64,000 nt of DNA from assembly GCA_021498125.1 (NCBI GenBank), contig JAIZWL010000001.1, forward strand, positions 447,434 to 511,433, in the 5' to 3' direction. Position 1 is the stretch's first letter, and each line of letters starts with the position of its first letter. Shown piece after piece: positions 1-64,000 of this stretch. This DNA is from Candidatus Thorarchaeota archaeon. Lineage in GTDB: Archaea > Asgardarchaeota > Thorarchaeia > Thorarchaeales > Thorarchaeaceae. A model generated the notes under the pieces. It saw nothing but the letters and a program-made list of their open reading frames with translations, made no database searches and was not told the origin of the DNA. Made by a program: the position numbers and the translations under genes.

Positions 1-1737
1 TCTCAGGTTGCGCTCTGGACCTTTAGTACCCATGGTAGTCTTACCCGGTATCCCACCGACCCCCCTGATCGACCTGATGGCGCTGGTCTCTTCTCTCTCC
101 GCGACATTGATGCACCTTATGGTATGGAGACCTCAACAGCCCGTGATGCTAATGGGGATCATCTTGTTAATCCTGTTCTCTATGAAGAGGAGAGTACCCA
201 CCATCGTATCGAGAGCACCGAGAACCTTGAAGCGGCCATCGGAGATATCGGGTCGCCAATCGTAATCATAACGGCATGTCTTCTAGGGGGGACACGTCTT
301 CCTAGTATGATGATGGAACATGGTGCAGTTGCAGTCATGGCATCTCCTAGGACAGTCTATTTCCAGCCAGCGGCGATGCTCTCCCTTCTCGTGATGAAGA
401 GTCTGACAGAGGGAACAGATACTGGGTACGCACTCAGTCACGCTCTGTCAACAATATCTACTGACTATACTGATCCATTCCCCAGTGGTGACCCACGCGA
501 TTATGCGAACCAACACATACTCTATGGTGATCCCGGTGTCCATCTCTACGAGCCTGGCTCTACACCACGAGTGACTGCTCTCAATCCCAACACACTGTCC
601 ATCAATGGTCATGTTCCCAGCCATGGTCTTCCCGATGTTGCCGCATTGGGCTCGACCGACTATCTTCCCACAGCATTAGAACATAATGCGATCAGTTTTG
701 ATTTTTACAATGCCGCTAACTTTTCAGAGTTTGTCCGGTTCATAAGCCTCCGCCGGACGGTCATTATTGAACCCGGCACTATTAGTTCATTTTCTACTCT
801 TCTCGCACAAAACCGTGACGCATTAAGTTCCTTTGTCACGAGTGGCGGCACACTCGTTGCATTGGGGGTGACCTCTTCAATTACTTGGCTCCCGTGGTCT
901 GTGACCTATAATTCAACATCGACCAGTCAAAATGTCACAATTCTTGATCCGGGCCATCCACTAGTATCAGTTCCGAATGTATTGTCAACCGGGCTTTCTT
1001 ACAGTGGGATGTTCACACGATTCTGGGCAAACTTCACAGTATTAGCCGAGTCACCCTCCGGTGATCCCGTGCTCATCGCTTCCACAATTGGATTTGGTAA
1101 GGTGGCATTGACCACAATTAATCCTTCCACCTCATTGCGTGACTCATTTATTGAGAATGTAGTATCTTGGAGTAGCCAACCATCCATCATACTTGAAAAG
1201 ATAACCCTGAGCGAATATGTGATCTGGGGTGGCGATCACTTTACCATCACTCTCTATCTCGATGATGGTCGTGGTCATGGGCTCTCTGGTGCGACTCTTC
1301 GTGTCCTGATCAATGATACTGATGTATCGACCATGATCCATGAGGAAGGATCTGGTATCTACACCATTGCCATATCATCCGACTGGACCAATCAGCACCA
1401 AGGTATCTTCTGTCTGGAGGTTTATGCATCTAAGACCGGATATGATACACTTACTGCATTTCTTCCAAAGTTTGTCTATATCCGTCCCTCTCCATGGTTG
1501 GCCATTGGTGTCGTGGGTGGAGTCTTTGCACTCTTCGTGGGATTGTATGTATACAGGAAACGTAAACTCGGTGAGCCCCTCTTCGAACTCAGGCGTCCGA
1601 AAAAGCCTAAGCCGCGCCGCACCTCAGGATTTGTTTCCTCTTCCCGTCCTATCTCAAAAGAGGAGGCCGAGCGTTTAAGGAAAGAACGTGAGAAGAAAGA
1701 ACGCGAACGCGATCTCAAAGACTATTTTGGAGTGTGA
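1..1737 (+). CDS. Membrane-anchored gingipain (C25)-like cysteine peptidase, 5' truncated
   Basis: The frame is open from the first base of the window, so the N-terminus is missing. What remains carries the caspase-like C25 signature: a His-Gly (THGSLTRYP, about codons 11-19) and then ITACLLGG, followed by an MMMEHGAVAVMASPR stretch of the kind found after the catalytic Cys in gingipains. Next come a GATase-like beta/alpha region (SSFVTSGGTLVALGV), an Ig-like beta region, one transmembrane helix (SPWLAIGVVGGVFALFVGLY) and a cytoplasmic Lys/Arg/Glu-rich tail. The topology suggests an externally facing, C-terminally anchored protein. Family assignment rests on motifs only; substrate and activity are unknown. 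Confidence 0.65.
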   Translation, partial: SQVALWTFSTHGSLTRYPTDPPDRPDGAGLFSLRDIDAPYGMETSTARDANGDHLVNPVLYEEESTHHRIESTENLEAAIGDIGSPIVIITACLLGGTRLPSMMMEHGAVAVMASPRTVYFQPAAMLSLLVMKSLTEGTDTGYALSHALSTISTDYTDPFPSGDPRDYANQHILYGDPGVHLYEPGSTPRVTALNPNTLSINGHVPSHGLPDVAALGSTDYLPTALEHNAISFDFYNAANFSEFVRFISLRRTVIIEPGTISSFSTLLAQNRDALSSFVTSGGTLVALGVTSSITWLPWSVTYNSTSTSQNVTILDPGHPLVSVPNVLSTGLSYSGMFTRFWANFTVLAESPSGDPVLIASTIGFGKVALTTINPSTSLRDSFIENVVSWSSQPSIILEKITLSEYVIWGGDHFTITLYLDDGRGHGLSGATLRVLINDTDVSTMIHEEGSGIYTIAISSDWTNQHQGIFCLEVYASKTGYDTLTAFLPKFVYIRPSPWLAIGVVGGVFALFVGLYVYRKRKLGEPLFELRRPKKPKPRRTSGFVSSSRPISKEEAERLRKEREKKERERDLKDYFGV

Positions 1738-1831
1738 AATGCGCAATTTAGCTATAGATTAGACCCTAAATGACAACAAGATTTTATAGCATCGCAAAAC
1801 GACTAATCATTACTCCAAGAGGGTTCTAGTA

Positions 1832-2194
1832 ATGTCGAGTCGTGTCGAACGAATCAATGCAGCAATCCGGGACTTTGACACCGTGCCGGGTGTTGAGGGT
1901 GCCGCTCTTGTATCAATTGATGGACTGATGATTGCCTCAGCTCTTCCAGAGAGCGAAGAGGGGCGAGTCGCTGCAATTAGTGCTGCAATGTTATCACTTG
2001 GAGAAAAGGCCACAAGTGAACTCAATCGTGGTACTCTTCAGGAAATCTATGTCAAGGGTGATCGTGGGTATACGCTTCTCACAGCAGTGGGTGATACAGC
2101 TCTATTGCTTGTCCTAGCAAGGGCTGAAGCACAGCTTGGTCTCATCTTTGTTGATATGAAGCGGATGGCAGAGACTCTAGTAGAAATCCTGTAG
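1832..2194 (+). CDS. Roadblock/LC7 domain protein
   Basis: This 120-residue protein is a single roadblock/LC7 domain: an N-terminal helix, VEGAALVSIDGLMIASALP as the first strand-turn-strand, a central helix with AAISAAMLSLGEKA, and the closing strands (YTLLTAVGDTALLLVLA) before a last helix. Roadblock proteins in prokaryotes usually act as dimeric partners or regulators of MglA/Ras-type GTPases. No GTPase gene is adjacent, but an MglA-like one lies at 9323 and Rab-like ones near 48.6 and 50.4 kb. The ATG follows a gene that ends 94 bases upstream and is transcribed in the same direction. The partner is inferred, not shown. Confidence 0.85.
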   Translation: MSSRVERINAAIRDFDTVPGVEGAALVSIDGLMIASALPESEEGRVAAISAAMLSLGEKATSELNRGTLQEIYVKGDRGYTLLTAVGDTALLLVLARAEAQLGLIFVDMKRMAETLVEIL

Positions 2195-2202
2195 ACATCT
2201 GA

Positions 2203-3450
2203 CTAGTGCTGATGCTCTTTCAATCTCTCTACTATTGTATTTACCACACGTCTTGCGATCTCACTCTTTGGTGCAAGCGGAATCTTCTCAATGAGCCCCT
2301 TCTCTCCCACGATGAGGACCTCGTTAGTGTCAGTACCAAAGGCCACTCCTGATCGTTGTGCGTCATTCCCTATTACGAGGTTGCAGATCTTTGCATCTAT
2401 CTTTTTCCGGGCTCTCTCTACAAGCTCCTCATCAGTCACTCCTGACTCCACTTTGAATCCGACAATGAAGAGATCTTTCTGATGATGTCTGGCAGCGTCT
2501 ATCACCTTTTCAGTAGGCACCAGCTCAATCGAGTACTTCTCTCCTGAGGGTCTCTTTCGATCTTCTGTCTGCGCAGGCGTAAAGTCAAGAATTGCCGCAG
2601 CGGAGATCAATGCATCCACTCTGACTCGGTCCAGTGCGGCTATGACTGCATCAAGCATCTCCTTGGAGGTTTCTACATGTACTGTCTCAGCTAGAGTCGG
2701 GGGGGTGAGGCATGTTGGCCCTAAGATGAGGGTGACGGTTCCTCCTCTGAGTAGAATCTCCTTTGTAATTGCAATCCCCATCTTTCCCGATGAAGGGTTT
2801 GTGATGAATCGTACTCGATCAATCCATCCCCGAGTAGGACCTGCTGTCACGACAAAGTGTTTTCCCACAAGATCGTTCGGCCCCAATGTTGCAAGTACAT
2901 AATCCACTATTGTATTCACATCGGGAATCTTGGCCTTTGCCTCCTCCATTCGCGGATTGATTATGCGGACATTGAGCTGTTGGAGTTTTTGTAGGTTGTC
3001 CAAGACGGCAGGGTGTTCGTACATTGATTTGTGCATGGCAGGAACAATGATGACTGGTATCCCTGCACCGATCGCTGATGAGAGGGTCGTGGTCACCGGT
3101 GTGTCGTCAATGCCATTGGCCACCTTTCCGATCGTATTGGCAGTGGATGGGGCAACGAGCACAAGATCAACGTGGTCTGCGTGCTTTCCAGCAAGCGTCA
3201 CATGCTCTATCTGTCCGGTCAGCTCCGTGACCACCGGGTTCCCTGTGGCCCATTCAAGAGCATACGGATGGATGATTTTCTGTGCGCTATTGCTCATGAT
3301 CGGATAGACCTCAGCTCCGTGTCGCATGAGGGCTCGTGCAAGTGCTACCGATTCGACAGCAGCTACGCTTCCAGTGACGCACAGTGCTATTTTTTTCCCA
3401 TCAAGGATTTTGCTCTTGCTTCCAATTATCAACTTGGATGTATGTTCCAT
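2203..3450 (-). CDS. coaBC: Bifunctional phosphopantothenoylcysteine decarboxylase / phosphopantothenate-cysteine ligase
   Basis: CoaBC joins cysteine to 4'-phosphopantothenate and decarboxylates the product to phosphopantetheine. The N-terminal half is the flavoprotein CoaC (KIALCVTGSVAAVES, then VLVAPSTANTIGKVANG and a VPAMHKSMYEHP segment). The C-terminal half is CoaB, with VTAGPTRGWIDRVRFITN and PSSGKMGIAI, followed by VGFKVE and a late IGNDAQRSG segment. The length (about 415 residues) is normal. An ATG at 3450 is preferred; a TTG two codons upstream (3456) is possible. It faces the pantoate kinase, phosphopantothenate synthetase and ketopantoate reductase genes, so four steps of CoA synthesis lie within 5 kb. 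Confidence 0.95.
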   Translation of the reverse strand: MEHTSKLIIGSKSKILDGKKIALCVTGSVAAVESVALARALMRHGAEVYPIMSNSAQKIIHPYALEWATGNPVVTELTGQIEHVTLAGKHADHVDLVLVAPSTANTIGKVANGIDDTPVTTTLSSAIGAGIPVIIVPAMHKSMYEHPAVLDNLQKLQQLNVRIINPRMEEAKAKIPDVNTIVDYVLATLGPNDLVGKHFVVTAGPTRGWIDRVRFITNPSSGKMGIAITKEILLRGGTVTLILGPTCLTPPTLAETVHVETSKEMLDAVIAALDRVRVDALISAAAILDFTPAQTEDRKRPSGEKYSIELVPTEKVIDAARHHQKDLFIVGFKVESGVTDEELVERARKKIDAKICNLVIGNDAQRSGVAFGTDTNEVLIVGEKGLIEKIPLAPKSEIARRVVNTIVERLKEHQH

Positions 3451-3759
3451 CAGCAATCCCAGCAGTTCTCTACATTATTCCCTGATAAAGAGACCGCGCG
3501 CTCAGAAAAAAGAATATTTGTGGCTTTATACTATATAGTTCTCTCCTGTATTGATGGTGCCCTCTCATTGGTGACTTTGACCGCTATTTCAGCAGAGTTT
3601 GAGTTTGGGAAAGGCATATATGAGCGGAAGAGGTTTTGCCATCATGCACTGCAATTGATGCCCACGTGAACAGTCAATGAATTCATTGAACTTGACTACT
3701 TCGGAGGAGTCCTCACTTCGCAGGGCATCGCGATCCTTGGATATGGTGGGTGTGGAAAT
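3451..3759. other. Divergent intergenic region between coaBC and an unknown gene
   Basis: About 300 bases between divergent genes. I see no convincing coding frame. It contains an AT-rich TATA-like stretch (CTTTATACTATATAG, about 3524-3538) that could serve coaBC on the minus strand, and a purine-rich GGTGGG at 3745-3750 that may act as ribosome binding site for the downstream TTG start. Confidence 0.4.
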
Positions 3760-4596
3760 TTGGCCAACCTTCCTGTTGACTGGCAATCGGTACTAGAACA
3801 GTATTCACCTGAGAAGCGAGCACGCTTCAAAGCCTATGCCAGTGTAATCTCTGAACTCAACACCCCTGTCCAGTCACTATTCGTCTTGGATAACGATAAC
3901 GAGTTTGATACTTTCAAAAGGGATTTTGACGAGTTCCTCTCAGTCAGTGGTCATATTGAAGAACGTGTCTCCCCTTACCATGTAGTCCGCATGGGTTATG
4001 ATGGTGACATGCTCGATGACATGTTTCGTCTGGTCATCTCGAGTGAGGCTAAGAACTTCGAGCCGACAAAGATCTCTGCTGACGAACTGTACTCCAAGCA
4101 GGCTATCTTCTCACACCTCTATAAAACCATCTCGAAGGAAAAGTTCCTTCTCTTTCACATTACCGAATTTCCACTTGCCTATTACTTTGAGAACGCAGTC
4201 ACGGTTGATGTTGAAGAACTTGCAGATGTTCTCGATCCGGGCCTTCATGATGAGACCGTTCTGCGATACCTTAATGACCTGCGTACTCAGGGTGCTGAAG
4301 AGCACAGAAAGACCTACAGCTTCTTCTATCGTATCAGTACATCTCTACTGATGGAACTATCTAATGCTTTTCTTGTCGCTCCTACAAGTGGCCTCAGTAG
4401 ACATCTGGTTGTCACAAGCTGGCGGACTCAGACTCTTCTTCTTGGATTCAGTCCTCTTACTTGGTCGTCAGGAAGTTTCAAGGTCTACGATCTCAGTGGT
4501 CGTGACATTGATGCGCGTTGGGCCTATCCCGCGCCTCCCACTAACGATCCACGTGAGAAAGGGTATGTCAGTCTTGTTCCGATCGGCAATGACTAA
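3760..4596 (+). CDS. Hypothetical protein, family not recognised
   Basis: A 278-residue soluble protein with ordinary codon use, no signal peptide, no membrane segment and no Cys-rich motif. The N-terminal part looks helical and charged (DWQSVLEQYSPEKRARFKAY); the C-terminal third has beta-rich text (LLLGFSPLTWSSGSFKVYDL). The only usable start is TTG at 3760: the frame is open upstream to 3670 but contains no ATG or GTG. It lies between coaBC and the pantoate kinase gene and may simply share their neighbourhood. I do not assign a function. Confidence 0.7.
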   Translation: MANLPVDWQSVLEQYSPEKRARFKAYASVISELNTPVQSLFVLDNDNEFDTFKRDFDEFLSVSGHIEERVSPYHVVRMGYDGDMLDDMFRLVISSEAKNFEPTKISADELYSKQAIFSHLYKTISKEKFLLFHITEFPLAYYFENAVTVDVEELADVLDPGLHDETVLRYLNDLRTQGAEEHRKTYSFFYRISTSLLMELSNAFLVAPTSGLSRHLVVTSWRTQTLLLGFSPLTWSSGSFKVYDLSGRDIDARWAYPAPPTNDPREKGYVSLVPIGND

Positions 4597-4691
4597 TATT
4601 CGGTATCGCTATATACATGTATATACTATCTTCATGTTGTATAGTTAAAGTCTATATACCCTTAGTTCTCTTCACTTACTTGGAATGCACC

Positions 4692-5609
4692 TTGAGAATC
4701 TACACGAATGAGGCACAGGCCTTTGTACCTGGACATATTACAGGTATTTTCAGGATCTTCGATGAATGCGAGGATCCATTGCGATGTGGGTCTCTGGGTG
4801 CTGGGTTCTCCATTCAGGCAGGGACGATCACTAAAGTCCTTCTCGAAGAGGCTACTAGTACGGATGTTGTTGTTACCTACAACAATCAGGTGATTGATGC
4901 TCCAGTGACAGAAACCGTGGTGCGCGATATGTTGGCTGACTATGATGAACATTGGCGGGTGAGTGTGACCCACATCTCAGACCTGCCCATCGGTGTTGGT
5001 TTTGGCGCATCCGGTGCGGGTTCGCTGGGCACCGCTATTGCATTAGGCCGACTGCTTGATGTGAATATGTCACTGGAGACCGCTGGTCAATATGCTCATA
5101 GAGCAGAGGTGAAAAACCATACAGGTCTCGGTGATGTGATCGCCCAGACTGTTGGTGGGGTAGAAGTCCGTTGCCGACCTGGTGCTCCCGGTGTTGGTAG
5201 GGTGATTCATTTGCCTCCGCCCAACGGTGAACATGTAGTACTGGCTGGTCGTCCTGGTATTCAGACGAAGGAGATCCTGACTAGCTCTACCGCACGCGAG
5301 AGCATTAATACAACAGGGGATCAACTCATCTCACGGTTGATAGACAATCCCTCTCTGGAGTCCTTAATTGCCTACTCAAAAGAGTTCGCAACAGCTAGCG
5401 GTCTCATGACCTCACGGGTCCATGCGGCACTGAACGACCTGTGGCATGCAGGCTTTGATAAGGCCAGTATGGTCATGCTTGGGGATTCGGTCTTTACATT
5501 TTGTGATGAACCGGATGTTGTTCGTGTTCATAAAATTCTCTCAAGGCATTGGGCTGACTCTGAGATACTTGTGACATCTATTGCAGAACATGGTGGAGGC
5601 TTGGTCTAA
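4692..5609 (+). CDS. Pantoate kinase (GHMP family), archaeal CoA pathway
   Basis: Phosphorylates pantoate to 4-phosphopantoate, the first step of the archaeal route to phosphopantothenate. GHMP-kinase features are the early AQAFVPGHITGIF segment, the glycine-rich ATP loop DLPIGVGFGASGAGSLG (about residues 97-113) and HTGLGDVIAQTVGGVEVR. The conserved region begins almost at TTG 4692 (encoding LRIYTNEAQ), so the longer frame from 4617 is unlikely to be the true N-terminus. The length of about 305 residues fits the family. It is directly followed by phosphopantothenate synthetase in the same frame, separated by a single TAA, and then by panE. Confidence 0.88.
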   Translation: MRIYTNEAQAFVPGHITGIFRIFDECEDPLRCGSLGAGFSIQAGTITKVLLEEATSTDVVVTYNNQVIDAPVTETVVRDMLADYDEHWRVSVTHISDLPIGVGFGASGAGSLGTAIALGRLLDVNMSLETAGQYAHRAEVKNHTGLGDVIAQTVGGVEVRCRPGAPGVGRVIHLPPPNGEHVVLAGRPGIQTKEILTSSTARESINTTGDQLISRLIDNPSLESLIAYSKEFATASGLMTSRVHAALNDLWHAGFDKASMVMLGDSVFTFCDEPDVVRVHKILSRHWADSEILVTSIAEHGGGLV

Positions 5610-6422
5610 ATTAGCGATATTGAGGTTCCCCCCGATCATCCCCGCAAGGTATCCCTTGATATCAGACACCGACTGATCGAGGGTTTCCACCAGAATGTAG
5701 TTGCTACAGCCGGGCTTCTTGCCCATGGTCGCGGAGAGGCCTTTGATTATCTCATTGGGGAGAGGACGACCGAGAACGCACGGATCGCAGCACGAACTGC
5801 TGTTGCGGCGATGCTTCTGGCCGAACATCCTGTCATCAGTGTAAACGGGAATGCCTGTTCGCTTGTGCCCACGGAGCTTGTAGAACTATCACAACTCACC
5901 GGAGCCCCATTGGAGATCAATCTGTTCTATTACCGTAAGGAACGAGAAGATGCTATATTGACGGCGCTGCGGGAAGCAGGCGCAGATACGATACTTGGGA
6001 CTGCTGATCGGCCATCCACCACTATTCCCGAGTTGAGTAGTAACCGGCGCAAGGTCGATCCTGACGGGATTGCCAAGGCGGATCTGGTACTTGTCCCTCT
6101 TGAGGATGGCGATCGTACTGAGGCATTGCGTCGTATAGGTAAGAGAGTGGTCACCATTGACCTGAATCCCATGAGCCGGACCGCACTCTTTTCACACATT
6201 ACTATTGTCGATAATATTGTGCGCGCACTCCCACTAATGGTCGAGTTCGCTCGTGAGCTAAAGGACTCCACAAAAGATGAACTAACAGCAATGATATCCG
6301 CGTTTGATAATTCACAGAATCTACGTGAGGCGATTACACTGATTCTCACTCATCTTCAAGAACAATCACTGACCATCGCTGAGGCTCTGACGAAGGGCTC
6401 TCTTACAACAGGAGGTCAATAA
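5610..6422 (+). CDS. 4-phosphopantoate-beta-alanine ligase (archaeal phosphopantothenate synthetase), non-canonical start
   Basis: Condenses 4-phosphopantoate with beta-alanine. Family hallmarks are PPDHPRKVSL at the N-terminus, GLLAHGRGEAFDYLIGERTT, the VSVNGNACSLVP segment, LEINLFYYR, VPLEDGDRTEAL and ITIVDNIVRALP. The first ATG in frame (5811) lies inside the conserved domain and would remove about 67 residues including the HGRGEAFDYL block, so the protein must start earlier. Between the upstream TAA (5607-5609) and 5811 there is no ATG, GTG or TTG. ATT at 5610, 10 bases after a GGAGG (5595-5599), or ATT at 5619 are the candidates. The function is secure; the start is not. Confidence 0.88.
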   Translation: MSDIEVPPDHPRKVSLDIRHRLIEGFHQNVVATAGLLAHGRGEAFDYLIGERTTENARIAARTAVAAMLLAEHPVISVNGNACSLVPTELVELSQLTGAPLEINLFYYRKEREDAILTALREAGADTILGTADRPSTTIPELSSNRRKVDPDGIAKADLVLVPLEDGDRTEALRRIGKRVVTIDLNPMSRTALFSHITIVDNIVRALPLMVEFARELKDSTKDELTAMISAFDNSQNLREAITLILTHLQEQSLTIAEALTKGSLTTGGQ

Positions 6423-6424
6423 CT

Positions 6425-7408
6425 ATGCATGTGGTAATAATGGGTGCAGGAGCCATCGGTAGTCTCTATGGTGGCCTACTCAGTCTCTCTGGCATTGATG
6501 TCACCCTTGTTGGACGACCTCCTCACGTGAGTCGTATTCGTTCTTCAGGTCTTGTCATATCAGGTGTGCTGGGTGATCATACTGCACATCCTAAGGCAAT
6601 TGATGATCCTACGAATATAGACCATGCTGATTTCGTGTTCATCACAACCAAGTCGTACGACACGGTTGCAGCCGCGCGGGCGGTCCGCCATCTTGTCGAT
6701 AATGGTGCTGCGCTCGTCGTGTTGCAAAATGGTCTTGGTACCGAAAGACTGGTAGAGCAGGATCTTGGTACACAACGGGTGCTGCGCGCTACGACTTGCA
6801 TGGGTGCGCAATTGGTTGAACCCGGACATGTTCATATCACTGGTACTGGTATCACCGAGATTGGTTCGCATCATGATGAGAACCGTGCATTAGTAGAATC
6901 AGTCGTGGCCATTATCAAGGCTGCTGGTTTCCATGCGCGAAGTTCTGAGAATATGGATGGCGTGGTGTGGACCAAGACGCTCGTCAATTGTGGAATCAAT
7001 CCCGTTGGCGCACTGACCGGATTGACCAATGGGGAGATCTACCAAAATAAGATGTTACGCGGTCTTGTGATCAGTCTCATCAATGAGACCATGTCCGTAG
7101 TGGACGCACTTGGTGTGACCCTGACGACTGACGATCCTATTCGCTATACGCTTGGGACTGCAAAGGCAACTGGTGCAAATCTCAACTCAATGCTCCAAGA
7201 CATTCTTGCAAGTAAACGTACAGAGATCGACTATATCACTGGTGCAGTAATTGAGATCGCTCGTGAATTGGGGATCTCTTTACCCGTGAGCGAAACAGTC
7301 TATGCGCTGGTCAAGGCACTTGAGGCCAAGAAGGTCGGTACTGCTGCTCTATCATCAGATTTCGTCTCTGTGGAAGATCTTGTTCATGTGCTAGCAGTCA
7401 CCAACTAG
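6425..7408 (+). CDS. panE: Ketopantoate reductase (2-dehydropantoate 2-reductase)
   Basis: Reduces ketopantoate to pantoate with NAD(P)H, supplying the substrate of the pantoate kinase encoded just upstream. The N-terminal Rossmann motif MGAGAIGSLYGGLL is followed by VFITTKSYDT, VVLQNGLGTE and the C-terminal helical domain with WTKTLVNCGINPVGALTG and the SMLQDILASKRTEIDYITGA signature that carries catalytic and binding residues of the family. The length of 327 residues is usual. The ATG lies two bases after the preceding stop, and an AGGAGG (6411-6416) sits just upstream, so translation is probably coupled with the synthetase gene. Confidence 0.93.
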   Translation: MHVVIMGAGAIGSLYGGLLSLSGIDVTLVGRPPHVSRIRSSGLVISGVLGDHTAHPKAIDDPTNIDHADFVFITTKSYDTVAAARAVRHLVDNGAALVVLQNGLGTERLVEQDLGTQRVLRATTCMGAQLVEPGHVHITGTGITEIGSHHDENRALVESVVAIIKAAGFHARSSENMDGVVWTKTLVNCGINPVGALTGLTNGEIYQNKMLRGLVISLINETMSVVDALGVTLTTDDPIRYTLGTAKATGANLNSMLQDILASKRTEIDYITGAVIEIARELGISLPVSETVYALVKALEAKKVGTAALSSDFVSVEDLVHVLAVTN

Positions 7409-7411
7409 TTC

Positions 7412-8089
7412 TCAGTACATCATTCCCTTAGCCATTCTGTATGAGAGTTGAGCGGCCTGTTTGGCATTACCAATTATTGCCTGCATATGACCTGCAAGTG
7501 CGATCTCAAAGTCGAGATCGGAGATTCGTTTGAGTGAGGCGACCAATTGTTTCATGCTTCCCGTTGGAAAGTCTACCCTGCCAAAACTGCCTCCTGGAAA
7601 CATTGTGTCCCCAGTAAGCAGAACTCCAAGTCTTTCTTCTTGGAGGCACACACTCCCAATAGAATGGCCCGGCGTATGAAGGACCTTCAACTTGACCTCT
7701 CCAAAGTCAAGAACATCCCCTTCCTTCATGGGCATATCGATCTTGAGGGGCGGCAGGTCAACTCCAAATGAGGCACCTAATGTCAGCGTCATGTCGCCTG
7801 AGTTGATCATGTCGGCTTCTTTTTGGTGTAGGTATATGTGTGGGTCTCCATGTTGTAGTATCGATGGGACTCCTCCGATATGATCAATGTGGCTATGGGT
7901 CAGGATGATGTCGGTGATATCTTTGAAGGAACAGCCAACCTGCTGAAGTTCTCTGTCTATTTGGTCCGCATTCCTTCCAGTACCAGTATCCACGAGTATC
8001 TTGAACTCCTCGGTATCGATGAAGACGATATTGCTATCAAAGCTCATGCTGGTCCTGAAATATATTGGACCTATGATTCTCTCAAACAC
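7412..8089 (-). CDS. Metallo-beta-lactamase fold hydrolase
   Basis: A 225-residue protein of glyoxalase II / MBL-fold type. The zinc ligands are readable: THSHIDHIGG (HxHxDH), LHTPGHSIGSV, LLTGDTMFPGG with the bridging Asp, and LAGHM near the C-terminus. It has no extra domain, so the substrate (thioester, phosphodiester or lactone) cannot be told from sequence. It lies 4 bases downstream of the class V aminotransferase gene on the same strand, so the two are probably cotranscribed; a hydroxyacylglutathione-like or persulfide-related role is possible but speculative. Confidence 0.88.
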   Translation of the reverse strand: MFERIIGPIYFRTSMSFDSNIVFIDTEEFKILVDTGTGRNADQIDRELQQVGCSFKDITDIILTHSHIDHIGGVPSILQHGDPHIYLHQKEADMINSGDMTLTLGASFGVDLPPLKIDMPMKEGDVLDFGEVKLKVLHTPGHSIGSVCLQEERLGVLLTGDTMFPGGSFGRVDFPTGSMKQLVASLKRISDLDFEIALAGHMQAIIGNAKQAAQLSYRMAKGMMY

Positions 8090-8093
8090 AGTG

Positions 8094-9224
8094 CTAACCC
8101 CTCAGCACCTCTATCAATCTGTCAATATCCTCGGTTGTGTTATAGAAGTGCGGCGACACTCTCAGTCTGCCGTTTCTGACAGAGCAGTGAATCTGTTTCT
8201 CGGTAAGTCGCTTCTGGATCTCTTCAACATTTGAAGGTACACACGAGACAATTGGTGACTCATGTTCGGGGCCAAACTGATAGTACTCTACTCCTATCTC
8301 GTCAAGTCGTTCTTGTAAATAGTGGGCAAGAAAGAGTGCCGCTTGTTCTCTCTTCTTATGTGGAATCTGAAGTAAGGTCTTTAGTGACTCTAGAAATCCT
8401 ACATGGGCCACCAGTGCTAACGAACCCACTTGGAACTTTTGAGCATCATCGAGGAGTTCTCGTTCAGCATAGCCATATTCCGTTATGTTCTTGACACCCC
8501 ACCATCCTAGAAATCGTGGTCTCATCAGTTCAAGTGCCCGTTTATTGGCATAGACGAATCCTGCTCCAATAGGCCCGATCAACCACTTGGCAGCCTGTGC
8601 CGCTGCAAAGTCCGCATCCATTTTTACAAGATCGATGTCTGCCCAACCAGCAGCCTGAATTATATCCACAACGAGTATCCCATTGACCTCGTGGACTGCA
8701 TCAGCTAATGCTTTCACATCAGAGCGATATCCTGTTCCGAACTGAACAAGACTGACCGACACTATCCGTGTGTTCTCATCGATCAGATCCAGATAGGCCT
8801 CTGTGGGTACGGCACCATCCGTCGCTTTTGCCACTCTTAGATCCACATCATACCATTTACTAGCATTCTGCCAGGGGATATAGTTTGACGGGAATTCGAG
8901 GTCGCTTATCACAATATTTGATTCCTTGGGATAGTCAATGGCATGCGCTGCGGTATTGAGACCGTCTGACGTGCTTGTCACCGTCCCATAGTTCTCAATC
9001 GATCCTCCTAGGAGCTTTGCCAAGCTCTCTCTGATATTCTTGAATACCATTAGGGTTTCATCAAAGGTCCCTGTGGCTGTGACCCGTCCCTCCAGATACA
9101 TCTTCATTGCCTCGACTGTCTTTGCAGGGGGGATTCCTGTGGATGCATTATTGAGATAGGTCATTTGTGAAAGAGTTGGGAAATTCTCTCTAATGAACGC
9201 ATGACTGATCAGTTCGGCTGGCAT
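8094..9224 (-). CDS. Class V aminotransferase / cysteine desulfurase-like PLP enzyme
   Basis: A fold-type I PLP enzyme of 376 residues. The N-terminus has the typical YLNNASTGIPPAKTVEAM; VDIIQAAGWADIDL is the Asp-containing strand that contacts the PLP ring, and the Schiff-base Lys lies in AAQAAKWLIGPIGAGFVYA. A C-terminal VRNGRLRVSPHFYNTTEDID is the usual carboxylate-binding segment (R followed by SPHFYN). I see no clear mobile Cys loop of the SufS/IscS type, so it could be a cysteine desulfurase-like lyase, an isopenicillin-N-epimerase-like enzyme or a kynureninase-like relative. Its likely operon partner is the MBL protein immediately downstream. Confidence 0.85.
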   Translation of the reverse strand: MPAELISHAFIRENFPTLSQMTYLNNASTGIPPAKTVEAMKMYLEGRVTATGTFDETLMVFKNIRESLAKLLGGSIENYGTVTSTSDGLNTAAHAIDYPKESNIVISDLEFPSNYIPWQNASKWYDVDLRVAKATDGAVPTEAYLDLIDENTRIVSVSLVQFGTGYRSDVKALADAVHEVNGILVVDIIQAAGWADIDLVKMDADFAAAQAAKWLIGPIGAGFVYANKRALELMRPRFLGWWGVKNITEYGYAERELLDDAQKFQVGSLALVAHVGFLESLKTLLQIPHKKREQAALFLAHYLQERLDEIGVEYYQFGPEHESPIVSCVPSNVEEIQKRLTEKQIHCSVRNGRLRVSPHFYNTTEDIDRLIEVLRG

Positions 9225-9322
9225 GTGTGGATTCTATCGCCTCAACAAGATAAACTTTCACGAGAAGGCTGTCCCCCTAAAGTTTAAGTCTGGTGTAGTG
9301 CTCGGTCTATAGGGAGAGAGGA

Positions 9323-10162
9323 TTGCCTAAGCTCCGAGGATTGTTTGGTCGCCTGAAAAAGAAAAAAGAGCCAGAGCGGCTCGACGAGTCCAGCTCACGT
9401 GCTAAAGAATTGTCCTCTTCTTCAATCAGTACGTCTTCTGTTCCTGACGCAGAGTCTTCCTCTGAACGTGTACCTCCACCTATGGAAACTTTTGTTGCCT
9501 CTGCCACATCTGCTACCATTGATGTCGAACGCACAACAACCCTTGCTCGAGAGGCTAAAATCGAACGTCAACGTACTGATGAGATTGTTCCCGGTCATGT
9601 ATTGAAACGTGATGAGCTCGGGCGTATCCATATCAAAATCGTGTTTTATGGTCCTTCTCTCTCAGGTAAGACTACTGCTCTTCGTTGGCTTTTCGCCAAT
9701 GTTCGTTCTCTCTCAAAAGGTCGGATTGTCGAGATTGCTGATGAACTCGGGCGTACCACTTTCTTTGACTTCATTCCTGTCACAGCATGCGAGAACATAG
9801 TCTTTGATGTCTTTACAGTGGCGGGACAGCGGAGGCATGCAAAGAATCGCATCACCGTGCTTCGAGGAGCCGATGGTGTCATCTTTATGGCCGATTCTCG
9901 TCCTGAAGCTATGCAGGAAAACATAGCCTCTATTCAGGAGCTACGGATCGCACTTGGCACAGACCGTGTATCAACTATGCCTATCATTGTTGCTCTCAAT
10001 AAGCGAGATCTCCCTAATGCGCTTCCAGTCGACTATATGATTAAAGTGTTGGAGGTTCAAGGATACCCCACCTTTGAAACTATTGCCACACAGGGAAAGA
10101 ATCTTCTCCGTATGTTTCAGCGTGTGCTTCGAGATGCGCTCATCTTTAAGGTTGGTATCTAG
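9323..10162 (+). CDS. MglA-like small GTPase with Ser/Lys-rich N-terminal extension
   Basis: The GTPase domain (about residues 105-279) has a P-loop YGPSLSGKTTA, a VFDVFTVAGQRRHAKN switch II with Gln-Arg after Gly as in MglA/Arf-like proteins, and NKRDLPNA as the base-specificity motif. About 100 residues precede it: a basic start (LFGRLKKKKEPERL), then a Ser-rich low-complexity stretch likely to be disordered. The start is TTG at 9323 behind GGGAGAGAGG. No roadblock gene is adjacent, unlike many mglA loci. The extension might mediate membrane or partner contact; that is inference. Confidence 0.85.
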   Translation: MPKLRGLFGRLKKKKEPERLDESSSRAKELSSSSISTSSVPDAESSSERVPPPMETFVASATSATIDVERTTTLAREAKIERQRTDEIVPGHVLKRDELGRIHIKIVFYGPSLSGKTTALRWLFANVRSLSKGRIVEIADELGRTTFFDFIPVTACENIVFDVFTVAGQRRHAKNRITVLRGADGVIFMADSRPEAMQENIASIQELRIALGTDRVSTMPIIVALNKRDLPNALPVDYMIKVLEVQGYPTFETIATQGKNLLRMFQRVLRDALIFKVGI

Positions 10163-10953
10163 TGACTGAGCGGCAGTTTTCCCTTCTCCAACTCATGAAT
10201 CAACTCAATGAGTTCCTCTACTGCTTCATCGACGATGCGCTTTCCTTTCTCGGGTGTGGCCGTACGCGGGTCGCCCCAGATTGCTGATTGATAGAGTTCT
10301 TCTCGATACGCACCTGAGATAATACGAAATCTGGTATCAGTACGAGCTGCCATCACAGAACTCATGTCAACAAGCTCTGGTCTGACATACATCACTTCTG
10401 AGGTTTCATCTTCAGCCGCATGGCCTTCGTAGGTCTCGAGAACTTCTTCACGAGCGGCCTTGCCCAGATCAATCCACCAGTTGACAAGGATGACCACTCT
10501 CTCTCCTTGTTGCGTGGCCCTTTGAGCAGCCAACTGGATTGCACTGACATTTCCCCCATGCCCATTGAGAACAATGAGGTACTTGAACCCGTGAGCGAAG
10601 ACGCTCTCCATAATGTCCGTATACAGATCAATTATGGTGTGCGCCTTAAGAGAGAGGGTTCCCTCAAAGGTCGTAAATGTCCAACTATTTCCAATAGGAA
10701 GTGCTGGCAGAACAAGTGCATTGGTCTCCTGAGCCACCTTCTGGGCCAAATATTCTGGCATCATCGTATCTGTTCCAAGAGGCAGATGATCTCCGTGCGC
10801 TTCAAGAGAGCCGGTCACCATGACGACGACCTCTGTCTTGCTGGCTGCCATTAGAAATTTCTTATGCGTGAGCTCATTCCAAAGAGGCATGATGTCCACA
10901 TATTCAGAACGTGGAATCTGGCACTTAACTGTTCGCTCATGGTACATACTCAT
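10159..10953 (-). CDS. Creatininase-family amidohydrolase
   Basis: A 265-residue member of the creatininase/formamide hydrolase family. Metal-binding signatures are visible: TGSLEAHGDHLPLGTDT (E, H, D ligands), VLNGHGGNVSAIQ, and TYEGHAAEDETSEVMY with the Glu/His ligands. In archaea this family includes ArfB, the formamide hydrolase of F420/riboflavin synthesis, and uncharacterised relatives; I cannot separate them here. ATG at 10953 is preferred over the TTG one codon upstream. Its 3' end overlaps the convergent GTPase gene by 4 bases. Confidence 0.85.
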   Translation of the reverse strand: MSMYHERTVKCQIPRSEYVDIMPLWNELTHKKFLMAASKTEVVVMVTGSLEAHGDHLPLGTDTMMPEYLAQKVAQETNALVLPALPIGNSWTFTTFEGTLSLKAHTIIDLYTDIMESVFAHGFKYLIVLNGHGGNVSAIQLAAQRATQQGERVVILVNWWIDLGKAAREEVLETYEGHAAEDETSEVMYVRPELVDMSSVMAARTDTRFRIISGAYREELYQSAIWGDPRTATPEKGKRIVDEAVEELIELIHELEKGKLPLSH

Positions 10954-11018
10954 CAATCGAAAAGGTAATTAATCCAAGTGAACGACTTCGCTCTTGCCTG
11001 TAATATCTTATCACATGT

Positions 11019-11094
11019 AGCCCCGTGGTGTAGCGGTCCATCATCAGCGGTTCTGGCCCGCTGGACCCAGGTTCGAGTCCTGGCGGGGCTACCA
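11019..11094 (+). tRNA. tRNA-Gln (anticodon CUG), CCA encoded
   Basis: The cloverleaf can be drawn by hand. The acceptor stem AGCCCCG pairs with CGGGGCT; the T arm is CCAGG / TTCGAGT / CCTGG; the anticodon stem AGCGG pairs with CCGCT around loop TTCTGGC, giving anticodon CTG at 11053-11055. Discriminator A is followed by a genomically encoded CCA (11092-11094). No intron is apparent. The anticodon reads CAG. Archaea normally charge this tRNA via Glu-tRNA(Gln) amidation. A TATA-like TAATATCTTA lies at 11001-11010. Confidence 0.95.
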
Positions 11095-11567
11095 TTCATT
11101 CTCCATTGTTTATTGGACTGGTGCATGATCCTCTCATGCTGACCACACGTACCAACGCTCCTGTTTTTCGCGCCTTTTCCTTATCCCTGTCTAATCGCTC
11201 TATTGACGAAATTAAAGCACTATATTATAACATTTCATCTAAGGATATTTATGATTCGTTACTAAATCATCTAGAGCATTATACCTGCTTTTCGATTTTC
11301 GGAATGGTTTCACTTTTTAGGTTGCAGTCGGTGGATTTATAGGCAAATATGCATTCCTATTCATAAGAGAGATAGACCCATATCAGCTACTCGTGATGGA
11401 GTTTCCTGTTGCTGAGTCTGCGTCCCTCCCGGCGGAGATAAACAGGATATGGGTCATCTCCCTTCCCCGCGTTCTCACATCATATCCTCTATAATTTCTG
11501 ATATGAAATTTGGTCATGACAATGTTCATATTCAAGGGCTGTGGATTGCATTTGGTGAATCTAAGAT
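11095..11567 (+). other. 473-base intergenic region with a strong inverted repeat
   Basis: Between tRNA-Gln and the methyltransferase gene I find no convincing coding frame; the longest frames have non-protein-like composition. The first half is AT-rich. The second half holds a long imperfect inverted repeat at 11365-11464, listed separately. The region could encode a small RNA or be a long leader of the methyltransferase gene. Confidence 0.5.
11365..11464. repeat. Long inverted repeat / predicted stem-loop
   Basis: GACCCATATC (11375-11384) is perfectly complementary to GATATGGGTC (11446-11455). The flanks extend the pairing: AAGAGAGAT-A on the left and ATCTCCCTT on the right pair with one bulged A and one A-C mismatch, giving a stem of about 19 pairs around a loop of 61 bases. 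The loop contains a small CTCC-CGGC-GGAG hairpin and a TGATGG...CTGA pair resembling kink-turn or box C / box D text. Strand and function are unknown; a structured small RNA is the leading idea. Confidence 0.5.
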
Positions 11568-12347
11568 ATGGAGATCGTTGAGCGCGGCTGGGATGATTTC
11601 TGGGCCGAGATCTTTCGGGTCAAGCACCGCCGTTCAATACCCGGGATTCAGGAATATGACGAACTGATCGTTGACTTCTGTATCGAAACGCTTGGGCTGA
11701 AATCCGGTGACGAGATTCTTGACATTGCCTGTGGTGCAGGGGATCAGAGTATTATTTTTGCAAAGAAGGGGATGAAGGTTTCCGCTTTCGATATCGCAAG
11801 TAGCCTGATTCATGCTGCCTCTAAACGTGCAAAGGAAGAGAGTCTAGATATCGACTTTTTCACAGGTGATATGCGAGAAGTAGAATTCACTCAGCGGTTC
11901 AAAGGAATAGTTATCCTCAGTCACAGCTTTGGTTTCTTCAATCATGAAGAGAATCAACATGTTCTCAAGCGTGCATATGAGTCTCTTGTTGATGGTGGAA
12001 AGCTCCTTATCGATTTGATGAATCCGTATAACCTACCGCGGTTTCAAAAGACATGGACTAAATTAGAAGGGGGATATCTGCTTAGCGAGCCTCATGTGAT
12101 TGATGCGCCATCAGGTGTGTTGCGTGGGCGACCTGCAACATTCATCGATATTGAGGATGGACGAGTCGTCTTGGCAAATGAAGATGCTCTATCAAATAAT
12201 GATATCCGGCTCTATACTGCTCTCGAGATACGGACTATGCTCACTGAAACTGGCTTCAAGAATATCGAGTTTTACGGGCAGAACAAGCTACCTCGGATGC
12301 CTTATACTGCAACATCTGGTAGAATGGTAGTTGTGGCCACGAAATAA
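11568..12347 (+). CDS. Class I SAM-dependent methyltransferase
   Basis: A 259-residue Rossmann methyltransferase. Motif I is ILDIACGAGDQSIIFA (about residues 49-64), motif II VSAFDIASSLIHAA with the acidic residue that binds the ribose, motif III DFFTGDMRE, and motif IV GIVILSHSFGFF. The C-terminal region resembles the small beta-rich lid typical of small-molecule methyltransferases. The substrate cannot be inferred. It stands alone between an intergenic inverted repeat and EF-2. Confidence 0.87.
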   Translation: MEIVERGWDDFWAEIFRVKHRRSIPGIQEYDELIVDFCIETLGLKSGDEILDIACGAGDQSIIFAKKGMKVSAFDIASSLIHAASKRAKEESLDIDFFTGDMREVEFTQRFKGIVILSHSFGFFNHEENQHVLKRAYESLVDGGKLLIDLMNPYNLPRFQKTWTKLEGGYLLSEPHVIDAPSGVLRGRPATFIDIEDGRVVLANEDALSNNDIRLYTALEIRTMLTETGFKNIEFYGQNKLPRMPYTATSGRMVVVATK

Positions 12348-12485
12348 GTCCTCTGACGATAATCTTTTATGCCAACAGCCTTGTCGTCCGACAGAGCGGC
12401 CGATTGGTCTATCGGCGCCCCAACCGAGTTCTATTAGATACCTCGTGTCTTGGGGACATGCTACGATAAATCTAGGTGAAAGTAA

Positions 12486-14699
12486 TTGGTCAAAGTCAAA
12501 GACCCCGATTCTATCCGGAAACTCATTAAATCAGATGATTATGAACACAAGCGCGTCATCTCAATAGCGGCTCATATCGATCATGGAAAGAGCACGACCG
12601 CTGACTATCTGCTTCGGCGCGCAGGACTGATGAGCGATGCAGCAGCAGGAGTGGCAGTTGCAACAGACTCAGACGATGAAGAGCAGGAGCGCGGTATCAC
12701 TATCTTCACTTCAGTTGTACTGCTGAACTTCGAGATTGATGGTGAAGAATATCTCGTACAACTGTCAGACACTCCGGGACACCTCTCTTTCACAGGTGAG
12801 GTTTCACGGGCGCTTCGAGCCAGCGATGGTGTGATTCTACTGGTTGACGCCCTTGAAGGGGTCATGACCCAGACTGAGACTAACATCCGCTTGGCTGTTG
12901 GAGGCGAGGCCTGTCGTCCGGTTCTGTTCATTAACAAGGTGGATAGGCTCATCAACGAATTGAAGTTGCCTCCAAAGAAAGTGTACGAGCGAATTGACAT
13001 CATTATTGCAAAGGTCAATGAGCTGATCAAGAAGGTCGCTCCAGAAGGTCTTGGTAAGGAGTGGCGAGTCAGTTTCGAGCAGGGCTCGGTTGCTATTGGT
13101 AGTGCAAAGACTGGTTGGGCCTTTACAATGAAGACCCTGCAGAAGAAGGGGATCAAGCCAACTGTTGTCTTCGAGAAGTACGCTGAGGGCGATGAGAAGT
13201 GGCTCCGAGAGAACCTACCTCTTGACGATGCATTGCTCGAGATGATTGTCTACCATCTGCCTAATCCTCGAGAGGCACAGAAACTCAAGATTCCACGGAT
13301 CTGGAATGGTGATCTTGATAGTCCCGCAGGTAAGGCATTGATGAGCTGTGATCCCAATGGTCCCTTGCTAGGAATGATCACTAAGATTTACATTGACCCC
13401 AAGAGCAAGCGCCCAACACTCATTGGACGTGTCTTCTCTGGTACGCTCAAGTCTGGTCAAGAGATTCGCCTTGTCAATATGCGTCAGAACGCACGAGTAC
13501 GTCGCCTTGGAGTGCAGGAGATTACAGACATTCTTGATATGGACGAGATTCCTGCTGGTAACCTCTTCTCGGTCTTTGGATTCATGTGTCCCTCAGGCGA
13601 GTCCTTTGTTGAGGCTGGTTCTGATATGCCCGGCTTTGAGGCCATTGAATATGTCAGTGAACCAGTGGTCAGCCGTAGTATACGACCTATTGACCCACAG
13701 GATATTGCAAAACTTGGTGAGGTCGTGTCGAAATGGATTATGGCCGACCCAACTGCCCGTTTTGTTCACGACAAGGAGTCAGGCGAATATCGGCTTGATG
13801 GGATAGACCCACTTCAGATTGAGATTCTGACCAAGCGAATTGATGAACAGGTCAAGATTAAGGTCTCAGAACCAATCATCGTCTATCGTGAGAAGATGTC
13901 TCAGCGTGGTGATGAGTTCCATACTAAATCTCCAAATGGTCATAACCGCATCAAGATGTATCTCGAACCTCTTGATGAGAAGACGGTGGAACTTATCCGC
14001 AAACGGAAGATCACTGCTGAACAGAACTCGCGTGAGCGGGCTCAGGTTCTGCGTGATGAGGCTGGTTGGGACGCAAAAGAGGCACGAAAGATTCTCGACA
14101 TCTACGAGTCGTCAATTCTTGTTGATGCAATGAGCGGTGTTCAGAGATTTGACCGTATCTTCTCTTACGTTCAGACAGTATTCCGTGAGTTTATCGAGTC
14201 CGGTCCATTGGCGCATGAACCTGTAATGGGTATCAAGGCAGTCATCACTGATGCAACTGTCCACACAGACCCTGCTCACACAGGATACAATGAGATTGCT
14301 ACCATGACCAGTGCTGGACTCAACATGGGCTTCCTGACTGGTCGCCCGGCGCTCTATGAGCCAGTTCTCAACGTGGACATCAAGACACCTACTGACACTC
14401 AGGGTGCCGTGATCAAAGTCCTGACTGCTCACCGTGGCCAGATCATCACGATCGAGACCGAGGGTGACAGTGTGACTGTGAAGGGAACCCTCCCCACTGC
14501 TGAGACGATTGGCATTGCAGACGAGTTCCGTAGCGCTACCGCTGGTCGAAGCTTCTTTGGATACCAATTCAGAGGCTTTGAGCCATTGCCGTCCTCCCTT
14601 CAGGAAGAGAAGATCCTTGAGATCCGCAAGCGCAAGGGCATGCCTGATGAGATGCCTAATCTTGGTTCTTGGCAGCGCTGGATCTACAAACGAAACTAA
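12486..14699 (+). CDS. fusA: Translation elongation factor 2 (aEF-2), degenerate diphthamide loop
   Basis: A full-length 737-residue GTPase that drives ribosomal translocation. G1 AAHIDHGKSTT (28-38), switch I EEQERGITI, G3 SDTPGH (94-99) and G4 INKVDRL are intact, followed by domains II-V and the archaeal C-terminal RKRKG tail. In domain IV the loop that normally reads VHRGxxQ reads AHTGYNEI: the modifiable His is kept (residue 598, codon 14277-14279), but Arg and Gln around it are replaced. The start is TTG at 12486 behind TAGGTGAAAG. A second, more divergent EF-2 paralogue lies at 55721-57802. No dph gene is in this window. Confidence 0.95.
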   Translation: MVKVKDPDSIRKLIKSDDYEHKRVISIAAHIDHGKSTTADYLLRRAGLMSDAAAGVAVATDSDDEEQERGITIFTSVVLLNFEIDGEEYLVQLSDTPGHLSFTGEVSRALRASDGVILLVDALEGVMTQTETNIRLAVGGEACRPVLFINKVDRLINELKLPPKKVYERIDIIIAKVNELIKKVAPEGLGKEWRVSFEQGSVAIGSAKTGWAFTMKTLQKKGIKPTVVFEKYAEGDEKWLRENLPLDDALLEMIVYHLPNPREAQKLKIPRIWNGDLDSPAGKALMSCDPNGPLLGMITKIYIDPKSKRPTLIGRVFSGTLKSGQEIRLVNMRQNARVRRLGVQEITDILDMDEIPAGNLFSVFGFMCPSGESFVEAGSDMPGFEAIEYVSEPVVSRSIRPIDPQDIAKLGEVVSKWIMADPTARFVHDKESGEYRLDGIDPLQIEILTKRIDEQVKIKVSEPIIVYREKMSQRGDEFHTKSPNGHNRIKMYLEPLDEKTVELIRKRKITAEQNSRERAQVLRDEAGWDAKEARKILDIYESSILVDAMSGVQRFDRIFSYVQTVFREFIESGPLAHEPVMGIKAVITDATVHTDPAHTGYNEIATMTSAGLNMGFLTGRPALYEPVLNVDIKTPTDTQGAVIKVLTAHRGQIITIETEGDSVTVKGTLPTAETIGIADEFRSATAGRSFFGYQFRGFEPLPSSLQEEKILEIRKRKGMPDEMPNLGSWQRWIYKRN

Positions 14700-14709
14700 T
14701 CGGAATTTG

Positions 14710-14747
14710 GAGTGGCGCTCAGGCGTCACTCAACTCCTCTCTTTTTT
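14710..14747 (+). terminator. Hairpin plus T-run after EF-2
   Basis: GAGTGGCGC (14710-14718) pairs with GCGTCACTC (14723-14731), with one mismatch and a TCAG loop. A pyrimidine stretch ending in TTTTTT (14742-14747) follows. This fits a terminator 10 bases after the EF-2 stop; archaeal termination needs mainly the T-run, so the hairpin may be accessory. Confidence 0.6.
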
Positions 14748-14801
14748 CTGCTCATGTCAAAGTGTTTTTTATTTAGTAGGGCACCAGTTGTTTGATGCAA
14801 G

Positions 14802-16121
14802 ATGTCGCTTGATACAGTAGAACTTCTCACCCGTCTTATTGCCATTGATACTGTGAGTAATCTTCCTGAGAACAAGAGGCCCACTAAGGAATGCCCCACT
14901 TTCATTCTCTCCGTTCTCGATGCTCTTGGGTTTAAGACTCAACTGTTAGAGTCTGAGGGTGTCTATACCGCCTTTGCAAAGCGTGGCACTGGTAAGTTCA
15001 AGATCCTCTTCCTTGCCCATTTCGATGTGGTGCCACCGGGTGATGGCTGGCAGTCTGATCCGTTCACACTGCGTCTTGACGGGGATCGTGCCTATGGACG
15101 AGGCACCTGTGATGATAAGGGGAATGTTGTTGTCCTGTTGCATCTTGCAGAACAAGTGGCCGCCACGAATCCGGATTGTACGGTCATGATCGCCGCCACC
15201 GGTGACGAAGAAGTAGGTGGCCGCCATGGGGCAGCGTTCTTACGTAAGCAGTTGGAGGAATGGGATCTCCTTCCTGATTATGTGGTAATTGCTGATGGTA
15301 TTCATCAGCAGGTCATCCATCGGCGACGAAACGCCCTTCCCGCCTTTGTGAGGGCCAAGCGTCAACTTGAGAGGATTCATGGTACCATTGAGACCATCCG
15401 TTTTGAGACCGAGATCTTTGGAACGGAGTCGCGTCACTCTGCATACATCCGGCTCGGTGTGGATCGCCACTGCATGCTTGCGGCCTCCAAGTATCTTGAC
15501 CTGCATCCTGAGGTACTTGTTGCAGGATTGCGTGGTAGCTTTGTCAAGTCCAATGTCATTCCCGATTGGGTCGAACTTGATATAGTCCATCCTGACGCAT
15601 CGGCTGCTGAGACCGAATATGATGCCACGCTCACGTACCTCATGCGCTCTCTTCTGGCACTCACCCGTGTTCCTTTTCCAACAAGGCCATCAGACAAAGG
15701 AACGACCATCTGTCCCAATCTGCTCTCCGAGAAGGATGGGGTCTGGGAGTTGTATTGCGACATCCGTGCCATGACAAATGATGGCGGCTCGATACGTGAG
15801 GCATTCAAGTCAGTTCTCAATGGATGGGATCTGCTGGAGTCAATTACAGTCAGCAATGGCGTGGGCTATGTGGACTGTGATGTTGATTCTAATCTTGTCC
15901 GTTCTGCGAAGTTGGCTCTCGAAAAGGTTGGAATTCCCGTTCGCCTCGTTGAAGGTTTCGGGGCATCAGATTCTAGATACTTTGCCGATCCGCGGATTCA
16001 GCTCTTCGACTTTGGTCCTGATGGCAACAACCTGCATGGGCCAAATGAATGGGTTTCGATCAGCTCGATTCGGCTGACTGCCGACTTTTTCCTCGAACTG
16101 ATCAAGACATTACTTGGATAG
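14802..16121 (+). CDS. M20-family metallopeptidase / deacylase
   Basis: A 439-residue enzyme of the ArgE/DapE/CPG2 group. Zinc ligands and catalytic residues are visible: LAHFDVVPPGDGWQSDPF, YGRGTCDDKGNVV (bridging Asp), ATGDEEVGG (catalytic Glu pair), DGIHQQVIHRRRN and the late NNLHGPNEWVS His. The dimerisation domain lies between about residues 200 and 310. Members hydrolyse N-acyl amino acids or small peptides, and sequence alone does not pick the substrate. It is convergent with ileS, with about 10 bases between the stops. Confidence 0.9.
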   Translation: MSLDTVELLTRLIAIDTVSNLPENKRPTKECPTFILSVLDALGFKTQLLESEGVYTAFAKRGTGKFKILFLAHFDVVPPGDGWQSDPFTLRLDGDRAYGRGTCDDKGNVVVLLHLAEQVAATNPDCTVMIAATGDEEVGGRHGAAFLRKQLEEWDLLPDYVVIADGIHQQVIHRRRNALPAFVRAKRQLERIHGTIETIRFETEIFGTESRHSAYIRLGVDRHCMLAASKYLDLHPEVLVAGLRGSFVKSNVIPDWVELDIVHPDASAAETEYDATLTYLMRSLLALTRVPFPTRPSDKGTTICPNLLSEKDGVWELYCDIRAMTNDGGSIREAFKSVLNGWDLLESITVSNGVGYVDCDVDSNLVRSAKLALEKVGIPVRLVEGFGASDSRYFADPRIQLFDFGPDGNNLHGPNEWVSISSIRLTADFFLELIKTLLG

Positions 16122-16131
16122 GTCACCTATT

Positions 16132-19100
16132 CTATACTGGCGACATTCCTACCTTTATCTTGAGGTCGTCAATCTCCCATTCCTTGACGTATTTGAAGGG
16201 CTTCCACTTTGGTCTGGCCTTCGGGCCCACAAGATTGACGCTCTTGGCTCGGGTTTCTGTGGCAAGATAGTCTTTGTTCATCTCTGTCAATTCAAGCGAA
16301 TCTTGGTCGGAGAACTTGATAGTGATCTCGATATTCTGTTCAACACTCAGGTCAAGTTCTTTACGCATGACCTGTACTCTCCGCGTGATATCCCGGACGA
16401 GTCCTTCCGCTTCGAGTTCTTTTGTTCTGGTCACGTCTACAAAGACACGGCCTATCCTGCTCTCAGCGGAGCTAAGATGATCAGGGAGTGTTTCTTCGAA
16501 CTCAAGGTCTCCGGGCTGAAGCTCTATTGTTTCGCCGTCGACCTCAACTGTTGCCTTGCCCTTCTCCAGCTTAGTTCTTAGTTCTGCTGCGTCAGCCTTT
16601 TGCAATACTGCAACAAGTGCCTTCATCTTGCCCTTCACTCTGGGGCCAAGGGCCTTGAAGTTGGGCTTGATTGTCAGACTGGCATACCCATCCATCACAT
16701 CACTATCGACTATCTCGAAGGCACGAGTGTTTAAGTCGTTGAGGAGGATATGTTTCAGGCTCTCCGCACGTTTAGCTACCTCTGGTGATGCAGGAACTAA
16801 CATGACCTTTGCCACAGGATGCCGTAGCTTGACCCCCTTCTTGTTGCGTGCATTGCTTGCAGCGCTTCGCAACTCCTCAAGCACATCGAATGTTGCCTCA
16901 AGTTCTGTGTCAAGGAGCTTCTTATCGACCTCCGGCATGTCGGTCATGTTGATCGACTCTGGAAGATCGTCCCGATATGATGCGAGGAAGTCAAGATGCA
17001 ACTTTTCACACAGGAATGGTGTGAAGACATTGAGGCAGCGTAGGAGTGTCTGTAGAGTGTAGTACATGACATCATATGCCATGATCTTACGTGGGTTCTC
17101 GCTCTCTAGCCAGACACGTTTTTTGACAAGCGGAAGATAGATTCTGCTCAAGTCCTCGTTCATGAACTCGAGCAGGGCTCGGCTTGCATGATGATACAGG
17201 TATGATCCCATCTGTTCATGGAATCTCTTAACAACACTCTGTACCCGTGACAATAGCCATCTGTCCTCGATGTCCGCCTTGGCAAGATTCTTGCGCATTC
17301 GTTTTTCATCATACTTGAAATCATCAAGGGACATGTATGTGTCTGCAAACATCACAACGTTCCAGAGGATATCGAGATTCCTTCTTGTGAGTTCGATCTC
17401 TTTTGGACTATAGTTCGTTCTTGTCCACGGGGCCGATCGGCTTAGCATATATATTCTGAATGGGTCGGCTCCGATACTTTTGAAGGCATCCTCCGCCCAT
17501 ACAACATTTCCTTTGGACTTGCTCATCTTGCCGCCATCCTCGTCAAGGACGTGGCCCTGACTGACACATGCTTTGAATGGCGCCTTGTTATGCATGACTA
17601 CAGATGTATAGAGTAGACTGTAAAACCATCCTCTGGACTGGTCCACCGCCTCAGTGATGAAATCGTATGGGAATAATTCCTTGAAGAGTTCAGGCTGTCG
17701 CAGATAGTCTACAGAGGCACTGTGTGCCATTCCCGAATCAAGCCAGCAGTCCAAGACAAACGGTTCTCGTTTCATCTCCGCCCCACATTTCTCACACTTG
17801 ATAACGACACGATCCACCCATGGTCTATGCATCTCAAAGTCTTTTGGAAATTCTGTGGCCAACTCCTTCAGTTCGTCACGTGATCCGACGACTATCTCGT
17901 GACCACAATCAGGGCAGACCCAAACGGGGAGTGGTGATCCCCAGACACGAGAGCGCGATATGCACCAGTCATCGGCATTGGCAAGCCAGTCACCGAATCG
18001 CCCGCTTCCGGCCCATTCTGGGGTCCAATCGATATCTTTGTTCTTCTCGACAAGACGTTCACGTACTCCCTTCATCTTGAGGAACCACTGTGATTTGTCA
18101 GCCAGATAGATGAGCGGAGTATCGCAGCGCCAACAGTGTGGATATTCGTGGACGATCGTCTCTTGATGGACTAACAGTCCCTTCTCTTCAAGCATCTTTG
18201 GAACGTCTGCATTGACATCAAACACGTATTTGCCCTCGAACATAGGAACTTCTTCAGTGAAGATACCTCTATTCGTTACCGGGCATAATACAGGCACATC
18301 GTATTCCTTCCCCATCTCAAAGTCTTCAGGACCAAAACCTGGGGCAGTATGAACGAGGCCTGTACCATCTTCAATTGTGACATGTTTTCCTGTGACTACT
18401 GCATGCATAAACTTCTCATCATGCTCTTGGTGCCACGGGACCTCATCCTTGAAGGGATGTTCGTACTTCCAACCAAGCATCTTTGTACCCTTGAGTTTCT
18501 TGACCTCTTTGTAGTCCGTAATTCCTGCCTTTGTCATCACCGTCTGGACAAGATCCTCTACTAACCACCAATACTCATCTCCGACCTGTACTTCGACATA
18601 GGTGTAGTCTGGATGGACTGAGACCATCTCGTTAGATAGGAGTGTAAATGGTGTTGTCGTCCAGATGACAAGGTATTCGTCTTCACGATCTACTAGTTTG
18701 AACTTGACATAGATAGATGGATCTTCTTTGGTCTTATATCCTTGAGAGACCTCATGAGAGGATAGCGCCGTGACACACCGTGGGCAGGTTGGTGTGACTC
18801 GATAGCCTCGACTCAATAGGCCCTTCTCATTCGCCAATTTTAGGAAGTGCCATACATGCTCGATATAGTCATCTCTTCGAGTCTGATATGCCGTGGGATA
18901 GTCGAGCCATAACCCCAATCTTATGGAGTCATTCACCCACCTTTCGAGATAAAAGTCCACAAGATTTTTGCATTTCTTCACAAAGAGGTCCAGCCCTATT
19001 GTTGCCTCGATTTCACCCTTGTCCGCAATGCCTTCCTTGCGTTCGACCTCAAGTTCAACTGGTAGCCCTTGCATATCCCAGCCGCCACGACGCCATACAT

Positions 19101-19329
19101 TGAATCCGCGCATGGTCATGTATCTGATCTGGGCGTCTTTCATGGCACGTCCGCGGGCGTGTCCTACATGCATGAACCCATTTGTTGTGGGTGGCCCCTC
19201 TAAGAAATTCCATCGTGGTCCGTTCTCTCTGAACTTAACGGTCTTTGTGTAGATGTCCTTCTTCTTCCAATAGTCGAGTACTTCTTGTTCGACAGACTGT
19301 GGTTGATACCTCTTTGCCAGTGGACTCAT
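16132..19329 (-). CDS. ileS: Isoleucyl-tRNA synthetase
   Basis: A 1065-residue class I synthetase. The HIGH motif appears as FMHVGHARGRAMKD, the KMSKS loop as GGKMSKSKGNV, and the editing domain contains TTTPFTLLSNE and GTGLVHTAPGFG. Cys-rich sites CPRC (editing region), CWRCDTP and CPDCGHE/CEKCGAE are likely zinc sites. The C-terminal anticodon-binding extension of the archaeal/eukaryotic type is present. The ATG is at 19329. The gene is monocistronic between convergent and divergent neighbours. Charges tRNA-Ile in the cytoplasm. Confidence 0.96.
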   Translation of the reverse strand: MSPLAKRYQPQSVEQEVLDYWKKKDIYTKTVKFRENGPRWNFLEGPPTTNGFMHVGHARGRAMKDAQIRYMTMRGFNVWRRGGWDMQGLPVELEVERKEGIADKGEIEATIGLDLFVKKCKNLVDFYLERWVNDSIRLGLWLDYPTAYQTRRDDYIEHVWHFLKLANEKGLLSRGYRVTPTCPRCVTALSSHEVSQGYKTKEDPSIYVKFKLVDREDEYLVIWTTTPFTLLSNEMVSVHPDYTYVEVQVGDEYWWLVEDLVQTVMTKAGITDYKEVKKLKGTKMLGWKYEHPFKDEVPWHQEHDEKFMHAVVTGKHVTIEDGTGLVHTAPGFGPEDFEMGKEYDVPVLCPVTNRGIFTEEVPMFEGKYVFDVNADVPKMLEEKGLLVHQETIVHEYPHCWRCDTPLIYLADKSQWFLKMKGVRERLVEKNKDIDWTPEWAGSGRFGDWLANADDWCISRSRVWGSPLPVWVCPDCGHEIVVGSRDELKELATEFPKDFEMHRPWVDRVVIKCEKCGAEMKREPFVLDCWLDSGMAHSASVDYLRQPELFKELFPYDFITEAVDQSRGWFYSLLYTSVVMHNKAPFKACVSQGHVLDEDGGKMSKSKGNVVWAEDAFKSIGADPFRIYMLSRSAPWTRTNYSPKEIELTRRNLDILWNVVMFADTYMSLDDFKYDEKRMRKNLAKADIEDRWLLSRVQSVVKRFHEQMGSYLYHHASRALLEFMNEDLSRIYLPLVKKRVWLESENPRKIMAYDVMYYTLQTLLRCLNVFTPFLCEKLHLDFLASYRDDLPESINMTDMPEVDKKLLDTELEATFDVLEELRSAASNARNKKGVKLRHPVAKVMLVPASPEVAKRAESLKHILLNDLNTRAFEIVDSDVMDGYASLTIKPNFKALGPRVKGKMKALVAVLQKADAAELRTKLEKGKATVEVDGETIELQPGDLEFEETLPDHLSSAESRIGRVFVDVTRTKELEAEGLVRDITRRVQVMRKELDLSVEQNIEITIKFSDQDSLELTEMNKDYLATETRAKSVNLVGPKARPKWKPFKYVKEWEIDDLKIKVGMSPV

Positions 19330-19512
19330 TATAGAAACCTCTTACTCTCCTTGCTAAATTGATAATAATTAGTTAGCCCCTTCTTTTGGGCACTTGGTGA
19401 GACTATCTTCTCTGACAGAGTATTTTGATTATTGTGGGGTCTCGTGAATTTCGTGATCCATCCTGTCTCACCTTTGGTCTCGGTCATGCGAAATATTCAC
19501 TCTCTTAAAAGC

Positions 19513-19529
19513 ATTAGGCTAGACCTAAT
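19513..19529. promoter_or_regulatory. Short palindrome in the ileS upstream region
   Basis: ATTAGG (19513-19518) and CCTAAT (19524-19529) form a 6-bp inverted repeat with a 5-base spacer in the 269-base region between divergent ileS and the gene at 19599. It is the size of a dimeric-regulator operator, but nothing ties it to a regulator. Confidence 0.3.
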
Positions 19530-19598
19530 TAACCGATTCCGTCGTTCGGTGAAGACTTAATTGTGATGTAGTGCTAGTTCAGAGATAGGTGAAACTCG

Positions 19599-20273
19599 AT
19601 GAGCGCATTGGAAGAGAGACCTCTGGACAAGTTGTTTGATATTGTTCTTCAAGTCCTATGGCAAGATCTACTTGCTGTGTGGCGTATAATTCATGCCAAG
19701 ATGGCCTCTGAGGGTGTAGAGGTCATTCGAACCGCATATGAGGGTGCACGGCAGCGATTGCTCGAAAAAGTCCTCGAAAATTATGTTGAGGTCCGATGGG
19801 GTATGAGCCTCTGTCCGCTCTGTAATGATGACAATATTGAGAAAAATGGTATCTCTTATGTCAATCCTTCCGGTGACGGATTGGAGTTCAATCAGTGTCT
19901 CAACTGCCGAATCGGTATTCTCTATCGTCTTGTTGCTGCGAACGCTACTATGGACACTTACACGGTAGGTCTCGGGCAGCCTGGTCAATTTAATGGAATG
20001 AGCTTCTATTGGAGTGCGGTGGTACCAAAAGAACTGGAGCCGTTCTGGCCCCTCTATGAAGTGATCAAAGATGGGCAATGGCTTGGAACACTGTCCATTG
20101 ATGGAGAGATGAATGTCCGCATGCTCAAATTTGAGGATATGAAGGATGGAGTCGATCGTGGGGCCTCTGACCCGTGGACCGATTCTATACCTGATGATGT
20201 GCGGGCCGCTGTCAACGAGTTTATTGAGGTGGCGCGCCCTCAGATCGAGGTCGCACAGGTTCTTCTCAAATAA
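19599..20273 (+). CDS. Hypothetical protein with one CxxC...CxxC zinc-binding pair
   Basis: A 224-residue soluble protein I do not recognise. An N-terminal helical region (DLLAVWRIIHAKMASEGVEV) precedes a treble-clef or ribbon-like zinc site, LCPLCND and QCLNCRIG, about 30 residues apart near the middle. A C-terminal alpha/beta part follows. The ATG at 19599 follows AGATAGGTGAAA. Its stop lies 5 bases before the MazG-like gene, so the two are probably cotranscribed. DNA, RNA or protein binding through the zinc site is only a guess. Confidence 0.7.
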   Translation: MSALEERPLDKLFDIVLQVLWQDLLAVWRIIHAKMASEGVEVIRTAYEGARQRLLEKVLENYVEVRWGMSLCPLCNDDNIEKNGISYVNPSGDGLEFNQCLNCRIGILYRLVAANATMDTYTVGLGQPGQFNGMSFYWSAVVPKELEPFWPLYEVIKDGQWLGTLSIDGEMNVRMLKFEDMKDGVDRGASDPWTDSIPDDVRAAVNEFIEVARPQIEVAQVLLK

Positions 20274-20278
20274 CCCTG

Positions 20279-20602
20279 GTGCTCAACGTGTCATATGAGA
20301 AGCTCGTCCGGGATCTCATCCCGGACATTATTCGATCCAATGGGGATACGCCAATTGTTCGCATTGCCCAGTCCAGTGAAGCCGACTCTCTTTTGCGGGA
20401 AAAGTTGGTAGAAGAGGCTGTTGAGTTTCGATCATCTGGAGATCTTGTGGAGATAGCCGATGTTCTTGAGGTGATCTATGCCATATTGGAGCAACGTGGT
20501 GTTGACCTTAAAGCGATTGAACAGCTCCGACTGAAGAAGAGAGAAGAACGTGGAGGCTTCGAACGCCTATTTGTCTTAACAATGGATGGGACGCAGTCTT
20601 AA
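20279..20602 (+). CDS. MazG / phosphoribosyl-ATP pyrophosphohydrolase-like protein
   Basis: A 107-residue all-alpha NTP pyrophosphohydrolase-like protein. It opens with YEKLVRDLIPDIIRS, then REKLVEEAVEF and EIADVLEVIYAIL, which together give the EExxE...ExxD magnesium-binding pattern of the MazG/HisE superfamily. It lacks the neighbours of a his operon, so a house-cleaning or nucleotide-related role is more likely than HisE. The start is GTG at 20279 (another GTG at 20288 is possible), directly after the zinc-site protein. Confidence 0.8.
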   Translation: MLNVSYEKLVRDLIPDIIRSNGDTPIVRIAQSSEADSLLREKLVEEAVEFRSSGDLVEIADVLEVIYAILEQRGVDLKAIEQLRLKKREERGGFERLFVLTMDGTQS

Positions 20603-20712
20603 TTTCATACTCTGAAACATCGGACAAAGGTTATATGTGATTGGCAGTGCCTATCGACTGAATACCACTCTTTTCAGTGGTGGCACCATAGATGGTTTCG
20701 GAGTGTTAAACT

Positions 20713-22368
20713 ATGGAAATTAAAGAGATTAAACTTGATCCCGTTCCGGCTGAACCTGTCACACATACTACGGGTGGGAAGCCGATCTCACGCTATCACG
20801 TTGAACTTCATACTCCTCATAAGTTGCCTTACACTACTCAGTCAATATGTCCTGACTGTCTCATGATTGATGATGTTGTACATGTGATTGATGCTGAAGT
20901 GTATGAGGAAGACGGGAAAGTAATGTACCGAAAGACTTGTGAGAAGCATGGTGAGTTTGTTGATGTTTACTGGGGCGATGCCGACATGTGGCGCAGAGCC
21001 CAAAAGTATTGGTACAAGACTGTTGGACTTGATAATCCCCGTACCGAGACAGTGAACGGCTGTCCTAATGATTGCGGTCAATGCCCCGAGCACAAGTCGC
21101 ATACCGCACTGGCATTGATGGATATTACAAACCGTTGTAATCTGCGTTGTCCAATCTGTTTTGCTCATGCCGCAGAATCAGGAAAGGTCTATGAACCAAC
21201 TCCTGAAGAAGTAATTGAGATGATGAGGAATCTGCGGAGCAATCTCCCGGTTCCTGCTCCCGCTTTGCAATTTGCTGGTGGTGAGCCTACGGTGAGCAAA
21301 TACTTGCCACAATACATCCGCTGGGCCAAAGAGATTGGCTTTAGACACGTTCAGATCGCAAGTAATGCCATTCGGCTTGCAAAGAGCCTCGATTATGCTA
21401 AGGAACTCAAAGAGGCTGGCCTCTCTACAGTCTATATGCAGTTCGATGGTGTGACTCCTGAGCCATACATTACCGCACGAGGTTCTAACCTGTTTCCAAT
21501 CAAGCAGAAAGCAATTGAGAACTGTCGGCAGGCTGGACTTGATTCTATTGTTCTTGTCCCAACAGTTGTTCGTGGTGTAAATGACGATCAACTTGGAAAG
21601 ATCATCGAGTTCGCAATCGAGAATGCTGATGTAGTTCGCTCTGTCAACTTCCAGCCAGTCAGTATCACTGGGCGGATTGACTATTCTGCGCGCAAAGAGA
21701 TGCGAATCACAATTCCTGACTGTATCCATCTGATTGAGGAACAGACCAATGGCGCGATTCCATCGACCGCCTGGTACCCAGTGCCTGCGATGATGCCAGT
21801 CGGACGGGCGATAGGACTTATGAAAGGTTCTCCACAGCTCGAACTCAGCTCACACTTTGCTTGTGGGATGGCTACTTTCATCTGGCTCAACGAGGATGGT
21901 ACCTATGAACCGATCACGAACCTTATAGAGGTCGATAAATTCCTCAATCTCATGATCGAGATCGCTAATCTTTTCGCAGATGAGAAGAAGGGTGCAAGTA
22001 CACGTGCCAAGGCAAAGCTTGCTGCTGGAGTCCGACATATCAAGCGCAAGGGTCTCATCAAAGACCTCTTGAACGCATTTCTCTCACGTGGGGACTATGA
22101 CTCACTTGCGAAGTTCATGAAACGAGTGATCATGGTCGGAATGATGCACTTCCAAGATCCTTACAATCTTGATCTTGAACGTGTACAGCACTGTGATATT
22201 AACTACTCTGTCCCAGATGGTAGAATCATTCCGTTCTGCACAATGAATACAATTCACAGGTCCAAGGTCGAGGCGAAGTTTGCTATTCCTATTGAAGAGT
22301 GGCGGGCTCGTCACAGACCATCGCCTGTGGAAGAAGATAGTCTCACGAAACCCTTCACTGCAGAATGA
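20713..22368 (+). CDS. Radical SAM enzyme resembling archaeal tetraether lipid synthase (Tes)
   Basis: A 551-residue radical SAM protein. The SAM [4Fe-4S] motif is CNLRCPICF (Cys142, 146, 149). An N-terminal domain has ICPDC, then RKTCEKHGEFVDVYWG, and a Cys cluster GCPNDCGQCPEH just before the core. This order (rubredoxin-like site, extra Cys cluster, radical SAM, further Cys near the C-terminus such as CGMA, HCDIN and FCTMN) fits Tes, the enzyme that joins two archaeol chains into tetraethers with several Fe-S clusters. Uncharacterised radical SAM paralogues share the layout. A prenyl diphosphate synthase gene 1.4 kb downstream is compatible with membrane lipid synthesis. Confidence 0.65.
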   Translation: MEIKEIKLDPVPAEPVTHTTGGKPISRYHVELHTPHKLPYTTQSICPDCLMIDDVVHVIDAEVYEEDGKVMYRKTCEKHGEFVDVYWGDADMWRRAQKYWYKTVGLDNPRTETVNGCPNDCGQCPEHKSHTALALMDITNRCNLRCPICFAHAAESGKVYEPTPEEVIEMMRNLRSNLPVPAPALQFAGGEPTVSKYLPQYIRWAKEIGFRHVQIASNAIRLAKSLDYAKELKEAGLSTVYMQFDGVTPEPYITARGSNLFPIKQKAIENCRQAGLDSIVLVPTVVRGVNDDQLGKIIEFAIENADVVRSVNFQPVSITGRIDYSARKEMRITIPDCIHLIEEQTNGAIPSTAWYPVPAMMPVGRAIGLMKGSPQLELSSHFACGMATFIWLNEDGTYEPITNLIEVDKFLNLMIEIANLFADEKKGASTRAKAKLAAGVRHIKRKGLIKDLLNAFLSRGDYDSLAKFMKRVIMVGMMHFQDPYNLDLERVQHCDINYSVPDGRIIPFCTMNTIHRSKVEAKFAIPIEEWRARHRPSPVEEDSLTKPFTAE

Positions 22369-22379
22369 ATCTAGATGTG

Positions 22380-22417
22380 GTCCCCAACAATCATTGGGGA
22401 CTCCCCTCCTCTTTTTT
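22380..22417 (+). terminator. Perfect hairpin plus T-run after the radical SAM gene
   Basis: GTCCCCAA (22380-22387) and TTGGGGAC (22394-22401) form a perfect 8-bp stem with a 6-base loop, followed by a pyrimidine tract with TTTTTT. It starts 12 bases after the TGA of the radical SAM gene. Confidence 0.7.
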
Positions 22418-22711
22418 CACAGAACCAACGGTTCTATAATTGTTTATTTTTCAAAAAGGCTGTCTTTTTTTGGAATATTACGAGCTGCGCTATCCTTAAG
22501 TAGGATTGAAGCTATTAATATATGACATAATGGCGGGTGCGTGGGCTAGTTTTTCGTTACATGCCCTCAATTACGAAACTCCCCCCTCCTACCACGATTA
22601 CCCACGTTCCCGCCACCTTTCCATCTGTTTCTTAATCTGTTCATGCCTCTTTGTCCTGAGTGGTATTCTTAATTAGTCGCCACGACTAAACTCCTTGCGA
22701 GTTGAATTGCG
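22418..22711. other. Intergenic region upstream of the PhzF-like gene
   Basis: Nearly 300 bases with no convincing coding frame. It is AT-rich near 22430-22530 and then pyrimidine-rich around 22570-22660. It probably contains the promoter of the PhzF-like gene, but I cannot place a TATA box with confidence. Confidence 0.4.
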
Positions 22712-23626
22712 ATGAGACATCGAACTGAGATCAAAGTTGTTCAGGTGGATGCGTACACGGATCGGCCCTTCGGCGGAAATCCTGCTGTAGTGGTCTTGGA
22801 TGCAGACAAGCTCCGTGACCGTGATATTGAAGCGATAGCACGTGAGATCATCACTGGACAGACCCTTTTTATACACAACTCCAAAGTGGCCGATTTCAAG
22901 TTCCAGTATATGACTCCCACTGGTGAGATGTCCTTCTCTGGCCACCTTACCGTAGCGGGGTTTTCCGCATTGGCGTATGAAGGACTCATCGATATAGTCC
23001 AAGACGTGAATATGTTTACGGTCGAGACGCTGGCCGGAGTGCTTGAGGTTGAAGTTGTCAAAAATGAATCCTCTATGCTCCACGAAGTGCAGATCACTCA
23101 TCCCACCCCTCAATTCATGGAGACCTATGATCCGAAGGAGATTGCGGAGGCACTGGGTCTCTCTCTAGCAGATATTATGTCCCCACATCCGGTACAGACG
23201 GTGAACACCGGGACCCCCCAGCTCATGGTTCCAGTCAGTACCCTTCGTGCGCTTGAACGTATTCATCCTGACTGGGAGCGTCTTAACGAGTTACAGGCAG
23301 GTTCTGATTGGGTCTCGATTCAAGTGTTTACCCGCGAGACTCTGGAACCAACCTCTGATGTACATGTGCGTCACTTTGCACCGTTCTTGGGGATAAACGA
23401 AGATCCTGTCACAGGCTCGGGTGCTGGCAGTATGGGTGCGTACATGATCAAATACGGGATGTTTGATGTCACTATCCCCGTCACAAGTATAGTGATCGAG
23501 CAGGGCCATTTCATGGATCGCCCCGGGAAGATATTCGTTGAAGTAGTGGGCGACTCGCATGAGATCACTCAGGTGAAAGTGAGCGGTACTGGAGTTCCTG
23601 TATTGCATGGCACTATGACCTTTTGA
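22712..23626 (+). CDS. PhzF-family protein with the catalytic Glu position altered
   Basis: A 304-residue protein of the diaminopimelate-epimerase-like PhzF fold. It has QVDAYTDRPFGGNPAVVVL, FQYMTPTGEMSFSGHLTVAG and the C-terminal DPVTGSGAGSMGAYM, the two mirrored halves of the fold. In PhzF isomerases the segment after IAREM normally reads SETVF with a catalytic Glu; here it reads TGQTLFI, so the Glu appears to be Gln. It may lack classical isomerase activity or use another mechanism. The ATG is at 22712. It stands alone upstream of the prenyl synthase gene. Confidence 0.85.
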   Translation: MRHRTEIKVVQVDAYTDRPFGGNPAVVVLDADKLRDRDIEAIAREIITGQTLFIHNSKVADFKFQYMTPTGEMSFSGHLTVAGFSALAYEGLIDIVQDVNMFTVETLAGVLEVEVVKNESSMLHEVQITHPTPQFMETYDPKEIAEALGLSLADIMSPHPVQTVNTGTPQLMVPVSTLRALERIHPDWERLNELQAGSDWVSIQVFTRETLEPTSDVHVRHFAPFLGINEDPVTGSGAGSMGAYMIKYGMFDVTIPVTSIVIEQGHFMDRPGKIFVEVVGDSHEITQVKVSGTGVPVLHGTMTF

Positions 23627-23762
23627 AGAACCACTATTATCACGCACATCTTGCGTCAGCCGTTTGTGTAGTGAATGTCTGCTCAGAAGATATATTCTAG
23701 GCCGAAAGTCTAATAATCTGGCACCTAGAGGCTGCGGTGTATATCGTGAAAGAGGTCTTAGT

Positions 23763-24845
23763 GTGACAGAATTCAAGGCTCTGATGAAAAAAGAGATTGC
23801 TGAGGTAAACAAAGCATTAGAGGAGTATTTGCAACTGCTGATGGAGCGTGCACGCGCGCTTAGTCCTGTGCATGAACTCTATTACGGAAATCTTCGCGAA
23901 TATCTCATACGAGGTGGGAAGCGTCTGCGCCCCATCTTAGTCGTGTCCGCATTCAAGGCTATCCGTGAAGAGGTCGATCTAAAATACCTCTATCGCGCGT
24001 CCTGTTCTGTGGAAATGTTGCACAACGGATCTCTGCTACACGATGACCTCATTGATCACGATGAGATTCGTAGAGGTGGTCCGACATTTCACGCCCTCTA
24101 TCGTGAGTGGTTCAAGAAGCATGCTGTTGATGACGAGACCAAGGCTGCGGATTTTGGAATGGCCATGGCAGTTCTTGGTGGCGATTCACTGCTCAACTTT
24201 GGTGGAATGATCATCAGTGCCTCCGAGTTGCCCCCCAATCTTGGATATCCCTGCCTCTCCCTGTATCAACAGGCCTACCAAGAGCTTGCTGATGGGGTGC
24301 TTCTTGAGATGAATATGGTCAACGATGAAAGTGTGACTGCTGAGCTCTATCTTGAGATGACCCGTTTAAAGACCGCAGTCTTGATGGAAAAGTCACTACT
24401 GATCGGGGCTACACTGGCACGCGGAACCGATTCGCAAAAGGATGCTCTCTCTAAATTTGGTATTCGCGTAGGACAGGCCTTCCAAGCGCAGGATGATATT
24501 CTTGGCTCCTTTGGTGATGAAGCAGTGACAGGAAAATCCACTGAGGGTGATATCCGTGAGGGCAAGAAGACCCTTCTTGTTATTGAGGCCTACCGGCTTG
24601 CTGATGCCTCACAACGGAAGACCCTTGACTCTCTTCTTGGGAAGACTGACATCACAGAGGAAGAAGTGAATCAGGTCCGTGACATATTCCGTGAAACCGG
24701 GGCTCTCGATTCCACTCACAAAATGATGGAAGAGTTATTGGCCGAGGGTCAAGATGCTCTGCAGACCACTGAACCAGCACTCAATTCCACATATCGAGAT
24801 TTTCTGTTGGATCTGTCTAATTTCTTGGTCCATAGATCCTACTAA
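23763..24845 (+). CDS. Trans-isoprenyl diphosphate synthase (geranylgeranyl/farnesyl type)
   Basis: Builds C20 (or C15-C25) prenyl diphosphates for archaeal membrane lipids. The first Asp-rich motif is DDLIDHDEIRRG, the second AQDDILGSFGDE, with GGKRLRPILV at the IPP-binding Arg/Lys region. The N-terminus of related enzymes starts near KALMKKEIAEVNKAL, so GTG at 23763 (after AGAGGT) is preferred over the 33-codon-longer frame. The length is about 360 residues. It overlaps the convergent gene at 24842 by 4 bases. Product chain length cannot be read with certainty. Confidence 0.9.
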   Translation: MTEFKALMKKEIAEVNKALEEYLQLLMERARALSPVHELYYGNLREYLIRGGKRLRPILVVSAFKAIREEVDLKYLYRASCSVEMLHNGSLLHDDLIDHDEIRRGGPTFHALYREWFKKHAVDDETKAADFGMAMAVLGGDSLLNFGGMIISASELPPNLGYPCLSLYQQAYQELADGVLLEMNMVNDESVTAELYLEMTRLKTAVLMEKSLLIGATLARGTDSQKDALSKFGIRVGQAFQAQDDILGSFGDEAVTGKSTEGDIREGKKTLLVIEAYRLADASQRKTLDSLLGKTDITEEEVNQVRDIFRETGALDSTHKMMEELLAEGQDALQTTEPALNSTYRDFLLDLSNFLVHRSY

Positions 24846-25459
24846 TGTTCTATTGCCCCCGACTCGATCAGGCGAAGGCTCACAAGCAAAAGATTCTCGC
24901 CCTTTGAGCTGAGAATCAGCTCCATTGGTTTCTTCAGGGTCGGGGCCTGTTTCTTCAGATAATCCAAAAAGTCGTTCCTCGATTGTGTCAGTGCCCGCCT
25001 CATCTCCGAAACATGTTTTTTCATGCGTTCTTCCATTCGGGGATTTCGAGGTTGTCCCGGGAAGAGCTTGTTCTCGATAGTATGAAGGATGTCACTGGCA
25101 ATGATATGCGACTCGCTTACGACAAATCCTCTTGGACGTGCCGGAGTTGGTCTTGCCTCCTGTTCGGTCGCAATACGGATCCGTCTAGGTCTTAGTGTAT
25201 CTTCGATATCATCCTCGACTACCAGCTTCTTCCATGCCTTTGATCCCAAAAGACTTAGGGGTGCAATATACCCTTTCGCCTGCATATTTTTTAAAAATTT
25301 GTTGAATTGTTCTTGCGATAGTAGTGAGTGTGGCGCTGACATCATGAGGTATTTGTGATAGAGGGTTTCCTCGAACTCGACAATTGCCCATCCAAAAGAT
25401 CTCAATATATCGCGTTCTATCTCTTCATCTCCCATTCCCAGATCGATCGTGTCTACCAT
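24842..25459 (-). CDS. Hypothetical protein, possibly winged-helix
   Basis: A 205-residue soluble protein. The first 80 residues look like a compact alpha/beta unit (IERDILRSFGWAIVEFEETL, then LSQEQFNKFLKNMQAKGYI and a strand) that could be a winged helix; a basic/proline linker (TEQEARPTPARPRG) follows, then a helical C-terminal domain rich in Lys/Arg. I do not recognise the family. The ATG is at 25459. Confidence 0.65.
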   Translation of the reverse strand: MVDTIDLGMGDEEIERDILRSFGWAIVEFEETLYHKYLMMSAPHSLLSQEQFNKFLKNMQAKGYIAPLSLLGSKAWKKLVVEDDIEDTLRPRRIRIATEQEARPTPARPRGFVVSESHIIASDILHTIENKLFPGQPRNPRMEERMKKHVSEMRRALTQSRNDFLDYLKKQAPTLKKPMELILSSKGENLLLVSLRLIESGAIEH

Positions 25460-25634
25460 CTCTTCACACCTTTATCAATCGCCTAATAATATCGAAAATT
25501 TGCTTATCAATTTTGGCAGAATTGAATTATCGTCAAACCGCTCGATAAATGGACGCTCGCTGTCTGTTTTGGCCATCTGTCAACCGATTATACTCCGTCT
25601 GGTCTAGTATAGTAGTTCTTGGGCCTAATGCCGT

Positions 25635-25681
25635 TTAAAAAAGAGGATTTGGAGGAGGAAACCGTCCGATACCCCCTCCAA
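25635..25681 (-). terminator. Terminator-like hairpin after the PHP surface protein
   Basis: TTGGAGG (25649-25655) pairs with CCTCCAA (25675-25681) across a 19-base loop. On the minus strand it lies just after the stop at 25693 and is followed by a T-run (plus-strand AAAAAA at 25637-25642). Confidence 0.5.
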
Positions 25682-25692
25682 GAAGCGATTGA

Positions 25693-28107
25693 TTATTCTC
25701 GCTTTTTAATCACAATGCCGACAATTACTACCACGACAATACCAATTCCTGCGGTAAGAAGTACTATAGTAGTAGTGTCTAATGGAATGGCAATGCCAGT
25801 TGGTGAAGTCGTATCCACTGGACCAACTGTAATTGTACGTTCTGATAATGTGAACGTATTTCCTGCGATGTCAGTCATCTCTATGTGGAATGTCACATTA
25901 GTGGGTTCGGTATACGGCCCTAGAGTAAACTCGTACCAGTTGAAATTCTTCTCCATTTTGGTCTTGGTAACGCCGTTTCCATCATCATAATAGATCCAGC
26001 CATTGTATATCTGCCGCCGGGATGCAGAATCTATCATCCACATTATGGTCGCAGAATATCCTGAAGATCTCTCTTTGATGGACCATGTGACATTATCAAT
26101 GGCAGCTCTACGTTTTAGCAGAACTGGCATTAGGTATGCCGTTGTGTTAAATGACTGAATATTGAGCCAATAACTGACAAAGCCCTCCGAGTCTACCGAG
26201 GCGTCCCGTGACCCCGTACTTGTGCCTTCTGCTGGTACAGAGATCACAAGATTGGCCTTATCGATTGTCAACGAGCTAATAGCATATACACTCGTGTTGA
26301 CAGAGATTGGATAACTATGGTTGTTACCGACGGTGATATCGAAGGGAATGGACTCGTTCGGGTCAGCCACTGTCGGAATATCTACTGACAGATCAATCCC
26401 GAGAGTCAGCTGAGCCGTTGCGTTACAAATAAGTTTCAAGGCTCGTGCGGGATTCCAGCTATCAAGAGCAATCTGGGCGTCATTCAAGTACATCTGGGAG
26501 AGGCCTATCTTTGCTCCGTTTGACACAAGTGCCTCTATTTTGGCATTCGCATCTGCTAGGGCTTGTTTAGCCTCGGCTGTAAGATTGAGGAATCTATCCA
26601 CCCAGACCCTCTGACCATAGATGAGATTATTATCGCGATCCAGAATCACAACTCGTTTGTTGAGGGCTGCATCGACAATATCCGAATCATTGATGCGCCC
26701 ATTAGGCCCGGTGGGGTTCCGGACGAACACTGCATTAAGCATCTGTCCCACATAGAGAGCACTATGTCCGTCACTGGCGCCTAAGTAGCGTCTATACAAT
26801 CCATCTTCTCCTGCCCCATAGAAAAAGCCCATGTTGTCGACCTCTATTGCATCAAACCCGTATGTATCAAACGCCTCATACACCGGTGCATAGCTTGGAT
26901 CAATAGTTGGATGGCAGAATGTGGCAAACGCTCCTTGGGCATGGATTCCATCGATAGCCTCCTGCTGGTCCAGTGTAAAGATATTGCTCTTGAGTGGGAA
27001 TCCCGTCGTATGTTTCACCGAAGAGAGTTCGGCCCCTGGTATCTGTTTGATATCGATTCCGTATTTCTCAACCAGTTTTCGCGCAGCCAGTCCTCCAGTC
27101 ATTCCCCCTATAGGTGCAGGCTTGTTATAGGAGTGGTCGGTCAAGACCATAAAATCAAGGCCTTTATTCAATCCGGCCTCTACCATCTCTTCGACAGTAT
27201 TGTGTCCGTCACTGTGTGTGGTATGATCGTGATAGAGTCCAACAAACGTTTGATACTCGCTTGCATTGACGGCAGGCCCATCTCCGACAATAATTGTGGC
27301 AATCTCTGGGACATTAGCTGTCCTTGGATTATTTCCCGCTAGCCAGTCAATGACATTGAGACTGAACTGAAAATGATCTTGTCCATGTCCTGATGCTCCT
27401 TTTCTATACATAAGAAATGGTGCAGGAGTGGCAACTGCAACAACCCGTCCAGAACCACTTTTGGCAGAAGCCACAATTGGTTTACTATCCAGAGTGGCGA
27501 TAGGTTCAGCTGAACCTGTGAGCGTTAATGAGCACGACCACAGTTGATCTGCATCGACCATAAGGGATGAGACACCATGGGTTATATTGTGGGTGGCCAG
27601 ATCAGTTGTGGAACCTCTCAGCTGCTCACTGTTGAATGAGATCCCATATGTCTGAGCGATGGGGTTTAATCGATCTGATGTGAATTTCCAGCCGTTTCCT
27701 GTGTCCACACCCACGATTAGTAGGCCTCCCCCATTATTGACAAAAGTATGAACTGCGTCTATCTCGTTCTGAGTGAGATCCTTCATGGGGAAGAATAATA
27801 CAAGAATGTCATAATTGTTCAAAATTCCCGAATCAAGTGCTTGGTCAAAATTGGTTGATGAATTATATCCGTTGACTCCGAGCATCCAGCTGAATATTGA
27901 TGCATTGCCGGGGGCCCATAGTGCGCTACCATTGGCCTCATGGCTCTCATCAAATAATATTTTGGCTGATGTGAAGTCTGCAACGGTCGACATATCCTTC
28001 TCAGGACTCGAAGAATATGTCTGTGGCCTTACAAATGACAAAGGTATTGGTATGATTATCATGAGAATTAGTGTTAGTGCAATCACATTGGTCGTGCGAG
28101 TCGTCAT
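25693..28107 (-). CDS. Exported, membrane-anchored protein with GATase-like and PHP phosphoesterase domains
   Basis: About 804 residues with an N-terminal signal/membrane segment (VIALTLILMIIIPIPLSF). A ThuA/GATase-like domain follows (AKILFDESHEANG ... FVNNGGGLLIVGVDTG), then a PHP domain with LYHDHTTHSDGHNTVEEM, VLTDHS, FATFCHPTIDP and LGASDGHS, whose His/Asp residues match the metal site. A helical segment, Ig-like beta regions and a C-terminal helix ending in KKRE complete it. PHP domains hydrolyse phosphoesters; an extracytoplasmic one suggests phosphate scavenging, which is inference. ATG 28107 is preferred, GTG 28113 possible. It shares its first domain with the next gene. Confidence 0.8.
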   Translation of the reverse strand: MTTRTTNVIALTLILMIIIPIPLSFVRPQTYSSSPEKDMSTVADFTSAKILFDESHEANGSALWAPGNASIFSWMLGVNGYNSSTNFDQALDSGILNNYDILVLFFPMKDLTQNEIDAVHTFVNNGGGLLIVGVDTGNGWKFTSDRLNPIAQTYGISFNSEQLRGSTTDLATHNITHGVSSLMVDADQLWSCSLTLTGSAEPIATLDSKPIVASAKSGSGRVVAVATPAPFLMYRKGASGHGQDHFQFSLNVIDWLAGNNPRTANVPEIATIIVGDGPAVNASEYQTFVGLYHDHTTHSDGHNTVEEMVEAGLNKGLDFMVLTDHSYNKPAPIGGMTGGLAARKLVEKYGIDIKQIPGAELSSVKHTTGFPLKSNIFTLDQQEAIDGIHAQGAFATFCHPTIDPSYAPVYEAFDTYGFDAIEVDNMGFFYGAGEDGLYRRYLGASDGHSALYVGQMLNAVFVRNPTGPNGRINDSDIVDAALNKRVVILDRDNNLIYGQRVWVDRFLNLTAEAKQALADANAKIEALVSNGAKIGLSQMYLNDAQIALDSWNPARALKLICNATAQLTLGIDLSVDIPTVADPNESIPFDITVGNNHSYPISVNTSVYAISSLTIDKANLVISVPAEGTSTGSRDASVDSEGFVSYWLNIQSFNTTAYLMPVLLKRRAAIDNVTWSIKERSSGYSATIMWMIDSASRRQIYNGWIYYDDGNGVTKTKMEKNFNWYEFTLGPYTEPTNVTFHIEMTDIAGNTFTLSERTITVGPVDTTSPTGIAIPLDTTTIVLLTAGIGIVVVVIVGIVIKKRE

Positions 28108-28202
28108 ACTCACCGATTCGGTTATCTGTATTCAGTTAAAATAAGGCTTACTAGTAAAATTAAGATGCATTATACTACCCAAATGCAATATGTGATGTTA
28201 TA

Positions 28203-28239
28203 TAAAAAGAAAAGAGAGAAGCAGACCATTCACTGGTCT
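28203..28239 (-). terminator. Terminator-like hairpin after the surface protein gene
   Basis: AGACCA (28223-28228) pairs with TGGTCT (28234-28239) around a 5-base loop. On the minus strand it lies 14 bases after the stop at 28254 and is followed by a T-rich tract (plus-strand A-rich 28203-28215). Confidence 0.55.
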
Positions 28240-28253
28240 ACTTCTATTTTAAA

Positions 28254-29297
28254 TTACTTCTTCTTTAGGACAGCAACGACAATGATCACAACAATGACCA
28301 CACCTACCGCACCAAGAACAAGAGTCATGTCCAAGGGTGCTGGGGCTGGTGCTGGGGGATTCATTGCATAATCAATGCCAAAGTCGATGGCCTGCTTGAC
28401 AAAGACATCTCCGTTAAGAGCGACGTCCTTGTACTCCCATGAGCACATCGGCTGGTAGTCGCCATATGGTGATGCACCGGAAACTATGATGACGCCATCG
28501 CCATTATCGCCCGCCTTGATTTCAAGGGTTGCAGCAACGAATGCGCCCTTGTCACCATCTTCGTGAGCGTATGGATAGGTCAGGTCATGGTCAGCGATGG
28601 TTGCACTAGCACCATAATAGAGAAGAGGATATACGTTTGCAATCGAGCCTGTTTCTAAGTCGATAGGCTTGGTGTTCTCTGCGGGGGTTGAGCTGTTGCT
28701 TCCGTATAGGAGGGTTGGACCATGCATGAGGACCTTTGTTGTACCGGCCACAATGTCCGCCACGAAGGGGTCATTGCTCGTGCCATTTGCAACTGGACGA
28801 TAGCCAGCACCACAATTGGAGTATGCATCCTCAATGGATGTCGGTTCACCATATACGTGAGAACCAACTGCTTCAAGGATCTGGGTCATGTTGTCGTTGA
28901 TATATGCTCCACTGTAGTCGGAATCGTAGCCGACCCATAGGAACTTACCACCTGCATTGAACCAGTTAGCGATAGCAGTGACTTCCGACGCGAGATAGCC
29001 ATTTGTATCTCCATAGATGGAGCCAAGGACTAAGCCTACCGCATCTGAAAGGATTGTGTTATTTATTCCTCCATAAGCCCATACAACCTCATAACCCAAG
29101 GCGGTGAGGTTGTTCGCCAACTGCAGATCGGTCGTGTTCCAGAGCTTGGAACTGTACTGACCGTGAGAGTAGTCGAAGACGATCTTCTTCGCACTCGTCT
29201 GTGCAGCAACCGGCGTTGGACCTACGAAAAGAGGTAAGAGCATAGCAGCCATAATCAAGACGGCAAATACTCTTCTAGCTTTTATTGTAGAGTTCAT
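28254..29297 (-). CDS. Secreted, C-terminally anchored GATase-like surface protein
   Basis: About 347 residues. The signal peptide (VFAVLIMAAMLLPLFVG, cleavage likely near PVAAQT) is followed by a ThuA/GATase-like domain beginning KKIVFDYSHGQYSS and containing AIANWFNAGGKFLWVGYD, clearly related to the first domain of the neighbouring PHP protein. A proline-rich stalk (PPAPAPAPL) and a single transmembrane helix ending in KKK anchor it. ATG 29297 is preferred because a GGAGG lies just upstream and the signal peptide then begins normally; a frame from 29351 adds 18 unlikely residues. The ligand is unknown; sugar or phosphate binding is conceivable. Confidence 0.75.
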   Translation of the reverse strand: MNSTIKARRVFAVLIMAAMLLPLFVGPTPVAAQTSAKKIVFDYSHGQYSSKLWNTTDLQLANNLTALGYEVVWAYGGINNTILSDAVGLVLGSIYGDTNGYLASEVTAIANWFNAGGKFLWVGYDSDYSGAYINDNMTQILEAVGSHVYGEPTSIEDAYSNCGAGYRPVANGTSNDPFVADIVAGTTKVLMHGPTLLYGSNSSTPAENTKPIDLETGSIANVYPLLYYGASATIADHDLTYPYAHEDGDKGAFVAATLEIKAGDNGDGVIIVSGASPYGDYQPMCSWEYKDVALNGDVFVKQAIDFGIDYAMNPPAPAPAPLDMTLVLGAVGVVIVVIIVVAVLKKK

Positions 29298-29602
29298 GTC
29301 TTCTGCGTCCTCCGGTTTTATATGTGGAAAGAGGATAAGACAATTTGTCATTATTGCATGATAAAACCTTTTCGAGAGAGGCGCAAACTCCTCCTTTTCA
29401 TTTGTATTTATCGTTAATTATCTTCCTGCCAATCATACCGCCTGTTCTTGTCGAAGACGTGACGCTTTCAGAATGCTTGCACTGAATTTTCCTAATTTTG
29501 GATAACCTTAATTACCTCGCTTGGTTCCATAAGTTAGACACGATAATAGGCCATCTACCTCAGATGGGACCTGCGGCCTAAATAGAGCAAGAGGCGTTTG
29601 GA
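29298..29602. other. Divergent intergenic region upstream of the ABC importer
   Basis: About 305 bases between the surface protein gene and the ABC operon, without a coding frame I trust. An AT-rich TTATCGTTAATTATC lies near 29408-29422. The nested palindrome at 29547-29580 is listed separately. Promoters for both directions are expected here. Confidence 0.4.
29547..29580 (+). promoter_or_regulatory. Nested palindrome in the leader of the ABC importer operon
   Basis: TAGGCC (29547-29552) is complementary to GGCCTA (29575-29580), and inside it CCATCT (29551-29556) is complementary to AGATGG (29562-29567). The two pairings share CC, so they are alternatives. The element ends about 10 bases before the GAGG ribosome-binding site of the gene at 29603. 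It could be a dimeric operator or a leader hairpin. Confidence 0.4.
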
Positions 29603-31066
29603 ATGAGTGAATTCGAATCTGCGCGAAACACGAAGACAATACTCATTGCTGTAGTTGTAATTGTGGTCATAGTTGGTAGCGGTATTGCCGGATTTCTGCT
29701 GCTCAATCCGGGTACCACCACTACCACTGGCACGACAACAACAGAAGAGGGTAACACACTTACTATTCTCACACGTCATGATGTTGCGATTCATGGTGTT
29801 TTTGAAAATGCGTTCTTAGCATCTGACTATGCAAAGAATCTCAGTATCACCGATGTCAAATGGAAGACTCCCTCTGGAGAATTTTGGGACGACCTGATCA
29901 ATGCTAACCAGGTCGATGTCTGTTGGGGTGGTGGACCTACGCTCTTTGATCAACTCATGCGTGATGATCTCCTTCTCCCACTTACCAGCACCAGAATGGC
30001 GGCTGCGGCTGCGCGAGTCAATGATACACTTGCAGGCGCAAACATGAAACGGATTAACGGTGACAGTGATCTCGTCTGGATTGCTGCGGCAATCTCCTCC
30101 TTTGGTTTTACCGTTAATCACCAATTTTTGGACGATTACAGTCTTCCAGTTCCTCACAAGTGGACTGATCTGGCCAATGCAACCTATGGGAGCCTTTTGC
30201 CCACAATCCCGACAATTGCAATGGGCAATGCACCTGATACCACCTCCAATACAAGGATCTATGAGATCATCACTCAGGGTCTTGGATGGGAGACAGGTTG
30301 GGCTAATATTGCTCGGATGGCTGGGAGTGCCAAGATCTTCCTCGGTTCAGTCGAGACCCAGACTGCTGCTGAGACTGGCCAAGTTGGTATCTCGATGTCA
30401 ATTGACTTCTACGGTTACGTCACTCAGACAAAGAATCCTGATTGTGAGTACATCTTGCCAGAAGGCCAGACCATTGTGAATGGTGATCCCATTGCAATTG
30501 CGAAGACCACTCCGCATCAGGCGATGGCTGAGGCATTTGTTGATTGGGTACTCACTCCTGAAGCACAGGCTCTCTGGCTTAATCCGAACATCATGAGGAT
30601 GCCTGTGATGCGAGAGACCTTTGATACTGCACTTGCGAAGAGTACTGAGGGCTATGCAAAGATGTATGCTACTTTCAACAATACGGTCAAGACAACTGGA
30701 ATTGAATTCAACGATACACTCTCCCTATCAATCAACTCAGCCTTCATACACTACTTTGAGTCGGTATTTACAGACGCTCATACTGAGCTAGTGACCTGCT
30801 GGAGTGCCATTGTCAATGCATTCAAAGACGGTCATATCAATGCCTCTCAGCTCGAGTACTATGCAAATCTTATGGGCGCACCTGTGACTGTCAAAGATCC
30901 GAAGACAAATCAGGACGAGGCCTTTACCATCGCCTATGCAACTGCTATCAATCACGATATGATCTATGATGCGACCTTCAAATCTGAGATACAATCTCGA
31001 TGGACTGCGGCCGCTAAGGCACAGTATATTGATGTGTATAATCAGATTCAGGCTCTGTTGCCATAG
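29603..31066 (+). CDS. ABC importer substrate-binding protein (iron/thiamine/spermidine-type family)
   Basis: A 487-residue solute-binding protein. A short cytoplasmic start is followed by a membrane segment (TILIAVVVIVVIVGSGIAGF) and a Thr-rich linker, so it is probably membrane-tethered by its N-terminus. The mature part resembles the Fe(3+)/thiamine binding-protein class: LTILTRHD, DVCWGGGPTLFDQL, VNGDPIAIAKTTPHQ and AEAFVDWVLTPEAQALW. It is the first gene of a three-gene operon with the permease (28 bases after its stop) and the ATPase. The ligand is not certain; iron-complex or polyamine-like substrates fit the family. Confidence 0.88.
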   Translation: MSEFESARNTKTILIAVVVIVVIVGSGIAGFLLLNPGTTTTTGTTTTEEGNTLTILTRHDVAIHGVFENAFLASDYAKNLSITDVKWKTPSGEFWDDLINANQVDVCWGGGPTLFDQLMRDDLLLPLTSTRMAAAAARVNDTLAGANMKRINGDSDLVWIAAAISSFGFTVNHQFLDDYSLPVPHKWTDLANATYGSLLPTIPTIAMGNAPDTTSNTRIYEIITQGLGWETGWANIARMAGSAKIFLGSVETQTAAETGQVGISMSIDFYGYVTQTKNPDCEYILPEGQTIVNGDPIAIAKTTPHQAMAEAFVDWVLTPEAQALWLNPNIMRMPVMRETFDTALAKSTEGYAKMYATFNNTVKTTGIEFNDTLSLSINSAFIHYFESVFTDAHTELVTCWSAIVNAFKDGHINASQLEYYANLMGAPVTVKDPKTNQDEAFTIAYATAINHDMIYDATFKSEIQSRWTAAAKAQYIDVYNQIQALLP

Positions 31067-31094
31067 ATCCTCTAACAATCAGTGAGGAATTGCT

Positions 31095-33128
31095 ATGACT
31101 ACAGCCGAGACACAGCAAAGTGAACCTGAACTTATCCCGGCCCGACTCCAGGATGACATCAAATACGCACTGTTGGGATTTCCACGGCGTATTGTATCTC
31201 TCTTTAAGCGTCTTGGGCGGGCAATAACAAGTGGCATTAAGAAGACTGCCTCTGGCATCACGGAGTTCTTCAGGCATCCTGCAGACTCTATCCGTGCTGC
31301 TGGTAGCAAGATGCGTCGAGAGCTTGACATGCTCTCTACAGTTCAGCTGATTGCTGTGCTCGGCGTCTTCTCTCTTTTTCTGCTTGCCCCACTGATCAGT
31401 GTGGTATACACGTCCTTTATCGATACATCAACTGGCGCCTTTACACTGGAACATTTTACCCGGCTCTTTACTGATACTAACTTTTGGCCATGGCAGTATA
31501 ATCCTGATACTGGCGAGTGGATAACCTATACTGACACTCGTACAGTCCTCTTTGCAGGTGATCTCTTAGTCATCCAAGGATGGGACTATGGTGCTGTCAT
31601 CAACTCGATCTATGTGGCCATCGTGGTCACAATGTTCTCGGTCATTTTGGGCGTCTTCTTTGCATTTATCATTGCTCGATATGATTTTCCGGGCAAGTCT
31701 ATTGTCCGTACCGTTCTTATCTTCCCCATTCTAGCCACCCCATTTATTGGAGCAATTGGCATCAAGCGTTTTCTTGGGGCGCGTGGCTTTTTCAATAATC
31801 TATTTTATACAACATTACATTGGATGCCATTTAGAGTAGAACTTCATGGTCTTGCTGCGATCATATTTATCCAGTCCCTGTCGTTCTTCTCACTGGTCTA
31901 CCTTAATGCCTACTCCTCCTTCATGAGCATCGATCCCTCACTTGAGGAGCAGGCCGAGAATCTCGGTGCCACTGGTTTCAAGCTCTTCAGAAGTGTCACG
32001 CTTCCTCTGGCCATGCCGGGGATACAGGCTGGTGCCATTCTGACATTTATTCTGAGTATCGAGGACCTTGGTACCCCCATTGTCTATTATGATGATCTAC
32101 AGGCTCAGAAGACCCTCGCCTATCAAGTCTTCTCGAGCATTGCAACTCAATCCGGCAGCATTGATCCAAAGGGTCCAGCAGTTGGACTGATCCTTCTTGT
32201 GTTTGCACTCATTGGTTTCCTTGTCATCCGTAAATACGCCTCTCTTCGTTCATACGAGTCAGGCTCTAAGGGTGGCCAGTGGAATCCCCGGACCCGCCGA
32301 CTCTCCCTTCCTGCTACAATTCTGCTCTATGCTGTCTTGATTCCCTCCCTGTTTCTTGCATTGATCCCACAGATTAGCGTCATTATTCTGTCATTTGCAC
32401 ATCACTGGTCTACAGATGCCATATTACCCGAAGCATGGACGTTAGACAATTATTCCGTGTTGTGGGCATATGAGGATGTGGCTCAGTCGATCAATCTGAC
32501 GTTGCTATATGGTGCAATTGCTACTGTGATCATTGTGTTATTGGGGACGAGTGCCGCGTATTTGATTGCACGACGGGATCTACCTGGAAAAACGGCGCTC
32601 GATTTGCTCGTGACCTCCCCCATTGCGCTGCCAGGGATTGTCATTGCAACTGGATACTTCACATTGTTTTACAACACGCCATTCTTCCCACCAGGGGGGC
32701 CCGCCTTCCTCATTACGATGTCCTATACGGTGAGGAAGTTTCCATTTACGGTACGGGCTGCGTATGCAGGTCTCTTGTCCACTCCAGTAGTCTTGGAAGA
32801 GGCCTCCATGAATCTTGGCGCAAGCAAGAATCAGACCTTTGCTAAGATCACGTTGCCGCTCATTGGGGTCAGCGTACTGGCAGGCTCATTGCTCTCATTT
32901 GTCTATTCGGTGAGTGAGGTGAGTACGAGTCTTATTCTAGGCAGCGTAGGGCATGATCAAGCCCCTATGACATTCTGGACGAATGAGGTGTTGAACGCTA
33001 CGGGACAGTACGGCGGCTACTTTAATGCCGCGTGTCTTGGTGTATTAATGATGGTGCTACAGATGATAGTTATCACGCTCACGAACAAGATTCTGGGCTC
33101 TAGGTCTTCGGCCATAACAGGCATATGA
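31095..33128 (+). CDS. ABC importer permease, two fused permease domains (FbpB-like)
   Basis: A 677-residue membrane protein with two complete binding-protein-dependent permease units in one chain, as in FbpB-type iron permeases. Each unit has an EAA loop: EEQAENLGATGFKLFRSVTLP in the first half and EEASMNLGASKNQTFAKITLP in the second. Multiple hydrophobic helices are visible (LIAVLGVFSLFLLAPLI, SIYVAIVVTMFSVILGVFFA and others). About 75 residues of basic, soluble sequence precede the first helix. It forms the channel of the importer with the flanking genes. Confidence 0.9.
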   Translation: MTTAETQQSEPELIPARLQDDIKYALLGFPRRIVSLFKRLGRAITSGIKKTASGITEFFRHPADSIRAAGSKMRRELDMLSTVQLIAVLGVFSLFLLAPLISVVYTSFIDTSTGAFTLEHFTRLFTDTNFWPWQYNPDTGEWITYTDTRTVLFAGDLLVIQGWDYGAVINSIYVAIVVTMFSVILGVFFAFIIARYDFPGKSIVRTVLIFPILATPFIGAIGIKRFLGARGFFNNLFYTTLHWMPFRVELHGLAAIIFIQSLSFFSLVYLNAYSSFMSIDPSLEEQAENLGATGFKLFRSVTLPLAMPGIQAGAILTFILSIEDLGTPIVYYDDLQAQKTLAYQVFSSIATQSGSIDPKGPAVGLILLVFALIGFLVIRKYASLRSYESGSKGGQWNPRTRRLSLPATILLYAVLIPSLFLALIPQISVIILSFAHHWSTDAILPEAWTLDNYSVLWAYEDVAQSINLTLLYGAIATVIIVLLGTSAAYLIARRDLPGKTALDLLVTSPIALPGIVIATGYFTLFYNTPFFPPGGPAFLITMSYTVRKFPFTVRAAYAGLLSTPVVLEEASMNLGASKNQTFAKITLPLIGVSVLAGSLLSFVYSVSEVSTSLILGSVGHDQAPMTFWTNEVLNATGQYGGYFNAACLGVLMMVLQMIVITLTNKILGSRSSAITGI

Positions 33129-33137
33129 GGTGACAAA

Positions 33138-34298
33138 ATGGTAGAGATTAGACTTGAAAATCTACGAAAGACTTTCGGAGAAATCGTTGCCACGGATCAG
33201 GTGAACATGACCCTTCATGAGGGCGAGCTCTCCACGCTCCTTGGTCCCTCGGGCTGTGGGAAGACAACACTTCTGCGACTCATTGCGGGATTCTATCAAC
33301 CCGACTCGGGTAGGATCTACTTTGATGATCGGGACGTGACCAATCTTCCACCACATAAACGAAATACGGGAATGTGTTTTCAGAACTATGCTCTCTGGCC
33401 TCATATGACCGTGTACGAGAATGTGGCCTATGGTCTTCGTCTCAAGCGTATCAATGGGATGAAATATACCAAGGATGCAATTGCTCGTCGTGTTAATGAG
33501 GCATTGGAACTTGTCCGTTTGGGTGGACTCGGTGAGCGCCATATTCATCAGCTCTCTGGTGGACAGCAGCAGCGTGTTGCTCTTGCGCGTGCTCTGGTTA
33601 TAGAGCCTGATGTCTTGCTCCTCGATGAGCCACTCTCAAATCTTGATGCCAAGCTTCGTGTGGAGATGCGTGAGGAGATTATTCGAATTCAGAAAGAACT
33701 CTCAATCACAACCGTCTATGTGACTCATGACCAACAAGAGGCTCTAAGTATCTCTGATAAAGTGGCGGTCATAGATCATGGTTATGTCCAACAATTCGGA
33801 ACTCCACGTGAGATCTATCAGAATCCTCAGACAATATTTGTCGCCGACTTTATTGGCCGATGTACGTTCATTAACGGTGTTGTAAAATCTGTTGATGACT
33901 ATATTCAGGTGCAAATCCCGAATGACCAGATGATCGCCGGAAAGGCTACGATAGATGGTTATCCCTTTGAAACTGGTGAGACCGTAAAGTGTGCAATGCG
34001 ACCAGAGTCGCTTCATCTTGAGCGTACAGATCCACGCGATAATGAGATTGCAGGCACTGTGACCCGGACAATTTATGTTGGTAGTGCTACCGAGGTCTAC
34101 TTCGAGGTTGGAGGTATTCACGCACAAGCTCTACTTGGGCCCACAGCCCCTGTAAAGGCTGGTGATCCCATAACCCTGTATGCTCCACGGCCAGAGGTCA
34201 TGGTCCTACCAACTGGTGGTGTTGAAGCACTGCGGAAGGTTCCAGGGCATCCGTTGTTCACGGCGCCCTCCCCCTCTACAGCTTCTTCGAATGTCTAA
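33138..34298 (+). CDS. ABC importer ATPase (FbpC/PotA-type)
   Basis: A 386-residue ATP-binding subunit. Walker A is LLGPSGCGKTTLLRL, the Q-loop CFQNYALWPHMTVYENV, the signature HQLSGGQQQRVALARAL, Walker B DVLLLDEPLSNLD, and the H-loop TVYVTHDQQEALSI. The C-terminal regulatory domain is the TOBE/OB type (CAMRPESLHLE ... GTVTRTIYVGSATEVYFE). The ATG follows GAGGTGA. It energises the permease encoded 9 bases upstream. Its last 23 bases overlap the 3' end of tgtA on the opposite strand. Confidence 0.94.
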   Translation: MVEIRLENLRKTFGEIVATDQVNMTLHEGELSTLLGPSGCGKTTLLRLIAGFYQPDSGRIYFDDRDVTNLPPHKRNTGMCFQNYALWPHMTVYENVAYGLRLKRINGMKYTKDAIARRVNEALELVRLGGLGERHIHQLSGGQQQRVALARALVIEPDVLLLDEPLSNLDAKLRVEMREEIIRIQKELSITTVYVTHDQQEALSISDKVAVIDHGYVQQFGTPREIYQNPQTIFVADFIGRCTFINGVVKSVDDYIQVQIPNDQMIAGKATIDGYPFETGETVKCAMRPESLHLERTDPRDNEIAGTVTRTIYVGSATEVYFEVGGIHAQALLGPTAPVKAGDPITLYAPRPEVMVLPTGGVEALRKVPGHPLFTAPSPSTASSNV

Positions 34299-36306
34299 TA
34301 TTGACTGCAACGCCCCTCTGGAATCTCAGCATCTCTTGCCCATTCAAGACAGCGCGACCTACTGCAATGAGGTTTCCGTCCGGATCCTGCACAATGACCT
34401 CTTCCCCTGCACGTAATTCTGAATCCGCCTCGATCACAAACTTAGCAAGTGCAGACTTGCCCGCTATGATGAACTCGACGGCATCGGAGTGCATCTTTAC
34501 TTGATATCTGGTAGGGAGCCTCATTCTCTCAAGTAACAGTCCTCCTGCAACAGTGGGTGCAAGGAGTCCTGTAGTGGGGACCATCGTGAATAGCACTTCT
34601 TCTCCCCGTTTGACATAGCGAATCTTCCCAGTCCCTTTCGAGACCTCAATACGTATGTTCTCAGGAAGAAGTGATGAATCGACATTCCATTGGAATGCCA
34701 TTACAGCTCTCAGTTTTCTTTTTGTCCATAGTTCCACATGTTTGTCTTCAGTGGCAATTTCTTCAATGATGGCTGATGCGCTGTCCAAGATCTGGACTGG
34801 AAGTGATTTTTTTACGATCTCGGAGAGCCGATTGGTCGGTGTGGTTCGATTGAACCAGAAGACTTCCTTTACCTTCAACTCGTGAATGAACTCTTCGACT
34901 CTCTGTTCTACAATCGCCATCGTATCCGCATCAATTCGTTGAGGGAAGATCGTCTGCTGGACCGGGTGGATGTGTTCTAGCTCCCACGGGACAATCCCAA
35001 ATGGGGTCACAAAGGCAAGCAATGCTCTTTCCGAGGAAGTTTTTCGGATTGCATCAACAATGGTCGGTGTGGTTTCTGCGAAAGGTCTGTCTGCTATGTG
35101 AGGGATTAATACCAGAGATCTCGTCTTTTTGTATGGGTATGATTTGATCATGCGCATGTGAAATCTGTAGAACGGGACGGTGCGTACGGTTTCAGGGCCT
35201 GTATAGAATATCGATGCGTTGCCTCCTACCGGATGTGCCTGTTCGAGCAACCCTACATTGTCGAGCAGAGTGTGAAATGCCTCATACAGACTGGGATGGG
35301 CTCGTGCTCGTTCAGCCACAAGATCCAAGAGCTTGCCATCAAGTATCGCCTGTCTGACCCGGCGCATCTCAGCGGCAGTCACATAGAGATTATGCCTCAT
35401 CAATGCTCTATGGCGTTCTGCGGCCTTCATCTGCTTGAGATCGTCTGCTGTTGTACTACTGCATACAGGGCAATCACATGGCAACTCCCGCAACTGATGC
35501 AGATGTACTGTCCCTGTGGTCAGCATCATTCTATCATCTTCTGCGAATTTTGCGTACGATGCAGAGTCAAAGAAGTCGGAACCCAATGCGGCTGCGAGTG
35601 CGAGAAACATCGGATGTCCGCAACCAAAGAGATGGACTGGTCGATCCGGTGGAAGATACCTCTTTGCTGCAAGAGCCGCCCTGACGACATCCGCATAGCG
35701 GTACTGTTCCATCATGGGCACGACACCACCTATTGGATGAACGTCAAAGTCAAGATCGGCGAGAATCTGTGACGAATGTTCTCTCAGGTCCGGATAGATG
35801 CCTCCCTGCACAGTACCTGCTAGGTACATCTCTCCTTTTTCGGCTACTGAGATCTTTGCCCGCTCTAATGAAACCTCCACATCTCTCTCGACTTGTTCGC
35901 GTCCAGCATCGGGTGATGAGAACACATCGAGGATGGTTCCGATATCCGATCCAATGTCTCTCTGAAACCGAACGATCTCAAGGGGGTCGATCTCTCCCTC
36001 TGGTAAGTCGTGAAAGTACATCTGGAACGTTCCTGAGTCGGTCATTATGGGGCCTTCAAAATCAAGGAGGGTATGAATTCCCTCCGATTCGGCAACACTT
36101 CGAAATCGTTTCTGTCGGTTGATAATGTACGAGTTTGTTATGACCATCTGAAACTGGAACTCCTCGACCAGCTCCCTGGGGCGAATCTCCGACTTGCCCG
36201 GATGTACCACTGGCATGAGCAATGGTGTTGTCACAGTACCATGTCTTGTCTTGAACATCCCAATGCGGCTGAGTCCATCTTTCGCTCGTATCTCGAAATT
36301 ATTCAT
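34276..36306 (-). CDS. tgtA: Archaeosine tRNA-guanine transglycosylase with PUA domain
   Basis: Exchanges guanine-15 of tRNA for preQ0, the precursor of archaeosine. The TIM-barrel catalytic domain has IMTDSGTFQM and LGSDFFDSASYAKFAEDDR with the two catalytic Asp, and the zinc site CDCPVC followed by the RHNLYV His. A middle domain (DUF5591-like) and a C-terminal PUA domain (LPTRYQVKMHSDAVEFI ... AGEEVIVQDPDGNLIAVGRA) complete the archaeal architecture. At 676 residues it is a full-length, unsplit form. The ATG is at 36306. It is convergent with the ABC ATPase with a 23-base overlap. Confidence 0.94.
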   Translation of the reverse strand: MNNFEIRAKDGLSRIGMFKTRHGTVTTPLLMPVVHPGKSEIRPRELVEEFQFQMVITNSYIINRQKRFRSVAESEGIHTLLDFEGPIMTDSGTFQMYFHDLPEGEIDPLEIVRFQRDIGSDIGTILDVFSSPDAGREQVERDVEVSLERAKISVAEKGEMYLAGTVQGGIYPDLREHSSQILADLDFDVHPIGGVVPMMEQYRYADVVRAALAAKRYLPPDRPVHLFGCGHPMFLALAAALGSDFFDSASYAKFAEDDRMMLTTGTVHLHQLRELPCDCPVCSSTTADDLKQMKAAERHRALMRHNLYVTAAEMRRVRQAILDGKLLDLVAERARAHPSLYEAFHTLLDNVGLLEQAHPVGGNASIFYTGPETVRTVPFYRFHMRMIKSYPYKKTRSLVLIPHIADRPFAETTPTIVDAIRKTSSERALLAFVTPFGIVPWELEHIHPVQQTIFPQRIDADTMAIVEQRVEEFIHELKVKEVFWFNRTTPTNRLSEIVKKSLPVQILDSASAIIEEIATEDKHVELWTKRKLRAVMAFQWNVDSSLLPENIRIEVSKGTGKIRYVKRGEEVLFTMVPTTGLLAPTVAGGLLLERMRLPTRYQVKMHSDAVEFIIAGKSALAKFVIEADSELRAGEEVIVQDPDGNLIAVGRAVLNGQEMLRFQRGVAVNIRHSKKL

Positions 36307-36401
36307 TGGTCACTCCTCGCAGGGCTCGTAAAATCGGCTCTAAACAATTTCAACCATTCCATATCGAACACCTTAAGATAGTATGCATCTTGGAGTAGGT
36401 G

Positions 36402-37685
36402 ATGACTTCTCAGACTGCACTACTCGTACAACTTCGCCGATCATTCGACCCCAATCTGTTGGATGAGTTCACGGCCCTAGCAGAGAGTGCAGGATATACA
36501 GTACTTGATACCTTTGACATCATCGGATATCCCTCTACAAGGTACGCGATCTCCTCCGGGAAGGTTGAAGAAATCAAGACGTGGCTTGAGATTAACGAGC
36601 CAGATGTTGTGTTGTTCTCACCTTTTCTCAAGTCCAGTCAGATGTATCGCCTCATGGAGACCTGGGATGTCGAGGTACGTGACCGTACACAGATCATTCT
36701 AGAGATCTTTGATCGACAGGCTCGAACGCTCCAAGCAAAGCTCCAGATTGATGAGGCGCGCCTTCAGTATGAACTTCCATTCATCAGGCATCAGTTACGA
36801 ATGCGTCTTCAAAAAGAACATACTGGCGCCCGTCCCGTCGGTGAGCAGATCGGAGCCGGAGAGGATCTACTCAACCTTCGTGTCATGGAGATCAGGCGCA
36901 GGATTGCTAATATTCGTGCCAAACTAGAGAAGATATCCCAAGCTCAGGAACTCAAGAGAAAGCGACGTTCCGCTGAGGGATTTCTGGAAGTGGCCCTTGC
37001 AGGTTATACCAATGCTGGTAAGAGTACACTCCATCGTGCTCTGACCGGTTCCACAGTAGAGGTGGCGGACCAACTGTTCACCACACTGAGCACTAAGGCT
37101 GCGACAATGACCGCATTAGATCGGCGTGTGATCCTCAACGACTCGGTCGGATTCATCAGCGACCTTCCCTCGTCACTTCTCAAAGCGTTCAATACCACCC
37201 TCATGGAGATTGGTGGAGCCGATGTCATCGTCGTTGTTATCGATGGGTCTGATTCACTTGATGAGATCCTTCGCAAGACCAATACCTGTCTTGATACATT
37301 CCGCGAGATCGGGGTCAATGGGATTCCGATGATTGCCGCATTGAACAAAATCGATCGCATTGACAATTCAGAGCTGCCCGCTCGCATTGATGCGGTCTCG
37401 GAACTTGTAGGCGAGGTTGTTCCGATCTCCGCTAAGACCGGGGAGAACTTGGACGCACTGCTTGATGCTGTTGAGATGCATCTTCCTCAACTCTCGCGAT
37501 ATTCTCTTAGTCTCCCCTATGGTGACGAGAGCATGTCGCTTCTCTCGTGGATTCATGATAACGGTCTTGTGTATTCGGAAAAATACGAGGAAGACACTAT
37601 CAAGATAGAGGCTGATCTACCAGAGGATGCTGCTCAACGTCTTTTCAAGACGCTCCCTGTTGGTTCTCTTCATCGACTCGAGTGA
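36402..37685 (+). CDS. hflX: HflX-type ribosome-associated GTPase
   Basis: About 427 residues. The N-terminal HflX domain has the Gly-rich/basic segment IRHQLRMRLQKEHTGARPVGEQIGAGE and a coiled coil (LRVMEIRRRIANIRAKLEKI). The G domain has ALAGYTNAGKSTLHRALTG, LFTTLSTKA, NDSVGFISDLP and AALNKIDRID. HflX splits or rescues stalled ribosomes in bacteria, and archaeal homologues bind the large subunit. ATG 36402 after GGAGTAGGTG is preferred to GTG 36399. It leads the co-directional C1 gene set that follows, but a functional link is not implied. Confidence 0.93.
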   Translation: MTSQTALLVQLRRSFDPNLLDEFTALAESAGYTVLDTFDIIGYPSTRYAISSGKVEEIKTWLEINEPDVVLFSPFLKSSQMYRLMETWDVEVRDRTQIILEIFDRQARTLQAKLQIDEARLQYELPFIRHQLRMRLQKEHTGARPVGEQIGAGEDLLNLRVMEIRRRIANIRAKLEKISQAQELKRKRRSAEGFLEVALAGYTNAGKSTLHRALTGSTVEVADQLFTTLSTKAATMTALDRRVILNDSVGFISDLPSSLLKAFNTTLMEIGGADVIVVVIDGSDSLDEILRKTNTCLDTFREIGVNGIPMIAALNKIDRIDNSELPARIDAVSELVGEVVPISAKTGENLDALLDAVEMHLPQLSRYSLSLPYGDESMSLLSWIHDNGLVYSEKYEEDTIKIEADLPEDAAQRLFKTLPVGSLHRLE

Positions 37686-37749
37686 CCATTGCGTTGTACG
37701 TGGTGATTTATCAGGCAATCATATTCTGCCCGGCATGGTGGTCGTTTCA

Positions 37750-38412
37750 ATGATTGCGATGGAACTGAAACCCGTAGAAGAGATCCTTCAGATGTTAGAA
37801 GGTTACCAGAAGATAGTTCTCTTTGGTGATAGTGGCTGTGCCCAGATGTGTGATGTGGGCGGCTATCTTCAACTCGAAGACATGGATGATCTTTTGACCT
37901 CACATGGGAAGACAGTCCTTGGTTACGTCTTTGTGGAGGGTGGAATGTGTGACGGTCACGCACTACGCCGCACAATCGCTGACAAAATGGATATGCTTGA
38001 AGATGCTGATGTGTTCCTTATTCAAGCCTGTGGAGTTGGAGCGCAAATGGTCACAGAGATGATCCCGTCAAAGGAGGCCTTTCCAGCCACGAATTCGGAG
38101 TTTTTAGGATCCACTCCTGAACGGTTCCACCATTATGAGCGATGCTCCATGTGCGGGGACTGTGTGCTTCATCTCACAGGAGGTATATGTCCGATCACGC
38201 GATGTGCAAAGGGGTTGCTGAACGGACCGTGTGGTGGTTCCATGAACGGAAAGTGTGCAGTCAATCCCGACCAAGACTGCGCCTGGCAATTGATCTATGA
38301 CCGTCTGAAAGCACTCGGAAAGTTATCCAATATTCGTAAGATGTGGGGTCTGCGCGATTGGAGTCTGACTCATCGACCTCGGAAGATTGAGCATGTAGAA
38401 ACTATGGTCTGA
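37750..38412 (+). CDS. metV: MetV-like methylene-tetrahydrofolate reductase C-terminal-type Fe-S/zinc protein
   Basis: About 220 residues carrying the MTHFR C-terminal-like domain found in MetV, the partner of MetF in acetogens. The Cys-rich signature is CSMCGDCVLHLTGGICPIT, then RCAKGLLNGPCGGSMNGKC and a DCAW. The N-terminal half has further Cys (SGCAQMCDVGGY, GGMCDGH, QACGVGA). It probably provides the electron entry to MetF through Fe-S centres. The start is probably ATG 37750, or ATG 37735; the longer frame from 37627 overlaps hflX and is unlikely. It lies 200 bases before metF. Confidence 0.85.
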   Translation: MIAMELKPVEEILQMLEGYQKIVLFGDSGCAQMCDVGGYLQLEDMDDLLTSHGKTVLGYVFVEGGMCDGHALRRTIADKMDMLEDADVFLIQACGVGAQMVTEMIPSKEAFPATNSEFLGSTPERFHHYERCSMCGDCVLHLTGGICPITRCAKGLLNGPCGGSMNGKCAVNPDQDCAWQLIYDRLKALGKLSNIRKMWGLRDWSLTHRPRKIEHVETMV

Positions 38413-38609
38413 CCTGCAACAAGTGAGTCTACTGATGACAGACTGAATCATCTCTATCGGTTAATTCTGTAGTATTTGATGAAGTATGAACTATATTCTT
38501 TGGCCGATTTTCAATTGACTTGCTCATTTGCCCATGGTTGGAATCAAAACAGATATAGGCTAACATCAATCGGCCAAGGTAGTCAACAGATGTAGACAGA
38601 GAGGTGTAA

Positions 38610-39533
38610 ACACTCACTAAATTACAGAGATTACTTGAAAATGGCGAATTTGTTGTAACTTCTGAAGTCGGGCCTCCTCATGGTTCTGACAGCAGTCTTT
38701 TGACAACAAAAATAAATCAATTGAAAAAACACTGCGATGCCATTAACATCACTGACAATGTTCGTGGAATTCCCTCCATGGATAGCATGGTCTGTTCACA
38801 TTTTGTGCTTCAGTCTGGCGCTGAGCCGGTCATGCAAGTTTCGGCACGAGATCGGAATCGCATTCTTTTGCAAAGTTCTCTATATGGTGCGTATGCATTA
38901 GGAATCAGAAACGTGCTCTTCATCACAGGGGATCACCCTCGACATGGGACACATCCTCATGCAAAGGTGGTCTTCGACTTTGATTCGATTCAGGCCCTTC
39001 AGATTGCCCGAGGCCTCATGGATGGGACCGATCTTGCAGGCCAAGAGCTTGAGGGCGTTCCGGAATTCTTTCTTGGAGCGACCTTCAATCCCTATGCTGA
39101 CCCGCTGGAACTTCAGGTCTGGCGTGTTGAGAAGAAACGCGACTCTGGCGCGAAGTTCTTTCAGACACAGGCCATCTATGATCTCTCCCGCTTTGAGGAG
39201 TTTATGAACGGAGTACGTCGTCTTGATGTTCATGTCTTGGCGGGGGTCATCCCTCTAAAAGGTCCCAAAATGGCTCGATTCATGAACAATAGGATTCCCG
39301 GTATCGTGGTTCCCGAAGAGATTATTACCCGTCTTGAACGAGCAGGAACTGGTCTGACCGGAAATGAAAAACAGGAGGCCGTCAGAAACGAGGGACTCCT
39401 GATTGCTCTTGAGACCATCGAGGCGCTACGTACGATCGATGGGGTCAGTGGAATCCACATTATGGCCGTGGGTTGGGAAGACAAGGTTTCCGATCTCGTT
39501 GAGCGGGCCGGATTATTCCCGCGTCCTGAATGA
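38610..39533 (+). CDS. metF: Methylenetetrahydrofolate (or methylene-pterin) reductase MetF, no canonical start codon
   Basis: Reduces methylene-pterin to methyl-pterin. The TIM-barrel family features are FVVTSEVGPPHG with the catalytic Glu near the N-terminus, NITDNVRGIPSM, LQSGAEPVMQVSARDRNR, GIRNVLFITGDHP and FFQTQAIYD. Homology begins at about 38616-38640 (TKLQRLLENGEF), yet from the in-frame TAA at 38607-38609 to TTG 38700 there is no ATG, GTG or TTG. TTG 38700 would delete the catalytic-Glu strand. A good ribosome-binding site GAGGTG (38601-38606) precedes, with CTC at 38613 in the expected place. Either initiation is unusual or the assembly has an error here. MetV, MtrH and MtrA genes flank it. 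Confidence 0.88.
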   Translation, partial: TLTKLQRLLENGEFVVTSEVGPPHGSDSSLLTTKINQLKKHCDAINITDNVRGIPSMDSMVCSHFVLQSGAEPVMQVSARDRNRILLQSSLYGAYALGIRNVLFITGDHPRHGTHPHAKVVFDFDSIQALQIARGLMDGTDLAGQELEGVPEFFLGATFNPYADPLELQVWRVEKKRDSGAKFFQTQAIYDLSRFEEFMNGVRRLDVHVLAGVIPLKGPKMARFMNNRIPGIVVPEEIITRLERAGTGLTGNEKQEAVRNEGLLIALETIEALRTIDGVSGIHIMAVGWEDKVSDLVERAGLFPRPE

Positions 39534-39545
39534 TGAGGTGATAGC

Positions 39546-40463
39546 GTGTTCATATTCAAGAAGGAACAGCAGGTAGTTGATATTGATGGCATTCGTCTTG
39601 GTGGACAGCCCGGAGAGAACCCAACAGTTCTGGTTGGGGGTCTCTTCTTCAAGGGGCAACCTATTGTGGAGGACATGAAGGAGGGCAGGTTCAATACTGC
39701 CTTGGCACAAGAGTGGATCGATATGGCTCACCTGATGGTCGAAACGACTGGCCATCCTATGATCATTCAAGCCTACGGTCGAACCCCCACTGCCATGGAG
39801 CGCCATCTGTCTTGGGTCGCTGATAATTTCGAAGGCCCCTTCATGTTCGAGTCCACAAGTGCAAAGGCCCGTGTCCGTGGTATCGAGTACTGTGATGAAG
39901 CAGGCCTTGCGGATCGGGCGATCTATAATTCTATCAATCTCTCAATGAAGGAACAAGAGAAAGAGTTGCTCAGTCAGAGCAATATCAACGCGGCCGTAGT
40001 TCTAGGCTGGTCGCCACGGGCCACATCACTGCCAGATCGAATGGAGACCGTCAAGAGTATGGTGTCTGAGGCTGAGGCCCTTGGCATTGAGAGAATGTTG
40101 GTGGACCCGGCCACACTTCCAGTGGGCGCAGGGTATGGTCTTGAGTATCGTACAACTCTTGCGATCAAGTCCGAGCTAGGTCTGCCTACCTGTCTTGGAC
40201 CGCATAACGCTCCATCCGCATGGAGGTTTCTCAAGCAGGAGGGCTTTAATGACGAGAGCCCTCATCTTGCCTCTATTGTGGCGGCGACTGTGGCTGCGCA
40301 GATTCTGGCCACAGATGCGATCATGTATGGTTCCATGGTTCGGACAAGAGAGGTATTCACGGCAGTGGCCCTGATCGGAAATGCTCTGGCCTCTGCAGCT
40401 GCTGAGGCAAGTCATGCTCTGGGTAAAGAGCTCGAACTCTTCGAACCGAAAACAGAAGAATAG
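39546..40463 (+). CDS. mtrH: MtrH-like methyltransferase subunit, copy 1
   Basis: A homologue of tetrahydromethanopterin S-methyltransferase subunit H, which moves the methyl group from the pterin to the corrinoid of MtrA. It is a 305-residue TIM-barrel protein with VDIDGIRLGGQPGENPTVLVGGLFF, FMFESTSAKARVRGIEYC, AIYNSINLS, MLVDPATLPVGAGYG and CLGPHNAPSAW. The start is GTG 39546 after AGGTGAT. It lies 11 bases before mtrA. Soluble methyltransferases of this family also occur in non-methanogens, where they feed other methyl donors or acceptors. The copy at 41167 is clearly homologous but divergent. Confidence 0.9.
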   Translation: MFIFKKEQQVVDIDGIRLGGQPGENPTVLVGGLFFKGQPIVEDMKEGRFNTALAQEWIDMAHLMVETTGHPMIIQAYGRTPTAMERHLSWVADNFEGPFMFESTSAKARVRGIEYCDEAGLADRAIYNSINLSMKEQEKELLSQSNINAAVVLGWSPRATSLPDRMETVKSMVSEAEALGIERMLVDPATLPVGAGYGLEYRTTLAIKSELGLPTCLGPHNAPSAWRFLKQEGFNDESPHLASIVAATVAAQILATDAIMYGSMVRTREVFTAVALIGNALASAAAEASHALGKELELFEPKTEE

Positions 40464-40474
40464 GAGGCTATAGC

Positions 40475-41170
40475 TTGAGTGAATCTGATGGTCGTAAGTG
40501 GCCTCCCGCTCCCGGTGACTACGAGATTGGAAACCCCTCTGATTCAGTCGCCATATGCACCTTGGGGAAAAAGTTTGACGTGCCTACTGAATACGCAATT
40601 ATAGGCACATGCAAGACCGAGAATATTGGAATTGAACGTGTGCTTATCAATGTCATATCCAATCCACACATTCGCTATTTCATTCTGGCTGGCCCTGAGA
40701 TTCCCGGTCATAGAACTGGGACTTCTCTTCGAAGTCTTCACAAGAATGGGGTTGATCCATCTACACGGAAGATCATCGAGGCTGAGGGGGCTATTCCATA
40801 TATTGAAAATATTCCAATAGAGGCGGTTGAACGTTTCAGGTCACAGGTTGAGCTTATCGACATGATGAACGTATCCGATCCCACACGGATTGCAGAGATC
40901 GCTTCGCAGCTTCATGAGAAAGATGTTGAGCCGTTCTTTGAAGACCCCTTCTGGATCGAGTTCACCCATGATACGCGGAGTTCCGGCCCACGAATATCAA
41001 GTGGGGATATCTTTGTTCTCCCGGAATATGGTCTTGCGCTAGACCCTGCTACTTCAGAACTTGGAGGAGGCGCAACTTCGGCAGTGGTCTCTCTGCCTCC
41101 GAATCATGTGATTATTGAGATCTTGTCCGATGAGTCTGGGACTATTTTGCTTGGAAAGGAGGTACAATGA
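40475..41170 (+). CDS. mtrA: MtrA-like corrinoid-binding protein, soluble form
   Basis: A homologue of Mtr subunit A, the corrinoid carrier. It reads WPPAPGDYEIGNPSDSVAIC, TCKTENIGIERVLINVISNP, then GPEIPGHRTGTSLRSLHKNG, which contains the conserved His of the GHxTG motif thought to ligate cobalt, and AIPYIENIPIEAVERF. It lacks the C-terminal membrane helix of the methanogen protein and has instead a soluble beta-rich C-terminus (SSGDIFVLPEYGLALDP ... VIIEILSDE). The start is TTG 40475 behind TAGGAGG. Its stop overlaps the ATG of the second mtrH. Confidence 0.9.
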   Translation: MSESDGRKWPPAPGDYEIGNPSDSVAICTLGKKFDVPTEYAIIGTCKTENIGIERVLINVISNPHIRYFILAGPEIPGHRTGTSLRSLHKNGVDPSTRKIIEAEGAIPYIENIPIEAVERFRSQVELIDMMNVSDPTRIAEIASQLHEKDVEPFFEDPFWIEFTHDTRSSGPRISSGDIFVLPEYGLALDPATSELGGGATSAVVSLPPNHVIIEILSDESGTILLGKEVQ

Positions 41171-42105
41171 TGTTTGCGTTTGAGAAAGAACAGGTCGTCT
41201 ATACTATTGGTGATGTCCGAATTGGGGGATCTCCTGGAGAGAACCCGACAGTCCTTGCGGGGTCGATATTCTACGAAGGCGATAAGATCGTTGAAGATGC
41301 CGTTCATGGAGTCTTTGATCGTAAGACCGCGGAGAGCCTCATAAATAGACAGGACGAGCTAGCTGAGATCACTGGTAATCCTACGATTGTTCAGGTGGTC
41401 GCCTCAAGTTCTGAGGCGCTTCTCAAGTATCTCGAATTTGTCGCTGATGTCACCGATGCGCCGATCATCATTGATTCCACAACAGCCGAGGTGCGGGTTG
41501 CAGGTCTCAGATATTCTGAGGAGATTGGCCTATTAGACAATGTGATCTATAACTCGTTAAACATCTCAGCCACTGCTGATGAACTGGAGGCATTATCAGA
41601 AGTGACCCCGGACTCGGCTATTGTCTTGGCATTCAATCCACAGGACACATCAATTGCTGGCAGGCGAAAGGTGCTTGATGAGGGTGGGCTCGATCTTGAA
41701 CGTGGTCTGTTACCTATTGTCGAAGACCTAGGTATCTCCAAGCCACTTCTTGATACAGCAACCACTGCCATTGGCTCGGGCGCAGGATCGTCTATTGGTT
41801 TCATCTTTGTTGCAAAGGCTACCTATGGGCTTCCTACTGGGTCTGGTGTTCATAATGCTCCGGTCTCATGGCCTTGGCTTCGCGAGTATAAGAAACAAGA
41901 CAAGGCTGCGTACAAGACCTGTGATGTTTCCTCCAGTCTTCTTGTTCTCATGATGGGTGCAGACTATGTTCTCTATGGACCAATCAAGAATGCGGACTTG
42001 GTCTTTCCAGTAGTCGCTATGGGCAATGTATTCATGGGGGAATTTGCAAATACTGAATTAGGGATCGAGCCCTCTGAGAACCACCCCTTCAGCCGGCTAG
42101 TGTAG
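41167..42105 (+). CDS. mtrH: MtrH-like methyltransferase subunit, copy 2
   Basis: A second MtrH homologue of 312 residues: VYTIGDVRIGGSPGENPTVLAG, IIIDSTTAEVRVAGLRY, VIYNSLNISATADELEAL, LLDTATTAIGSGAGSS and SGVHNAPVSWPW. The ATG overlaps the mtrA stop (ATGA), so translation is coupled. Having MtrH on both sides of one MtrA suggests two methyl donors or acceptors sharing one corrinoid protein, or a heteromeric methyltransferase; that is inference. Pterin-binding differences between copies would need structural comparison. Confidence 0.9.
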   Translation: MMFAFEKEQVVYTIGDVRIGGSPGENPTVLAGSIFYEGDKIVEDAVHGVFDRKTAESLINRQDELAEITGNPTIVQVVASSSEALLKYLEFVADVTDAPIIIDSTTAEVRVAGLRYSEEIGLLDNVIYNSLNISATADELEALSEVTPDSAIVLAFNPQDTSIAGRRKVLDEGGLDLERGLLPIVEDLGISKPLLDTATTAIGSGAGSSIGFIFVAKATYGLPTGSGVHNAPVSWPWLREYKKQDKAAYKTCDVSSSLLVLMMGADYVLYGPIKNADLVFPVVAMGNVFMGEFANTELGIEPSENHPFSRLV

Positions 42106-42124
42106 ATCTCTGGAGACAAAGAGT

Positions 42125-43546
42125 GTGACCTTCCGTATCGTGAGACCCAAGAGCATGAGTATCTCCTCTCTTCGTCGGGGGCCGTTCTATACGGTTGCCT
42201 CTGTCGAATTGGGGAATACGACGACCAAATGCATCATAGTTTCGACCAATCTTAAGACAGGTGAGATGTTTGAGATTGCCAAAGAGGTGCGTCTGACCAA
42301 GACCGTTCGTCCTCCGCGGGATGATGAGTCTGTCTTTGGTAGCACTCTCGTGGGGATCGACTTGACCCGCGAATCGGTGGCTGAGCTGGTGCGTGATGTT
42401 CTTCTTGCTGCTGTCGGGAAGGTCCATCTAGACATAAACGAGGACATCCATTTTGTTGTGCGATCTACAGGTGTGACGGCAGGCTTCGCACACCCTGAGG
42501 ATGTGGGTGAGATGGTGAAAGCCTTGGCCGAGGGCTGCCTTGCTGCAGGAATCCCACCTCGAAAGATGACGGCCTCGATCTCTCCTGCAAATCTTCCTCC
42601 GGGCATTCGTCAATACACATGGCTAAAGAAGGTCTACTTTGATGGTGCCGTTGCAGGATCTCTTCCGCCCTCAAACACTGAGATAGTGGCCAATGAGATG
42701 GAGGGCGAGCTTGTCACAGCCGGTCTAAAGGGTGCTGCAAAGTCTACAACAATTGACTTTCGGAATCCTGTGATGACGCTTGATTTTGGAACGACTCTTG
42801 CAGGACGTATCACTGACAATGGAAGTCCCTATGCTAAGACCGTCGGTTCTTTTGCCGGTCTGGGCGGAGCGATCCCCGATGCTATTATTCGTGGGACCGA
42901 TCTTGTAGATGCCAAGATGGGCAGTGTGATCGAGGTCAAACTCCCAAAACGCTATCGCCTATTGGATATTGCAGATCATTGGTTAGACGTACTCGACAAG
43001 ATAATTCGAGTGGCCCACGTTCCGGATGGGGTCTCCCGTTATGGTACAGTCCCAGTCAATACACGCGCCGCCGCGGAATCCGGTGTCGCCTTGATCGGTG
43101 TGGATGCTGGAACGAACGGTTCAGGACTTGAACAACTACGACGCCTTGGTCAGGAGATATACGAGACCGAAGGTCTCCCTATGCTTATCTCAGTGATTGA
43201 CCATGTCCAATCCAATATTGTTCAGCGTCTTGTGGCGATTGCGGAGTCTGAGGGCCTGATCTTTCCAGAGACCTCTCTCGGTCTCACCGGGCGTGCAATA
43301 ACTTCAGGCGCAAAACCGCGAATCATTGCGAATGCGCTCCATCTCGACAATGGAGAATTATGGACGGCCTCTCACGATCTTCTCTTTGCAGAGGATGGGC
43401 TTGCTATGGGTGCTGGCGTGGCAGCAAGGTGTATGAACTCTCTAGGCACCCCCCGGAATCCGATGGGTGGCAGGCGTGGGGAGGGTTGTGTCATGGCATC
43501 ACGGATGAAACTGCAACGAAGAGATCAACAATCCGATGAGCATTGA
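42125..43546 (+). CDS. Methanogenesis-marker-14-like ASKHA-fold ATPase
   Basis: A 473-residue protein whose text matches my memory of the methanogenesis marker 14 (DUF2114) family: VASVELGNTTTKCIIV as phosphate-1 loop, VVRSTGVTAGFAHPEDV, AEGCLAAGIPPRKMT, KKVYFDGAVAG, ANEMEGELVTAGLKG and MTLDFGTTLAGRITDNGSPY as phosphate-2 loop. The ASKHA nucleotide-binding pattern is shared with corrinoid-protein reactivases such as RamA/RACo, but no ferredoxin-type Cys cluster is present. It directly follows mtrH-mtrA-mtrH and starts at GTG 42125. A role in keeping the MtrA corrinoid active is a reasonable inference. Confidence 0.7.
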   Translation: MTFRIVRPKSMSISSLRRGPFYTVASVELGNTTTKCIIVSTNLKTGEMFEIAKEVRLTKTVRPPRDDESVFGSTLVGIDLTRESVAELVRDVLLAAVGKVHLDINEDIHFVVRSTGVTAGFAHPEDVGEMVKALAEGCLAAGIPPRKMTASISPANLPPGIRQYTWLKKVYFDGAVAGSLPPSNTEIVANEMEGELVTAGLKGAAKSTTIDFRNPVMTLDFGTTLAGRITDNGSPYAKTVGSFAGLGGAIPDAIIRGTDLVDAKMGSVIEVKLPKRYRLLDIADHWLDVLDKIIRVAHVPDGVSRYGTVPVNTRAAAESGVALIGVDAGTNGSGLEQLRRLGQEIYETEGLPMLISVIDHVQSNIVQRLVAIAESEGLIFPETSLGLTGRAITSGAKPRIIANALHLDNGELWTASHDLLFAEDGLAMGAGVAARCMNSLGTPRNPMGGRRGEGCVMASRMKLQRRDQQSDEH

Positions 43547-43600
43547 CTGCTTCGTAGTCTTTAACTAGCATTGCCTTGTCGTCCTGTTGAGGCCACTCTA

Positions 43601-44377
43601 ATGCTTGTCATTCCGATCAAGACCCGAATCATTCAACCAGATGACGATTTTATCGATGTTCTTCTTGAAGGTCTATCGAAGACCGGATACGAGATCGAAG
43701 ATGGTGATATCCTTGGTGTTGCCGAGACCCCTCTTGGAACCACTGAGGGTCAGATCGTCCGACTTGAGGACGTTGAGGTTTCCCCCAAGGCCCGAGAACT
43801 TGCAGAGAAATACGATATTGTTCCAGAAGTGGCCGAGCTGGTCGTTCGAGAGGCCGATGAGATCCTTGGTGGGGTCTCTCATATCATGCTCACCATCAAA
43901 GACAATACCCTGATGGCTAATGCAGGTGTTGACAAGTCTAACGTGCCACCCGGTTATGCCTCTCTTCTCCCCAAAGACTCACGAGCAAGTGCCGAGCGTC
44001 TACGTCAAGAGATATACTCTCGTCTTGGTAAAAAGATCGGTGTGATTGTCATCGACAGTCGCACGCAACCCTTACGACTGGGGACCATTGGAATGGCGCT
44101 GGGGGTCGCAGGTTTCAGACCAGTTGTAGATGAACGAGGGCATAAGGACCTCTTCGGGAATGTATTGCGTGTGACACGTCGTGCAGTTGCTGATAATCTG
44201 GCATCTGCGTGTACGGCTGTCATGGGGGAGTCAAGCGAGTCAATACCCGCAGCCCTCATCAAAGATCCTCCCGCAGAAATGGTGGATGCGTCCTTCTCCT
44301 CATCTGAGATGTGGATCAGTCCTGATGAATGTCTATATATGGCGATCTTTGACCAGTGGCGCCCGCACAAGAAATAG
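43601..44377 (+). CDS. cofE: Coenzyme F420:L-glutamate ligase
   Basis: Adds glutamate residues to F420-0. CofE features are VIPIKTRIIQPDDDFIDVL at the N-terminus, EDGDILGVAETPLGTTEG, KIGVIVIDSRTQPLRLGTIGMALGVAG and VTRRAVADNLASACTAVMGE. The length of 258 residues from ATG 43601 is normal; a TTG 10 codons upstream is less likely. Its place after the Mtr-like set suggests F420 serves the same C1 route, for example in methylene-pterin oxidation or reduction, but the other F420 genes are not here. Confidence 0.92.
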   Translation: MLVIPIKTRIIQPDDDFIDVLLEGLSKTGYEIEDGDILGVAETPLGTTEGQIVRLEDVEVSPKARELAEKYDIVPEVAELVVREADEILGGVSHIMLTIKDNTLMANAGVDKSNVPPGYASLLPKDSRASAERLRQEIYSRLGKKIGVIVIDSRTQPLRLGTIGMALGVAGFRPVVDERGHKDLFGNVLRVTRRAVADNLASACTAVMGESSESIPAALIKDPPAEMVDASFSSSEMWISPDECLYMAIFDQWRPHKK

Positions 44378-44487
44378 CTATTTAAGACGGCCTCCTCCTC
44401 TCTCTCTTGTGTCTATCTCTGTTACCATTTGAAAAGACAAAAAAGGGACATTAACCGCATTTGCAATACTTCTGTGGAGATGTACAA

Positions 44488-45831
44488 ATGAATGAGAAAA
44501 CGGTTCTCCTCGACGTGATGACCGCTGGCGCCTCAGGTGATATGTTTCTCTCGGCTCTCATTGATCTACTCGATGATGATAATGCCTTGGTCCCTGTTGC
44601 AGCAAGCCTGCTCATCTACGATCCTACTATCCGCGTGCATGTCGATAAAGTCGAGGATGGCCGGACAATAAAGATCACTCATGATCAAGGGCTCAGGCTC
44701 TCTCCCGAATCTCTCAGAGAGATCATTACTGGAGTCTCTGAAGAGCTGGAACTCTCTAAGCAATCTACCACTTTTGCACTGAAGGCCCTTCAGGAGATCA
44801 TGGAGGCCGAATCACGGGCTCATGACATGCCCGTTGAAAAATTACATCTTCATGAAACCGGTTCAGTCGATACAGTTCTGGACATTGTAGGAACTGCATA
44901 TCTTCTCGAAAAGGCCGGACTGATGAGTAAGACTCGCTTTCTCTCTACCCCTGTTGCTGTTGGAAGCGGTACGATTCAGATCGAGCATGGTGAGATGGAA
45001 GTGCCTGTTCCTGCTGTTGCTGAGCTTCTTGTATCTCATGAAGTGCCATTCATCACTGGAGATGCAAAGACAGAGGTTCTTACTCCAACAGGTGCGGCAA
45101 TCTTGGTCTCATTAGTAAATGAGTTTGTGGACTCGACTGATGGGTTCGATGTTATCCGCTCCGGTGTTGGTTACGGATCACGTGACTTGGGAGAGGTCCC
45201 AAATAGAATGAGAATTCTTGTTGGAACCCCACAGACCATTCCTCCTGTTTTTACCGCAGAGACCCCCACAGAATCTACGCCAATCAAGACCCAGACACCG
45301 CATACACAAGCTGCGCAACCACACTCACACCCCCCCTCAGAGGCTATCGTCATGCAGCAAGGTTGGGACACAGATAATGTGATTGTTATTGAGGCCAATG
45401 TGGACGATGTTGATGGTGAAGCCATCGGTACGATCTTTGATGCCCTGTTGAAAGAGGGCAATGCCTATGATGTCGTCATGATTCCGGCCTATGGTAAAAA
45501 GAATCGCCCATGTTATGTTGTCAAGGTCATTACAACCGAAGAAAATCTTACGAAAGTCGCCGAGATAATGGTCCGTCATCTAGGAACACTGGGTGTTCGG
45601 TATACCAATTGGAGCCGATTAAAAGCATCTCGTGAGGTCATAGTCTGCCGCTTGGAGGTGGACGATAAGGAATACATGGTGCGGGTCAAGATCTCGCGTG
45701 GACCAAATGGTGAAATCATCAATATCAAGCCGGAGGCCGATGACTTGGTTAAGGTTTCTGCTGAGACTGGTATCCCTGTTCGTGAGATCAAACCTCGTAT
45801 TGCTCTCCAAGCCTATGCGGTCACGGAATGA
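44488..45831 (+). CDS. larC: Nickel-pincer cofactor biosynthesis protein LarC
   Basis: LarC inserts nickel into the pyridinium-dithiocarboxylate cofactor of lactate racemase and related enzymes. The N-terminal domain has LDVMTAGASGDMFLSALIDL, LHLHETGSVDTVLDIVG and LTPTGAAILVSL. A Pro/His-rich linker (HTQAAQPHSHPPSE, about residue 280) separates it from the C-terminal metal-binding domain (VIEANVDDVDGEAIGTIFDA, MIPAYGKKNRPCYVV). ATG 44488 is preferred. The length of 447 residues is usual. No larB or larE is in the window, so its target enzyme is not known. Confidence 0.92.
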   Translation: MNEKTVLLDVMTAGASGDMFLSALIDLLDDDNALVPVAASLLIYDPTIRVHVDKVEDGRTIKITHDQGLRLSPESLREIITGVSEELELSKQSTTFALKALQEIMEAESRAHDMPVEKLHLHETGSVDTVLDIVGTAYLLEKAGLMSKTRFLSTPVAVGSGTIQIEHGEMEVPVPAVAELLVSHEVPFITGDAKTEVLTPTGAAILVSLVNEFVDSTDGFDVIRSGVGYGSRDLGEVPNRMRILVGTPQTIPPVFTAETPTESTPIKTQTPHTQAAQPHSHPPSEAIVMQQGWDTDNVIVIEANVDDVDGEAIGTIFDALLKEGNAYDVVMIPAYGKKNRPCYVVKVITTEENLTKVAEIMVRHLGTLGVRYTNWSRLKASREVIVCRLEVDDKEYMVRVKISRGPNGEIINIKPEADDLVKVSAETGIPVREIKPRIALQAYAVTE

Positions 45832-45841
45832 TTCGTACTCA

Positions 45842-48091
45842 TTACCATTGACTGCTCTCCACTATGGTATTCAGATATTGAAATGGGATCAGATTCTCGA
45901 AAGCACGGCGGCACAATAGCGCGTATGCACCATGATCGTAGTGCACATTCTGATCCACCAATTCGAGAGCTCTTACACGTTGTTCCGGAATCTTCGAGTC
46001 GGAATGTACAAGTATGTATCGGACGCTCTGTCCAGCGTGAAGTTCTCTACCTGCTTTTTTCAGTTGACGGGCGGCAAGTGCAGCTCGCGAAGTAGTACGG
46101 TATTCGTCAGGATCACGTGTTAATCGTGCATGTAAGATGAGGTCTCGATAGTCTACATCTCCCTCATACAATCTTTGAATATACTCTTTACATACTGCCT
46201 GTGCCTCTGGTATCAATCCGATGAACTCCGACTTGTCAGCCGCCAGCGCCAGTATCTTGATTATCTCCTGTTGGCAATCACTCACATATGCGCATGTGTC
46301 CCGTCTTCGGGTCTCGATCCCCCGTGTCTTTATCGAGCCATTAAGGAAGACTCCATAGTACCTGTTAAGTGGCGCAATTGTTGGATGCAAGCGGGATGAG
46401 GGAATCACCAGCCACCTGTAAAATCCCTTGAGCGACATCTCAATTCCCACCTCCTCAGTAACCCGTCTGCAAAATTTTTGGACTAATTCATAATCTATAC
46501 CACGAGGTGATCTTACCCAGAGCGAATCAACAATTCCGTGAATCGCCTCAAGGCCCATCTCTTCTCCTATCTCACGAGTCCTTAGCAGTGTCTCTCTGGC
46601 GAAGGCTGTGACTGCGGTGTGGGCTTCGACTCTTCCAAATCTGGCGTTCTTGAAGCCGAGATACCCAAAGCATGATACCAAGACGCCTTTCAGCGTGTTC
46701 TGCATGAGTCTATACTTTCTGGGATCATGCCCCTCTTGTATCATCTTCTTGAATCCGTTCCGTTTCTTCACGACGATCTCCAGCGCCTTGGCTACGATTC
46801 CCCTCTTTCTGTCGCAGATGCGAAATGGCAATCCCGGGATCTCTCTGCAAAACCTCTCATTGAACTCACACGATTTACGGAAACAGATCGTCTCAGGACT
46901 GATGTTGTGGTTGACCATGAGCGTTGGATACATTGATGAGAAGTCGCACTCTGCAACATTCTCGTAAATGCCCGGTGCCGGTTGGAAGATCAGTCCACCT
47001 CTGTCGATAATCCTGAGGTCGCTGACGGTCTTGAGAAACTCGGGATTCTTCTTAATCGGAGGGATCAGGATTCCCATCTTGAATGCTGTATAGTATTGTA
47101 CTGCGGCGTTCACGCTTCCAATTGACATTCGAGCTGTCCTCTGTGGTGACACAAATGCAAGACGGCAGCCCTCGATGATCCCCTCAAGTCCCGTCGGTGA
47201 GTAGTAGAGGCTCTCTGCCCGATCGATGTGAATTCTCCCCTTGAACATGACCTGATTGCCGGCTCTATATACGACCTGATTATACTGCCAAAATGAGGTA
47301 GGCTCTCTCTCAAACACCTGCAATGGGGAACCATCTCGGGAAAAGACGAGCTTAAGACCATTAACCTTGGCACGGCGCGTAAGATACTGGAACAAGAACT
47401 CGTCACCACCGTCAGTGACTATAATGTCCGGATCTAACTCGTCGATGGTCTTCTGAAGTTCTTGGAGAATGCTCCGCTCATCATTGTCCTCAATGCGGAT
47501 CAGTTTTCCGTTATGGTAAATATCTACTCTCTGGACTGGGTCGTTCAATTGTGGGAATATTCGGTCTGTGCGAATAACGACCTCTAACCGGATCTCGTCA
47601 AGCAGTGGGGTCTCATATTCGACAGCCTCTCGATCATCAAGACCTCTCACCTGAATGATCTGTTCTCTCTCATCGAGCTCGGCCTCTATTCGTTCAAATG
47701 GGAAGACTTCCTCCTCGATGAAAAACTGCTGGACTGGATCAATATCTGCATGGTATACTGTGGCGTGGGGGATGCGCTCAAGGTCTCTTGCCACCCGGCG
47801 AAATGCACATGGTGTTGTAAAGACGCGAATGACTTGCGTACGCTCATCGTCGTAGACGCTGACGAATTTTTGTTCGATAGCCGTTCGCGTGACCAGCGGG
47901 TGTTCTTCTATGCTTCGTGCAATGTCCTTTAGCGTTCGATCCACTTGATCGTCGATGCTCATGTATAGCGAGGGATTGAATCTCTTGTAGGCACGTCCTC
48001 TAGTCGTTCTATTCTCTTTTATCCAGAGCGTGAGACCATCATCATTGTTGCAGTCGATGCTTGCGTCCAACAACCACCCGCTGAGTCGCAT
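45842..48091 (-). CDS. Family B DNA polymerase with eroded exonuclease motifs (PolB2-like?)
   Basis: A 749-residue PolB homologue. Motif A is intact (CDFSSMYPTLMVNHNISPET, Asp383). Motif B, normally KxxxNSxYG, reads KGVLVSCFG (from Lys468). Motif C, normally YGDTDS, reads HGIVDS (Asp522 kept, first Asp lost). The expected Exo I DIE and Exo II NFD motifs read VVI near residue 172 and DEFLF near 230, so proofreading is likely absent. Whether it polymerises is open. It may belong to the PolB2 group described as inactivated in many archaea. The ATG overlaps the stop of the 90-residue upstream gene. Convergent with larC. Confidence 0.85.
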   Translation of the reverse strand: MRLSGWLLDASIDCNNDDGLTLWIKENRTTRGRAYKRFNPSLYMSIDDQVDRTLKDIARSIEEHPLVTRTAIEQKFVSVYDDERTQVIRVFTTPCAFRRVARDLERIPHATVYHADIDPVQQFFIEEEVFPFERIEAELDEREQIIQVRGLDDREAVEYETPLLDEIRLEVVIRTDRIFPQLNDPVQRVDIYHNGKLIRIEDNDERSILQELQKTIDELDPDIIVTDGGDEFLFQYLTRRAKVNGLKLVFSRDGSPLQVFEREPTSFWQYNQVVYRAGNQVMFKGRIHIDRAESLYYSPTGLEGIIEGCRLAFVSPQRTARMSIGSVNAAVQYYTAFKMGILIPPIKKNPEFLKTVSDLRIIDRGGLIFQPAPGIYENVAECDFSSMYPTLMVNHNISPETICFRKSCEFNERFCREIPGLPFRICDRKRGIVAKALEIVVKKRNGFKKMIQEGHDPRKYRLMQNTLKGVLVSCFGYLGFKNARFGRVEAHTAVTAFARETLLRTREIGEEMGLEAIHGIVDSLWVRSPRGIDYELVQKFCRRVTEEVGIEMSLKGFYRWLVIPSSRLHPTIAPLNRYYGVFLNGSIKTRGIETRRRDTCAYVSDCQQEIIKILALAADKSEFIGLIPEAQAVCKEYIQRLYEGDVDYRDLILHARLTRDPDEYRTTSRAALAARQLKKAGRELHAGQSVRYILVHSDSKIPEQRVRALELVDQNVHYDHGAYALLCRRAFENLIPFQYLNTIVESSQW

Positions 48092-48363
48092 CAGTCTGTC
48101 TGCCCCACCATCCTATTTTCTAGTCGAGTCAGTCGGGACTCTATATCTTTTAGTGAACGAAGGAGGTCTATCATCGCGGACACAAGAACGATCTCTGTGG
48201 TACGAGTGGGCATCATAGTTCCTGCATCTCCTCTCGATCGTGCGCTATCGAACAATTGTTCTAGTATCTCCCGTTCCTCTGGGCGTAGAGTGCGTTTGAA
48301 GTGGCTCCAACGTTGTGCCTCTATATCAATCGCTTCACGAAAGGTTCTGACGGTCCGGCCCAT
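48091..48363 (-). CDS. Small helical protein coupled to the PolB homologue
   Basis: A 90-residue, almost wholly helical protein (FREAIDIEAQRWSHFKRTLRPEEREILEQLF ends the first half when read in parts; the C-terminus LKDIESRLTRLENRM looks coiled-coil). Its stop and the polymerase ATG share a base (TGATG), so the two are translationally coupled and probably interact. I do not recognise the family. A subunit or tether for the polymerase is the natural guess. The ATG is at 48363. Confidence 0.7.
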   Translation of the reverse strand: MGRTVRTFREAIDIEAQRWSHFKRTLRPEEREILEQLFDSARSRGDAGTMMPTRTTEIVLVSAMIDLLRSLKDIESRLTRLENRMVGQTD

Positions 48364-48490
48364 TCAAGACACCAACAATCAATACGGGTCAATAATGAAG
48401 CTTGAGTGTAGAGAAATCTGGTCTTTTCTATTGGTCTTTCCCCTCTCAAATGGATATACTGCGCCTAGACTGTTCCCCGAAACTACTTAG

Positions 48491-48536
48491 ACACGGAAGT
48501 TTCATATTGGGCGTTGAACACGGAAGTTTCATATTG
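48491..48536. repeat. Tandem 19-bp direct repeat upstream of the Rab-like gene
   Basis: ACACGGAAGTTTCATATTG occurs at 48491-48509 and again, identical, at 48518-48536, a period of 27 bases. The flanking GGGCGTT / GAGCATT are also similar. It lies about 90-140 bases before the Rab-like ATG at 48628 and 130-170 bases before the divergent 90-residue gene. It could be two copies of an operator or a duplicated promoter element. Confidence 0.6.
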
Positions 48537-48627
48537 AGCATTCTACACACTTCACAAGACCAATTCGTTGCATCGAAGTATTGGACATGGTGCTGAGCGC
48601 TAAGACAATTCATTTGGTGGTCACAAT

Positions 48628-49197
48628 ATGGTAACTGCACTATTCAAGGTCGTTCTCATGGGCGATGGTTCTGTTGGCAAGACGAGCCTGAGGCGATCAT
48701 ATATGGGTGAGAACTTTCGGGCATCCTACATGATCACGATTGGCGCGGATTTTGCCGTCAAGAAGATGTCTCTGGAAGGGGGCCATGAGGTCAGCATTCA
48801 GATATGGGACTTGGCAGGTCAAGAACATTTCAAGAATGTACGATCCACATTTTACAAAGGCGCTCAGGGTGCATTGGCGGTGTACTCCACTGTTGAACGA
48901 TCTTCTTTCGAGAATCTGCGAAATTGGATAAACGAGTGCTGGGGTAATGCTGGCAAGAAGATTCCTATAGTTGTGATCGGTAACAAGATTGATCTCCGAG
49001 AGCAGTTCCAAGACAATCCTGCAATGAAACAGAGTATTGTCACGACAGCAGAGGGGCAGAAATTCGCTAAAGACCTTCAGGCACGCGAGGGGGTTCATAC
49101 ATCCTTTCTTGAGACCTCTGCAAAGACTGGCCAGAATGTAGAGGCCGCATTTCTTGAGCTTGCAATCAAGATTCTCGAGGCTGGAGGGCTCGCATAG
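48628..49197 (+). CDS. Rab/Ras-like small GTPase
   Basis: A 189-residue small GTPase of the eukaryote-like Ras superfamily found in Asgard archaea. G1 MGDGSVGKTSL (11-21), TIGADFAVKKM at switch I, IWDLAGQEHFKNVRSTFY at switch II with the Rab-typical WDxAGQE and a YKGA-type continuation, G4 GNKIDL and G5 ETSAKTG. There is no C-terminal Cys, so no prenylation site of the eukaryotic kind; membrane attachment, if any, is by another route. The ATG follows TTGGTGGTCACAAT. A WD40 gene follows in the same direction. Confidence 0.93.
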   Translation: MVTALFKVVLMGDGSVGKTSLRRSYMGENFRASYMITIGADFAVKKMSLEGGHEVSIQIWDLAGQEHFKNVRSTFYKGAQGALAVYSTVERSSFENLRNWINECWGNAGKKIPIVVIGNKIDLREQFQDNPAMKQSIVTTAEGQKFAKDLQAREGVHTSFLETSAKTGQNVEAAFLELAIKILEAGGLA

Positions 49198-49293
49198 TCT
49201 TTTCATGGGCCTTGAACGGCGCAAAGTCTCTATTCATAAGACTTTTAGAGCCAAAAATCTGGCTCATCAAGTGAGTTTGCAGGAGTGACTATT

Positions 49294-50421
49294 ATGGCAT
49301 CAGAGGAATTATCCCTCTTTCTAAAACCAAAGATTCTACGACCACAGGCTTCTCATGGTTCAGAGATCACTCGGCGCTTTGCAATGAATCGAGTCGGTAG
49401 AATGATTGCCGCAGCAATGCAGGATCGAAGCATTCGCTTCTTTGATGTAGAAAATGGTACTGAGGTTCAGAAGATCCAGGATGATTTCCTCTGCACTTCT
49501 ATTGCCTTTAGTCCACGTGGCGATATTGTAGTGACTGGTGGTGTAGATCGGCTCATCAAGATCTGGGACATCAAGACTGGTGAGCGTCTGGCAACATTGG
49601 AGGGTCATTCTTATCCGATTCTTAGTCTATCGTTCTCACCTGATGGGGATAAGTTCGTGTCAGGTAGTGGGGACACCACGCTCATGGTCTGGGATGTTGA
49701 TAATCTTCAGAGCCTCCATCATCTCAAGGGTCACTCTCTGTATGTGGTCGGGTGCGAGTGGGACCCCTTGGGCAATCGCATTATCTCGGCAGGAGTTGAT
49801 GGAGCGATTGGCGTCTGGGACCCGAACTCTGGTGAACAGATCGATTGGATTCAGGAACATCGTACTGCTGTGCACTCAATTCATTTCTCATCTGATGGAT
49901 CTCTTCTTGCATCGGGCTCGTCCGATCTCAGTATTGTGATCTGGGACGCGACGGGAAAGTCCCTTGCCAAACAGAAAAAGCTCATGGGTCATTCGGCAGA
50001 GGTCAGGACTGTGGCCTTTAGCTCCGATTCCAAATATCTTGCATCCGGCTCCAGTGACAAAGACCTCTTCATCTGGAAACTGGACGATTATACACGTGCG
50101 GGTGAGAGTACCACATTCAGTGAGGTGGATGGTCTGGAATGGCTTCCTAACACGCACTCTTTCATAACGGCTGATGGTACTGGTGCTATAGTCCGTTGGG
50201 AAGTGAACGAGCTTGGCTCAATTCTTGCTCCCTTCAATGCGTTGCTTGCAGAGATACAATCAGACACGGATCATTCTCGTCGTGATGAACTGATTCAAAA
50301 GTATGAGGCACTCAAGTCACAATACGATCCTGAGGTCCTTCGAGATAAGCGTGTTTTCTATGCCCTATGGCAATGTCGAAAGGGTCTAGGCCTCCTGAAA
50401 GGGAAACCCCGTGGTGCATAG
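49294..50421 (+). CDS. WD40-repeat beta-propeller protein
   Basis: About 375 residues with roughly seven WD40 blades; good repeats end in WDIKTGE, WDVDNLQ, WDPNSGE, WDATGKS and WKLDDY, each preceded by a GH dipeptide and an SPDG/SSDG turn. A C-terminal helical segment (DHSRRDELIQKYEALKSQ) extends beyond the propeller. Such proteins scaffold complexes; the neighbouring small GTPases make a signalling or trafficking scaffold plausible. ATG 49294 lies 8 bases after AGGAG, preferred over the in-frame GTG 49285 within that site. Confidence 0.92.
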   Translation: MASEELSLFLKPKILRPQASHGSEITRRFAMNRVGRMIAAAMQDRSIRFFDVENGTEVQKIQDDFLCTSIAFSPRGDIVVTGGVDRLIKIWDIKTGERLATLEGHSYPILSLSFSPDGDKFVSGSGDTTLMVWDVDNLQSLHHLKGHSLYVVGCEWDPLGNRIISAGVDGAIGVWDPNSGEQIDWIQEHRTAVHSIHFSSDGSLLASGSSDLSIVIWDATGKSLAKQKKLMGHSAEVRTVAFSSDSKYLASGSSDKDLFIWKLDDYTRAGESTTFSEVDGLEWLPNTHSFITADGTGAIVRWEVNELGSILAPFNALLAEIQSDTDHSRRDELIQKYEALKSQYDPEVLRDKRVFYALWQCRKGLGLLKGKPRGA

Positions 50422-50432
50422 GCCTCTCATCA

Positions 50433-51014
50433 TTACGGCTTCGTTGTCACCGAATCGATCATTATCTCACAGAGCTTGACAAAAGATTCCTCGACATTAT
50501 GTCCAGTTAATGCACTTGACTCGACATAGATCGAGTCTATTTTCCGTGCATATTCCTCTCCCTCTTCGGCCGATACTATTCTACTGTCCTTGAGATCTAT
50601 CTTGTTGGCGACGACAATGAGCGGGATCTCTCGATTGAGGCTGTCGAACGCCTCTTTCCTCCACCTGTCGAGATTTATGAAGGTCCTTCTTCGTGTGACA
50701 TCATAGACCAGCAGTCCGCCTCGTGCACCACGATAAAATGATTGGCGAACCACTTCAAATCGCTGCTGACCTGCCAGATCCCAGACCTGTACTGTCACGG
50801 TTGCATCTCTGCTTGGCACATCTATTCTTTTGATAGCAAAATCACTACCAATGGTTCGTTTGTAATCAGACTCAAAGTAGTCCTCTGTGAACCTCATGGT
50901 TAATGCAGTCTTGCCCACGGCTCCATCTCCCAGCATTACCACTTTGAATCGGTACTCTGACGGCAAGTACTTCACAACCTCACACTTTCCTCTGACAATG
51001 CGCCTTAAAACCAT
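50433..51014 (-). CDS. Second Rab/Ras-like small GTPase
   Basis: About 193 residues. G1 LGDGAVGKTALTMRF, switch I TIGSDFAIKRI, switch II VWDLAGQQRFEVVRQSFYRGA, G4 VANKIDLKD and G5 ESSALTG. A longer frame extends to 51401 but its extra 129 residues are the antisense of the roadblock gene and have non-protein-like composition, so ATG 51014 is chosen (ATG 51047 is possible). No C-terminal Cys. It is divergent from the roadblock gene, 100 bases away, an arrangement that favours a GTPase-regulator pair. Confidence 0.9.
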   Translation of the reverse strand: MVLRRIVRGKCEVVKYLPSEYRFKVVMLGDGAVGKTALTMRFTEDYFESDYKRTIGSDFAIKRIDVPSRDATVTVQVWDLAGQQRFEVVRQSFYRGARGGLLVYDVTRRRTFINLDRWRKEAFDSLNREIPLIVVANKIDLKDSRIVSAEEGEEYARKIDSIYVESSALTGHNVEESFVKLCEIMIDSVTTKP

Positions 51015-51115
51015 TGTCCGCAAGTAGTGTTTATGATATTTGGGCATGCGCGCGCATGATTTAATAAGAGAATGCGCAAACTGAGATATGGTCATCAGTG
51101 AGAGATGAAGTTGCA

Positions 51116-51493
51116 ATGAAACGCCCCGATTATGCAGCCCTTGCAGGAATACTTGAAGACATGAATCAGGAGGGCGGATATACCGCCTCAATACTTGCCA
51201 GAGACGACGGCTTGCTGATGGCATCCGCGGCAAATCCGACCACCAATCGGGAGGTCGTTGCTGCAATGTCTGGATATATTGCAGCGACAGCGGAACGAAT
51301 GAGAAAAGAACTTGGTCTTGGAGAGCTTCGTGACATCTCAGTAAGATGTTCTGCTGGTAAGGCGGTGTTCCGTAAGATCTCCCCGGCAGGCAGTCAGCCA
51401 CTTATACTTGCAGCAATCATGCCAAATAATGTGCGTTATCACTCGCGCGCATTAGGAAAGGCAGCGACTAAGATCCGGCGATTATTAAAATAG
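51116..51493 (+). CDS. Roadblock/LC7 domain protein
   Basis: A 125-residue roadblock/LC7 protein: YAALAGILEDMNQEGGYTASIL, DDGLLMASAANPTTNREVVAAM, a helix with ATAERMRKELGLGE, then beta strands (DISVRCSAGKAVFRKI, PLILAAIMP) and a final basic helix. ATG 51116 is preferred; a GTG at 51098 gives six more residues. It lies divergent from a Rab-like gene and upstream of a thiol-redox and two KaiC-like genes. Confidence 0.85.
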   Translation: MKRPDYAALAGILEDMNQEGGYTASILARDDGLLMASAANPTTNREVVAAMSGYIAATAERMRKELGLGELRDISVRCSAGKAVFRKISPAGSQPLILAAIMPNNVRYHSRALGKAATKIRRLLK

Positions 51494-51556
51494 AGTGACA
51501 AGATTCAAGTGACACGGTGGTCAAAGAGTAATCCCCAACCTAAGGAGAATGGGCAC

Positions 51557-51871
51557 TTGACGGACGAGGAAGATAGTATGTCTGAAGAGGAAAATGACTC
51601 GAATCTTGTAGAAATCGTCTTCTTCAAGTCTGACACATGTGCCTTTTGTTCACGTGCTGAACAGATACTACGCGAAACAATTGAGGATTTTGGTCCTGAG
51701 ATGTTTAAGATCACGACATACAATATAACCCATGAGCCAGAGAGAGCTGAAGAGTTTGGAGTGTTTGCACTACCTACGATCATTATTGGGGGAATGTCCG
51801 TGACAGGAATTCCCGAACCTGAGACGATACTCAAGATGATATTAGGCTTCAAAATGGGAATGAGGAGTTGA
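51557..51871 (+). CDS. Glutaredoxin/thioredoxin-fold protein with CxxC
   Basis: About 105 residues. An acidic start is followed by IVFFKSDTCAFCSRAEQI, the beta-alpha unit with redox CxxC (TCAFC), then TTYNITHEPERAEEFGVFALPTIIIGG, which supplies the cis-Pro of the thioredoxin fold. TTG 51557 after AAGGAG is preferred; ATG 51578 would also leave the fold whole, and the frame from 51509 is less likely. It lies 7 bases before a KaiC-like ATPase gene. It may be a thiol reductant for an unknown partner. Confidence 0.8.
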   Translation: MTDEEDSMSEEENDSNLVEIVFFKSDTCAFCSRAEQILRETIEDFGPEMFKITTYNITHEPERAEEFGVFALPTIIIGGMSVTGIPEPETILKMILGFKMGMRS

Positions 51872-51878
51872 ACTGAAA

Positions 51879-52622
51879 ATGAGTCAATACAAAATTGAAC
51901 GAGTCAAGACAGGCGTCCCTGGTCTTGATGAGCTAATTGAAGGAGGCTTTCCAAAAGGTGATACTATCCTTGTGGCCGGAAAGGCTGGTACAGGAAAGAG
52001 TATCTTGGCAACACAGTTTCTATACCGTGGTGTTGTCGACTATGACGAGCCCGGTGTACTCATCACTCTGGAGGAACCGCCTCGCCTTATCAAACGAAAC
52101 ATGATGCGCTTTGGTATGGACCTTGAGAAGCTGGAGAAGTCTGGCAAGTTGGCTATTGTTGATCTTTCGCCTGCACGGACGACCTCTGTAAACATTGAGG
52201 AATACCCAAGTTTTGACCTGTCCGGGCTTGAAGCAATTATCATGCATCATGTGAAGCGGATCAATGCTCAACGGGTGGTCATCGATACTATCTCAATTCT
52301 GGCTTACAAGTTCAAGAGCCGCGACATCTTGCGTGAAGAAATCTTCAAGATGTGCGCGAATATAACTCGTGCGGGTTGCACGCTCTTATTGACGAGTGAG
52401 ATTCCTGCACAGGATACTGGTTTCGGAGTGTTTGATATTGAAGCCTTTCTCGCGTCTGGAGTGATCGTTCTGTATAATGAAAAGATTAGTGACACTTCTC
52501 GTTCCCGATCGATTGAAGTCTTGAAGCTTAGAGGCTCTAAGCACAGTTCGCGAATCCATTCAATGCGTATCACTGACGAGGGGATTCGAGTCTGGCCGGG
52601 CGAGATCTCACCAGGCACCTAA
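51879..52622 (+). CDS. KaiC-like RecA-superfamily ATPase, copy 1
   Basis: A 247-residue single-domain KaiC/RadA-like ATPase. It starts KTGVPGLDELIEGGFPKGD, then Walker A VAGKAGTGKSILAT, the LITLEEPPRLI segment typical of KaiC-like proteins, and Walker B RVVIDTIS. Archaeal single-domain KaiC homologues often act in signalling with kinases or roadblock/GTPase proteins, but targets are mostly unknown. The ATG at 51879 follows the redox gene. A second, more divergent copy lies 28 bases downstream. Confidence 0.9.
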   Translation: MSQYKIERVKTGVPGLDELIEGGFPKGDTILVAGKAGTGKSILATQFLYRGVVDYDEPGVLITLEEPPRLIKRNMMRFGMDLEKLEKSGKLAIVDLSPARTTSVNIEEYPSFDLSGLEAIIMHHVKRINAQRVVIDTISILAYKFKSRDILREEIFKMCANITRAGCTLLLTSEIPAQDTGFGVFDIEAFLASGVIVLYNEKISDTSRSRSIEVLKLRGSKHSSRIHSMRITDEGIRVWPGEISPGT

Positions 52623-52650
52623 ACAATAACAAACCACTGAGGAATAATTG

Positions 52651-53358
52651 ATGTCCGAGCATACACAAGATTCGGAAACGCCTCATCCATTAAAAGCGCA
52701 TCCCATGATTGGCGACCTTGTGCAATTTGGTCAATTGACCCAAGTTTCAATAATGCTAGTTGGGCCAATTGGTTCGGGAAAGACCACCTATGCAGAGGCA
52801 TACCTTGCGGAAGGTCTCGAGTTGGGGTTTCCGGCAGTCTTTGTGACGACAGATGTTTCTCCTCGTGTCATAAGAAACGATATGGCTCGGCATGGTTGGA
52901 ATATTGACGAGTACGAGCGTGCAGGGCAATTCGTCTTCATTGATGGTTACTCTGAACGTATGGGTGCACCAAAGACAAGCAATGCTCGTTCTCTCACAAA
53001 GGTCGATGATATTAGCGAGCTAGGTATAGTCCTCTCTGAAGTTTTAGACAACTTGGTCGTGGCGCGAGTGGTAATCGATAGTCTGTCAACGTTGATTCTC
53101 CATTCCACCCCGGCTTCTATGCCGCGTGCTGTCCAGCGACTCAGTGGTAGAGTGACTCAGAGTTCCCATAGCATTATGTATGTACTTGAAGAGGGCGTTC
53201 ATGATGAGAAGACCTATGCAACATTCTCGTATCTTGCTGATGCGGTCCTACGATTCAAGGTCGAGGATGCTCCTCCCATCCCAAAGCACTATGTCCGAAT
53301 GGAACGGATGCGTGGTACTGAGACCACACGAACTTGGATGGAGTTTGTAATCGAATGA
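52651..53358 (+). CDS. KaiC-like RecA-superfamily ATPase, copy 2 (divergent)
   Basis: About 235 residues. It lacks the N-terminal TGVPGLDEL block of its neighbour and starts with an uncertain segment leading to Walker A LVGPIGSGKTTYAEAYL, then VFVTTDVSPRVIRNDMARHGW, Walker B ARVVIDSLSTLI and the late RMERMRGTETTRTWMEF. It is probably a partner or heteromeric subunit of the preceding ATPase. ATG 52651 is chosen; the TTG one codon upstream is equivalent. Confidence 0.85.
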   Translation: MSEHTQDSETPHPLKAHPMIGDLVQFGQLTQVSIMLVGPIGSGKTTYAEAYLAEGLELGFPAVFVTTDVSPRVIRNDMARHGWNIDEYERAGQFVFIDGYSERMGAPKTSNARSLTKVDDISELGIVLSEVLDNLVVARVVIDSLSTLILHSTPASMPRAVQRLSGRVTQSSHSIMYVLEEGVHDEKTYATFSYLADAVLRFKVEDAPPIPKHYVRMERMRGTETTRTWMEFVIE

Positions 53359-53410
53359 GTGTGACTACCATCACATCTATTAACAATAGGCTGTCGGGTT
53401 TGACTGCGGG

Positions 53411-55717
53411 ATGGTCGAATTGGTATCGCAGATTCAAAGTATCTTGAGAGATATTCTCTGTGCGTCAGTTTCCCTAGATGATGGGCTCTCCGCTCTTCAA
53501 AGCATCGCACGTGATCATCCCGAGGAAGTAGAACTAGCATATGAGGTGGCTCGTGCCATTGAAGAGATCCTTCTTCGAAGGCCCTCTCTTGCCAGTACAA
53601 AGCTGACGGAATTGACAGTCCGCCTCTCATTTGATGAGCGTCGTGATCTCCCAAAGATGCTCATGCTTCTCGAGACCAGATATACCAATTCTTTCAGACG
53701 TAATGAGGCTGAGCTTCTCCCTGATGTCCAAGCAATACCAAACTTGCTAGACATATTGAGCGAGCTCTCGCAATCGATGGGTACTGCTCTTGAAATCAAC
53801 CTTCGCCCACTTCTCCCCTTTCTCTCAGATGAGACCCTTCTGACCTTAGATGCGATCTATACGCGGAAACATGAGGCCTCAACACTAGTGGCTGTTCACG
53901 AGGTCCATTATTTGACCGCGCTCTTACTGGATGCAGGTATGTTCGAGTGTGCCGAGGCGCTTCTCAATCAGCTTCTGATAATCGCACGGGAGATGAATCT
54001 CTCGGACTTTGAATTCGAGCTCACTCTTGATGAGGCAGCCGTATTGACAGAGCTTGGAATGTACGATGAGTGTCGAAGACTCCTCAACCCTCAGATAGAG
54101 GCCGCAACGGCTGCTGACAACCATGAGCATCTTGCTGCGCTCATGTTGCAACTGAGCATAAATGAGACCCGTGACGACACGATCCCCTATATGACTGCAC
54201 GAGCCCTTGGTGATCGTGCTATTGCGCTCTATTCTGATGCTGTTGACAAGAGTCTTCTCTCCATCGAACAATTGGGTGCCGCCTATGTCACGATCGCCTC
54301 GAACATTCTCAGCACTGGTTGGCGTGAGGGAGTCGATGAGGCCATCACCCGGTACAAGTCCGCTCTTGAGGTAGTAGAGGCCATTGAGCCGCGTACTCTC
54401 GATCAATCACTTCTTCTCTTCAAGACTCTGGCCGGAATTGGATTCGCATATGGTCTGCTGGGCGACTATGATAGTATCCATCGTGCAATTGACTATCTTA
54501 ATCAGGCATCTTCGCTTCTCAATGAGACTGATGTTCGTGATCGTGATAGCCGTGTTGAGAGGGCGTGGTGCAATGCAACGATAGGGTGGATTTGTCTCAC
54601 CTCTGAATCCGATGAATTCTGGGATCAAGGTACTAAGGCTCTCAAGAATGCTCTCTCTATGCGTGAAGATCTTCTCAAAGAGGATCTGGTAAACTCGCTG
54701 GATATTATCAGTTGTAAGGTTGGACTTGGGCTGTCCCTTCTAAGAACGAACGAGGCTATTGATGATACTACGTTAGCTCTATTGCGTGACGCTCTTTTAC
54801 AATACATCCCCCTCTTGTTCACCGATCAACGGGCAATGGTCGAGACCTCTATAACAATCTATGACATCATGTGGATGACCCATAGGCATGAAGTGGCAAT
54901 TCCCTCGCGTCTTCTGGGTCTTCTCGAAGAAGTCATGAAGATGTTGGATGTGACGCAGGTCCATGATGGCGAGACCTTTGTTGTAGGCGCAAAGATGGTC
55001 GTACCTTATCTCCAAAGATCTTGGGAGACACTTCAGAGAGTGGCTCAGGAGACGATTCAATCAGGACATCAGCTGCATGATGTTGCACATCTTCTCTCTG
55101 CTCTCTCCACATCTAAAATGAATCATGATGTGTTGAATTCGGGAATTCCTGTCGCTCTTCACAATCCTGTGACCGATGCTGTTATTGCCGCCGATCCGAT
55201 ATTAGCGCAATATTGGAAGGGCCAGTTTTCCTTGGCTGACGCATTGCATTCCTTCTACACAAACAAAGACTATCCGACGCTCGCCGAGAAATTATATCGT
55301 GCGGCGACCGAGTTACGCGCAGTAGACTCCGTGGAATGTGAATTTGATGAATCAGTTGAGTTCATTAAAGCAACGGCAGTAACGCTCTCGATCGTTCTGT
55401 TTCGATTCACACGTGCTCTCCAAGGGCGCTATGCTATGACTGTTAATGTCACCGATGATGACATTCTTATTGGAACCGACTTTACAGAGCCTTTCAGTTT
55501 CATGTTGACTCAAGATTGGCTTGGCCTTGTAAAAATCACGACCGCCTATCTTCAGATGGTCGAGCGCGAAGATGTGAAGACGCATCCATATCTAAATGCA
55601 GTCTTCTCTAACATCTCCCGTTCGATTCGCATGATGGATCGTGTTGCTCTTGTTGAGCGTCGCATTCTCACGTTTCTAGGGTCAGAGATGAATCAGCGTT
55701 ACTATCTGCGGCGATAG
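53411..55717 (+). CDS. Large helical-repeat (TPR-like) protein
   Basis: A 768-residue, almost all-helical soluble protein. Repeated helix pairs such as LLLDAGMFECAEALLNQLLI, ELGMYDECRRLLNPQIEA, and GLLGDYDSIHRAIDYLNQAS have the TPR spacing with small residues at the expected sites. The C-terminal part has a more beta-like insertion (AMTVNVTDDDILIGTDF). I do not recognise a named family. It closes the GTPase/KaiC island and may be its scaffold or effector. It is convergent with the second EF-2, 3 bases apart. Confidence 0.75.
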   Translation: MVELVSQIQSILRDILCASVSLDDGLSALQSIARDHPEEVELAYEVARAIEEILLRRPSLASTKLTELTVRLSFDERRDLPKMLMLLETRYTNSFRRNEAELLPDVQAIPNLLDILSELSQSMGTALEINLRPLLPFLSDETLLTLDAIYTRKHEASTLVAVHEVHYLTALLLDAGMFECAEALLNQLLIIAREMNLSDFEFELTLDEAAVLTELGMYDECRRLLNPQIEAATAADNHEHLAALMLQLSINETRDDTIPYMTARALGDRAIALYSDAVDKSLLSIEQLGAAYVTIASNILSTGWREGVDEAITRYKSALEVVEAIEPRTLDQSLLLFKTLAGIGFAYGLLGDYDSIHRAIDYLNQASSLLNETDVRDRDSRVERAWCNATIGWICLTSESDEFWDQGTKALKNALSMREDLLKEDLVNSLDIISCKVGLGLSLLRTNEAIDDTTLALLRDALLQYIPLLFTDQRAMVETSITIYDIMWMTHRHEVAIPSRLLGLLEEVMKMLDVTQVHDGETFVVGAKMVVPYLQRSWETLQRVAQETIQSGHQLHDVAHLLSALSTSKMNHDVLNSGIPVALHNPVTDAVIAADPILAQYWKGQFSLADALHSFYTNKDYPTLAEKLYRAATELRAVDSVECEFDESVEFIKATAVTLSIVLFRFTRALQGRYAMTVNVTDDDILIGTDFTEPFSFMLTQDWLGLVKITTAYLQMVEREDVKTHPYLNAVFSNISRSIRMMDRVALVERRILTFLGSEMNQRYYLRR

Positions 55718-55720
55718 TCA

Positions 55721-57802
55721 TCATTCGCGCTGCCCCACTGGTCTGTACTCTCCCGGTCTTGCACCCCACGTTGCCCAGCCCGATGTTGCTGTTCGCAATT
55801 CCCTTGCCAGTCCAAAAGATTCTCGTACAGGTATCTCCGCTTGAACTTTGTATAAGGACCGTTCCGAGTCTATCTGAAGCACATGCCCCTTTCTCCGCGC
55901 GAGGATCGATGAGATGACCCCCACATGTTCTTCCGGTGCTGTGATCTCAAGCTGTATCCATGGCTCCATGAGAACAGGGTCTCCACTTATGACACTCTCT
56001 CTCGCAGCCTGCAAGAGCGGTTGTGTCACATCCCTCCAGGTTGTTTCTGGTTTCTCGCTATAGAGGTGCGTCTTGAGAATCCTCAGAGTGACTCGTCGCA
56101 TCCTCTCCCCTGCGACCGGTCCACTACGCATAAGCGTTGTAAATGCCTCTCGGACCCATTCGAACCCGTCAATATGTGGACCGATCGTCTTAGAGTCGTC
56201 AATGAGATAGTTTCCTGCACTGGCGTCTGCAATAAGAATGTCTTTCGTGGGTGGCGCATTATCAACAGTGAGTTCAGCCCGCACAGTGAATTGACTAGTG
56301 TCCTCCGCTCCACTTGTGATCTCCGTACCATTGTGTGTCATCTGCTCTTTGAATAACACCATTGGTTCTCCTAGGCGGACTTCTATCCCCTGTCTCGCAA
56401 GCTTTTCGATAGCGATCTCAACATGAAGTTCCCCCGCCCCTGATAGAAGCATCTCGCCAGTCTCCGGATTGACTGTGAACTCCAGTGCCGGATCTGTCGC
56501 CACAAACTGCATAATTGGTTCCTTTATAGAGGACAGTTCACTTAGCCTCTTGGGTTCAATGGTATAGGTGACAACAGCCTCAGTGGGATACTGGAGGTCA
56601 GTCATTGGCCACCCCTCTTTGGACTCTGCATCGACTAAGGTGTCTCCTATGGCGACATCTTGTAGTCCGGTGAGAAAGGCAATATTTCCACAGGGAACGA
56701 CAGGAAGCGCAATACGACTTCGGGACATTGTGATTCCCACCTGCAATGTCTTGTCTACATTTTCTGAACGGAGATTTCGAAGTGGCCGAGCTCTCTCAAG
56801 TCTTCCCGATAGAACACGTCCGGTGGCAACGGTTCCTGCATGTCTGTCTGGTCTGACATCCGCAATGATGATGACGCAATGCCCGTTCTTATCACAGGTC
56901 ATGAGGGATTTGACGAATTGTGTGTTTTCGTGTCCTCTCCAGAATTGAGGGACTCTATATCCCTGTGCCCGAATTGGGTCGGGTGTTGTAGTCACAAGTG
57001 CATCAAGGACAACTGGGGCAAGCGGATATCTCTTCTGTAAAAGCTCCTCTTGCTCTTCATCATACGCCTTTACACAGTCCTCCAAGATCGAAACGAATGC
57101 TCGTGCAAGATCAGATGGACTCTCACTTCCACCAGCGTGGGCCTTCAGGGTTTCGAGTCCGATGCCCCATTTGTCAAGTGCAGAGCCTATAACGAGAGAC
57201 CCCTTCTTGAACGAGACCTCCCATTCTTCCAGTCTATCATCATCAAGATATTTGCCCAGCATCGTGTTAAACTCGCGGACCAGTTTAGTGATCTCGTCTG
57301 CCACTTTTTTCGTTCCAAGTCGTCGTTCAGTGATCAACCGATCCACTTTATTGACAAATAGTGTTGGCCTGACAAGCTCCTGCATGGCCTGTCTTGTGAC
57401 GGTCTCCGTCTGTACCATGATCCCCTCGATCACATCCACGACGATCAGTGCGCCATCAGTAAGCCGTAAGCCTCGTGTGACATGACTGGAGAAGTCAATA
57501 TGTCCCGGTGTGTCGATCAGATGAACTACTATGTCTTTTCCCCTCCATTTATGGAGGAGTGTGATGTTCGAGGCCTTGATCGTGATGCCACGTTCTTGTT
57601 CAATAAGGTCATAATCAAGAAGTCTTGCTCTGGCCGCCACCTCCTCCGAGAGGAGGCCTGAGGCCGCAATCAGCGAGTCAGCAAGAGTGGTCTTACCGTG
57701 ATCAATATGGGCAATAATCGTGCAATTTCTAATTCTCTCTGCTTCATCAATTAGCCCCGCAACTCGCTCATTTACGAACTTCTTGTAGAGCCTTGACAAC
57801 AA
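55721..57802 (-). CDS. EF-2 paralogue (aEF-2p-like) lacking the diphthamide histidine
   Basis: A 693-residue EF-2 homologue. The G domain is intact (IIAHIDHGKTTLADSL, EQERGITIKASN, LIDTPGHIDF, FVNKVDRL), with domains II-V recognisable (FVATDPALEFTVNPETGE, LLSGAGELHVEIAIEKL). In domain IV the HRGxxQ loop is replaced by text around HLYSEKPETTW with no His at the site (about 56020-56085), and the C-terminal RKRKG tail of EF-2 is missing: it ends soon after RTATSGWATWG. Together with EF-2 at 12486 this matches the two-paralogue state reported for several Asgard lineages. The start is TTG 57802, directly after the acyltransferase stop. Confidence 0.9.
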   Translation of the reverse strand: MLSRLYKKFVNERVAGLIDEAERIRNCTIIAHIDHGKTTLADSLIAASGLLSEEVAARARLLDYDLIEQERGITIKASNITLLHKWRGKDIVVHLIDTPGHIDFSSHVTRGLRLTDGALIVVDVIEGIMVQTETVTRQAMQELVRPTLFVNKVDRLITERRLGTKKVADEITKLVREFNTMLGKYLDDDRLEEWEVSFKKGSLVIGSALDKWGIGLETLKAHAGGSESPSDLARAFVSILEDCVKAYDEEQEELLQKRYPLAPVVLDALVTTTPDPIRAQGYRVPQFWRGHENTQFVKSLMTCDKNGHCVIIIADVRPDRHAGTVATGRVLSGRLERARPLRNLRSENVDKTLQVGITMSRSRIALPVVPCGNIAFLTGLQDVAIGDTLVDAESKEGWPMTDLQYPTEAVVTYTIEPKRLSELSSIKEPIMQFVATDPALEFTVNPETGEMLLSGAGELHVEIAIEKLARQGIEVRLGEPMVLFKEQMTHNGTEITSGAEDTSQFTVRAELTVDNAPPTKDILIADASAGNYLIDDSKTIGPHIDGFEWVREAFTTLMRSGPVAGERMRRVTLRILKTHLYSEKPETTWRDVTQPLLQAARESVISGDPVLMEPWIQLEITAPEEHVGVISSILARRKGHVLQIDSERSLYKVQAEIPVRESFGLARELRTATSGWATWGARPGEYRPVGQRE

Positions 57803-58390
57803 CTACCCAACCTTTTCATAGTCGCTCTTTGGGATCTTGGTTTCTTCTCCACAGGAAGAGCACTTCATGATGACAACCTCGTCGTCTTGGGTCACGATCT
57901 CACGAAGTGGGTGCCCGCACTTGCACACGAATCCGATCAGTCTTGCGGGGTTGCCGGCAACGAGACCATGTGCAGGAACATCTTTTGTGACCACTGAGCC
58001 ACTACCGACCAGACAGTATTCCCCAAGCACGGTATCACAGACAATGGTCGCATGAGCACCTATTGAGGCACCCTTCTTGACAAGGGTCTTTGCAACTTCC
58101 CAGGTCTCGGAGAACGCTCGCGGATACATATCATTTGTAAAGGTCATGTGAGGACCACAGAATACATCATCTTCAATGGTCACTCCGTGATATACGGAGA
58201 CCCCATTCTGTATCTTTACACGATCGCCGATGACGACATCTGCATCAATATAGACATCTTTTCCGATAATGCAGTTCTTGCCTATCTTCGCGCTTCCTCG
58301 AACATGGGCAAAGTGCCAGACCTTTGTCCCATCTCCGATCTGGGCTCCATCATCAACGACGGCCTTTGAGTGGATGAATATGTCGCTCAT
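57803..58390 (-). CDS. Left-handed beta-helix acyltransferase with C-terminal zinc ribbon
   Basis: A 195-residue hexapeptide-repeat protein. Repeats such as IHSKAVVDDGAQIGDGTKVW, IGKNCIIGKDVYIDADVVIGD and VKIQNGVSVYHGVTIEDDVF lead to a MTFTNDMYPRA loop, the pattern of UDP-sugar N-acetyltransferases of the WbpD/WlbB group. A zinc ribbon follows, VCKCGHPL and MKCSSCGEET. ATG 58390 is chosen because homology begins there; the frame to 58561 is antisense to the Lrp gene. Likely role: N-acetylation of a nucleotide-linked amino sugar for surface glycans. Confidence 0.85.
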   Translation of the reverse strand: MSDIFIHSKAVVDDGAQIGDGTKVWHFAHVRGSAKIGKNCIIGKDVYIDADVVIGDRVKIQNGVSVYHGVTIEDDVFCGPHMTFTNDMYPRAFSETWEVAKTLVKKGASIGAHATIVCDTVLGEYCLVGSGSVVTKDVPAHGLVAGNPARLIGFVCKCGHPLREIVTQDDEVVIMKCSSCGEETKIPKSDYEKVG

Positions 58391-58422
58391 TGTTCTCAAG
58401 AAGTCTAATGACCTATTGAGAG

Positions 58423-59043
58423 TTAACTCTTGCTCTTTCTCTGGCGCTTCGGTTGGGTCTTTGGTGATGCCCAGAGAAGACCATTGTATTCTTTGGTCGG
58501 TGGGCACCCCACACACTTGCCCATCTCGTATCTGCTGCACTCGTAACATTTCCGCCCACATGGTGTGGTGTCATCTTTCTTGTGTGCGGGTGCGAGATCG
58601 ACTGGTAAGAACTCGGGGACGAGCGGAGCATTTCCAAACCAGCTCTCAGATTTTCTGACACCCGGTTCTGTTCGCATACTGCACGTTCCTACCACTGACT
58701 CGAGGCTCCATGTGTCCTCAACGACCATCACCGCAAATAGATTGTATCTTCCAGTCACAGGGGAGAGAACGAGTAACCGCGGGCAATCTCTATATTTCTT
58801 GAGGATGCGATCCGCCACCTCACTGGACTCGGTCTCTATGCCCATGAAGAGGATCTTGATGTCCAGCTTTTCGGCGTTCACACCAGCAGTCACACGTAGA
58901 ATATTCTCATTGATCATCTTGTCGAGTCGTTTACTGACGGCAACGTGTGACATTCCAAGTTTGTTCCCAATCTCGGACAAACTCTTCCTTCCATCTTTGA
59001 GAAGGATCGATATTATCTCTTTGTCTATATTGTCGATAGTCAT
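58423..59043 (-). CDS. Lrp/AsnC-type transcription regulator with Cys-rich tail
   Basis: A 206-residue regulator. N-terminal HTH: IISILLKDGRKSLSEIGNKL then GMSHVAVSKRLDKMI; the middle has the RAM-like sensor (ILFMGIETESSEVADRILKK ... LVLSPVTGRYNLFAVMVVED). About 75 residues follow, including CGRKCYECSRYEMGKCVGCPP, a five-Cys cluster that may bind zinc or an Fe-S centre. That tail is not usual for Lrp proteins and suggests redox or metal sensing. It is followed by the acyltransferase gene 32 bases downstream. The ATG is at 59043. Confidence 0.85.
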   Translation of the reverse strand: MTIDNIDKEIISILLKDGRKSLSEIGNKLGMSHVAVSKRLDKMINENILRVTAGVNAEKLDIKILFMGIETESSEVADRILKKYRDCPRLLVLSPVTGRYNLFAVMVVEDTWSLESVVGTCSMRTEPGVRKSESWFGNAPLVPEFLPVDLAPAHKKDDTTPCGRKCYECSRYEMGKCVGCPPTKEYNGLLWASPKTQPKRQRKSKS

Positions 59044-59138
59044 CGGTGGGTACCCGCCCGCAGTATCAGGTTTCTTTGTGAAACTTCTTGTTGATTTGAG
59101 AATACAATACTATTTGAATTACACGGCTTTGGTTGTCT

Positions 59139-59762
59139 TTATACCTCTCGTGCCTTGTCCCAGTCATGGGCGTAGATGTGAGCGTTTACTGAGAGCGTAG
59201 TTATCCTTCCCTCATCGATCCCTGTCTGTATTGCAACATGATGGAGTAGTTCTGTGAGGCCATATACATTAGCCAGCCATGCGCCATACATGTCATTTGA
59301 TCGTATCATTACCGAGAGATCGAGTTGTTCCTCTCTCACCATAAAGACAAAGTGATTGAGACAGGGGACCTCATCGGTAGTTGTATCGATACGTGGGTCC
59401 CATGTGGTGGCAACTGCACGGCGAGAGTTCGGTGAGTCTCTGAGTTTGGTGATGCAATATTCGATCTGATTTACCTGTTCTGGCCCCCATGCATTTAGTC
59501 GCTCGCCATAGGTATAATCAAACCCCATCTTGTCAGGTGAGAGGAGTTGTGTGGCATATTTCTCCTTGAGGACTGTTTCACTAAACGGGTACTTCTCGGA
59601 CACGCGATCTCTTCGAGGTTCCTGAATGTGTATGACTGCATTATCTACCCACTTTGTCTCGATCCCGCGCTCATCGACTCGTACCATTCCATCGTTCATG
59701 ATCTTTCTAATGATCCTGATCCATCCGTCCACTGGTGTCTTCGCGCGCACATACACTGGCAT
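59139..59762 (-). CDS. thyA: Thymidylate synthase (archaeal ThyA type)
   Basis: About 208 residues, shorter than bacterial ThyA as in other archaeal enzymes. The catalytic Cys lies in EVPCLNHFVFMV, preceded by NSRRAVATTWDPR with the phosphate-binding Arg pair, and followed by RSNDMYGAWLANVYGL and VNAHIYAHDWDKA, the dUMP-binding residues. Methylates dUMP using methylene-pterin. Homology begins at MPVYVRAKTP, so ATG 59762 is chosen; the frame from 59855 adds unlikely residues. It uses the same C1 donor pool as the metVF genes of this window. Confidence 0.9.
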   Translation of the reverse strand: MPVYVRAKTPVDGWIRIIRKIMNDGMVRVDERGIETKWVDNAVIHIQEPRRDRVSEKYPFSETVLKEKYATQLLSPDKMGFDYTYGERLNAWGPEQVNQIEYCITKLRDSPNSRRAVATTWDPRIDTTTDEVPCLNHFVFMVREEQLDLSVMIRSNDMYGAWLANVYGLTELLHHVAIQTGIDEGRITTLSVNAHIYAHDWDKAREV

Positions 59763-60100
59763 TTTGGTCTTCCTCTCAACCTCTACAGGTCGTTGTCTCT
59801 TGTAATTCTCTCGTGGCAGCAGGATTTTCGTGGTAATTATAAGAATCGGTAACACATCTAGTGAGTGTTGCTATTGCCATTGCAAAAATGTTTGAATGAT
59901 TGGCTTTTCGGTCATTGTTCTCACTTGTCGGAAAATGAAGAGAGCGGCAAGTTAACATATCATAATAGCCAATCTGTTGGAGAATTCTTCCACTATGCAC
60001 CGATTCGCGTCCTTACGAATCCTTTTATCCAACTAAGTACAAATTGCAAAAGCCCGTTAGTCGGGCAGGGAAGAGAAAAGACCGCCGGGAGAGAAAGATA
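59763..60100. other. Divergent intergenic region between thyA and the glutaredoxin-nrdD operon
   Basis: About 340 bases between divergent dTMP/dNTP synthesis genes, with no coding frame I trust. It must hold promoters for both. AT-rich candidates include AACATATCATAATAG near 59956-59970. Shared regulation of thyA and nrdD is plausible but unproven. Confidence 0.4.
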
Positions 60101-60373
60101 GTGCCTACTGTATATGTTGTTACTCAGGAAAACTGTCCAAATTGTCCTGCTGCTAAAATGATAGTCCAGGAGGCACTATCTAACACACCTGTCAAGGTTG
60201 AGATTGTGGATCTTAACAACATGGATCCTGATTTTGAATTCCGCCTACTTGAGGAACAGGTGTTTGTGGCATCCACGCCGACTATTATCGTGGAACATGA
60301 TGGTGCTCTAAGACTCCTGTACAGCGGTGAAGTCCCTACACATGAGGGGATTCGCTCAGCAATTGAGGTATGA
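60101..60373 (+). CDS. Glutaredoxin-like protein, likely partner of NrdD
   Basis: About 90 residues with a thioredoxin fold: VPTVYVVTQENCPNCPAAKMI contains the redox CPNC, and VFVASTPTIIVEHDG provides the cis-Pro. GTG 60101 after GGGAGAGAAAG is chosen; the frame from 60044 adds basic text upstream. The stop overlaps the ATG of nrdD (ATGA), so translation is coupled. In some archaea and bacteria class III ribonucleotide reductases use such a reductant instead of formate; that use is inferred from the coupling. Confidence 0.87.
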   Translation: MPTVYVVTQENCPNCPAAKMIVQEALSNTPVKVEIVDLNNMDPDFEFRLLEEQVFVASTPTIIVEHDGALRLLYSGEVPTHEGIRSAIEV

Positions 60374-62526
60374 ATATGACAGAGATCAGAACCACCGACC
60401 CTATTGATGGAGTCACGCTTCTCCAGAGAGAGAAACGCCTTCCCCGTGTCCGCACAACTCGGGGTACAATGGAAAAATTCAGTGCAGTTCGCATAGTTGA
60501 CAGCCTTGTTCTTGAGGCTGGACTCAGCAGGGCCAATGCGCAGCTCATCGCTGGAACCGTGATGGATCGAATTGTGGCCTCGGGAATCAAGTTTCTCTCT
60601 GGTCCACTTATCCGTGAGATGTGCAATAGTGTCCTTGCAGAACTTGGGTTTGAACACGAACGCATACGGTACACACGTGTCGGAGTTCCAATGTATGACC
60701 TTGATCAGATCATCAGCAATCCGGGACACCACACCTCAAATGCGAATCTCATGCGTAATCCCGAGACCATCTCGAAACTTGTTCACGATCAGGTGATGGA
60801 GCAACACACGTTCCTCACGATTCCACCACATCTTGCAGACGCCCATCTTCGTGGGGACATCTACATCAAGGACCGTGAGTATTTCTCTACGCGCGATTAC
60901 TGTGCCACGTGGGACTTGCGCCAGATCTTTCTCCTTGGTATTGCTCCTGATGGTCTTGGTGGCCTTCACTCCTCTGCGGCAGGTCCTGCACGACATCTTC
61001 AGGTGGCCATTAATCATGCTGCTATCTGGCTTGCTGCTGCACAGAGCAGTTTTGCTGGTGGGCAGGGTTATTTCTACTTCAACACTTTCATTGCTCCGTT
61101 CCTTCGTGGCAAGTCCTATGCTGAGATCAAGCAGGCCGCCCAGCAGCTTGTCTATACTCTGACTCAGCAGTACGTTGCACGAGGTGGTCAGGTCATCTTC
61201 TCAAGCATCGATTTGACTCCCGGGATTCCAAAGATCATGAGGGACGTTCCCGCAGTCCTACCCGGTGGAACTACCAAGTCTGGACTGAACTACGAGGATT
61301 TCGACTATGAGGCGAACCTCTTCTTTAATGCCTTCATGGAAGTCATGATCCAGGGTGATGCAAAGGGGAAGGCCTTCAATTTCCCCAAGCCTAACATCGT
61401 TCTTCGCAAGGAGTTCATGAAACCTGAATACGATGAATCCTGGAGGCTTGTGGCCGAGCTGACCGCCAAGTTCGGCTCACCCTACTTTGAGAATTATTTG
61501 AACTGGAGATCCTCCATTGAGGCTGGTTGTAGCAGTTGCTGCTCCCACTTGTGGACGGCCAGTACTGAGGAGGAACTTGAAGAGTTCAGGACTGGTAACA
61601 TGGTCTTTGGTGCCTCTCAGATGGTCACCCCGAACTTTGGTCGTGCTGCGTGGATCGGTCGTTCTGATGAGGAGCGGTTCTTCTCCAAACTCGATGAATA
61701 CCTCCAACTATCTAAGGAGGTCATCCTCGAGAAGAAACGATTGATGGACAAGCTCATTGCCAGCGGCAGCGTCCCATTCTATACCCAACCCAAACCCAAT
61801 GGCGATCCGCTCGTCGATATGAGCACTCGTGAGTTCCTCATTGGGACTGTCGGTTTCGAAGAGATGGTCGAGATCATGACTGGCTCTCATCTCCATGAGC
61901 GGGAGGGTGCCAAGTTCGGGATCCGTGTCCTCAAGTACGTCAAAGAACGGGCACAGGAATTCGCTAAGGAGACCGGTCTCCACTTCGGGGTCACACGTAC
62001 CCCTGCTGAGAGTGCTGCTGGCCGTCTTGCCAAAAAGGACTGGAAGGCCTATCCCGGTATCCGAAAGTACCTCAAGGGCTCTGGCCCCACTGAGGTCTAC
62101 TATACTAACTCTACGACCCTTGACGTTGCAGCCGCAATCCCGCTTAGTGAACGGATCAAGAAGGAGGGTATGTTCCATCCATACCTTGACGGCGGTGCTC
62201 TCACCCACATCTATCTCGGTGAGGCTAACCCCGATCCCGACGCCATATGGGCCCTCACTAAGATGATCGCTACCCGTACTCTCAACAGCTACTGGGCCTT
62301 TACCAAGGACATCCTCTCCTGCCCCAAGTGCTTCTATCAGGCAGGTATCGATTGGCGTAGCACTTCCCTCTCTTCCATCGCCGATCTCGAGAATATCCAG
62401 TGCCCCCGCTGCGGCTATGTCGGGTGTGACGTGTTTAGCAGGATCACCGGTTACGTCCAAAGTCTCTCGTCATGGAATAGTTCGAAGCGGAAGGAATTTA
62501 TCGATCGGCACAGGTACACGATCTGA
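60370..62526 (+). CDS. nrdD: Anaerobic (class III) ribonucleoside-triphosphate reductase
   Basis: A 718-residue glycyl-radical enzyme that reduces NTPs to dNTPs without oxygen. The N-terminal ATP-cone is RVRTTRGTMEKFSAVRIVDSL. The catalytic core has HLRGDIYIKDREYF, DLRQIFLLGIAPDGLGG and AGCSSCCSHLWTA; the C-terminal zinc site has CPKC and CPRCGYVGC; the glycyl loop reads SRITGYVQ (Gly near residue 701). The activating enzyme NrdG is not in the window. It fits an anaerobic lifestyle. An alternative ATG lies two codons into the gene. Confidence 0.94.
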   Translation: MNMTEIRTTDPIDGVTLLQREKRLPRVRTTRGTMEKFSAVRIVDSLVLEAGLSRANAQLIAGTVMDRIVASGIKFLSGPLIREMCNSVLAELGFEHERIRYTRVGVPMYDLDQIISNPGHHTSNANLMRNPETISKLVHDQVMEQHTFLTIPPHLADAHLRGDIYIKDREYFSTRDYCATWDLRQIFLLGIAPDGLGGLHSSAAGPARHLQVAINHAAIWLAAAQSSFAGGQGYFYFNTFIAPFLRGKSYAEIKQAAQQLVYTLTQQYVARGGQVIFSSIDLTPGIPKIMRDVPAVLPGGTTKSGLNYEDFDYEANLFFNAFMEVMIQGDAKGKAFNFPKPNIVLRKEFMKPEYDESWRLVAELTAKFGSPYFENYLNWRSSIEAGCSSCCSHLWTASTEEELEEFRTGNMVFGASQMVTPNFGRAAWIGRSDEERFFSKLDEYLQLSKEVILEKKRLMDKLIASGSVPFYTQPKPNGDPLVDMSTREFLIGTVGFEEMVEIMTGSHLHEREGAKFGIRVLKYVKERAQEFAKETGLHFGVTRTPAESAAGRLAKKDWKAYPGIRKYLKGSGPTEVYYTNSTTLDVAAAIPLSERIKKEGMFHPYLDGGALTHIYLGEANPDPDAIWALTKMIATRTLNSYWAFTKDILSCPKCFYQAGIDWRSTSLSSIADLENIQCPRCGYVGCDVFSRITGYVQSLSSWNSSKRKEFIDRHRYTI

Positions 62527-62603
62527 GGGACTCATTTAGAGTTCCTCTTCTATTTTCTCTAAGGGATATGGATAGTTGATAGATCCCTGCCCCCAGACAT
62601 GGA

Positions 62604-64000
62604 CTACTCCTCCAGTGTCGGGAATCCCCATGCCCACATCTTCCCACTCTCCCACCATGACCAGTGAATATTGTAAGCGGGGACTACAAGATCATCATCG
62701 AACACTACGTTGAAAGAGGTCTCATCAAAGACCATTCTGTACGCGATCCGTCCTAGGTCTGGTCGGTTTTCAATTGGTGGATAATGCAAACATCTTCGAA
62801 AGACTGTGTACGATGGTCCTTGGTAGCGCAGAATTGTATCTGTAGATTTTTCCAAGTTGTCGTCGTTTGATCCTTCGGCCTCCTCGATCAATTCTCGTGC
62901 TGCATGGAGTAGATGGCCTAGTTTCCAAATCCCTTGAGGTCTGGTCTCATGAGTAATGGCTGCTCTACAGGCTGGGCAATCACAGATCTCTACAGTCGGA
63001 TTATGTGCGACCTGCGAAAGCGGTGTGGTTCTGTAGTCTGGAAGACGGCTTCTCTTCTCTTTCTTTGCGGACTTTTTGTGCCAAAATCGTGGTGGTGTGT
63101 TCACCATGTCGAGATGAGTCGCATGAGGAATGTATGTCACGTGTTTTGTGGGGATGTATTTACGAGGAGCGTGCAATGGCCATGGTCCATAGACAAACAC
63201 ATGTTTCGCGCCCGCATCGAGTACCGTTCTGATTGCTAAGGGGAGGCCTCTAAAGTCCTCATGAGCAATGGTATTCATAGCATCAAGGGCCACGGTCGTG
63301 AATCCCATCTGTGTTAATTTTTGGGCGAACCATTTAAGCTGATGAGTATCCGCACCTGGGACGAATGGTATCAGTCCTGGCCAGTCAAACCAGTGGAATT
63401 CATCAAGGCCATCATCGTCATTCTCAAACGGGCTCCAGAGAACTCTCTTCTCTTCTTGCCATTCGACAAAGGGGATTTTTGCACGAATTCCAATTTTTGC
63501 GCTTCCATCTGAAAAGAGCGTATCTTCATCTGCCCCAAAGAGATCTTCCCGATGGGAGTACAAGTATGCAGCGAGACTGGAGAGCATTCTAATTCCTAGA
63601 TTCCAGTGCCATGCAGGTGGCCAGTCAATATAACTTGGATAACCGTGGCTCATTATCCATAGTTTTGGAGCATCATCTTGGTCATCAACCATGAGTGATG
63701 TATAAAACGAGGCTAAGCGATCAAGGTGGGCAAGCATTGCCGTGGTTGGCGGAGTCTGGATTGCTACATAATCGGGGAGACGATCCACGAGAATCATGTA
63801 CTTGACTCTGTTCTTTTGACCATTGATGAAGTCCCTCCATGTATCCTCATTATATACGCCGGGCTCTCGGGTCCATGGTGCACCTTCCGCCTTATCAAAT
63901 AAGTTTCCCGTCATATCCCATGCAACAAAGTCCCATCGGTCGATATTCCAATCTCCCTCTTCTGGTCGAACGATGAGTCTTGCGGAGGTCTCAGTTATAT
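62604..64000 (-). CDS. Unrecognised protein with a CxCxxC cluster, 5' truncated by the window
   Basis: The minus-strand frame is open to the right edge (text before the first internal ATG at 63914 includes RPEEGDWNIDRWDFVAWD), so the true start lies beyond 64000. At least 465 residues. Near the middle the text is alpha/beta (FTTVALDAMNTIAHEDF, GAKHVFVYGPWPL), compatible with a TIM barrel, followed by ICDCPACRAA, a C-x-C-x2-C cluster like that of tRNA-guanine transglycosylases, then a helical region. The rest of a TGT zinc site is not clear. A TGT-related enzyme is a weak possibility; I do not assign a function. Confidence 0.7.
   Translation of the reverse strand, partial: ITETSARLIVRPEEGDWNIDRWDFVAWDMTGNLFDKAEGAPWTREPGVYNEDTWRDFINGQKNRVKYMILVDRLPDYVAIQTPPTTAMLAHLDRLASFYTSLMVDDQDDAPKLWIMSHGYPSYIDWPPAWHWNLGIRMLSSLAAYLYSHREDLFGADEDTLFSDGSAKIGIRAKIPFVEWQEEKRVLWSPFENDDDGLDEFHWFDWPGLIPFVPGADTHQLKWFAQKLTQMGFTTVALDAMNTIAHEDFRGLPLAIRTVLDAGAKHVFVYGPWPLHAPRKYIPTKHVTYIPHATHLDMVNTPPRFWHKKSAKKEKRSRLPDYRTTPLSQVAHNPTVEICDCPACRAAITHETRPQGIWKLGHLLHAARELIEEAEGSNDDNLEKSTDTILRYQGPSYTVFRRCLHYPPIENRPDLGRIAYRMVFDETSFNVVFDDDLVVPAYNIHWSWWESGKMWAWGFPTLEE

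Follow-up and report, generated by a model that had tools for sequence, protein, structure and literature searches.

Two MtrH paralogs flank a soluble MtrA in a conserved gene set of Thorarchaeia that includes methanogenesis marker 14

In methanogens, MtrA and MtrH form part of the membrane-bound Mtr complex (MtrA-H), in which His84 is the cobalt ligand of MtrA (PMC10998594) and a basic patch (R..KK) of Methanosarcina mazei MtrH has been proposed to bind the tail of H4MPT (PMC12774963). For Thorarchaeia, the main text of Adam et al. (2022; PMC9635834) describes canonical MtrAH without other Mtr subunits, interprets them as a methanogenesis remnant, and reports a marker, m26, to be “tied to Mtr”; m26 may or may not be marker 14. 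MtrAH is also encountered in Sifarchaeia and Jordarchaeia (PMC9723677), and fused MtrA-MtrH proteins of Atabeyarchaeia, Freyarchaeia, and other Asgards are likewise soluble homologs in non-methanogens (PMC11291895). Methanogenesis marker 14 is encoded near mtr in several methanogens and is missing from the Mtr-less Methanomassiliicoccales (Borrel, 2014; PMC4153887), and the ATP-dependent activator of the Mtr corrinoid has been described as still uncharacterised (PMC12774963). A group of MetF proteins from uncultured archaea, including Asgards, has been proposed to replace Mer and to act on H4MPT (PMC9012536). MtrAH together with m26 in Thorarchaeia, the tie between marker 14 and Mtr, and the replacement of Mer by MetF were known before. 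The locus analysed here shares the lineage, MtrAH without other Mtr subunits, and an Mtr-tied marker with the system of Adam et al. (2022). In contrast, two MtrH copies, an altered active site, the gene order, and persistence without CdhC are not described in the main text of that paper, and neither the two-MtrH arrangement with its active-site split, nor the co-occurrence of marker 14 with the MtrH1-MtrA-MtrH2 trio, nor the conserved order MtrH1-MtrA-MtrH2-marker14-CofE-LarC is described in the literature searched, outside of which lie supplements and most subscription papers.

The window, i.e., the whole stretch of 64,000 nucleotides that was analysed (G000:C1:447434-511433), comes from a Ca. 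Thorarchaeota MAG of 3.11 Mb in 14 contigs that is 98% complete. Scanning named genomes with the marker 14 protein of the window yields matches in Ca. Thorarchaeota MAGs only, up to 84% identical. Families were assigned by Pfam and NCBIfam profile matches, and the rest of the genome was covered by single-family profile searches. Every gene of the set proposed in the first-pass annotation (MetV-MetF-MtrH-MtrA-MtrH-marker14-CofE) matches its family, and LarC, whose functional link to the module is doubtful, follows as a further conserved neighbour:

37735..38412, + strand, MetV, partner of MetF with a Cys-rich C-terminal domain (PF12225, 2e-35)
38610..39533, + strand, MetF, methylene-tetrahydropterin reductase (PF02219, 1.3e-31)
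39546..40463, + strand, MtrH1, divergent MtrH paralog with Glu102 for the catalytic Asp (PF02007, 2.4e-74)
40475..41170, + strand, MtrA, soluble corrinoid protein (PF04208, 1.4e-51)
41167..42105, + strand, MtrH2, canonical-type MtrH (PF02007, 1.4e-112; TIGR01114 over its cut-off)
42125..43546, + strand, marker 14 (DUF2114), predicted ASKHA-fold ATP-binding protein (PF09887, 1e-186; TIGR03285, 9.5e-181)
43571..44377, + strand, CofE, F420-0:glutamate ligase, conserved neighbour (PF01996, 1.2e-69; conserved order)
44461..45831, + strand, LarC, nickel-pincer cofactor protein, conserved neighbour (PF01969, TIGR00299; conserved order)

The seven genes from MetV to CofE had been described as co-directional and mostly tightly spaced. 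All of them are indeed located on the + strand, and from MetF to marker 14 no gap exceeds 19 nt (12 nt for MetF-MtrH1, 11 nt for MtrH1-MtrA, and 19 nt for MtrH2-marker 14, with an overlap of 4 nt between MtrA and MtrH2), but MetV stands apart, the MetF frame beginning about 197 nt past its end. MetV starts at about 37735 and not at 37627, and for CofE the ATG at 43601 is a more likely start than 43571. In the MetF frame, ATG, GTG, and TTG are absent before 38700, though the conserved frame opens at 38610. Several relatives have a CTG near this opening, and between 38600 and 38700 of the window a TAA occupies the MetF frame where the closest relative has CTG; a non-canonical start or an assembly or start-codon change is possible. 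Elsewhere in the window, a WD40 protein flanked by two Ras-family GTPases is encoded at 48628-51401, the first GTPase being 72-98% identical in relatives, and two EF-G/EF-2-like proteins are encoded at 12486-14699 and 55721-57802, the second one without a match to domain IV.

When the window proteins were placed on 33 stretches around MtrA homologs or this locus, the order TGT-HflX-(MetV)-MetF-MtrH1-MtrA-MtrH2-marker14-CofE-LarC-PolB was found to recur across family f1, which includes the analysed genome, and to be present in almost all Thorarchaeia contigs extending across it. Because the order recurs in this way, the arrangement is not due to chance. MtrA is encoded in 31/37 family genomes, and the six without it include contigs ending inside the cluster and fragmentary genomes. 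CdhC is detected in 18/47 family genomes and not found in 29/47. As the trio persists without detected CdhC in several genomes that are at least 95% complete, the module does not depend on CdhC.

The tie of MetV and MetF to the trio is loose. MetV adjoins MetF in 14 of the 23 family genomes checked, and beside the trio MetV is missing in nine and MetF in one. A MetV beside MetF is commoner where CdhC is not found (13 genomes without and 1 with CdhC, as compared to 3 without and 6 with CdhC where MetV is absent there; f1 loci L033-L064, Fisher p = 0.005 with relatedness ignored). The designation of MetVF as “bacterial-type” is correct by family, although the archaeal and Asgard relatives of this MetF mentioned above have already been proposed as an H4MPT-acting replacement of Mer (PMC9012536). 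In some relatives, large genes lie between MetV and MetF (L038, L040, and L044) or between HflX and MetF (L071 and L073). They were considered as possible methyltransferases and rejected, their products resembling solute-binding proteins, as judged from translations only.

MtrH1 and MtrH2 are not equivalent. With 389 bits to TIGR01114, MtrH2 lies above the cut-off of 271.4, whereas MtrH1, with 247.8 bits, lies below it. Active-site residues were compared by alignment with M. mazei MtrH and with MtgA, using MtgA numbering and 25 sequences per paralog. MtgA of Desulfitobacterium, a methylcorrinoid:tetrahydrofolate methyltransferase, is the nearest single-enzyme structural relative of MtrH and resembles the present system in having a soluble corrinoid partner; its Asp102 is essential, the D102A variant being inactive (PMC7154762). 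MtrH2 keeps Asp102, Asn129, Asp194, and Asn227 (each position in 24 or 25 of 25 sequences) and in most genomes possesses the R..KK patch. In MtrH1, Asn129, Asp194, and Asn227 are kept in 25/25 sequences, but position 102 is Glu in 25/25, Ser/Thr32Gly and His38Gln are fixed, Tyr35Phe occurs in 24/25, and the residues of MtgA that stack on the folate tail are not conserved. Furthermore, MtrH1 of Thorarchaeia lacks the KK patch, the second and third basic residues being missing. From these alignments, the substitutions in the MtrH1 pocket look coordinated rather than decayed. With His87 and Glu102 fixed, MtrH1 was also considered as a zinc thiol methyltransferase and rejected, since Cys216 is replaced by Ser in two genomes, leaving no fixed zinc set.

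Between the window and a congener, dN is 0.14 for MtrH1 and 0.12 for MtrH2, synonymous change being saturated, and by this measure MtrH1 appears as constrained as MtrH2 and under purifying selection. In the phylogeny, the MtrH1 sequences group in a separate clade with a long stem, and the MtrH2 clade has 97% support. Since each clade includes a sequence from G042, a genome of another family, the tree suggests that both paralogs either are older than the divergence of these families or were transferred jointly; MtrH1 thus seems to be an old paralog. Non-equivalent active sites and separate clades bear out the initial notion of two different MtrH proteins around one MtrA. Besides the trio, G042 (L053, L054, and L055) encodes a fused MtrAH and a third MtrA-like fragment.

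Homology of MtrA and MtrH2 to their methanogen counterparts includes the cobalt-ligand His and the pterin site, and the differences from the methanogen Mtr complex consist in a soluble MtrA, a second, divergent MtrH, and the lack of MtrE and Mcr in the genome. MtrA carries the motif GPEIPGH with the cobalt-ligand His (GPExPGH when aligned with PDB 5laa), which is invariant across the family alignments, so that on alignment the residue on which the corrinoid assignment had been made to hinge is present. As first read, MtrA is devoid of a C-terminal membrane helix, the highest 19-residue hydropathy being 1.1. In place of the membrane anchor it has a soluble C-terminal stretch of about 65 residues, for which there is no Pfam match and a structure model of low confidence. 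The fused Asgard MtrA-MtrH differs from this arrangement, being a single chain of about 500 aa that belongs to a separate clade. In L007 and L009 (position 2185), MtrA ends with a TAG stop and shares its frame with the MtrH2 gene after it, which creates long apparent open frames. A pyrrolysine-containing or read-through MtrA-MtrH2 fusion was rejected, since in the sequences read the codon is a normal TAG stop separating genes that are in frame by chance.

The protein initially noted as an ASKHA protein resembling methanogenesis marker 14 matches TIGR03285 over its full length (601 bits versus a cut-off of 274, model positions 1-446/446), and its AlphaFold2 model displays an ASKHA-like fold (pLDDT 76). 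The phosphate motifs ExGNTTxK, with one variable position, and DFGTT are conserved throughout 41 sequences, and assignment to the ASKHA ATPase fold is made with moderate confidence. Foldseek with this model retrieves ASKHA proteins, among which RACo and the complex for corrinoid-protein reactivation occupy places 7 to 20, so that RACo belongs to the better structural matches. However, the TM values for RACo (0.26-0.32) are no better than those for unrelated ASKHA kinases and chaperones. Unlike the RACo/RamA activators, with which the predicted fold would be shared, marker 14 shows no recognisable Fe-S motif of their kind, no Fe-S cluster domain in Pfam at E<=10, and no detectable sequence similarity to RACo or RamA; only Cys138, Cys436, and Cys455 are invariant in the 41 sequences, and a sequence search against the PDB gives nothing meaningful. 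Because the RACo matches have low TM values and are mixed with many other ASKHA proteins, a role in corrinoid reactivation is only plausible.

Marker 14 is encoded in 44 of 228 Asgard genomes, 43 of them in family f1 and the other being G042, the sole genome outside f1 that has the trio. In G042, marker 14 and the trio are on different contigs, and marker 14 is adjoined by CofE and the terminal part of an MtrH2-like gene. Where an Asgard genome has the fused MtrA-MtrH alone (five genomes), marker 14 is missing. As in Asgards it is confined to genomes with the trio, marker 14 probably serves MtrA/MtrH and not the ion-pumping membrane subunits.

The two MtrH copies and the one MtrA of the window are the only ones in the whole genome. 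McrA (PF02249) is absent from it, as is MtrE (PF04206), searched as a proxy for the membrane subunits MtrB-G, the control genomes being positive in both cases, in agreement with the supposition that no full mtr or mcr set exists elsewhere in this genome. CdhC/acetyl-CoA synthase and the methionine synthase families PF01717 and PF02574 are absent as well, again with positive controls. The suggested link to the carbonyl branch of the Wood-Ljungdahl pathway is therefore unsupported here, because CdhC is absent while the trio is kept, as it is in the family genomes that keep the trio among the 29/47 in which CdhC was not found. Exogenous methyl groups, the other source first suggested, might be involved. 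Mch is present (G000:C2:130367-131302, 3.4e-121), as in 43/47 family genomes including the analysed one, and judging from this profile match at least one enzyme of the H4MPT pathway is clearly retained in the genome. The radical-SAM protein encoded at 20713-22368 of the window is the tetraether lipid synthase Tes of an Asgard archaeon according to NCBIfam (644 bits, cut-off 450). It had been considered as a methanopterin methylase because of a zinc-ribbon match and was rejected; it is not evidence for H4MPT.

Family identities, the sites of MtrH2 and MtrH1, the cobalt-ligand His, the absence of mcr, MtrE, and CdhC, the presence of Mch, and co-conservation can be read from the sequences. Our best reading of the whole, which we consider about evenly poised between right and wrong, is that of a soluble corrinoid methyl-transfer module with two MtrH proteins and marker 14 as a maintenance factor. 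In such a module, the methyl group would be carried on the cobalamin of MtrA. MtrH2, with its canonical active site, would exchange methyl groups between methyl-H4MPT and MtrA, and MtrH1, with its rebuilt pocket, would do so between MtrA and another compound acting as methyl donor or acceptor. Methylene- and methyl-H4MPT would be interconverted by MetVF instead of the F420-dependent Mer, and marker 14, as an ATP-binding ASKHA protein, would maintain the corrinoid of MtrA in a usable state, the likeliest means being reductive reactivation or loading of the cofactor. What we infer is the direction of transfer, the substrate of MtrH1, which pterin MetVF uses, and what marker 14 does. More tentatively, and with a rather low probability, MtrA might serve two MtrH of different specificity in a transmethylase between H4MPT and a new donor or acceptor, marker 14 filling the vacant place of an ATP-dependent MtrA activator, in methanogens as well.

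Against the best reading count the low TM values of marker 14 with RACo, its lack of a recognisable Fe-S motif, the loose tie of MetV and MetF, and the possibility that MtrH1 is a partner without activity or with a regulatory function. A catalytically altered MtrH1 could form with MtrH2 a heterodimer or scaffold that takes over the docking role of MtrB, with methyl transfer performed by MtrH2 alone. MtrH homodimers bind MtrB in the full complex (PMC12774963), MtrE is missing from this genome, no MtrH1 sequence retains the catalytic Asp, and the genes are conserved together and spaced very closely, all of which is compatible with such a partner. However, three of the four core pterin residues are kept in 25/25 MtrH1 and the substitutions appear coordinated, and we regard this alternative as unlikely. 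No more probable is the published interpretation of a methanogenesis remnant, as given in the main text of Adam et al. (2022; PMC9635834), by which MtrAH feeds the H4MPT branch with methyl groups or withdraws them from it, in connection with the Wood-Ljungdahl pathway or with exogenous methyl groups, and MtrH1 is nothing special. The retention of Mch and the occurrence of CdhC in 18/47 genomes agree with it, but it would have to account for the trio in well-completed genomes without CdhC, the analysed one included, and it leaves a fixed and constrained second MtrH unexplained.

Methyl-MtrA might also, perhaps via MtrH1, methylate homocysteine and supply methionine. MtrA is a predicted methyl donor for the methionine synthase MesA in methanogens (PMC7857596), and the homocysteine methyltransferase family PF02574 is absent in 47/47 family f1 genomes, together with PF01717 in the analysed genome, to which alone the latter result applies. 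Yet methionine auxotrophy would explain the missing enzymes equally well, MtrH1 keeps pterin-binding residues, and it has no invariant zinc-type Cys set, as Cys216 is Ser in two genomes, all of which makes a function in methionine supply quite improbable.

Regarding the soluble two-MtrH module favoured here, the persistence of the trio without acetyl-CoA synthase or Mcr argues against its being just a remnant in decay. The conservation of the MtrH1 variant suggests a methyl transfer undescribed so far in Asgard archaea. Among methanogens that possess Mtr, marker 14 is conserved; since here it accompanies no more of Mtr than soluble MtrA and MtrH, its role is likely to concern the corrinoid half of the complex and becomes testable with a few soluble proteins.
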